Assembly (NCBI GenBank): GCA_947564305.1
Contig: CANOBT010000064.1
Location: forward strand, 1 to 29,924
Origin: an uncultured Lachnospiraceae bacterium
GTDB lineage: Bacteria > Bacillota_A > Clostridia > Lachnospirales > Lachnospiraceae
DNA: 29,924 bases
Reading direction: 5' to 3'
In this document: positions 1-29,924 of the stretch, piece by piece
Numbering within the stretch: the first letter of the stretch is position 1
How the letters are laid out: every line of letters begins with the position of its first letter
Program-made: the position numbers and the translations under genes
Notes under the pieces: model-generated
Database searches by the model: none
Told to the model about the DNA's origin: nothing
What the model saw: only the letters and a program-made list of their open reading frames with translations

Positions 1-319
1 GTACAGGCAAAAATCTTAAAGTTCAAATATAAAGATAATGAAAAGTAGACACAAGCGTATAGTTTGAAGTTTTTATATTTATTGATTATTCTTATTTTTG
101 ATACACCTTTCCCTGTTCCCACCATAATTGCGGTAGGTATTGCAAAACCAAAAGCGCAAGTGCAGGATATTCTTTGTTTTATTTTGTATTCAATGCCACA
201 GCGGTATACAAAAACTGAGCAGCAAAGTGGAAGTCCAAATGCTCGGACTTACGCTTCGCTGCTCAGCAGCTGTATTATATCACTTACTATACAGATATCA
301 AGAAAAACTCCTTTTTGCC
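1..319. other. Intergenic stretch without a convincing gene
   Basis: AT-rich sequence. Short overlapping plus-strand frames exist, but none has a ribosome binding site or recognisable protein content. A minus-strand frame is open from about position 228 to the left window edge but has no credible start, so a gene tail entering from outside cannot be excluded. The one clear structure is the inverted repeat at 215-266. Confidence 0.5.
215..266. repeat. Long imperfect inverted repeat (22-bp arms)
   Basis: Arms at 215-236 and 245-266 pair with 3 mismatches around an 8-nt loop. The outer nine bases, CTGAGCAGC and GCTGCTCAG, pair perfectly. There is no T-run after either arm, so it does not look like a simple terminator. 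It could be a small repeated palindromic element or the scar of a mobile element. Confidence 0.7.
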
Positions 320-404
320 TTCCACTTATCAACTTCTCATGATATAATTTATTTGCTCTCAAGAGCCCAAACTCCTCTGTTCAAAGTATGGTTGGCAGAC
401 CAAC
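320..404 (+). promoter_or_regulatory. Putative promoter and leader of the Crp/Fnr regulator gene
   Basis: TTCCAC at 320-325, a 17-bp spacer and a perfect TATAAT at 343-348 form a plausible sigma-A promoter. This would give a leader of about 125 nt before the ATG at 480. The leader contains a palindrome GTTGG-CAGA-CCAAC at 391-404 that could be an operator. The GTGATAAAATCAC palindrome found at the two target promoters is not present here, so autoregulation by that site is not evident. Confidence 0.45.
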
Positions 405-479
405 ATTTTTGTAATATTGGAGTTTTTTGCTGTAAATGGCAAATTGCGCACCGAATGCAGTAGAATGCGAGGTAAAAAA

Positions 480-1136
480 ATGGATTTTTCCGAATACTTT
501 CCCATCTGGAATCAACTGACTCCCCAACAGCAGGAAACAGTCGCCGCCAAGGTAACCCTCCGGGCGGTGACAAAAGGAACTATACTCCACAGCGGCATAG
601 ACTGCACTGGTTTGCTGCTGGTAAAATCCGGCCAGCTCCGGACGTTTATCCTCTCCAATGAAGGGCGGGAGGTCACCCTATACCGGTTGTTTGACCGGGA
701 CCTCTGCTTATTTTCCGCCCCCTGCGTCCTACGCTCCATCCAATTTGACGTAATGATCACGGCGGAGAAGGACACCGAATTATGGACCATCCCTGCAGAT
801 GTCTACAGAAAACTCATGGAGCAATCCGCCCCGGCAGCCAACTACACCAATGAAATCATGGCCTCCCGATTCTCTGATGTCATGTGGCTGGTGGATCAGG
901 TCATGTGGCACAGTATGGACACACGCATAGCCGCGTTTTTACTGGAGGAGGCTTCCATTACGGGCACGGACCGCCTGCATATCACCCATGAGAGCATCGC
1001 GAATCACCTGGGCACACATCGGGAAGTGGTAACCCGAATGCTCCACTACTTCCAAAACGAGGGTGCGGTCAGGCTGACCCGGGGCACAGTGGAACTCACG
1101 AACCGGAAAAAGCTGGAAGAATTGACTGTGGAATAA
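480..1136 (+). CDS. Crp/Fnr-family transcriptional regulator
   Basis: The product has 218 residues, the usual size for the family. An N-terminal cyclic-nucleotide-type beta-roll covers about residues 10-110, a long dimerisation helix follows, and a C-terminal winged helix lies near residues 165-200 with recognition region ITHESIANHLGTHREVVTR. The ATG at 480 is chosen over one at 417 because GAGG lies 7 nt upstream. No cAMP phosphate-binding signature is visible. Three cysteines (42, 76, 82), two of them in CLFSAPC, could be thiol sensors, but no Fnr-type four-cysteine cluster is present. It converges on the CoA-disulfide-reductase-like gene, leaving only 5 nt between stops. The paired palindromes at 2947-2959 and 3905-3917 are its most likely binding sites, making it the probable local activator of the redox genes. 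Confidence 0.9.
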   Translation: MDFSEYFPIWNQLTPQQQETVAAKVTLRAVTKGTILHSGIDCTGLLLVKSGQLRTFILSNEGREVTLYRLFDRDLCLFSAPCVLRSIQFDVMITAEKDTELWTIPADVYRKLMEQSAPAANYTNEIMASRFSDVMWLVDQVMWHSMDTRIAAFLLEEASITGTDRLHITHESIANHLGTHREVVTRMLHYFQNEGAVRLTRGTVELTNRKKLEELTVE

Positions 1137-1141
1137 TCCCC

Positions 1142-2833
1142 CTACTGGTCCATCCCACAGGCAGACGCGGACTCAATCATACACTTGTCATTTGCCACCG
1201 TTTCATAGAACCGGTAGCCGCCGGCGAAGTTATATGCCTCATAGCCGTACCCGGCCAGAATCCGGCAGGCAATGTAGCTGCGCAGGCCGCTTTGGCAGAT
1301 TACATAGACCGGTTTATTTCGCTCAACCTCACCCAGCCGTTCCCGCAGTTCGTCTACTGGGATGTTCTGGAATCCATTAATATGTCCGCTGTTGTACTCT
1401 CCTGTTGTTCGGACATCCAATAGAACGGCGTTTCCATTGCGGGGAAGCTGATCCATATTTTCCAAAAACCATTGCCGGAGAATGCCTTTTTCAATGTTGT
1501 CAATCAGGAAACCCGCCATATTGACCGGGTCCTTGGCGGAGGAATATGGAGGTGCATAGGCCAGATCCAGCTCCTTCAGTTCCGCTGCCTTCATCCCCGC
1601 ATGGATAGCTGCGGCCAAAACGTCAATCCGCTTATCTACGCCCTCATAGCCAACGATTTGAGCGCCCAAAAGACGGCCGGTCTTCTTCTCAAATACCACT
1701 TTCATCGTCATCAGCTTTCCGCCGGGATAGTAACCGGCGTGGCTCATGGGGGAAAGAATGACCTTATCCACATCCAGCCCTGCCATTTTTACGGCGGTTT
1801 CATTGACGCCGGTTACGGCCGCAGTCAGATCAAACACTTTTATGACGCTGCTGCCCTGGGAACCAGAATAACGGCTGTTTCCGCCACAGATATTGTCGGC
1901 GGCAATCCTCCCCTGCCGATTCGCGGGACCTGCCAGAGAAATCAGGGCGTCTTGCCCAGTAACGAAATGCTTCACCTGAACTGCGTCCCCTACGGCGTAT
2001 ATATCAGGAACAGAGGTCTCCATCCTGTCGTTCACCACGATACTGCCCTTGACTCCCAGCGCTAATCCCGCTTCCTTTGCAAGGACAGTATCGGGAGTGA
2101 CGCCAATTGCCAGAACCACCAGATCGGCATGGAGGGGCGACGCGTCTTTCAACAGAACATCCACCTTACCGCCGTTTTCCACAAAGCCCTCCACTGTACG
2201 GCCCAGAATCAGCTTGACACCGTTCCTGCGCACTTCACCGTGAATGAATGCGGCCATGTCCGGGTCAAAGGGGTTCATCAACTGCTTGGGCCGTTGGATG
2301 ATACTGACTTCCATGCCAAGCTCCCGCAGATTTTCCGCCAGTTCCAGACCGATGAACCCACCTCCCGCCAGCACCGCAGATTTTGGATGGTATTTTTCAA
2401 TGTATTCCTTGATTCGGAAGGTATCTTCCACCGTCCGCAAGGTAAACATCTGTTTTAGCCCCGTCCCCGGGAGCTTGGGCTGGGTAGGCTTAGCTCCGGG
2501 AGATAGAAGGAGTTTATCATAGCTTTCCTCAAATGTTTCCCCTGTTTCCAGATTTTTGACGGAAACCTTTTTTTGATCCGGGCAGATGGCTGTAACTTCA
2601 TGATGCACCTTCATGCAAATCCGGAATCGGGAAAAGAAGCTCTCAGGTGTCTGGAGGGTCAATGCCTCAGGATCGGAAATCACATCTCCGATGTAGTAGG
2701 GAAGGCCGCAGTTGGCATAGGAGATATACCCGGACCGCTCAAAAACTACAATCTCCGCCTGTTCGTCCAGTCTACGGATACGTGCCGCCGCCGTAGCGCC
2801 TCCTGCCACGCCGCCTACAATAACAACTTTCAT
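1142..2833 (-). CDS. CoA-disulfide reductase-like flavoprotein with C-terminal rhodanese domain
   Basis: The product has 563 residues. The order is FAD-binding Rossmann fold (GGVAGG at 7-12), redox cysteine 42 in SYANCGLPYYIGD, NAD(P)H-binding fold (AGGGFIGLE near 156-164), dimerisation domain, then a rhodanese domain (about 465-550) with active-site Cys513 in CQSGLRS. This matches the CoADR-RHD/NADH-dependent sulfur reductase group. Family members reduce CoA disulfide, CoA persulfide or polysulfide with NAD(P)H, with the rhodanese domain carrying sulfane sulfur. The longer frame to 3025 is rejected: AAAGGTGG lies about 8 nt before the ATG at 2833 and the Rossmann fold starts there. It has its own Crp/Fnr-type promoter and follows the ferredoxin/NapH-like pair. 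Substrate is inferred, not shown. Confidence 0.92.
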   Translation of the reverse strand: MKVVIVGGVAGGATAAARIRRLDEQAEIVVFERSGYISYANCGLPYYIGDVISDPEALTLQTPESFFSRFRICMKVHHEVTAICPDQKKVSVKNLETGETFEESYDKLLLSPGAKPTQPKLPGTGLKQMFTLRTVEDTFRIKEYIEKYHPKSAVLAGGGFIGLELAENLRELGMEVSIIQRPKQLMNPFDPDMAAFIHGEVRRNGVKLILGRTVEGFVENGGKVDVLLKDASPLHADLVVLAIGVTPDTVLAKEAGLALGVKGSIVVNDRMETSVPDIYAVGDAVQVKHFVTGQDALISLAGPANRQGRIAADNICGGNSRYSGSQGSSVIKVFDLTAAVTGVNETAVKMAGLDVDKVILSPMSHAGYYPGGKLMTMKVVFEKKTGRLLGAQIVGYEGVDKRIDVLAAAIHAGMKAAELKELDLAYAPPYSSAKDPVNMAGFLIDNIEKGILRQWFLENMDQLPRNGNAVLLDVRTTGEYNSGHINGFQNIPVDELRERLGEVERNKPVYVICQSGLRSYIACRILAGYGYEAYNFAGGYRFYETVANDKCMIESASACGMDQ

Positions 2834-2918
2834 ACTCGTTCCACCTTTCTGGTATAGGTATTCTGTTTTACTTTGTGAATCGTTATAGCTGACATGTTTT
2901 TTCCTCTTTATTTTGCAT

Positions 2919-2959
2919 AGTTTACTCAAAAAAGAATCTGGCTTCCGTGATAAAATCAC
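2919..2959 (-). promoter_or_regulatory. Crp/Fnr-dependent promoter of the CoADR-rhodanese gene
   Basis: The palindrome GTGATAAAATCAC (2947-2959) precedes a -10-like TAAACT (2919-2924, read on the minus strand) by 22 bp, with no good -35 hexamer between. The palindrome centre falls about 41 bp upstream of the predicted start point, the class II activator position. The operator overlaps the stop codon of the upstream NapH-like gene. An identical core lies before the ferredoxin operon with the same 22-bp gap (measured from the 15-bp palindrome there). Confidence 0.75.
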
Positions 2960-3531
2960 CCTTTGCCGTTTCTGGCTCTGCAAATAAGCTGAGTCATAGT
3001 TCCCATAGGACAATAGACGCACCAACTACGCGGCTTAAACAGAATCATCGTAATCAGTCCCAGCACTGTGGAGGTCAGCATTACACTGTAAAACCCGAAA
3101 GAGAACTGTGCGACGCCGGGATGCAAAAACGTTCCATGATAGGCCCAGTGCCACGGCAGTTTAAATGTCCAGAGCAGTGTTACCGCCTGTCTAAGTTCCT
3201 GCACACCGGCAAACACCAGATAAGTATTCCACAGCATTTGGAAGAACATGGCGAAAAAGAAAATCAGGAAACCATAACGAAACCATTTGCTTTTCATCCA
3301 CTTGGGAATATCCCTCTTTCGAGACAGGCCGAAGCGTCCTCCCAGCAACCCAAATAACTGTCCCCTGCCGCAATAACGGTTGCAATAGCCCTTTGTTCCC
3401 TGGAATACAGAAATGATCAAGGGAATGAAAAAACAAAGCAAACCCAACCATGCGAGCAGGATATTAAAGAACCCCAACACCAAGTAGGTCAAAGAAACCA
3501 CCCACAGATAATCATACCAACGTTTTTTCAT
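2956..3531 (-). CDS. NapH/NosR-like membrane protein with four Fe-S-type cysteines
   Basis: The product has 191 residues with about four hydrophobic segments (roughly 10-25, 28-45, 84-108, 143-166). Cys50 and Cys54 lie in GYCNRYCGRG and Cys171 and Cys174 in CVYCPMG, near membrane edges. This resembles the 4Fe-4S membrane proteins of the NapH/NosR/CcoG type, which pass electrons between a quinone or cytoplasmic donor and a redox partner. Four cysteines suffice for one [4Fe-4S] cluster, fewer than in full-length NapH. Its ATG overlaps the ferredoxin stop (ATGA), so the two are translated together. It probably docks with that ferredoxin; the electron acceptor is unknown. Confidence 0.8.
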   Translation of the reverse strand: MKKRWYDYLWVVSLTYLVLGFFNILLAWLGLLCFFIPLIISVFQGTKGYCNRYCGRGQLFGLLGGRFGLSRKRDIPKWMKSKWFRYGFLIFFFAMFFQMLWNTYLVFAGVQELRQAVTLLWTFKLPWHWAYHGTFLHPGVAQFSFGFYSVMLTSTVLGLITMILFKPRSWCVYCPMGTMTQLICRARNGKG

Positions 3532-3734
3532 GCCTGCACCTCCTCAATTTCAATGACAGATGCGGGGCACTCCTTGGCACATCTGCCACAGCCCACACAC
3601 CGTTCTGGAGCAACCTCCGCTCGGATTCCATGCCAAATCTTGATGGCGGACAGCGGACACACTTTTGTGCAGCAGCCGCAGGCAACGCAAGTGTTCTCAT
3701 CGACAACAGCCCGTCGCTTTTTTCTTGTTTCCAT
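3528..3734 (-). CDS. 2[4Fe-4S] ferredoxin-type protein
   Basis: The product has 68 residues with two classical cluster motifs, CVACGCCTKVCP and CVGCGRCAKECP, each CxxCxxCxxxCP. It is a low-potential electron carrier of the bacterial ferredoxin fold. The ATG at 3734 is preceded by GGGAGG at good spacing; the upstream extension of the frame runs through the leader hairpins and is not coding. It is the first gene of a two-gene operon with the NapH-like membrane protein (ATGA overlap) and probably feeds electrons to or from it. The promoter at 3876-3918 carries the Crp/Fnr-type palindrome. Confidence 0.93.
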   Translation of the reverse strand: METRKKRRAVVDENTCVACGCCTKVCPLSAIKIWHGIRAEVAPERCVGCGRCAKECPASVIEIEEVQA

Positions 3735-3760
3735 AGAATAACCTCCCGATTTTTTGTAAC

Positions 3761-3825
3761 CACTTGCAAAGCAAGTGATTGCCTGCTTGCCCGCCATCTG
3801 CGAAGCAGATTTTTCATGCGGGCAA
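3761..3825 (-). repeat. Cluster of hairpins in the ferredoxin leader
   Basis: Three palindromes lie in the 5' leader. CACTTGCAAAGCAAGTG is at 3761-3777 (7-bp stem). ATCTGCGAAGCAGAT is at 3796-3810 (6-bp stem) and is nested inside an outer stem, TTGCCCGC (3787-3794) with GCGGGCAA (3818-3825). The leader is about 135 nt, long for this kind of gene. It may be a palindromic repeat element or an RNA structure affecting expression. No ligand-type riboswitch is recognised. Confidence 0.7.
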
Positions 3826-3835
3826 TTCCCGTATC

Positions 3836-3862
3836 TTTTTTCATACGATACTTTACACTACC
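3836..3862. repeat. Dispersed 26/27-nt repeat, copy 1
   Basis: Six T, then CATAC and GATACTTTACACTACC. The same block, lacking one base, occurs at 21568-21593 in the same orientation. Here it lies just downstream of the predicted start point of the ferredoxin operon. It could be a mobile-element end or a shared leader element. Confidence 0.75.
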
Positions 3863-3875
3863 TTTTGATGAGAGG

Positions 3876-3918
3876 ATTATACCAAAAAACGCACACAGCG
3901 CACTGTGATAAAATCACA
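3876..3918 (-). promoter_or_regulatory. Crp/Fnr-dependent promoter of the ferredoxin/NapH-like operon
   Basis: A 15-bp perfect palindrome, TGTGATAAAATCACA (3904-3918), lies 22 bp upstream of a perfect minus-strand TATAAT (3876-3881). No recognisable -35 box exists. The palindrome centre is about 42 bp before the predicted start point, matching class II Crp/Fnr activation. In the divergent direction it is centred about 63 bp upstream of the start point implied by TATACT at 3962-3967, close to a class I position, so it might also act on the small gene at 3981. Confidence 0.8.
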
Positions 3919-3980
3919 CTGAGGCGTCGAACCAAGGCATAGAGCGGGAGAATGTATTTATTATACTGGAGGATTTTAAG

Positions 3981-4157
3981 ATGGACAAGTACATTTCCTA
4001 TGAAAACAACAGGCTTTTGTTTAAACTGATTACTGTTCACTGGGCCGTGCTGCACGGCATCCGAACCGAAAAAGCTGTAGTTTCAGACATCCAGCCTATT
4101 GACTTTTTATGCTGTTTTAATTATAATGAATCATATGATGCAAAACATCTGATTTAA
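3981..4157 (+). CDS. Small hypothetical protein, probably truncated (58 aa)
   Basis: The ATG is preceded by a strong GGAGG at 3968-3972, 8 nt away, and by a TATACT -10-like box. The first 34 or so residues (MDKYISYENNRLLFKLITVH onward) look protein-like. The last part, from about residue 35, runs through the TetR-operon promoter (TTGACT and TATAAT are inside the frame) and is probably read-through of fused DNA. This suggests the 5' end of a gene cut off when the TetR-ABC module arrived. I do not recognise the family. Confidence 0.5.
   Translation: MDKYISYENNRLLFKLITVHWAVLHGIRTEKAVVSDIQPIDFLCCFNYNESYDAKHLI
4099..4139 (+). promoter_or_regulatory. Promoter and palindromic operator of the TetR-ABC operon
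   Basis: TTGACT (4099-4104), a 17-bp spacer and TATAAT (4122-4127) form a near-consensus sigma-A promoter. The perfect palindrome ATCATATGAT (4130-4139) overlaps the predicted start point. This is a classic place for a TetR-family autorepressor, here the product of the first gene. Confidence 0.75.
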
Positions 4158-4176
4158 AAAGAGAAAGGAACAAGAT

Positions 4177-4758
4177 ATGCCACCGAAAGCAAAATTCACA
4201 AAAAAGGAAATTGTTGAAGCCGCATTAAAGATTGTCAAAACAGAGGGATTTGAAGCCTTAACTTCCAGAGCATTGGGAACCCGTCTTGGAAGTTCTGCAA
4301 GACCAATTTTTACGGTATTTCAAAATATGGACGAGGTCCAGCAAGCCGTGATTGAATCCGCAAAAGCGCTGTATAAAGAATATGTCAATGAAGGTTTAAC
4401 CCAAGAACACCCCTTTAAGGGAGTCGGAACGCAATATATTCTCTTTTCCATTCATGAGCCAAAACTTTTTCAGCTTCTCTTTATGACAGAACAGCCAAGC
4501 ATACCCAATTTGTCGGGTGTACTTCCCTTGATAGAGGAAAGCTATGAGAAAATTCTTCTGTCCATTCAAAACGATTACGGAATCAGCGTACCTTGCGCTG
4601 AAAGGCTATATCATCACCTTTGGATCTATACACACGGCATTGCAACGCTTTGCGCCACCAAAATGTGCCGTTTTACAGGCGATGAAATCAGCTCAATGAT
4701 TACAGAAGTATGTACGAGTATTTTAAAAAATATAAGGGAGAGCCAAAACTGTGATTGA
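4177..4758 (+). CDS. TetR/AcrR-family transcriptional regulator
   Basis: The product has 193 residues. An N-terminal TetR helix-turn-helix (about 8-55) contains KKEIVEAALKIVKTEGFEAL and TSRALGTRLGSSARPIF; the C-terminal helical part is a ligand-binding/dimerisation domain. AAAGGA lies about 8 nt before the ATG. Its stop overlaps the next gene by 8 bp, so it is cotranscribed with an ABC transporter. TetR proteins in this arrangement usually repress the exporter until a substrate binds. The operator at 4130-4139 fits autorepression. Confidence 0.9.
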   Translation: MPPKAKFTKKEIVEAALKIVKTEGFEALTSRALGTRLGSSARPIFTVFQNMDEVQQAVIESAKALYKEYVNEGLTQEHPFKGVGTQYILFSIHEPKLFQLLFMTEQPSIPNLSGVLPLIEESYEKILLSIQNDYGISVPCAERLYHHLWIYTHGIATLCATKMCRFTGDEISSMITEVCTSILKNIRESQNCD

Positions 4759-5443
4759 AGTGAAAAATGTTATAAAATCATACGGAAATGACGAGAGCCG
4801 ATTTCAGGTATTACAAGGTATTAGCCTTACAATTCAGGACGGGGATTTCGTTGTAATCCTCGGCGCGTCAGGTTCTGGAAAATCTACTTTTTTGAATGTC
4901 ATTTCGGGACTTGAGCGCCCAGACAGCGGCAAAATTTTTTACGGTGCAGCGGATATAACAGCACTTTCTGACAATGAATTAACTGCATTTCGCAAGGAAA
5001 ATGTCGGATTTATTTTTCAGCAGTATTATTTGCTCCCTGACATGAGTGTGGATAAAAATGTGAAAATGGGCGCTGATTTAGCGGGCAACAAAGATTATGA
5101 GACCGTTATCCAGGCGGTCGGGCTTGGAGAGAAACTACATAAATATCCCAGTGAGCTTTCAGGCGGCGAACAGCAAAGAGTTTCCGTTGCAAGAGCACTG
5201 GCGAAAAAACCAAAGGTATTGTTTCTTGACGAACCTACAGGCGCATTGGATGAGCAGACGGGCCGACAGGTACTGGACTATATCTGCAAGTTAAAAAAGC
5301 AGTATGGTTTTACGATTGTAATGGTAACACACAATTTGAATATTGCAGAAATGGCTAAAACCGTCGTCAAAATGAACAGTGGGAAACTATCGGATATTTA
5401 TCAAAACGAAGTTCCAAAGTCTGCTTATGAGATTGGGTGGTGA
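4751..5443 (+). CDS. ABC transporter ATP-binding protein (MacB/LolD type)
   Basis: The product has 230 residues with a full ATPase set: Walker A GASGSGKST (38-46), Q-loop FQQ (89-91), signature LSGGEQQR (136-143), Walker B VLFLDEP (156-162) and the switch histidine in MVTHN. It uses a GTG start at 4751, inside the end of the TetR gene, with AAGGGAG about 11 nt upstream. It powers the FtsX-like permease that starts 5 nt after its stop. This class handles export or extraction of peptides, lipids or antibiotics rather than import; the substrate is unknown. Confidence 0.93.
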   Translation: MIEVKNVIKSYGNDESRFQVLQGISLTIQDGDFVVILGASGSGKSTFLNVISGLERPDSGKIFYGAADITALSDNELTAFRKENVGFIFQQYYLLPDMSVDKNVKMGADLAGNKDYETVIQAVGLGEKLHKYPSELSGGEQQRVSVARALAKKPKVLFLDEPTGALDEQTGRQVLDYICKLKKQYGFTIVMVTHNLNIAEMAKTVVKMNSGKLSDIYQNEVPKSAYEIGW

Positions 5444-5447
5444 TGAC

Positions 5448-6596
5448 ATGCTTATCGGAATAAAAAACGCTTCAAAGCACATTGGCATTTCTATCATTGC
5501 CTGTTGTGCCGTGATTGTATGTACGATGTTCCTGAATTTTTATTTTGACATTCAGTCTGTTGAGGATGAAATAGCATCAGAATTGTCTATGATTTTCTAT
5601 AACGCTCAAGTATCAACGGTAAAAGTTGTTTGCCTTGTAAGCGGTGGTTGTCTGCTCATAACTTCCGTTGTTATGCTGATGTTCTACATCAAGCATTATA
5701 TTGATACCCATAAAAAAGAGCTTGGGATTTTAAAGGCTTTGGGGTATTCCAATCTAAAAGTGGCAAAAAACTTCTGGGTATTTGGAATGAGTGCGTTTAT
5801 TGGAACTGCGATTGGTTTCGGCGGGGCGTTTCTGATGATGCCAAAGTTTTATGCCCTGCAAAATAAAGATAACATGCTTCCGGAAATCGCGATACACTTT
5901 CACCCGGCCATCTTTCTTTATTTTGTAATATTACCGACAGTGTTTTTTTCTCTGCTTGCGATTGGTTATGCCTGGTACAAATTAAAGAAGCCAGTATTAT
6001 CGCTTCTGAAAAATGATTTTCACACCCTAACCAAAGCAAAGAAGCATACAGCGGATAAGCTCAGTGAGTGTTCCTTCGTGGATGACTTGAAAAGAAACAC
6101 CTTAAAAAGTAAGAAAATACTTGTATTTTTCATCATCTTTGCTTCCTTCTGCTTTTCCGCTATGACGCAGATGTCCTTTAGTATGAAAGACCTGTCAAGC
6201 GAACTGATGGGGGCAATGATGCTGATTATCGGTCTTGTTTTAGCATTTACAACTCTGTTCCTCGCTATCACAACAGTGATTAATGGGAACACAAAAACAA
6301 TTGCGATGATGAGGGTTTTTGGCTATTCACAAAAAGAATGCTGCAGGGCAATCCTCGGCGGATACAGGCCGATGTCCTATATCGGTTTTGCCATTGGAAC
6401 CGGATATCAGTACGCCTTACTTCGGATTATGGTGGATATTGTATTTAAAGATTTTGAGGGCATCCCTGTTTATAAATTTGATTTTCCTGTTATGCTTATT
6501 TCGCTTATTGTTTTTATAATGATTTATGAAATTTTGATGCTTGTATATTCCAGAAAAATAAAAAGGATTTCAATGAAAGAAATCATGATGGAATAA
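5448..6596 (+). CDS. Compact FtsX-like ABC permease
   Basis: The product has 382 residues. It starts at the ATG at 5448, preceded by GGGTGGTG; the longer frame overlapping the ATPase is not used. It has about eight hydrophobic segments in two FtsX-like halves, each with the conserved cytoplasmic motif (KKELGILKALGYS in the first half, TKTIAMMRVFGYS in the second). Only about 25 residues separate the first two membrane segments, so the large extracytoplasmic domain usual in MacB/BceB permeases is missing. It forms one transporter with the preceding ATPase. The size suggests a minimal two-unit permease, since both halves end cleanly. Confidence 0.88.
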   Translation: MLIGIKNASKHIGISIIACCAVIVCTMFLNFYFDIQSVEDEIASELSMIFYNAQVSTVKVVCLVSGGCLLITSVVMLMFYIKHYIDTHKKELGILKALGYSNLKVAKNFWVFGMSAFIGTAIGFGGAFLMMPKFYALQNKDNMLPEIAIHFHPAIFLYFVILPTVFFSLLAIGYAWYKLKKPVLSLLKNDFHTLTKAKKHTADKLSECSFVDDLKRNTLKSKKILVFFIIFASFCFSAMTQMSFSMKDLSSELMGAMMLIIGLVLAFTTLFLAITTVINGNTKTIAMMRVFGYSQKECCRAILGGYRPMSYIGFAIGTGYQYALLRIMVDIVFKDFEGIPVYKFDFPVMLISLIVFIMIYEILMLVYSRKIKRISMKEIMME

Positions 6597-6620
6597 TGCC
6601 CCCTTACTGCCAAAATGTAA

Positions 6621-6749
6621 ACAGGAAATGCTGAGAAAAGCGGAAAGCCTGAAAGCAACATTTTCCTGAACAGAAAGGAAGTCCACCGCTGCTTGAAAAT
6701 CTTCGGTATTGATATCAAGGGATGCCGTATTGATTATTCTAATGCTTGA
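6621..6749 (+). pseudogene. Possible coding remnant downstream of the ABC operon
   Basis: An open stretch of 42 codons has no start codon but reads as plausible protein near its end (LNRKEVHRCLKIFGIDIKGC, then RIDYSNA and a stop). It lies between the permease and the clipped GtrA gene, where a recombination junction is expected. It may be the tail of a lost gene. The family is not recognised and chance is possible. Confidence 0.25.
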
Positions 6750-6795
6750 GAGCCATTGTTTTAATACTTCGGAGCCACCTGTACCTATCGTACCA

Positions 6796-7047
6796 CTATC
6801 TACTTTTTAAATTAGCTACACTATAGCCCAGGACATTGAATGTAAAATTCGCTCCAAATAACTCCATACGAATCCCAGGCCACATCCATTCCACATTTGC
6901 GTATGCGGAGAACGCGGCGGGCAGAAACTGGATCAGGATATACTGCCACACTGTTACAAGATTGCTGAATAGAAAGAATAGTCCTCCCTCCCGAATCCAC
7001 TGCGCCGCCTTCGGATGCTTTTTTGCAAAGTCTTGAAAAAATCCCAT
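6796..7047 (-). CDS. GtrA-like membrane protein, C-terminally truncated
   Basis: The product has 83 residues and begins MGFFQDFAKKHPKAAQWIRE, typical of GtrA-like proteins found beside GH3 genes in Lachnospiraceae. GAGGAGG precedes the ATG. Two hydrophobic segments remain (about 23-48 and 62-77). Full-length relatives have roughly 150-200 residues and four membrane segments; here the reading ends soon after GYSV with an unrelated tail. GtrA proteins are thought to move lipid-linked sugars across the membrane. The truncation makes function doubtful and marks the right edge of the probable TetR-ABC insertion. It follows the GH3 pseudogene by 38 nt. Confidence 0.7.
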   Translation of the reverse strand: MGFFQDFAKKHPKAAQWIREGGLFFLFSNLVTVWQYILIQFLPAAFSAYANVEWMWPGIRMELFGANFTFNVLGYSVANLKSR

Positions 7048-7085
7048 CTTTGACTTCCTCCTCGTATCATCTTTCTCTCATTTAA

Positions 7086-7935
7086 TTAGTTCATTTGTTT
7101 TGCTCTTTTACATACTTTCTGCTGGCGGAAAAAGCCGCCGATCACCGTTCCAAACCCTTTAAAGAAATGACCGTTTACAATCGTTACGATTCCATCTACC
7201 ATTTCCTGGCTACAGATTCCCCCTGCCATCTTTCCGATTGCCCGAAATGGCATATTATAATTAAACATCAAATTTAGGTTCGGTTTTCCCTGGGCCATAC
7301 TCTTGTTCAGAATATTTGTCATAATCTTGTATATGAATCTTGCAAGACCGCTTTTTGCATAATACATCTGGGCAACCTCGGCTCCATCTCTGCTGCCGGT
7401 GTTCGTAATATCGAAAACCGCCTTATCCTTATCCACTTTTAGATTACTATAAGAAAATGTAGTATAGCTCAGCCCATAGCCAAAGGGGAACAGTACTGGT
7501 ACTCCCGCTGTTTCAAAATAACGGTATCCCACATAAAGCCCTTCCCTGTACTCTACGGTTCTTTCTTTCGAGGGGAAATATGGAGCTGAGGGAACATCTT
7601 CGTACTTCAAGGGATAGGTCTCGCTGAGCTTTCCAGATGGATTAATCTCACCCATGATTGCCCGAAGCATAGCCTTTGCGCCTGCCTGCCCGCAGAGATA
7701 TCCATGAATCAAGGCCTTACAATTTTTCAGCCAGGGCATTTCAACCGCAGAGCCTGCGGACATTACTACTACAACATTAGGATTCACTTCTGAAATCATT
7801 TCCAAAAGCTGTATCTGGCTGGCCGGCATCTTCATATTCGGACGATCCAATCCTTCTGATTCAGAAATCTTTTCCTGAAAGCAGATAACATTTCTCATTC
7901 AAAGACATTTTAGAAATTAATTCCTGATGTTTCAT
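7086..7935 (-). pseudogene. Collapsed GH3 beta-glucosidase-family pseudogene
   Basis: A well-formed start with GGAGGAAA before the ATG at 7935 encodes MKHQELISKM-SLNEKCYLLSGKDF, the usual GH3 N-terminus, then stops at 7861-7863. In another frame, open from 7898, the GH3 C-terminal domain follows (SESEGLDRPNMKMPASQ, GYRYFETAG, FPFGYGLSYTTF), then a fibronectin-III start ending near AQMYYAKSG, then the long C-terminal tail of this subfamily (about LARFIYKI to the stop). The whole catalytic TIM barrel, with its Asp nucleophile, and most of the FnIII domain are gone. So there are at least two deletions, one with a frame change. The remaining frame cannot encode an active glycosidase. Confidence 0.85.
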
Positions 7936-7963
7936 CTTGATTTCCTCCTATAGTATTAGTTTC

Positions 7964-7987
7964 GGCCTCCCGCTTTAGCAGAAGGCC
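7964..7987 (-). terminator. Hairpin between the GH3 gene and the GH3 pseudogene
   Basis: GGCCTTCTGC-TAAA-GCGGGAGGCC on the minus strand forms a 10-bp stem with two G-U pairs and a 4-nt loop, 20 nt after the GH3 stop. There is no strong U-run, so it may be a weak terminator or an mRNA-protecting hairpin. Confidence 0.5.
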
Positions 7988-8006
7988 TTATAATTATGTT
8001 TCGCGA

Positions 8007-11000
8007 TTACTTTTCAACTACTACATTGATTGTATCTTTCCTTTTTTTATTCCAACGGATCAGCACAATTGCCATCACTCCGAGAGCAACTACCGCAATG
8101 CCTGCGTCAATACCAATAAACATCTTCGTCATATTATCCATTTTTCCTTCATTTGGATCAGGTATCGTATAATTTCCACTGTTCACAACTGTATAGAAAA
8201 TATTTTTACAAGCCTGGCGCATAGCGGATACTAATGTGGCAGATTCTGTATTTGTAATTTCATTGGATTCATGCTGCATAAATCCAAGCATTGCGTCATT
8301 TCCATTACGTACGAAATCGTCTGTATTCTGATATCCGTAGGAACCATTCCAATCTGAGAGGACCATTCCCCTAAATCCCCATTCATCACGGAGAACAGTA
8401 TTCAAAAGGTGTGGGTTTGCCCCTGCCGCAATGTCACCAATAAAGTTAAAGGAAGACATTACTGCCAATGATTGTCCATCAAAATTCTTTACGCTGTACT
8501 CAAAAGGCTTCAGGTAAATCTCACGTATTGCCTGTTCATCCGCATAGGTCATAAGCATGGAGCATCTGTTTGTTTCCTGGTCATTCAATACAAAATGTTT
8601 GATAAATGCATAAACACCTTCTGTCTGCAGACCGTTTACGATATTCATTGCCATATATCCGCCGAGTACTCCATCCTCTGAATAATACTCGAAGTTACGT
8701 CCACAGAATGCATTACGATGTGTGTTCATTGCCGGCGAATAAGTTCCAAAAATACGGCAGTCCGCATACTCAGCACCTTCTGCCTGCCCTATCCGGTAAG
8801 CCAGATCTTTATTCCATGTCTGCGCGATCAGCAGTTCTGTCGGATATGCGGTTCCATAAACGCCGATATACCAGTCATTCAGGCCAGAAGTACCATCAGA
8901 ATCCATCGTCATCGCTTTTCCTACAGAATCCATTGCCGCTGTCTGGAAACCGCCAAGGTTTACAGCCGTAATCATTTCTTCTACCGTAAGCTGATCAAGC
9001 AGTTCTTCCCAGGACGGATCATCATAGGCAACGCCTACATATTCTGACAAGGTCCGTCCGTTCTTTGCACCTGTTGTCGGCATTACGTCATCCGGGTTAT
9101 CATATTGCGTAGAATCATAATACGCTACGGATTTTGCGGTAATCTCTTCCAGTGTTTCATCATCCATTACATACATTTCGTCTGACGGAGCAGCAGTTGC
9201 TTCTTCATAATTTGCAAATCCATCTTCACGCGAAAGATAAGTTACATTTCCTGCGGAATAATCCTGGAACTGATTTACTGCCGCAATCAGATCAGAATCT
9301 CGTTTCTCTGACTCATAATTGATATCTTCATCTACAGTAAATGTTTCTTCTGCAATTACCGTATGCGCATCGGTACGGATGGATACACCATACTCCCCTG
9401 CCTCTAAAACATATCCGCCATTTTCAGTCTTGATTGCCCGTGAATCATAAGATGCCATTTCTTCTTTTGCAATCTCAAAAGAGACTGTCTCAGACGCGCC
9501 TGGCTCCAAAGTTTCTGTCTTTCCAAACTCAATCAGGTTTACAGAAGCCTTTTCAATCCCACCATTGTTGTATGGCGGAGTATAGTAAATTTCTACAACT
9601 TCTTTTCCTGCCACATCACCGGTGTTAGTCACATTCACGTCAAAGGTTACCGTGTCGCCGTTATCTTTAAACTTCTGCATTTCCTGTGTAAAAGTTGTAT
9701 AACTCAGGCCATGTCCAAATGGGAATTGTACATGCTCGTCATAATCTATCAGCCCTTCTTCTGCTGCCGTCTCATAGAACCTGTAACCAACGTAGATGCC
9801 TTCTACATAGTTTACAAACGCGGTCACTCCCTGGTAAGCAGGGTCTTTCTCGGTAAGTGCCGCCTGCAGGTCTGCGGTGTTGTTGTATGTAAAGTTTCCA
9901 AAATTATTATAATATGGGGTCTGAGTCAGATCATACACATAGGTATCCACGGTTCTTCCCGATGGGTTTACCGTACCATTCAGAATATCCCCAAGTGCTG
10001 CCATGCCGCTTTCCCCGGTTCCCGGAGCAAGGATGACAGAACTGATCTGTTCATACTCTTCTACCCAACCAAGTTCCATCGTATTATTTGCGTTAATAAC
10101 TACCACTACATCATCAAATTCAGAGCAAACCTTCTCGATCATAGCTTCCTCAGTGTTGGATAATTCCAGATAGCTTTCGCCTGGGTCAAAATCATCATAA
10201 TCCTCACTGTTATTTGTGTAGTTGCATGCAAAATAATTATACCGCTCATTTCCGTTTGCTACTTCATCACGCACATCATAAGTGCCATGGATTACCGCAT
10301 TCATATCCATCGGGACATCCTGCCCTTCCCCGCCGGATCTGGATATTACGATCATTGCCTGGTCAGAAAATTCTTTTGCTCCTTCCATCAGTTCGTCCGT
10401 ATAGTTTTCTACCGGTGGTTCCGGAAGCGACCAGTCCGTATATGATACGCTGACAACATTCCCACCCAGATTTCGGGTCGGGCTATATTCAGTATACATG
10501 TCTATAATATCCTGATTTACTTTAAATCCGGCGTCTTTCAAAGATGTAAGAATATCTAAGGCAGAAGAACTATCAGAAGATCCGGAACCTGTACCTCCAT
10601 AAATTGGGTTTGTAGATGCCCATCCGAATACATTTAAGTTGGAATCCGCATTTAATGGCAATACATTGTTTTCATTTTTTGCTAATACCATTCCTTCAGC
10701 TCCAATTTCCTCAATGATCTCCCGTGAATGCGCTTTTGATTCCTCCGATACAGCAGCCTTTGTGTTCAAAATTGGCGCAAGATTGTTATACATTGGGCCA
10801 AAACAGATTACATTGGCAATAACTGTTACAATTAAAATCCATGAAACTCCGGCTCCCCAGCGTACAACATGCCGGGTTCCTTTCTTCACGAACCAGTGCG
10901 CCGCAATCATTACAGCAACCGCAAGCGCTAACAGACCAATAATTGCGTAGATATAGCCGCCAAGCATCTCTACATAAGTCTGTACGTCTGTCGGGCTGAC

Positions 11001-11051
11001 ACCCATACCTTCGAAGATTGGTGTCAGTACATCAACAAGCATCTTTAACAT
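8007..11051 (-). CDS. Membrane-anchored GH3 glycosidase with inverted domain order
   Basis: The product has 1014 residues. Two N-terminal membrane helices (about 32-54 and 66-86) flank a positive loop, and one C-terminal helix (about 980-999) is followed by RWNKKRK. Positive-inside reasoning places the enzyme outside the cell. The GH3 C-terminal-type domain comes first (about 105-440, ending FPFGHGLSYTTF), then an FnIII domain (about 450-570), then the TIM-barrel domain with KHFVLNDQETNR (from 818) and nucleophile Asp900 in MVLSDWNGS. This swapped order is known from a GH3 subset such as Ruminococcus albus BglA; anchoring at both ends is notable. Likely activity is beta-glucosidase or beta-xylosidase on surface oligosaccharides. 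GGAGGAA precedes the ATG. The leader has a LytTR-type operator and a cre-like site. Confidence 0.9.
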   Translation of the reverse strand: MLKMLVDVLTPIFEGMGVSPTDVQTYVEMLGGYIYAIIGLLALAVAVMIAAHWFVKKGTRHVVRWGAGVSWILIVTVIANVICFGPMYNNLAPILNTKAAVSEESKAHSREIIEEIGAEGMVLAKNENNVLPLNADSNLNVFGWASTNPIYGGTGSGSSDSSSALDILTSLKDAGFKVNQDIIDMYTEYSPTRNLGGNVVSVSYTDWSLPEPPVENYTDELMEGAKEFSDQAMIVISRSGGEGQDVPMDMNAVIHGTYDVRDEVANGNERYNYFACNYTNNSEDYDDFDPGESYLELSNTEEAMIEKVCSEFDDVVVVINANNTMELGWVEEYEQISSVILAPGTGESGMAALGDILNGTVNPSGRTVDTYVYDLTQTPYYNNFGNFTYNNTADLQAALTEKDPAYQGVTAFVNYVEGIYVGYRFYETAAEEGLIDYDEHVQFPFGHGLSYTTFTQEMQKFKDNGDTVTFDVNVTNTGDVAGKEVVEIYYTPPYNNGGIEKASVNLIEFGKTETLEPGASETVSFEIAKEEMASYDSRAIKTENGGYVLEAGEYGVSIRTDAHTVIAEETFTVDEDINYESEKRDSDLIAAVNQFQDYSAGNVTYLSREDGFANYEEATAAPSDEMYVMDDETLEEITAKSVAYYDSTQYDNPDDVMPTTGAKNGRTLSEYVGVAYDDPSWEELLDQLTVEEMITAVNLGGFQTAAMDSVGKAMTMDSDGTSGLNDWYIGVYGTAYPTELLIAQTWNKDLAYRIGQAEGAEYADCRIFGTYSPAMNTHRNAFCGRNFEYYSEDGVLGGYMAMNIVNGLQTEGVYAFIKHFVLNDQETNRCSMLMTYADEQAIREIYLKPFEYSVKNFDGQSLAVMSSFNFIGDIAAGANPHLLNTVLRDEWGFRGMVLSDWNGSYGYQNTDDFVRNGNDAMLGFMQHESNEITNTESATLVSAMRQACKNIFYTVVNSGNYTIPDPNEGKMDNMTKMFIGIDAGIAVVALGVMAIVLIRWNKKRKDTINVVVEK

Positions 11052-11076
11052 TTTTCATTCCTCCTCGATATTTTTT

Positions 11077-11090
11077 TGAGTTCGCTTAAC
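11077..11090 (-). promoter_or_regulatory. Candidate cre (CcpA) site at the GH3 start point
   Basis: The minus strand reads GTTAAGCGAACTCA, matching 12 of 14 positions of the cre pattern TGNAANCGNWNNCA. It lies just downstream of the -10 box (11100-11105), a position where CcpA would block transcription. It is part of a larger inverted repeat, GAGTT-CGCTT-AACTC (11078-11092). Confidence 0.45.
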
Positions 11091-11099
11091 TCTAGGGAT

Positions 11100-11167
11100 A
11101 TTATAGTTGAAAAATTATCCATATTTTTTTCTTACGATAATCGGTCGTTTTTTTACGATAATCGGTC
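11100..11167 (-). promoter_or_regulatory. GH3 promoter with LytTR-type direct-repeat operator
   Basis: TATAAT on the minus strand lies at 11100-11105 with no usable -35 box. Two perfect copies of TTACGATAATCGGTC lie upstream, at 11132-11146 and 11153-11167, exactly 21 bp apart (two helical turns). Read on the minus strand each contains ACCGATTAT, 8 of 9 positions of the AgrA/LytTR consensus (A/T)(A/C)(A/C)GTTN(A/G)(C/T). This is the layout expected for LytTR-dependent activation, and a LytTR regulator is encoded just upstream. Confidence 0.85.
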
Positions 11168-11213
11168 ATTTTGCGATACAAAGAACCTTTATCCACCCCT
11201 TCTGATCGTTAGA

Positions 11214-11243
11214 ATAAAAAAGAAGCACCCCTCCGAGCACTTC
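11214..11243 (-). terminator. Rho-independent terminator of the two-component operon
   Basis: The minus strand reads GAAGTGCTC-GGAG-GGGTGCTTC followed by six T. The 9-bp stem uses three G-U pairs. It begins 15 nt after the kinase stop and separates the two-component operon from the GH3 promoter. Confidence 0.85.
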
Positions 11244-11257
11244 CATATATGCAGAAT

Positions 11258-12571
11258 TTAATTTTTTGGAAAAAGAATATCAAGAAAAAATCTACCATTT
11301 TTTACACTCATAAATAATTCTCCATGATATTTTTCTGTTATATAACGTATGCTTCTCACTCCAAATCCATGGTTCTGCTTGTCTTTTTTATCAGTAACCG
11401 GAAGCCCATTCTGAAACTGTGGCTCTTGACTGCACCTATTTTCTAAATGTATGAGAATCATTTCCCTGCGGCTCTTTATATTCAGACTGATAATCCGTTC
11501 TTCTTCCTTCTCCTGCAATACCCGCTCCAACGCATTATCCAATGCATTTCCCATAAGAGCATAAATATCTGCCGGAACCATAAATAATGTAACCTCACCC
11601 TCTACCATACAACTGAACTTCACCTGATATTCATTAAATAGCAACGTTTTTTCCCGTAGGATATAATCCAACGCTTTATTTCCTGTATGATAAATTGCGT
11701 CATAGATGGATACCGCCTCATTTACTTCCTGCAAATATTCAGAACGTACTATAGGATCATCAATCTTTGCCAACGCTCCAATCTGATGCTTCAAATCATG
11801 ACATTTTATATTTATAATATCAATCGCCTCTTTTGCGCTTTTTTGCTGCGCATCCGACATCTTTAATAATTGCTCCATAATCTCCTTCTCATGCTTCATA
11901 CTATTCTCCCGCAGGACATAATACTCCATCAGCAAAACAAAGGCACTGCACAGAAAACCATAAGCCGGACAGATGATCTCTCCCACTCTTGTCATTGCGT
12001 ATTCCTCTGGATACGACCAATATACACTTAGACCAATCGCTGTTAAAAGCAACAAAAAAGACAGTAGAACAATACGCGGATCACAATTAAAAAATTGATT
12101 TATATCTCTATTTTTCCTGACGATTAAATAATACACCAGTATCGCTACTACAACATAGAGCAGATATCTTGTTGCAATAAGATGCAGCAGACTGCCATAA
12201 AGCAAATATTTTACATGAAGCAGATACAGCAAAATCTTAGACAAAGCAAAACTCATATGTTCCGTGGCATAACCTCCTGTCACAATAAAGCACAATTCCA
12301 TTAAATGTATATCATAGCAAAAAATGAACAAACAGGCCGTCAATACTGTATACCCCAAATATAACAAAACATATGTGAACAGATTCTCTGCATTTAGGAT
12401 TTCCATCATAGTCCACCATATTTTGGCAAGAATCAAATAAAGTATAAGGCCGGATAACAACCGACCAAAAAAATGATCTCTTTTCGGCCTCCCAATCAAA
12501 AATACAGCTTCTGAAATCATCAATTGGAAAGAAAATTGTATATAATTACTTCTCATAAATGTATACAGCAT
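11258..12571 (-). CDS. GHKL-type sensor histidine kinase (AgrC-like)
   Basis: The product has 437 residues. About six membrane helices fill the first 215 residues. A coiled segment with the probable phospho-acceptor His258 in KCHDLKHQIG follows, then a GHKL ATPase domain with N-box LMGNALDNALE (339-349) and G-box HGFGVRS (401-407). No periplasmic sensor domain is seen, so the signal is likely sensed in the membrane. The ATG at 12571 is chosen over 12601 because the response-regulator stop ends 1 nt before it and GGGAGG lies upstream, giving coupled translation. No AgrB/AgrD-type peptide genes are nearby. Confidence 0.9.
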   Translation of the reverse strand: MLYTFMRSNYIQFSFQLMISEAVFLIGRPKRDHFFGRLLSGLILYLILAKIWWTMMEILNAENLFTYVLLYLGYTVLTACLFIFCYDIHLMELCFIVTGGYATEHMSFALSKILLYLLHVKYLLYGSLLHLIATRYLLYVVVAILVYYLIVRKNRDINQFFNCDPRIVLLSFLLLLTAIGLSVYWSYPEEYAMTRVGEIICPAYGFLCSAFVLLMEYYVLRENSMKHEKEIMEQLLKMSDAQQKSAKEAIDIINIKCHDLKHQIGALAKIDDPIVRSEYLQEVNEAVSIYDAIYHTGNKALDYILREKTLLFNEYQVKFSCMVEGEVTLFMVPADIYALMGNALDNALERVLQEKEEERIISLNIKSRREMILIHLENRCSQEPQFQNGLPVTDKKDKQNHGFGVRSIRYITEKYHGELFMSVKNGRFFLDILFPKN

Positions 12572-12572
12572 A

Positions 12573-13280
12573 TTAAAATTGTCCTCCCATAAACCCCACA
12601 TATTCTCTGGAAAACTGCTTTTTCAGACGTCTGGAAAGAGGCAGTTCTATTTTTAATTCCAATATAACCGTGTCTTTCCTAATACTACTTACATATTCCA
12701 GATTCACCAGACATCCCGATATACATTCCGCAAAAGGCAGTTCACCAAGTTTTTCTCTGATTGTCTTCATACTCCCACGGCATCTGAATTCTCCCTCCTT
12801 TGTATGAAAAATCAAAAAATCCCGTTCTTTTTCAATATATAAGATATCCTTTGCCGCGAAACGCTTGATTCCTTCTTTATCATTTACCAAAATATAGTGT
12901 GCGCTGCGTCTTCTGCAAAAATGGATTGCCTTTTCTAATTTTACGGAGAAATCATAATATCCTACCGGCTTTACCATAAAATCAATCGCATTTACTTCAT
13001 AGCCGCGGATTGCATACTGTGCCATACTGGTAATAAAGACAATCCCTGCGGCTTCATCTTTAGACCGGATTTCTCGTGCCACCTCAAGCCCATTACTTCC
13101 CGGCATTTCTATGTCAAGAAAAATAACATCATATCCCCCTTTATATTCTTCCAGGAAGTCAAAGCTCGCATAAAAAACAGAAATATCAATGTCCATACTT
13201 TTCTCATCCGCAAATTTACTGATATACCCGGATAGCAGGTCCGCATCCCCTTTTAAATCATCAACTACGGCTATTTTCAT
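12573..13280 (-). CDS. LytTR-family response regulator
   Basis: The product has about 235 residues. The receiver domain (1-120) has phospho-acceptor Asp57 in IFLDIEMPG, acidic residues near the N-terminus (AVVDD) and a conserved lysine in FMVKPVGYYD. A LytTR DNA-binding domain follows (about 130-235). Two adjacent ATGs exist (13283 and 13280); the second has better spacing from GAGG. It precedes its partner kinase by 1 nt. The LytTR-type repeats before the downstream GH3 gene are its likely target. Its own promoter at 13377-13405 contains one perfect LytTR-type 9-mer, so it may control itself. Confidence 0.93.
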   Translation of the reverse strand: MKIAVVDDLKGDADLLSGYISKFADEKSMDIDISVFYASFDFLEEYKGGYDVIFLDIEMPGSNGLEVAREIRSKDEAAGIVFITSMAQYAIRGYEVNAIDFMVKPVGYYDFSVKLEKAIHFCRRRSAHYILVNDKEGIKRFAAKDILYIEKERDFLIFHTKEGEFRCRGSMKTIREKLGELPFAECISGCLVNLEYVSSIRKDTVILELKIELPLSRRLKKQFSREYVGFMGGQF

Positions 13281-13376
13281 CATAGCACCTCACAATTTAT
13301 ATTATGTGTAAATCTGTACTTCCGATATTTTCTCTAGTTTACTGAGATTCTGATTGTTTGGAATGTTCCGTTTAGT

Positions 13377-13445
13377 ATTATAGTACCGTTAGTATAATAT
13401 ATCAAATATGTTTATCATATAGTTATCCATAGTTAAAAGTTATTC
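13377..13445 (-). promoter_or_regulatory. Promoter of the LytTR two-component operon with a degenerate copy of the LysR-regulon box
   Basis: On the minus strand TTGATA (13400-13405), a 17-bp spacer and TATAAT (13377-13382) form a strong sigma-A promoter. The segment 13403-13445 matches 22558-22600 at 32 of 43 positions without gaps, and its distance to the -10 box is within 1 bp of those at the two LysR-regulon promoters. Conserved ends are CAAATA and AGTTAAAA..TATTC on the plus strand. The spacer contains ACCGTTAGT (13385-13393), a perfect match to the LytTR 9-mer, suggesting autoregulation. Confidence 0.6.
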
Positions 13446-13546
13446 AGCAAGATTCTGTAACCGTAACCTATAATATTAATAAACATTCAAAAATTAAGTC
13501 TTACTACGTTTGCATACCTAATATCAGTCCGCTGAATACCCTCAAA

Positions 13547-13582
13547 CGCCCCTGTCCCTCCAATATTGGAAGGGCAAGGGCG
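13547..13582 (-). terminator. Strong hairpin after an erased gene
   Basis: Two 15-nt arms (13547-13561 and 13568-13582) pair around AATATT. Two of the three mismatches become G-U pairs on the minus strand, so it is most stable there. It lies 18 nt after the stop of the gene remnant at 13601 and may be that gene's terminator, now ending the upstream esterase operon. The following T-run is weak. Confidence 0.55.
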
Positions 13583-13600
13583 TCGTGTCATATATCAGTA

Positions 13601-13711
13601 TCAGGTAACTGGTTCAACAATTGTAATTCCAACATAGGATGGCTCCAATCCGGCAGGTTTAGACTTCTGACCAATATCCGTCAAAGGAAAAATCTGCCGC
13701 CCTATACATCG
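13601..13711 (-). pseudogene. C-terminal remnant of a lost gene
   Basis: A minus-strand frame of 36 codons plus stop has no start codon. It reads as protein near its end (IFPLTDIGQKSKPAG, then LEPSYVGITIVEPVT and stop) and is followed 18 nt later by a hairpin, as a real gene end would be. It lies between the HPr-like gene and the two-component operon, within a roughly 440-bp gap that otherwise holds only the two-component promoter and the hairpin. The setting suggests a deleted carbohydrate-active enzyme, but the family is not identified. Confidence 0.4.
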
Positions 13712-13724
13712 TTAGTATCAATGG

Positions 13725-13958
13725 CTATACAACAATATACGGCTTCAGTTCCTGAATAAACATAGGAACATTTTCCCCTGTTTTGATGTTTAAACTAAGT
13801 GCTTTTTTCAAATCAAGTGAAAGGATTCCCATGATAGACTTTCCATCTACTGTGCATCTTCCTTCTGTTACTTCAATCTTCCCGGCATATCTATTGGTAA
13901 TACTCACAAATTCTTTAACTTTAACTATTGTATCTAATTTTATGATTACAGATTTCAA
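13725..13958 (-). CDS. HPr/Crh-like protein lacking the catalytic histidine
   Basis: The product has 77 residues, close to HPr length. The regulatory serine region DGKSIMGILSLDL (Ser41, equivalent to HPr Ser46) is intact. The usual GLHARPA loop with catalytic His15 is replaced by LDTIVKVKEF, with no histidine anywhere in the protein. This is the pattern of Crh, which cannot take part in PTS phosphotransfer but, when phosphorylated on Ser by HPr kinase, acts as a CcpA co-repressor. It uses a TTG start with GAGGGTG 7 nt upstream. It follows the acetylesterase gene by 46 nt, so it is probably the last gene of the sugar operon. A direct Crh role is inferred; many clostridial HPr-like proteins are untested. 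Confidence 0.8.
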   Translation of the reverse strand: MKSVIIKLDTIVKVKEFVSITNRYAGKIEVTEGRCTVDGKSIMGILSLDLKKALSLNIKTGENVPMFIQELKPYIVV

Positions 13959-14004
13959 AATAAATCACCCTCTATCATCATAGAAACACTATCTTCTATC
14001 TTAT

Positions 14005-15543
14005 CTATACTTCGCAGACAAACGGAATTGCAGGAATTTCTTCACTGCTATATAAATTTACTTCATAATAACCAGTCATGGCAAATCGTACTTCTATTTT
14101 CTCCTGTGCCTTCCCTGCAAGCCCCTTTAACCGCAATACCAGCCCTTCTGTCAGGCAGATAATATCCTGCAAATCTATATCCTGCAGTTCCTCCCCCTGT
14201 CTGTATCTGACAGCCAATGCGAAAATGCCGTCTCCATTCAGCTTCAGAGATTCTGTGTCACAGGCAAACCGGATACATACATCCTCTCCATCCCGATAGC
14301 CTTCCACTGCCATCGGAGCCTGTGCAGATACCTGTTTTCCATAGATATTTTTTTCTGCACACAGAGCAAGCCGGGTTCCGATTGTTCTCTTATTCTTCGG
14401 ATGAATGTCATAACGCATACCCGCATCAGATGCGGACACCAGATAAACTTCTTTTTTTTCTTCGCTGACTTCCTGCTGAATCTTCCGTATTGCCGGGAAC
14501 TGATCTCCCACGCACCAGAGCCACTGTTCAAAAGGCGCCAGCTGCACACATATAAACGGCAGTTCTTCCTTCCAGAGCTCTCTCCAGCAGTCGATCATCT
14601 CCGACCAAAGTTTCTTATAGCATTCTGGATGCTGGCTGTCTGTCTCGCCATGATACCAGATGACCCCACGCACTGTATACGGAACAATAGTTAACAGCAT
14701 ATTCTCATACAAACTTCCGGGTTTTGTATGGAAACTAGCAACCGTTTTCTGCTCTGGGGCTGCTGCTGCCTCTTCGAGAAATTTTTTCTGCTCTTCATTG
14801 GAGATTCCATAAAGCAAGCGGTTTCCCAGTTCATCCCCGAAAGGATTACCACGGTCTGGCTCCGATGAATGCCGATATTCCTCTAAAGCGTCTTCCAAGC
14901 TCTGTCCGCATAGACCTTTTTCAAAATCCTGCTGCCATACGAGACCGTCTGCTGTGGCATACTTCTCTGGAAGCCATGAAACAACCGGCGATTCGCCGCG
15001 GTTACACCCTACAATACCGACAGGTACCTGAAGTTCTTCCTGTAGCTTCTTTGCAAAATAATAACCGACAGCAGAATAATATTCCAGATTTTCAGGGTCA
15101 CAGCTACGCCAATATCCCATCCGTGAAAAATCAAAATCTTTCTCTTGTCCTGGATAGCATAACTCCGGTACATCGAAAAAATGGATATTCGGATTTGTAC
15201 AGACTCCTGCCTCGTTCTCAAAATCTGCCTCGTATTTCATGTAAAATTCCATGTTGGATTGTCCGCCGCCAATCCACACTTCCCCTATCGAAACGTCAGA
15301 AACTGCGATTTCTTCCTCATCTGTCCGCACAATCAATGTCAGGCCCGTTTCTGCTTCCATTGATGGCAATATAGCTGTCCATGCTCCTCCGTTGGTTTTT
15401 GCTGACACACGGTTTCCATTCAGTTCAACCTCTATCTGCATATCTGATGCTGTCCCTTCGCAGGTTCCCCAGATATGAATTGGTTTCTGCCTTTGCAGCA
15501 CCATATGATCAGAAAATAATGGATTTAGATAAATTTTGTTCAT
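14005..15543 (-). CDS. SASA-family carbohydrate acetylesterase (sialate O-acetylesterase-like)
   Basis: The product has 512 residues. An N-terminal beta-domain (about 5-85) begins NPLFSDHMVLQRQKPIHIWG. The SGNH-type catalytic domain follows, with nucleophile Ser96 in GGGQSNMEF, a WYHGETDS block and a late D-x-H pair in YDIHPKNKR. This family removes acetyl groups from sialic acid, xylan or other glycans. No signal peptide is seen, so it likely acts in the cytoplasm on imported acetylated sugars. The ATG at 15543 (GGAG 8 nt upstream) is used rather than 15567, which lies inside the preceding esterase. The symporter and carboxylesterase in the same operon fit uptake and deacylation of a decorated oligosaccharide. 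Confidence 0.9.
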   Translation of the reverse strand: MNKIYLNPLFSDHMVLQRQKPIHIWGTCEGTASDMQIEVELNGNRVSAKTNGGAWTAILPSMEAETGLTLIVRTDEEEIAVSDVSIGEVWIGGGQSNMEFYMKYEADFENEAGVCTNPNIHFFDVPELCYPGQEKDFDFSRMGYWRSCDPENLEYYSAVGYYFAKKLQEELQVPVGIVGCNRGESPVVSWLPEKYATADGLVWQQDFEKGLCGQSLEDALEEYRHSSEPDRGNPFGDELGNRLLYGISNEEQKKFLEEAAAAPEQKTVASFHTKPGSLYENMLLTIVPYTVRGVIWYHGETDSQHPECYKKLWSEMIDCWRELWKEELPFICVQLAPFEQWLWCVGDQFPAIRKIQQEVSEEKKEVYLVSASDAGMRYDIHPKNKRTIGTRLALCAEKNIYGKQVSAQAPMAVEGYRDGEDVCIRFACDTESLKLNGDGIFALAVRYRQGEELQDIDLQDIICLTEGLVLRLKGLAGKAQEKIEVRFAMTGYYEVNLYSSEEIPAIPFVCEV

Positions 15544-15556
15544 ATGTTCTCTCCTT

Positions 15557-17110
15557 CTATTTCTCATAAAACCGCATATCTCCCCAGGCTTCCATCAGAG
15601 CAGTATGGTCTACCCGCTCTGTACGGGTTTCCCTGTCAAAGATACGAATCTCACAGTCATATCCCGTATAACGTGGCCATGCGGCATTTGGTTCCCCTGT
15701 TTTCGTAAACCGAACCCAATCACCATGCATCTCGCGAATGATTGCTTCCACCTGTTCCTCCGACTCACCTTCAAAGATAAACTTACTGAAATGAAAATCC
15801 CTGTTTGCGAACATCGCAGGCAGGTCAAAGGCGTGGGATGCCTTAAGACCGGATTCCTCCCCAGACTTTGTCACCAGCTCATAACGGTACATCCACACAT
15901 CATCCGTATAGTGTTTCTGACCCTCAGCCACTTTAACAGCAGGCATCTGGAAGACATAATCTGTGGCGAAATTAATGAAAGGCACACCAACTTTCGAAAC
16001 AGACGAATCAGATGCTGCCGCGCCGAATTTATCAGCCTGCTCATCAAACGCCTTCAGATAAGCTTCTGCATTCGGATGATAATAGCGAATAATATCCGGA
16101 AAATTTTCTATATTCCCATTTTTGTCAAACATATCCGCCACCATTGCCCAACTGTTAGGGAAACCTGTATTTTCCGGATGGACAAAAGTAGTTCCCTCAT
16201 GGGCATTACAGCCGATAATAAGCTTCACACCAGCGGCACTTCCGCCGCGGATTGCGTCAATTGGGCGTACAGGCAGAAGGTCATCTTGAACAGGACCAGG
16301 AAGAAACATGCCTGGATTCTTATACTGATGCCGCTCTGCAACATAACTATTTCCCTTCTGAAAGGTAAATGGGTCATCCGTGCGTAACCTGAACAAATCC
16401 TCCACCGTCCAACCCATCCCTTCCATAAAGAGATCTACATTCTCACGTGCCATCTCATGGGTACAAACGCAGTTTGGCAGACCGCTCTGAGCAATCGCCT
16501 GTTGGAAGGTTCCTTTCACAGCGGGACAAGCTAACATATTTACAACAGACGCACCGCCAGCGGACTCGCCACAGATTGTCACCCGGTCAGGGTTGCCGCC
16601 AAAAGCAGCAATATTTTCATGAATCCACTGCATGGCAAGAATCTGATCAGACAAGCCACAGTTACTCTCAAAATCCTCGCACCCCGGATAGGTTGTAAAA
16701 TCGTAAAAACCCAGCACATTCAAACGATATTGGAATGCCACATAGACAATTCCTTCCTCTGCGAAAGTACAGCCATTATACAACGGTACATTACATGCGC
16801 CGGTATTGTAGCCTCCGCCATGGATATAAACAAAAACCGGCAGGTTCTCACCCTCAATGGGACGCTGAATATTGATAGTCAGACAATCCTCGCTTCCTTT
16901 CAACTTTCCTTCATCGAACTGGACAGATTCGGGACCATATTCCTTTGCATCAAAAACTCCTTCCCAAGGTTCTATTGGACGGGCACGCTTGAAACGCAGT
17001 TCTCCCACTGGCGGCTTCGCATAGGGAATCCCCAGATACTCAATCATTTGATTTCGTTCATAACCTCTTATTTTTCCTGTCTTTATCTCTGTAATATGTT
17101 CTGTCATCAT
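15557..17110 (-). CDS. Type-B carboxylesterase
   Basis: The product has 517 residues, normal for carboxylesterase type B. The oxyanion motif HGGG is at 97-100, nucleophile Ser183 lies in CGESAGGAS, the acid is probably the Glu in NAHEGTTF and the base the His in KASHAFDLP. No signal peptide, so cytoplasmic. It likely hydrolyses ester decorations (acetyl, feruloyl or similar) on the sugar imported by the neighbouring symporter. GGGGGA precedes the ATG. It sits 13 nt before the SASA esterase gene; two different esterases in one operon suggest a substrate with more than one ester type. Substrate is not readable from sequence. Confidence 0.92.
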   Translation of the reverse strand: MMTEHITEIKTGKIRGYERNQMIEYLGIPYAKPPVGELRFKRARPIEPWEGVFDAKEYGPESVQFDEGKLKGSEDCLTINIQRPIEGENLPVFVYIHGGGYNTGACNVPLYNGCTFAEEGIVYVAFQYRLNVLGFYDFTTYPGCEDFESNCGLSDQILAMQWIHENIAAFGGNPDRVTICGESAGGASVVNMLACPAVKGTFQQAIAQSGLPNCVCTHEMARENVDLFMEGMGWTVEDLFRLRTDDPFTFQKGNSYVAERHQYKNPGMFLPGPVQDDLLPVRPIDAIRGGSAAGVKLIIGCNAHEGTTFVHPENTGFPNSWAMVADMFDKNGNIENFPDIIRYYHPNAEAYLKAFDEQADKFGAAASDSSVSKVGVPFINFATDYVFQMPAVKVAEGQKHYTDDVWMYRYELVTKSGEESGLKASHAFDLPAMFANRDFHFSKFIFEGESEEQVEAIIREMHGDWVRFTKTGEPNAAWPRYTGYDCEIRIFDRETRTERVDHTALMEAWGDMRFYEK

Positions 17111-17139
17111 CTATTCCCCCTTTTTTGCGTAAAGTGTGA

Positions 17140-17177
17140 GGATACCTCAAAAACGATTTCCAGATTTCAAGGTATCC
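17140..17177. repeat. Intercistronic hairpin
   Basis: GGATACCT (17140-17147) pairs perfectly with AGGTATCC (17170-17177) in the 106-nt gap between the symporter stop and the carboxylesterase start. Plus-strand T-runs follow it, but no plus-strand gene needs a terminator. On the minus strand it may protect or process the polycistronic mRNA. Confidence 0.5.
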
Positions 17178-17216
17178 CCTGTTTTTTAATCTCATTTAAA
17201 AAGGAACTATAAGAAT

Positions 17217-18623
17217 TTATTCCGCTTTCATCTGTGCCATCTTCTTCTCCAGGTCAAAGAACAACAGCATGACTAAAAATACTACGAAACACAGAATCAG
17301 AGGAACCCATGTATACATCATATTAATTGCTGTCAACACACTGTCCGGCTGGGCAATTCCCTGTGTATCCAGAGTCGCATCAAATCCACTCATAGATAAA
17401 ACCCATCCAAAGACTGCCGTACCAAGTCCCATTCCTAATTTCTGGGCTGCCGATGCCGCTGCATTTCCCAGACCAACCGCATCTATGCCGGATTTCATTT
17501 TTCCATAAGTAATCGTATCTGCAAGAAGTCCAAGAGCCATACCGCCGGCCATACCAATTCCGGCACCCTTTAACGCATTACATGCCATCATAGCAGGTAC
17601 GCTGTTTCCAAAAAAGGCAAATCCAATAAATCCGATAGAGCATATTAACATACCTAATGTATAGATTGCCCGTTTTCCATATTTTTTCATAAAAATCGGA
17701 GTCACAAACATAACCGCCATCTGCGCAACGGAAACCGAATTTGACATCCATGCGAAATTACCCATATCGGCAAAAACATACTGACAATAATAAACTGCTC
17801 CAACTGAAAACATAATAACTACAAAGAATACAACAAACATGTCAAGTACCATAATCAGCCAGTATCTGTTTGTAAAAAGAGCTTTGATTGCATCCATAGT
17901 TTTTACCTGCGGTACGTCGGCATTCACATCTGCCTCCTGAGGCTCTCCATCGGTAACACGCTCTTTGGTACAAAGAACACAAATAAAAACCAGAAGAACT
18001 ACTACAATCCCAATTACGATCGTTGTCATCGTAAATGCTCTCTGTGTATAGATATTTTCCGCGTCACTGCTAAATTTTCCAAGCAAAGTTATGAAAGTGG
18101 AGTTAATGACGATACTTCCAATTGTACTGAATATCTCTGAAACATTTCCAAGAAGTCCTCGTTCATATCCATTTCTGGATATCAGGGAAATCATAGAGAA
18201 ATAAGGTACAAACATAAAAGTCATAAACACGGAGTTCACAATGTTATACATCAGAAATACATAAATGTATTTCACTGCTGACGGCCAGGATTGAGGCACA
18301 AACATCAATAATACTGTTGAGATTGCAAAGGGGATACACATACGGAACAGCCATACACGTCCCTTACCCATTTTTGATTTTGTATGGTCAACAATATTTC
18401 CTACAACCAAATCACTTACACCGTCGAATACTTTGGATACGGCCATGATTGTTGCTATAATACCGGCATCCAGAAATGCGACATTTGTAAAATAAATCGT
18501 CAGAAATGAACCGAGTATCGCATTGATCATCTGACATCCCAATCTGCCTGCTCCAAATCCTAGTCGTTCATTCCATCCCAGCTTTGCATCTGGATCATTG
18601 TGTTTTGTTGCTAGATTAATCAT
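17217..18623 (-). CDS. GPH-family sugar:cation symporter (MFS)
   Basis: The product has 468 residues with about 12 membrane helices. The N-terminal NERLGFGAGRLGCQMINAIL and the loop VDHTKSKMGKGRVW (78-91) are typical of the glycoside-pentoside-hexuronide:cation symporter family (MelB, XynP, YicJ relatives). It imports a glycoside or oligosaccharide with a cation. The ATG at 18623, with GGAGAG upstream, is used; the longer frame is the leader. It is the first gene of a likely operon with the carboxylesterase, the SASA esterase and the HPr-like gene. Xyloside or glucuronoxylan-type substrates fit the esterases, but this is inference. Confidence 0.9.
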   Translation of the reverse strand: MINLATKHNDPDAKLGWNERLGFGAGRLGCQMINAILGSFLTIYFTNVAFLDAGIIATIMAVSKVFDGVSDLVVGNIVDHTKSKMGKGRVWLFRMCIPFAISTVLLMFVPQSWPSAVKYIYVFLMYNIVNSVFMTFMFVPYFSMISLISRNGYERGLLGNVSEIFSTIGSIVINSTFITLLGKFSSDAENIYTQRAFTMTTIVIGIVVVLLVFICVLCTKERVTDGEPQEADVNADVPQVKTMDAIKALFTNRYWLIMVLDMFVVFFVVIMFSVGAVYYCQYVFADMGNFAWMSNSVSVAQMAVMFVTPIFMKKYGKRAIYTLGMLICSIGFIGFAFFGNSVPAMMACNALKGAGIGMAGGMALGLLADTITYGKMKSGIDAVGLGNAAASAAQKLGMGLGTAVFGWVLSMSGFDATLDTQGIAQPDSVLTAINMMYTWVPLILCFVVFLVMLLFFDLEKKMAQMKAE

Positions 18624-18675
18624 TTTTCTCTCTCCATTCTCTATCTCTTTTTCTTTTATGATTTCTAAATAAAAC

Positions 18676-18722
18676 AAGAGCTCTCTTTGTGCTAATAGAT
18701 TAACACGTGAAAGCTCTTTTTT
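18676..18722. terminator. Hairpin upstream of the symporter operon
   Basis: AAGAGCT (18676-18682) pairs with AGCTCTT (18712-18718), with further inner pairing (TTAAT/ATTAG region). Plus-strand T-run at 18717-18722; on the minus strand a weaker TTGTTTTATTT follows. It lies between the AraC remnant and the symporter gene and may end the upstream minus-strand transcript or act as a leader structure of the symporter operon. Confidence 0.55.
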
Positions 18723-18797
18723 ATATTCTTATTTTGCATTTTTTGTTCTTATTTCAACCAATTTTTCCTAATTCCATTTCGCGAAAATAGTACTTGT

Positions 18798-19043
18798 CTA
18801 TCCCTCTGCTCTGGCATAGAATTCTGTAGGCTTATTTAATTCCCTATATTGCTTAGGTGTCATCTGCATCTTTTGTTTAAATATCTTTCCAAAATAGCTT
18901 TGAGACGGAAAATTCACATACTCTGCAATTCCCGTTAATGTTTCATCAGAATAGGTCAACAGATGGGCAGCTTTCTCTACCCTGACATCATTGATTTTCC
19001 TGCCGTCAAAGAACACCGGTGTGAAATATGCATGATAAATGGC
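18798..19043 (-). pseudogene. AraC-family regulator remnant (DNA-binding end only)
   Basis: The frame holds about 80 codons between a stop at 19044-19046 and the stop at 18798. It encodes the second helix-turn-helix of an AraC regulator: VRVEKAAHLLTYSDETLTGI, YVNFPSQSYFGKIFKQK and MTPKQYRELNK. The only in-frame start is a GTG at 19016 without a good ribosome site. The sensor domain and first helix-turn-helix are gone. It lies directly upstream of the GPH symporter operon, so it was probably that operon's activator, now lost. Confidence 0.8.
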
Positions 19044-19079
19044 TTAATATATACTTCATAATCAATTAGTTCCTACATC

Positions 19080-20018
19080 TTATTTCAAATCTTCTTTGAA
19101 AAAGCTTTCCAACTTATCAAACGGAATCTTAGTAATATCATCATAAAGGTCAATATGTCTTGCTCCTTCCACAACATACAGTTCTTTAGGTTCTGCCGCT
19201 GCTTCATAAGCAGTTTCACTAAACGCGCGTGAATGGGCAATATCACCTGTGATCAACAAAATCGGTCTTGGAGAGATCATGGCAATATGGTTGAGTGACT
19301 GGAAATTGGACATCGCCATATCGCTGGTCACTGTAAACCCACCTCGGGCATTCGGATGATGGCCACGTTTTAAACCATAAAACTCATAAAATTCTGCTCC
19401 TGGTCCCTCCAATTCGGAAGGTATTTCATCTGCTGGTTCTTCTGGGAACGAAGGAACATACAAAGGTTCTCCATTATCGACATCTGCCCAGCGCTGTTTT
19501 GCCAAAGCTGTAATTGCTTCATTCCACTGGTCATGATTCATCATATCTGCAAAACTGCTGATATCGTACATTGCACTGGTCGCAACTGCTTTTATACGGG
19601 CATCTACCTGTGCCGCACTGAGGGCAAAACCGCCGCTTCCACAAATACCGACAGCTCCTATTTTCTCCCGGTCAACATATCTCAAAGTACCAAGGAAATC
19701 AACTCCCGCACTGAAATTCTCCGCAAATAAATCTGGAGAAGACACATGTCTCGGCTCTCCGCCGCTTTCTCCCATATGGCTTGGATCAAATGTCAGCACC
19801 ACAAACCCTCTCTGCGCCAGTTGGTTGGCATAAACACCAGGCCCCTGTTCCTTAACGCCACCATAGGGCGGGCCAATAACCAATGCAGGGTATCTCTTTG
19901 TTTCGTCCATATTCTTGTCAGTATACAGATCGCCCGCAATAGTAATCCCATAACGATTTCGATAACGCACATGCTCCCGGGAAACATTCTCACTCAACTT
20001 AAAAATATAGTTACTCAT
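19080..20018 (-). CDS. Alpha/beta hydrolase (dienelactone hydrolase/YcjY-like)
   Basis: The product has 312 residues. The alpha/beta-hydrolase fold shows an oxyanion region PPYGGVKEQGPGVYA, the strand-loop TFDPSHMGESGGEPR, nucleophile Ser128 in GICGSGGFA and a late catalytic His in EGARHIDLYD. No signal peptide, so cytoplasmic. Relatives include YcjY-type and dienelactone-hydrolase-family enzymes acting on small esters or lactones. The ATG at 20018 is preferred over the one at 20024 because GGAG lies 7 nt before it. It follows a cyclophilin-like lipoprotein gene by 30 nt and is probably the last gene of operon B. Substrate unknown. Confidence 0.88.
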   Translation of the reverse strand: MSNYIFKLSENVSREHVRYRNRYGITIAGDLYTDKNMDETKRYPALVIGPPYGGVKEQGPGVYANQLAQRGFVVLTFDPSHMGESGGEPRHVSSPDLFAENFSAGVDFLGTLRYVDREKIGAVGICGSGGFALSAAQVDARIKAVATSAMYDISSFADMMNHDQWNEAITALAKQRWADVDNGEPLYVPSFPEEPADEIPSELEGPGAEFYEFYGLKRGHHPNARGGFTVTSDMAMSNFQSLNHIAMISPRPILLITGDIAHSRAFSETAYEAAAEPKELYVVEGARHIDLYDDITKIPFDKLESFFKEDLK

Positions 20019-20048
20019 TATCATTCTCCTTTCAAATTCCTCCTGTAA

Positions 20049-20606
20049 TCAATGGGACTGTTCTATGGAAATTGTAATTTCTGTTTCTTCCCCACTCAGA
20101 ATCTGTTCCAGTTCTGATTCATCCATATCTGATATTTTACCAAGTCTCGTATATGCCCATGAATTAGACCCATAAAAAATTACAATTTGATTTCCATTAT
20201 ACAGACAGATATCTCCGGACTTGGTCGTTATCTGTCTGTCATTTCTCGGAAGTTCTGTTCCAAGGGAGCATACTTTTTCAAAGCCGCCGTAATTGGAACA
20301 CGATATCGTCAGCGGTCCATCAGCCAGAAGTTCTTTTAAAGCTTCTGCTGATTCATTGTTCTCCAATATTACCGTTAATGTACTTTCGCCTAGTTTCATA
20401 TAAATTTGATTCGCCACCGCGTCTTCCTCCGTTTCTTCCATATCTTCTGGCTCCGCTTCAATCTCTGTTTCAAGACTGCTGTCAGAATGAGGTGTTTCTA
20501 CATTCTGCGTTGCGCTGTTCTTCCCACCATCTTTTGTGTTATTCCCACAAGCCGCAATAGTCAGTATTACAAATAATACTGGCAGGATTACCAGGTATCT
20601 TTTCAT
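20049..20606 (-). CDS. Cyclophilin-like fold lipoprotein
   Basis: The product has 185 residues. A lipoprotein signal peptide ends at the lipobox IAAC (Cys20). An acidic, low-complexity linker (about 25-65) follows, then a cyclophilin-like domain (about 66-183) with MKLGESTLTVIL, LADGPLTISCSNYGGFEK and NQIVIFYGSNSWAYTRLGKI. This domain is common in clostridia and usually lacks proline-isomerase residues; its job is unknown. AAAGGAG precedes the ATG. It should sit on the outer face of the membrane. A second, divergent member is encoded at 21876-22469 in the same operon. Confidence 0.87.
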   Translation of the reverse strand: MKRYLVILPVLFVILTIAACGNNTKDGGKNSATQNVETPHSDSSLETEIEAEPEDMEETEEDAVANQIYMKLGESTLTVILENNESAEALKELLADGPLTISCSNYGGFEKVCSLGTELPRNDRQITTKSGDICLYNGNQIVIFYGSNSWAYTRLGKISDMDESELEQILSGEETEITISIEQSH

Positions 20607-20663
20607 CCAGATGGTCTCCTTTCAGCAGAAAAATTATGGTCACTACATTACCTCCCTGCCTCA

Positions 20664-21539
20664 TCAGGCGCAATTACATTCTTTGACAGTCTTACCGTAA
20701 TCCTGTCTGCTGATGATAACTTCCCCTCTGGCATTTTCATCATCCATGATGATTTCTCCAGTTTCTGGCACATAAATCTGTCCGGACAAAGGATTTTTAA
20801 TGCTGATGACTGATGTTGTAACAGTTGCCTCTACCTCCGATTTTTCAAAAGCAAGATCCGTGTCGATCATTTCACAGTCGATCAATCTCAGATTTTTGCA
20901 GTAACATAACGGCTGTGTTCCGATAATTTTACAATTAATCAGTGTCAGCCCATCCGAATACCATGCCAGATACTCACCTTTTACCACGCTGTTTTTCACG
21001 GTTACATTTTCTGAATGCCAGAAGGCATCCTTTGTGTCAAATGTACAGTTTTCAAATGTAGAATTGCGGATATACTGGAACGAATATTTCCCCTGAAACT
21101 GTACATCCTCAAAATGCAGATTTTCGGAACGCATCATGAAATACTCGCTCTGCGCCGTACTGTGCCGCATCTGCATATTATTGACTGACCAGCCAAATTC
21201 CGGAGAAATAATGTCACAGTTTTCAATGGTAACATCACTGCATTCCCGGAGCGCCTTGATTCCATGCATCTTTGTGTCTGCAATTTTAATGTGGTCGGAG
21301 TACCACAGTGATGCCCTGCAAAGTTCCGTCATTTCACAGTCTGTGATCGTCAGGCCGTGATCATGCCAGAATGGATAACGCAGGTTGAAAAAGCAATGTT
21401 CTGTTTCGATGTTCCTGCCTTCCTTAAATGCGCTCTCCCCATCAGCCGGGCCGTCAAAAGAACAGTTTTTCACAACCACTCCATCACTTCCATAAAGTGC
21501 TCTTTCCATGTCAAATGTCTGATTTTCAATGAATTTCAT
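20664..21539 (-). CDS. DUF3737 family protein (right-handed beta-helix)
   Basis: The product has 291 residues built from repeated short strands such as VVVKNCSFDG, LTITDCEMTEL, VTIENCDI and LTLINCKIIG, the pattern of a right-handed parallel beta-helix. The start MKFIENQTFDMERALYG is typical of DUF3737. No signal peptide, so cytoplasmic. No catalytic residues of pectate lyases are evident and the function is unknown. The ATG at 21539 follows GGAGG by about 13 nt and a closer GGAGAA; the upstream frame start is less likely. It lies between the small protein gene (59 nt) and a cyclophilin-like lipoprotein gene (57 nt) in operon B. Confidence 0.9.
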   Translation of the reverse strand: MKFIENQTFDMERALYGSDGVVVKNCSFDGPADGESAFKEGRNIETEHCFFNLRYPFWHDHGLTITDCEMTELCRASLWYSDHIKIADTKMHGIKALRECSDVTIENCDIISPEFGWSVNNMQMRHSTAQSEYFMMRSENLHFEDVQFQGKYSFQYIRNSTFENCTFDTKDAFWHSENVTVKNSVVKGEYLAWYSDGLTLINCKIIGTQPLCYCKNLRLIDCEMIDTDLAFEKSEVEATVTTSVISIKNPLSGQIYVPETGEIIMDDENARGEVIISRQDYGKTVKECNCA

Positions 21540-21567
21540 TTCTCCATTTCCTCCTATTTTCAAGCTA

Positions 21568-21593
21568 TTTTTTCATAGATACTTTACACTACC
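21568..21593. repeat. Dispersed 26/27-nt repeat, copy 2
   Basis: Six T, then CATA and GATACTTTACACTACC, equal to 3836-3862 apart from one missing base. It lies in the 59-nt gap before the DUF3737 gene, in the same orientation as copy 1. Confidence 0.75.
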
Positions 21594-21598
21594 CATTT

Positions 21599-21886
21599 TT
21601 AATAATTTCTGTTCCGTCTGATCTGGTAAACCAGATAATCCAGACAGTCTATGTGTTTTTCTTCTTCATGTACTTTGTTTAAAAGGCATTTCCGATGTTC
21701 CTCCATTAGCTTTAAAGGGCTGCTTAGATCATCCTGCCCCAAACACTCCATAAAGCATGTAATCGTATCCGGACTGCACCCTGCATCCTTTAGATTCTGA
21801 ATCACATCTTCCTCTGAATCATAGCCTATCGCCTGTGCCAACATCGTTCTTACACCATCCTTTTTCCTTACTACTTCATTCTCCAT
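21599..21886 (-). CDS. Small conserved hypothetical protein
   Basis: The product has about 95 residues, all helical in character and charged, with a conserved-looking end (LMEEHRKCLLNKVHEEEKHI, then DCLDYLVYQIRRN). This end resembles the dimerisation helices of some MerR-type regulators, but no DNA-binding domain is present. The start overlaps the upstream lipoprotein gene by 11 nt without its own good ribosome site, so translation is probably coupled; a GTG one codon upstream is also possible. Three cysteines (in GCSPD, TCFMEC) are present. Part of operon B. Function unknown. Confidence 0.8.
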   Translation of the reverse strand: MENEVVRKKDGVRTMLAQAIGYDSEEDVIQNLKDAGCSPDTITCFMECLGQDDLSSPLKLMEEHRKCLLNKVHEEEKHIDCLDYLVYQIRRNRNY

Positions 21887-22469
21887 CACTAATGCTGATT
21901 ATCTTGTTTCCCCAGCCTTCCAACACCGGATTATTTTCAACTGCATCTACAAATTCCTCTGTATATTCGAAATTCCCTACCGGCGTGTACTCAGCGGAAA
22001 CCTCAGCATCCTGATAAAATAAAATAATACGATTTGGTTCAGAATAATAAACTTCTCCCGCTTTTTCTTCTGTAATTTCTTCCGGCGCAGATGGTATCTC
22101 ATAACGGTTCGGGATATCATAATACTGCATCACTTCCCAATTATCATAGTCATCATAATGATAAATCGGAAGATTCCAGTCACTGGTTCCTACATGCCTT
22201 GCAATGGCTTCTGCTGTGTCGTTTTCATAGAGATGAAGGATAAAAGGTTCTCCTTCATACCCAAACCTTACTTCCAACTCAGATGCAGGCTGCGCGGAAT
22301 CATTTCCTTCACTCTGTAAGCTGGAATCCTCTCTGCTTTCTGTTGTACTCCCTTCTGCAGAAGATATCGAATTGTCAGAAGAACTGTCCTCAAAAGAATC
22401 CTCACATCCCGCCAGCATCATCCCTGCCAGCAGTGTAACGCCCATTATTACAGACAATTTTTTTCTCAT
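21876..22469 (-). CDS. Cyclophilin-like fold lipoprotein (first gene of operon B)
   Basis: The product has 197 residues. The lipobox LAGC places the lipidated Cys at 22. A Ser/Asp/Glu-rich linker (about 23-65) follows, then a cyclophilin-like domain (about 68-195) with LEVRFGYEGEPFILHLYEND, NRIILFYQDAEVSAEYTPVG and a late EGWGNKIISI. It is related in layout to the lipoprotein at 20049-20606 but divergent. AAGGAG lies about 9 nt before the ATG. The promoter upstream carries the LysR-regulon box. Surface-exposed, function unknown. Confidence 0.87.
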   Translation of the reverse strand: MRKKLSVIMGVTLLAGMMLAGCEDSFEDSSSDNSISSAEGSTTESREDSSLQSEGNDSAQPASELEVRFGYEGEPFILHLYENDTAEAIARHVGTSDWNLPIYHYDDYDNWEVMQYYDIPNRYEIPSAPEEITEEKAGEVYYSEPNRIILFYQDAEVSAEYTPVGNFEYTEEFVDAVENNPVLEGWGNKIISISDGE

Positions 22470-22530
22470 GATACATCGCTCCTTATTATTTTTAGTAAAA
22501 GTAATATCATCCTTATCTGTTTATAATCTT

Positions 22531-22600
22531 ATTATAGGTTCCATTTCAAAAAAATAGCAAATACTTATATCCAATACATTTCTATAGTTAAAACCTATTC
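22531..22600 (-). promoter_or_regulatory. Operon B promoter with LysR-regulon box, copy 1
   Basis: On the minus strand TTGCTA (22555-22560), 18 bp and TATAAT (22531-22536). The 49-bp block 22552-22600 is 42/49 identical, without gaps, to 28385-28433 at the LysR/amidase divergent promoter. It overlaps and extends upstream of the -35 box, where a LysR-type activator binds. Conserved stretches on the plus strand include CAAATACTTATATC and TATAGTT.AAACCTAT. Confidence 0.85.
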
Positions 22601-22683
22601 ATTTTGAAAACTCATTTCCCTCATCTCACCACTCATCTCGCCAAGCTAATCAGCCACATATTACTCAATTCCACCGGTTCTTC

Positions 22684-25035
22684 TTACTCTGTCACTAAGG
22701 AGGTAAGCCTTCCCGTCTTGATCTTTACGGCGGCAATCCACGAAAATGCAATGGAAAGACCTGACACTGCCATTGCTGGGAGCAAGGTATTGGATGCCGT
22801 CAGATGGGATGCAAAATTACTGATCCCAAACATTCGAAGGAGCGCAGCTACAAGAGGATCAGTGAAACATGCGCTGAAAAGCACACCAAGTACAGACCCA
22901 ATCAGAGAAACGATTCCAAACCGTAACGCAAAAGAGAACCGCAGCCTTGCTGAAGTAAAGCCAATTGTTCTGTATATCCCCATATCCTTTTGTTCCATAA
23001 CGAGCAGTTTACTCCCTGTTAAGGCCGTAACAACCAGTATCACGATCACTACAATTCCATACATAAAGCACATCAGAAGCTCCATAGCGGAAAGAATCCC
23101 ATACAACCCGGGCCATGAATTTTCATGAAGATACACATCACCGCCATAGGCTTCATCAAGAGCCTGCATCACTGCCTTCTGCTGTCTTTCGTCTTCCAGA
23201 AAATAGTGGGTGCACCACATATTGTTCGTTTCCCGGCCTATTCTCTGATAACCCGCCCGGCTTAATCCTACATTGGCTCCCATGTCATTTGCACATTGGT
23301 AAATGCCGGAAACCTGATACTCATAAACTCCAAGCTCCCCACCGACCAGAACCGTATCTCCAATCTCCACATCCAGATCTGCCGCCACAAACTCTGTCAA
23401 GACAATCTCATCATCACCAGTGCAGGTCTTTCCTTCCAACAAGTGAAATCGTTCCGGCTCCGTAATCACATTCGCCGTATAATCTATACCTTCCACAGTC
23501 ACTCCCGGCATGGCAAGCATATACTGGTCTGTAATGTCTGTGTAAGACCGAATCAGCCGTTCCACATCCTCAATCGTCGTTTCTCCCATGGGCTGTGCGG
23601 CAATATGCAGGTCAGACGGGTTGAAGGCATCCATCAGTCCTTCCCCATCAGGGCCTAGCCAGGAATCCATACGTCCGATCAAAGAAGCAAAAAACGAAAG
23701 CAAAAGAGCCACCAGGCAGACACCGATGTAACGTGCCTTCCCCACGGAAAGCTGACGTAAAGCCAGCCAAAATCCCAGTCCCTCTTTCGATATTTGTGAA
23801 TACCTGGAGCCGCTTTTCACTGCTTTTCCCTCTTCCCTGCGGATGGCTTTCATCGGCGTGATCTTTTCTATCCCCGCTGTTTTCCAGTACACGAATCCAG
23901 ATAGCACAAGCAGTACCACCAGTAAAGCAGACAGACAGATTCCCCAGGGAATACCTGCGGGAAATAAAAGTCCGGTAGTAGTCAATGTCATACGGCTGAT
24001 AATCTGTGCCGTCGGAAAAGCCGCCAGGCTTCCCGCAGCCATGCCGCATAAAACCGGGAACAAAAAGAGAAATATCTGTATCATCTGCAGCTTTTTTGTT
24101 GTAAATCCGATGGTTTTCAGGATTCCCGTATCCACCATATCCTGCTCCATAGAACTGCTGATACTGTGTCCCAGAACCACCAGTGAAACCAGTACAAGAA
24201 TCAAAGCGAAGGCCAGAAAAAGTCCGGTAAATACATTTTGCAAGGTAAGCATAAATCCAGAGATTGCACTGTCTGAATGTGTAAATTCCGCATATTGTGT
24301 AAGCTCTGTATTTTCATTCAGGACAGCATTCAATTCCGCCCCATTCATATCCACACTATCTCCCTGAAATATATGCAGCATATATCCGTCACGGGCAAGC
24401 CCGTCAATCCCTGCCTGGCTGATCACCTGCACAATCTCATCATGATCCTGCCTGCAGATCAGAAACCCCTTCATCCCAATCATGGTGCTTCCCATAAAGG
24501 GGTCTTCAAACCATCCTTTTACAACGAATGATCTTACCACACTGTTGCGCGCAATATGGAACTGAATCTCGTCTCCGATCTCCACCCCGAACATAGATTG
24601 CATTGATGGTGACACATACATTTCTCCTGGTCCGATTTCCGCGTTTCCGTTTTGATACTCCACCAGGTCATCAATGAAAATCTTATATGGATATTTCTCC
24701 GGTTCATATGTGATCAGTTGTCCTTCACTGTCTGACTGCTGTTTATTTACTTCATATTCTGAAAAAATGACTGGCTGAATACCTATATGATCCGTTTCTG
24801 GAAGTGTATCTATTTCTTCAGCCAGCTTTTCTATATCAGATACACCGGACACCCAGGCAGTCATTTCACCAAAGCCAAGCCGCCCCATCTCTTCCTGTAC
24901 ATAACTTTCTGCATTTTTCCATACACTTAGGGCAGACAGAAGTGTCAATGATAAAAGCAGGAGCAGAATAAAAATTCCGATCAGGCTTCCCTTATGCCGC
25001 TTGCTGAGCGCAAGCCATAACGTTTTGATTTCCAT
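22684..25035 (-). CDS. FtsX/MacB-type ABC permease
   Basis: The product has 783 residues. An N-terminal membrane helix is followed by a large extracytoplasmic domain (about 40-245), three helices with the FtsX-type loop (VDTGILKTIGFTTKKLQ), a second membrane and extracytoplasmic unit, and three C-terminal helices with the matching loop (KDMGIYRTIGFTSARLR). This is the two-repeat permease layout that works with a single ATPase. The ATG at 25035 follows AAGGCGG; the frame to 25077 overlaps the ATPase end. It partners the ATPase encoded 13 nt upstream. Such transporters move lipids, peptides or lipoprotein-like cargo, or drive cell-envelope mechanics. Last gene of operon A. Confidence 0.9.
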   Translation of the reverse strand: MEIKTLWLALSKRHKGSLIGIFILLLLLSLTLLSALSVWKNAESYVQEEMGRLGFGEMTAWVSGVSDIEKLAEEIDTLPETDHIGIQPVIFSEYEVNKQQSDSEGQLITYEPEKYPYKIFIDDLVEYQNGNAEIGPGEMYVSPSMQSMFGVEIGDEIQFHIARNSVVRSFVVKGWFEDPFMGSTMIGMKGFLICRQDHDEIVQVISQAGIDGLARDGYMLHIFQGDSVDMNGAELNAVLNENTELTQYAEFTHSDSAISGFMLTLQNVFTGLFLAFALILVLVSLVVLGHSISSSMEQDMVDTGILKTIGFTTKKLQMIQIFLFLFPVLCGMAAGSLAAFPTAQIISRMTLTTTGLLFPAGIPWGICLSALLVVLLVLSGFVYWKTAGIEKITPMKAIRREEGKAVKSGSRYSQISKEGLGFWLALRQLSVGKARYIGVCLVALLLSFFASLIGRMDSWLGPDGEGLMDAFNPSDLHIAAQPMGETTIEDVERLIRSYTDITDQYMLAMPGVTVEGIDYTANVITEPERFHLLEGKTCTGDDEIVLTEFVAADLDVEIGDTVLVGGELGVYEYQVSGIYQCANDMGANVGLSRAGYQRIGRETNNMWCTHYFLEDERQQKAVMQALDEAYGGDVYLHENSWPGLYGILSAMELLMCFMYGIVVIVILVVTALTGSKLLVMEQKDMGIYRTIGFTSARLRFSFALRFGIVSLIGSVLGVLFSACFTDPLVAALLRMFGISNFASHLTASNTLLPAMAVSGLSIAFSWIAAVKIKTGRLTSLVTE

Positions 25036-25048
25036 TTTATTCACCGCC

Positions 25049-25810
25049 TTACCATGACAGGGCAGACAGCCAGTCACTCAGTTTCTTTTCCCTGTCTTTT
25101 GCGTCATCTTCCCGGTAGACAGGAAGCTGCATTTCGTCCAGTATCCTTCCGTCTTCCAGATAGAGAATCCTGTTTCCCCTTATTGCCGCCCGTATATCAT
25201 GCGTCACCATCAGAATGCTCTGGCCGTCGGCCGCAAGACCAGTCAGAACATTTAATACATCATCCGTATTGCGTTTGTTCAGAGCGCCTGTCGGCTCATC
25301 GGCAAATAAAAGCCCCGGCTGATTGATGATTGCCCTTGCGATCGCGGCTCTCTGCGCCTCCCCTCCTGAAACTTCGAAAGGGAATCTGTCTTTTGCTTTT
25401 TCTACATGCATCTGTTTCAATAAATCTTCCGCTTTCGCCCTTGCACTTTTTGTATCCTGCCCGGAATTCAGGAAACCGGCCACTGCTACATTTTCAAACA
25501 GACTCAGGGAACTGACCAGATGCGTCTGCTGAAATACAAAACCAAACTCCCGGGAGCGCAGGTCCGCCATCTGGCGCTCCCTGTACCCACTGATTTCTTC
25601 TCCCTTATACAGTACCTTCCCTCCTGTGATGCTGTCCATCCCGCTCAAAGCGTACAGCAAAGTTGATTTTCCTGCCCCGGAAGAACCCATGATTACTGTA
25701 AAGTCTCCGGCATAGATATCGATATCAATATTTTTGATCACCTGCTCATTCCCTGAATGATGTGGGAACTGCTTGCATACTCCTCTTGCGGAAAGTAATA
25801 CTTCTTTCAT
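25049..25810 (-). CDS. ABC transporter ATP-binding protein (MacB/LolD type)
   Basis: The product has 253 residues. Walker A GSSGAGKST (42-50), Q-loop FQQ (93-95), signature VSGGEAQR (147-154) and Walker B LLFADEP (167-173). Two small departures: the signature starts with Val instead of Leu, and the D-loop reads GALN rather than GALD. A C-terminal extension of about 30 residues follows the core. It overlaps the PaaK-like gene by 4 bp (ATGA) and precedes its permease by 13 nt, so all are cotranslated in operon A. Confidence 0.92.
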   Translation of the reverse strand: MKEVLLSARGVCKQFPHHSGNEQVIKNIDIDIYAGDFTVIMGSSGAGKSTLLYALSGMDSITGGKVLYKGEEISGYRERQMADLRSREFGFVFQQTHLVSSLSLFENVAVAGFLNSGQDTKSARAKAEDLLKQMHVEKAKDRFPFEVSGGEAQRAAIARAIINQPGLLFADEPTGALNKRNTDDVLNVLTGLAADGQSILMVTHDIRAAIRGNRILYLEDGRILDEMQLPVYREDDAKDREKKLSDWLSALSW

Positions 25811-27174
25811 ATCATCGCCCCCTTTGCGTCCTTCAGGCTGTCAGTTAAAATCAAAGGCTTCTTTCCTGTTGCGGAATCCGGAAGGATTTCTTTTACAAAC
25901 CGTATATAAAATTGTACATAAAGCATCTTTTTCTCTGTAAGTATTTTTTTCATTTCGTTTTGGAGTTCCCTTCTGACGGCCTCCTGCTTTGTTTCATTTG
26001 GAACCTCTGCCAACATCTCGAATGCATCTTCGCCAATCTTGCGGAACTGATAATCCCGAAGTCCTTTAATGCAAAACCCTTCTACCGCTAAAGGATGCAG
26101 AAAATCCCTGTTTCCATCGCCATCTTCAAACCATAGCATATCTTCATCACGCCCAAGCAGGATTTCTGCCCTTCCGAATGGGCTGCCTTCCAAGGGCTTC
26201 TTTAAAACCAGATGATCCGAAATCCGATAACGAATCAGCGGCTGTGCAAAATTATAGAGTGATGTCAGATACATGCTGTCACCTTTCACCTCAATCACAT
26301 TCATATCATCAAAAAGAACCATTCCGCCTTCCCGTCCGGTCCCAACACCAATAGCCAGGGATTCACTGGCTCCATAAAAATTGACAACTTCCGCATGGAA
26401 AACCGATTCCAAGAAACGTCGTAATCCTGGTCCAAGCGGCTCACCACAGGAGATTACCCGGAGTACATCCATTTCAATTTCTCCATTATACACAAGCTCC
26501 CCTAAAATCTTGATCGCAGAAGGATAACCAATGATGATGTTGGGTTTGAAAGTCCGGATGCTATCCACCCATTGTGCCAGGGGCGTATTAATATCCAGAT
26601 ACATCTGTTTCGCACCGACCCCGTCAATCCCATCTCCTACAGCCATTGCCCCTCCATAGCGCCCTGTCGTAGCGGCGATATATACAATCCGTGGCTTTCC
26701 TGCCAGAAGCCTCAAAATCTGCAGCATAGACATATTCCATAAGGCTCCCCGTATGATCCCAAGGAGCATTTGATTCCATGCCGCTTCATCATAAATAAAG
26801 TATCCTGGCTTTCCGGTGCTGCCGGATGAGTGGACGACATGATAATTTCGGAATGTTTTTTCCTGGATATCGCCCTCTGCGTCAAATTTCCGTAATTCTT
26901 CCTGATTTAGATCAGACACGGTAACCAACTCATCAAAGTGCTCCATAAGGATGTTTTTATCAATCGTAGGAAAAGCAGACAGTGGAAGCGTAGAGAGCTG
27001 TTCTTCTTTAATTCCTGCACGTTCAAAAGATTTCTTATAGAAATCGGAATGTTCCCACACGAAATGGAGCAGCCTGCGAAGTTTCTTTTCCTGCATCTGT
27101 TTCATCTGCTTCACAGACTTTTTCTCATTCCGCTTTAATCCATATAAATCCAATAATACTTTTGCGTAATTCAA
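25807..27174 (-). CDS. PaaK-like adenylate-forming enzyme (phenylacetate-CoA ligase family)
   Basis: The product has 455 residues with the adenylate-forming motifs SSGSTGKPG (116-124), YGASES (267-272), RYRISD (316-321) and a late ATGKK lysine (near 438). This family activates a carboxylic acid as the acyl-AMP and often transfers it to CoA; no carrier domain is fused. It uses a TTG start with AGGAGG immediately upstream, and no ATG fits better. It lies 24 nt after the lipid-anchored amidase gene and overlaps the ABC ATPase. A role in handling the acid released by the amidase, or in making an exported acyl compound, is plausible but unproven. It could also belong to the coenzyme F390 synthetase-like branch. 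Confidence 0.88.
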   Translation of the reverse strand: MNYAKVLLDLYGLKRNEKKSVKQMKQMQEKKLRRLLHFVWEHSDFYKKSFERAGIKEEQLSTLPLSAFPTIDKNILMEHFDELVTVSDLNQEELRKFDAEGDIQEKTFRNYHVVHSSGSTGKPGYFIYDEAAWNQMLLGIIRGALWNMSMLQILRLLAGKPRIVYIAATTGRYGGAMAVGDGIDGVGAKQMYLDINTPLAQWVDSIRTFKPNIIIGYPSAIKILGELVYNGEIEMDVLRVISCGEPLGPGLRRFLESVFHAEVVNFYGASESLAIGVGTGREGGMVLFDDMNVIEVKGDSMYLTSLYNFAQPLIRYRISDHLVLKKPLEGSPFGRAEILLGRDEDMLWFEDGDGNRDFLHPLAVEGFCIKGLRDYQFRKIGEDAFEMLAEVPNETKQEAVRRELQNEMKKILTEKKMLYVQFYIRFVKEILPDSATGKKPLILTDSLKDAKGAMI

Positions 27175-27198
27175 AGTCCTCCTACTCCTTTCCTCTAC

Positions 27199-28335
27199 TC
27201 AATACAGAAAACGCGCCACTGCCGCCTTTTCTGCATACTCTGGTATCGAAAAAGCATATCCTCCTTCATAGTTTTCACGATGGTAATACGTTGCCTGTCC
27301 ATCCGTCTGGTTAAATACAATACTCCACTCCGTAGATTCAAACTCCCCGAAATTCCCTTTACTCACACTGCCCAATGCATCACGTACACCTTCTTCACTC
27401 ATGGTTTCATTTTCTTCCAACTGCTCTATCAACATATCATAACGGGTATGGGACTGTGCTGTTCCAATCCCCTGTTTTTCCCCTTCTGCCAGATAAAAGT
27501 TAGTCAAAACCGGCGTTTCTGTCACGATCATTTCATGATTTACATATTCAACAGCTACGCTCCTGCCGGTGGTATCTGCCAGGGCAAAATGAACCATCAT
27601 GCCCATAGAAGCATGCATATCATATTGGTCAAGCAGTTCCAGTGCTTCTTCTACCGTTGCTGCTTTGTCAAGTAATAAACGGATTGCAGTCGTTGTCGTA
27701 ATATCTGGCTTCTCCGTATTCTGTTCAATGGCGGCCGAGTCCTGGATCATATTTACTGATATTGCAAGTCCTTTTTCATTCATTCCATCCAGGGGCGCAT
27801 ACAATGCGGCAACTGTCTTTATTTCATCCATTTTCAGTGCCATGCCGACCAGCCCTCCCTGACCCATAAAGTCTACGTTTACTGTAGAAATGGAAGCATA
27901 TCCGTTTTTAGGACGTGACAGGACTACCATAGCTTCACAATGATTCCAGTCAAAATTACGCCCAAACAGTGACTTACCATCCGGAGTCCGCACTGCCATC
28001 GTACTGCATCCAAAAAGTTCATCCGCAAACTCCAGTTCCACACCCGCCAGAAGGTTCTCCGTCAGGAAAGAAACAACTTCTTTATCAGAAGAAGCGCCGC
28101 CTCTCAATAAAAACTCATCAAACCCATAGTCACCGGTATGGCAGACAGCAGAAAGACCATCTTCTAATTCCTTGATTTCTCCCGTAGGTACAATTTCCGT
28201 GATATTTTTATCTGTTAAATTCGTTTCAGCATTCCTATTTCCCACACTCTGCCCTGTTCTTTTTTCTTTTGTGCCGCATCCGGTCAACGATACAGCAATC
28301 AGGATAACAAACGCAAACCATACATTTCTTCGCAT
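27199..28335 (-). CDS. Lipid-anchored linear amide C-N hydrolase (choloylglycine hydrolase/C45-type Ntn hydrolase)
   Basis: The product has 378 residues. Signal peptide with lipobox LTGC (Cys20), then a linker and propeptide to about 109. The catalytic core begins at Cys110 (FGCSTMAVR). Residues at the spacing of bile salt hydrolase are present: Arg126 and Asp129 (GRNFDW, Cys+16 and +19), Asn186 in GMNEKGL, Asn279 in VLTNF and Arg298. The set supports a real Ntn amidase that must be cut before Cys110 to expose its nucleophile. Substrates in the family include bile-acid conjugates, penicillins and N-acyl amines. Lipid anchoring outside the cell is unusual for bile salt hydrolases. First gene of operon A; AAGGAGGAG precedes the ATG. 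Confidence 0.88.
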   Translation of the reverse strand: MRRNVWFAFVILIAVSLTGCGTKEKRTGQSVGNRNAETNLTDKNITEIVPTGEIKELEDGLSAVCHTGDYGFDEFLLRGGASSDKEVVSFLTENLLAGVELEFADELFGCSTMAVRTPDGKSLFGRNFDWNHCEAMVVLSRPKNGYASISTVNVDFMGQGGLVGMALKMDEIKTVAALYAPLDGMNEKGLAISVNMIQDSAAIEQNTEKPDITTTTAIRLLLDKAATVEEALELLDQYDMHASMGMMVHFALADTTGRSVAVEYVNHEMIVTETPVLTNFYLAEGEKQGIGTAQSHTRYDMLIEQLEENETMSEEGVRDALGSVSKGNFGEFESTEWSIVFNQTDGQATYYHRENYEGGYAFSIPEYAEKAAVARFLY

Positions 28336-28365
28336 TAACAGCTCCTCCTTTTTTACTTTAATTTC

Positions 28366-28449
28366 ATTATAATGATCAGGAAGAAAATAACAAATACTTA
28401 TATCTTATACATGTGTATAGTTGAAACCTATCCGCTTTCCTGCTATACT
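28366..28449. promoter_or_regulatory. Divergent operon A / LysR promoter with LysR-regulon box, copy 2
   Basis: Minus strand: TTGTTA (28388-28393), 16 bp, TATAAT (28366-28371) for the amidase operon. Plus strand: TTGAAA (28421-28426), 17 bp, TATACT (28444-28449) for the LysR gene. The 49-bp block at 28385-28433 lies between and overlaps both -35 boxes. It contains TATACA-TG-TGTATA, a near-perfect inverted repeat of LysR type. One bound LysR could activate operon A and repress its own gene. Confidence 0.88.
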
Positions 28450-28493
28450 GTATGGAAAGAACCAAAAAACAATGAAGAAGGGAGTTTTACCAG

Positions 28494-29390
28494 ATGGAAT
28501 TACGTGTACTTCAATACTTTCTTGCCATTGCAAGAGAACAGAGCATTGTCCGGGCAGCGGAATCACTGCATCTTTCCCAACCCACCCTTTCTACTCAGAT
28601 CAAGGCGATGGAAGAGGAATTGGGGAAGCAGCTTTTAATCCGGGGAACGAAAGGCTCCAGAAAAATCTCCCTTACAGAAGAGGGAATGATCCTGCGGAAA
28701 CGTGCGGAAGAAATCCTGAACCTTGTACAAAAAACAGAAAAAGAAATCACGCTCTCCGATCAAGTCATCGTGGGAGATGTTTATATCGGGACTGGCGAAA
28801 CCGATGCTGTCCGCCTAATTGCGAAAACGGCCAGAAGTTTATATGAGACCTATCCGGGTATCCATTATCATATCTCAAGCGGAAACGCGGAGTTTGTATT
28901 GGAACAGTTAGAAAAAGGATTGATTGATTTTGGCATTATATTTGGTTCTGTAGACAAGTCAAAATATCAATCTATAGCATTTCCTTATAAGGATGTTTGG
29001 GGAGTCCTGATGAGGCGTGATTCACCTCTTGCCTCAAAAAAAGACATTACTCCTGAAGATCTGTGGGATAAACCTCTGATCATATCACGGCAGGAGAATG
29101 GTAACAGTGAGTTAAAAGAATGGATAAAACGAGAACTATCCGAGCTTGAAATTGTTGCAACTTATAACCTGCTTTTTAATGCTTCTTTGATGGTAGAAGA
29201 AGGATTAGGTTATGCGATTGGATTCGATAAAATTATCAATACCTCCGGTAACAGCAGCCTCTGTTTCCGCCCCCTGTCACCCAGAAGGGAAGACAGCATG
29301 AGCATCATTTGGAAGAAGTACCAGGTGTTTTCAAAGGCATGTGAAAAATTTATGGTGAAGTTAAAAGAATTAGCTGAATTCTCTGGATGA
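28494..29390 (+). CDS. LysR-type transcriptional regulator
   Basis: The product has 298 residues, the usual length. An N-terminal winged helix-turn-helix (1-60) contains AAESLHLSQPTLSTQIKAME, and a linker helix and a periplasmic-binding-protein-like effector domain (about 90-295) follow. GAAGGGAG lies before the ATG. It is divergent from operon A and its promoter overlaps the shared 49-bp box, the standard LysR layout. The same box before operon B makes that operon a likely second target. The ligand is unknown; it could be the acid or amide handled by the neighbouring amidase and PaaK-like enzyme. Confidence 0.93.
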   Translation: MELRVLQYFLAIAREQSIVRAAESLHLSQPTLSTQIKAMEEELGKQLLIRGTKGSRKISLTEEGMILRKRAEEILNLVQKTEKEITLSDQVIVGDVYIGTGETDAVRLIAKTARSLYETYPGIHYHISSGNAEFVLEQLEKGLIDFGIIFGSVDKSKYQSIAFPYKDVWGVLMRRDSPLASKKDITPEDLWDKPLIISRQENGNSELKEWIKRELSELEIVATYNLLFNASLMVEEGLGYAIGFDKIINTSGNSSLCFRPLSPRREDSMSIIWKKYQVFSKACEKFMVKLKELAEFSG

Positions 29391-29486
29391 ATCAAATTTG
29401 TATAACTGAAAAATCATTAAGGAAACTTCGGAGGACAGCCAATCTCAAACTGAATAACCGCAGTACATACAGACAGCACATCGAAA

Positions 29487-29511
29487 CAGGAAATCACAAA
29501 AAAATTTCCTG
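29487..29511 (+). terminator. Probable terminator after the LysR gene
   Basis: CAGGAAAT (29487-29494) pairs perfectly with ATTTCCTG (29504-29511) around a 9-nt A-rich loop, followed by CTTTTC and later TTTTT. It lies 96 nt after the LysR stop. Confidence 0.55.
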
Positions 29512-29552
29512 CTTTTCTGCGCTCGTTTTTAGCATTTTTGAAAATCGTCCGT

Positions 29553-29574
29553 ATTATGCCATGTATGGCGTAAT
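29553..29574. terminator. Hairpin between the LysR and DUF2000 genes
   Basis: ATTATGCCAT and ATGGCGTAAT pair with one G-T position around GT. It lies about 30 nt after the DUF2000 stop on the minus strand. Without an adjacent T-run its terminator role is uncertain. Confidence 0.4.
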
Positions 29575-29603
29575 CCTATAGTTGCCGCCTTATTTTACGT
29601 ATA

Positions 29604-29924
29604 TCACCTTAATAATGCCATGCTCCCAGTTAATTTGTTGACTTTCTTTTTAGCACCACAGATGGCAATTCCGAAATAATTCAATTCCGTTTCCGAAACA
29701 CCCTTCATTTTCTCGATAAATTCATCATAAGTTTTGCAACTCTGAGCCAGATCAGAGAAATCCACCACCGTCAAATCTGCAAACTTCGGCTCATACAATT
29801 TCTCGCGGATAGTCTTGATTACCTCCACATTTCCTTTTAAAATCGGCACTGGAAATTCAATGATTCCCAAATGCCCGTTACCTGTCTTGTCATACACATC
29901 CGCACCTACAACCTCCGGCATCTG
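29604..29924 (-). CDS. DUF2000 family protein, partial at the window edge
   Basis: The visible 106 residues continue beyond the right edge; the Met near position 29921 is internal. The sequence (VVGADVYDKTGNGHLGIIEF, LTVVDFSDLAQSCKTYDEF, CGAKKKVNKLTGSMALLR) matches the C-terminal two thirds of DUF2000 proteins, which usually have about 140 residues and a peptidyl-tRNA-hydrolase-like fold. The molecular function is unknown. It is transcribed toward the LysR gene and is probably not part of that regulon. Confidence 0.88.
   Translation of the reverse strand, partial: QMPEVVGADVYDKTGNGHLGIIEFPVPILKGNVEVIKTIREKLYEPKFADLTVVDFSDLAQSCKTYDEFIEKMKGVSETELNYFGIAICGAKKKVNKLTGSMALLR

Follow-up and report, generated by a model that had tools for sequence, protein, structure and literature searches.

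The window analyzed here is a stretch of 29,924 nucleotides from an uncultured Lachnospiraceae bacterium (GenBank assembly GCA_947564305.1, contig CANOBT010000064.1). Near its end lies a gene for a LysR-type regulator on the + strand, with a four-gene operon (operon A) on the - strand and a 49-bp box (box A) in between. The regulator has an N-terminal HTH_1 and a C-terminal LysR_substrate domain, both above the gathering score. A second copy of the box (box B) precedes a five-gene operon B, and a third, weaker box (box C), absent from the initial annotation, lies ahead of a response regulator, histidine kinase, and GH3 operon. Operon membership in A and B is deduced from within-group gaps of -29 to 57 nt, and the count of nine genes plus the regulator given in the initial annotation agrees with the open reading frames. 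Co-transcription of the GH3 gene with the rest of operon C is less certain because 206 nt separate it from the kinase gene. The first product of operon A (Amd) matches Pfam CBAH (1.3e-18) and AAT (2.1e-15) as well as NCBIfam C45_proenzyme (96.3 bits, cut-off 85), and from its N-terminus it looks like a lipoprotein. The second matches TIGR02304 at 1.1e-33, under that model's cut-off. See Table 1 for all features.

Table 1. Genes, boxes, dyads, and promoters in the window.
Feature	Position	Strand	Evidence or remark
LysR-type regulator, 298 aa	28494..29390	+	HTH_1 4.2e-22, LysR_substrate 1.1e-20
Promoter, lysR (candidate)	28421..28449	+	TTGAAA-17-TATACT, extended TG, -10 at 28444-28449; -35 within dyad 2
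Box A, LysR operator between lysR and operon A (predicted)	28385..28433	-	42/49 to box B
Box A dyad 1 (operon side)	28387-28401
Box A dyad 2 (lysR side)	28417-28431
Promoter, operon A	28366..28393	-	TTGTTA-16-TATAAT; -35 within dyad 1
Operon A gene 1, Amd, Ntn-type amide hydrolase (CBAH/AAT, C45 family)	27199..28335	-
Operon A gene 2, adenylate-forming enzyme (PaaK / F390 synthetase-related)	25807..27174	-	AMP-binding 2.2e-09
Operon A gene 3, ABC transporter ATPase	25049..25810	-	ABC_tran 6e-32
Operon A gene 4, FtsX/MacB-type ABC permease	22684..25077	-	FtsX 1.7e-14, MacB_PCD 9e-07
Box B, operator of operon B (predicted)	22552..22600	-	42/49 to box A
Box B dyad 1	22554-22568
Box B dyad 2	22584-22598
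Promoter, operon B	22531..22560	-	TTGCTA-18-TATAAT
Operon B gene 1, cycA, cyclophilin-like	21876..22469	-	Cyclophil_like2 1.6e-10; putative lipoprotein by N-terminus
Operon B gene 2, sm96, small helical protein	21599..21889	-	no Pfam at 0.001
Operon B gene 3, DUF3737	20664..21563	-	1.5e-116
Operon B gene 4, cycB, cyclophilin-like	20049..20606	-	Cyclophil_like2 6.8e-24; putative lipoprotein by N-terminus
Operon B gene 5, alpha/beta hydrolase	19080..20024	-	DLH 3.4e-06
Box C, third, weaker operator (predicted)	13397..13445	-	ahead of response regulator/histidine kinase/GH3 operon
Promoter, operon C	13377..13405	-	TTGATA-17-TATAAT
Operon C gene 1, LytTR response regulator	12573..13283	-	LytTR 2.7e-15, Response_reg 3.2e-14
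Operon C gene 2, GHKL histidine kinase	11258..12601	-	HATPase_c_5 9.5e-25
Operon C gene 3, GH3 family protein	8007..11051	-	Glyco_hydro_3, Glyco_hydro_3_C

Boxes A and B are identical at 42 of 49 positions without gaps, at exactly the coordinates of the initial annotation, and a repeat search stretches the match to 58 nt at 83%. In 2000 dinucleotide shuffles of both upstream regions, the best 49-mer match averaged 26.0 and never exceeded 33. The boxes had been described as lying in the same place relative to the -35 and -10 elements, which is right to within 2 nt, given spacers of 16 nt in A and 18 nt in B. The proposed overlap of box A with the regulator's own promoter is well founded, as TTGAAA at 28421-28426, followed after 17 nt by TG-N-TATACT, makes a good candidate.

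The box contains two T-N11-A dyads of the form ATAR-N7-YTAT with centers 30 bp apart, or about three helical turns, and dyad 1 overlaps the -35 of the target operon. An idea that the dyads are perfect was dropped, since their symmetry resides mainly in the outer arms. Among 59 unique training boxes from relatives (see below), T4 is present in 59 and A16 in 54 (dyad 1), while T34 and A46 are present in all 59 (dyad 2). The mean information per base over 75 sites is 1.18 bits within the box vs 0.22-0.23 in the flanks. Promoters predicted by consensus only were uninformative (22 found, 22.5 expected), and our promoter claims rest on register and conservation. An outward -10 (at least 4/6) sits exactly 17 nt on in 73/81 lysR-adjacent boxes and in 29/31 other boxes, 5 of which came from a pattern demanding the -10. 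We also considered an RNA element such as a riboswitch or attenuator. This was rejected because each outgoing operon has its -10 downstream of the box, and no Rfam family matches anywhere in the window.

The features of the promoter directed toward lysR behave differently. The extended -10 TG is found in 71/81 lysR-adjacent boxes vs 6/31 others. Position 39, where a G is needed for the -35 of lysR, is G in 70/77 lysR-adjacent boxes vs 1/12 strong boxes elsewhere, so that 11 of those 12 have lost it; box B has A here. Both dyad arms are nevertheless kept in 74/77 lysR-adjacent boxes and in all 12 strong boxes elsewhere. Among the 15 weak boxes listed away from lysR, dyad 2 is often missing; 7 keep both arms and 3 have G39.

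The check suggested in the initial annotation, to look for the motif in relatives that share the gene set, gave a favorable outcome. We used the best 80 of at least 531 confirmed LysR relatives (68-90% identical). Upstream of lysR, 63 of these 80 loci carry a box matching at 36/49 or better. A matrix (57.8 bits), trained on lysR-adjacent boxes preselected at that threshold, gave 86 matches of at least 12 bits in the 80 loci, whereas the reversed control of the same 1.33 Mb gave none of 8 bits or more. The loci are related, so these box counts are not independent. Box A scores 62.9 and box B 66.7. No box of at least 12 bits was found in 10 of the same 80 loci (L004, L010, L017, L027, L031, L046, L060, L065, L066, and L070). 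Fewer than 100 bases of upstream DNA are present for L004 and L010, and in the L031 genome a box exists but is not linked to lysR.

In these relatives, the genes of operons A and B exchange positions, retain a box each, or come together behind a single box. Second boxes lie upstream of cycA in L001, L005 (with one extra gene first), L008, and L016, and a weak one (17.1) does so in L011. In L067 and L076, genes of both operons follow a single box. In L034, L036, and L048, sm96 comes first behind the lysR box and Amd-PaaK follow a second box; L052 has the same arrangement with an untyped gene first. These second boxes ahead of Amd-PaaK are weak, at 24-27 bits. Thus, the same operator recurs in relatives with orthologous genes behind it, whether separate or merged. 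Additional members of the relatives' gene set are an FMN reductase, an aldo/keto reductase, and a MATE pump.

The presence and strength of the box also follow the regulator. A strong box accompanies 72/83 LysRs at 65% identity or more and 0/21 below 65%, and box strength drops as LysR identity drops. A longer, 15-residue wing segment is present in every one of the 73 LysRs that have a strong box, and 0/23 LysRs of the 12-13-residue form have such a box. The insertion sits in the DNA-binding domain, and the operator varies in step with wing length and with one residue of the recognition helix. Across 299 genomes of the family, a strict box pattern (3 mismatches) was found in 12, with no control match; 11 of the 12 hold a LysR at least 67% identical, and in the box-positive genome G205 no LysR was found at 1e-60. 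In 28 strict-negative genomes tested, the best LysR was 65% identical. A negative by the strict pattern is not a clean one: it misses weak sites such as box C, and also a 50-bit site in G016 that precedes the gene for a 65% identical LysR. A looser pattern of half-site plus -10 gave 2-7 sites per genome in 13 genomes vs 0-1 control matches per genome, and 9 of 30 loci taken from it are probably chance matches because they contain no box by matrix.

Box C matches box B at 36/49 positions and box A at 34/49, the next best site in the window reaching 28. Its score of 29.6 bits exceeds the maximum of 14.9 in 200 simulated windows, although its operon-side dyad 1 is degenerate. In Faecalicatena orotica (L169), a 21.6-bit box lies directly upstream of the orthologous response regulator, kinase, and GH3 genes (RR-HK-GH3); the lysR beside the strong box of this stretch looks disrupted. 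In Blautia schinkii (L170), one box leads the row sm96-RR-HK-GH3-Amd-PaaK-ABCa-ABCp-cycA-DUF3737, which holds genes of all three operons. GH3 adjoins RR-HK in both relatives. With a site above background that recurs in L169 and L170, operon C seems to belong to the same regulon as A and B.

In relatives, the gene found most often in first place behind the box is that of the small protein sm96 (29/70 boxes). This protein weakly resembles the C-terminal half of MerR regulators by model and fold matches, and its profile matches and best fold matches cover mainly the C-terminal part. It has two invariant cysteines. No Pfam MerR match was found in 5 sm96 proteins at E up to 10. NmlR-type MerR-family regulators are the closest known system, for sm96 only. 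The true start of sm96 may be internal, since the N-terminus of several 82-aa homologues corresponds to the MLAQ inside the window's reading frame.

We weighed several other readings of these data. Operon B could be transcribed mainly by read-through from operon A, with box B an internal booster in one transcription unit. The gap between A and B is only 214 nt, a consensus scan finds no minus-strand terminator there, and L170, L067, and L076 have merged gene rows. However, box B has a complete -35/-10 and is as strong as box A, and second boxes recur before cycA in four relatives, which makes this reading not very likely. Alternatively, A and B may belong to this LysR while box C has decayed or is read by another regulator. 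The low score of box C, its degenerate dyad, and the 21.6-bit score of its F. orotica counterpart point that way. Set against this are a score above every simulated window, a TTGATA-17-TATAAT promoter in register, the place of RR-HK-GH3 behind a box in F. orotica and within the single box-led row of B. schinkii, and the weak boxes that precede Amd-PaaK in L034, L036, L048, and L052. We consider this reading unlikely.

It is very unlikely that another regulator, either a LysR paralogue or an unrelated factor, reads the box and that proximity to lysR reflects linkage only. Several genomes do have LysR paralogues at 39-59% identity, and the diverged relatives L121, L122, and L137 (54-64%) keep a similar operon-side half upstream. 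Yet the box tracks this LysR clade from genome to genome, in presence as well as strength, down to the wing length and recognition-helix residue, and B. parvula has retained both LysR and box even though they are ~91 kb apart. That the blocks are a copied promoter or mobile repeat devoid of regulatory meaning was already disfavored, and we give it almost no credence. Strict copies number one to two per genome in 12 of 13 genomes searched, which could fit such a repeat, but conservation falls at the box edges (promoter positions excepted) between species with diverged flanks, strong copies shed the unneeded lysR -35 G yet keep their dyads, and the window is free of Rfam matches.

The 49-bp box is very probably a complete LysR operator, with both half-sites, that would control at least two and probably three operons. 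The idea of a regulon shared by A and B, put forward in the initial annotation, is supported by the relatives, but it was incomplete because it missed the third operon and the logic of the box, namely two dyads and two back-to-back promoters. We infer that a LysR tetramer would sit on both T-N11-A dyads. The operon-side dyad is the likely activation site because the operon's -35 lies inside it, and the lysR-side dyad would be the anchoring site. As the lysR-side dyad next to lysR holds the -35 of lysR itself, LysR would shut off its own promoter. Upon binding of an inducer, the tetramer would shift at the operon-side dyad, and RNA polymerase would then initiate transcription of all three operons at once. 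Boxes B and C would be copies that keep the LysR dyads, imperfectly in the case of C, and have lost the outward lysR promoter.

This arrangement resembles the general LTTR model (PMC11739112), in which a divergent target operon is controlled through a recognition site and an activation site. As in that model, the window has the HTH_1 and LysR_substrate domains, a divergent gene, and a pair of T-N11-A dyads that includes one at the -35 of the target; the promoter of the regulator gene is overlapped as well. A difference is that conservation here covers all 49 bp, from the two half-sites to most of the linker between them, in 63 of the 80 loci compared (the best 80 of at least 531 LysR relatives), and that the box has been copied to other operons. 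The best NCBIfam model for the window LysR is CidR (NF047520; 132.6 bits, 1.5e-38), far under the equivalog cut-off of 415, and AlsR scores 99.4 bits against a cut-off of 430. No cid or als family scored above cut-off among the window genes scanned. CysB, BenM/CatM, and OxyR, which have solved structures, are homologous from the DNA-binding domain into the effector domain, a relation of sequence only. Compared with its own paralogues, this LysR clade carries a lengthened wing segment. In the open-licence literature, compared by title and start of abstract, we found nothing on this LysR clade; nor did that literature yield anything on DUF3737 (alone or with LysR), LysR-type regulons or binding motifs in Lachnospiraceae, or the combination of cyclophilin-like, LysR, operon, and flavodoxin. 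The regulon is new but of an ordinary kind, under a LysR-type regulator.

The amide hydrolase, acyl-adenylating enzyme, ABC pair, and apparent envelope lipoproteins, together with the relatives' genes, suggest that the system responds to a small compound, acylated or electrophilic, at the cell envelope. A broader picture is a long shot in its entirety: a LysR clade with an extended wing, found in gut Lachnospiraceae and their relatives, might grow its regulon by copying one complete two-promoter operator, strong copies keeping the dyads and operon promoter and dropping the lysR-promoter G, and sm96, as a MerR-like dimerization core stripped of the DNA-binding head, might be a signal partner or antagonist in a LysR/MerR-fragment circuit that senses such a compound at the gut cell envelope. 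The analysis provides a precise predicted operator for this LysR clade and ties DUF3737, the cyclophilin-like proteins, a C45 amide hydrolase, and a small helical protein into one probable response. Furthermore, the strong operator copies separate features kept for LysR binding from those kept for the promoter, and the family is a natural experiment in specificity, in which wing length and a recognition-helix residue co-vary with the operator.

The initial annotation proposed that a 49-bp box common to operons A and B places both in one LysR regulon, and we confirmed the two blocks with an ungapped identity of 42/49. With a repeat finder the similarity spans 58 nt (83%). When the two upstream regions were shuffled 2000 times with dinucleotides preserved, the best 49-mer pair matched at 26.0 positions on average and never at more than 33. 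A third copy (box C), absent from that annotation, matches box B at 36/49 and box A at 34/49; the next-best place in the window reaches 28/49.

Boxes, genes and operons of the window
Feature	Coordinates	Strand	Content
box A	28385-28433		separates lysR from operon A
lysR	28494-29390	+	LysR regulator
operon A		-	Amd (Ntn-type amide hydrolase, CBAH/C45 kind), PaaK/F390-synthetase-like adenylating enzyme, ABC ATPase, FtsX-type permease
box B	22552-22600		upstream of operon B
operon B			cycA (cyclophilin-like), sm96, DUF3737, cycB (second cyclophilin-like), alpha/beta hydrolase
sm96	21599-21889		96-codon frame
box C	13397-13445		upstream of operon C
operon C			LytTR response regulator (RR), GHKL kinase (HK), then 206-nt gap, GH3 protein
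GH3 protein	8007-11051		domain order reversed: GH3 C-terminal domain, Fn3-like, GH3 N-terminal domain
separate unit	4177-6596	+	regulator, then ABC transporter pair

Gaps within operons A and B are -29 to 57 nt each, 214 nt separate the two operons, and 402 nt lie between operon B and the next gene. From their N-termini, Amd, cycA and cycB appear to be lipoproteins. The separate plus-strand unit is one that we take, by reading alone, to encode a TetR-like regulator and an ABC transporter pair.

Scanning genome contigs with the LysR protein confirmed at least 531 relatives, of which the best 80 (68-90% identity) were taken as loci. In 63 of these best 80, the 250 bases upstream of lysR contain a block of at least 36/49. 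We trained a matrix (57.8 bits) on the 59 unique blocks; it gave 86 sites of at least 12 bits in the 80 loci; with the same 1.33 Mb reversed, no site reached 8 bits. Similarity was the criterion for choosing the 59 blocks, so the evidence comes from the second sites and controls and not from the scores of the blocks themselves. Sites of at least 12 bits are absent from ten of the 80 loci (L004, L010, L017, L027, L031, L046, L060, L065, L066 and L070). Information per base is 1.18 bits inside the box versus 0.22-0.23 in the flanks (75 sites of at least 35 bits with full flanks).

The box is made of two dyads, ATAR-N7-YTAT, at positions 3-17 (dyad 1, operon side) and 33-47 (dyad 2, lysR side), spaced 30 bp centre to centre. 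Of the 59 training blocks, all 59 carry the T and 54 the A that define T-N11-A in dyad 1, and all 59 carry both in dyad 2. Dyad 1 includes the outgoing operon's -35 (TTGYTA), and a -10 (at least 4/6) follows exactly 17 nt on in 73/81 lysR-adjacent boxes and 29/31 others; five of the latter (L143, L147, L158, L163, L166) are not independent support for this register, since the pattern that retrieved them required the -10. In the window this spacer measures 16 nt for box A, 18 nt for box B and 17 nt for box C. Dyad 2 of lysR-adjacent boxes holds the lysR -35, TTGAAA, with an extended -10. The lysR-directed TG is at its expected place in 71/81 of these boxes versus 6/31 others, and the lysR-directed -10 (at least 4/6) is present in 60/81 versus 7/31. 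As dyad 1 holds the operon -35 and dyad 2 that of lysR, a single operator beside lysR serves a pair of promoters placed back to back, as would be expected of autorepression plus target activation. For the roles of the two sites we used the model of LysR-type transcriptional regulators (LTTRs) as outlined in PMC11739112, comprising a high-affinity recognition site, a low-affinity activation site and a tetramer. LysR would bind as a tetramer spanning both dyads and repress its own gene; upon inducer binding, it would activate operons A, B and C.

Boxes A and B differ at seven positions, and the sole difference within dyad 2 is position 39, the G of TTGAAA, which is G in box A and A in boxes B and C. 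Position 39 is G in 1/12 strong boxes (at least 35 bits) away from lysR versus 70/77 lysR-adjacent orthologue boxes (Fisher 1e-8, ignoring kinship among loci), and both dyad arms are intact in 12/12 and 74/77, respectively. Weaker boxes away from lysR follow this less closely: of the 15, G is present in 3 and, by manual count, both arms in only 7. In strong boxes, selection appears to separate predicted LysR binding from promoter function.

A strict pattern allowing 3 mismatches matched 12/299 family genomes, with 0 control matches, and 12/13 genomes of the studied loci at one or two sites each. The LysR protein was tested in 40 of the 299 genomes (12 strict-positive and 28 of 287 negatives). 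It was found at 67% identity or more in 11/12 positives; the best of the 28 negatives reached 65%. The matrix does find a 50-bit box in that genome, G016, which shows that counts from the strict pattern are too low. The strict-positive genome G205 had no LysR match at 1e-60. Its strong box (L096 1499) is flanked by a DUF3737 gene and by a 322-codon frame that did not match the window LysR at 1e-8.

Across the 104 LysR proteins whose upstream DNA was long enough, the box tracks identity (Spearman 0.60). A box of at least 35 bits lies upstream of 23/25 (at least 80% identity), 40/47 (70-80%) and 9/11 (65-70%), and of 0/2, 0/6 and 0/13 in successive bins below 65%. Among 106 proteins compared, the wing segment is 15 residues long (as in RGTKGSRK) in all 73 strong-box LysRs, and 0/23 with the 12-13-residue form carry a strong box. 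QPxLS is followed by T in 70/73 box carriers, with one I, one K and one unreadable. Ten long-wing LysRs without a strong nearby box count against a strict wing/box link; one, L029, has a box 2.6 kb off. Blautia parvula (L031) has a lysR without an adjacent box, and its genome's box lies ~91 kb away, ahead of an sm96 gene. Relative to paralogues, the clade's wing is extended by ~3 residues and its recognition helix carries T where theirs has R/K; the distal half-site changes in step, reading for instance TTGACGG/TTGACAG in L123 and L138. Upstream of lysR in L121 and L122 (61-64% identity), the operon-side half CAAATACTTATAT is kept and the lysR-side dyad is different, a pattern suggesting that the lysR-side dyad carries specificity.

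Relatives also reshuffle the operons. A second box stands ahead of all or part of the cycA-sm96-DUF3737-cycB row in L001, L008 and L016, in L005 with one extra gene in between, and weakly in L011. The lysR box leads sm96 in L034, L036 and L048 and an untyped gene in L052; each of these four loci also has a weaker second box before Amd-PaaK. L067 and L076 have operon A and B genes behind a single box. Blautia schinkii (L170) has one box before sm96, RR, HK, GH3, Amd, PaaK, ABC ATPase, permease, cyclophilin-like and DUF3737, a row drawn from all three window operons with proteins 51-74% identical to the window's (DUF3737, 36%). In Faecalicatena orotica (L169), a 21.6-bit box is immediately upstream of RR-HK-GH3-GH3 (63, 62, 76 and 58% identical to the window proteins); a strong box adjoining a lysR copy lies 8 kb away. 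These two gene orders support box C as a putative part of the regulon, less firmly than box B. The F. orotica lysR copy (L169 17852-18610) consists of two separate frames of 71 and 179 aa and appears disrupted; the genome also has a LysR relative, L094 (72%), with a box.

Among 85 boxes examined in L001-L080, 70 have a gene behind them. The commonest first gene is sm96 (29/70), followed by Amd (12), cycA (5), DUF3737 (5), cycB (2) and hydrolase (1), with 16 untyped. Seven untyped genes sampled were an FMN reductase, an aldo/keto reductase with an Fe-S domain, a HAMP histidine kinase, an OmpR-type regulator, an aminotransferase, an iron ADH and a MATE protein. We found 431 sm96 homologues, with no Pfam domain among the 120 matches listed, and two invariant cysteines in an alignment of 21. 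The predicted structure has four helices, the C-terminal one long (best pLDDT 80, pTM 0.51; three of five models at 65-67). Profile and fold searches weakly match MerR proteins, mainly the C-terminal half, with unrelated helical chains scoring nearby; a weak resemblance to that half without the DNA-binding head may serve as a lead only.

A divergent operon under LTTR control is textbook. In open-licence literature, judged by titles and abstract starts, we found no defined operator or multi-operon regulon for this LysR clade. Here we observe a shared operator, promoter register, conservation, co-occurrence and rearranged operons, and at the sequence level a real LysR box regulon is well supported. 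The gene set suggests a role in handling small acylated or electrophilic compounds at the envelope. The clade and its operators are useful material for work on LysR specificity.
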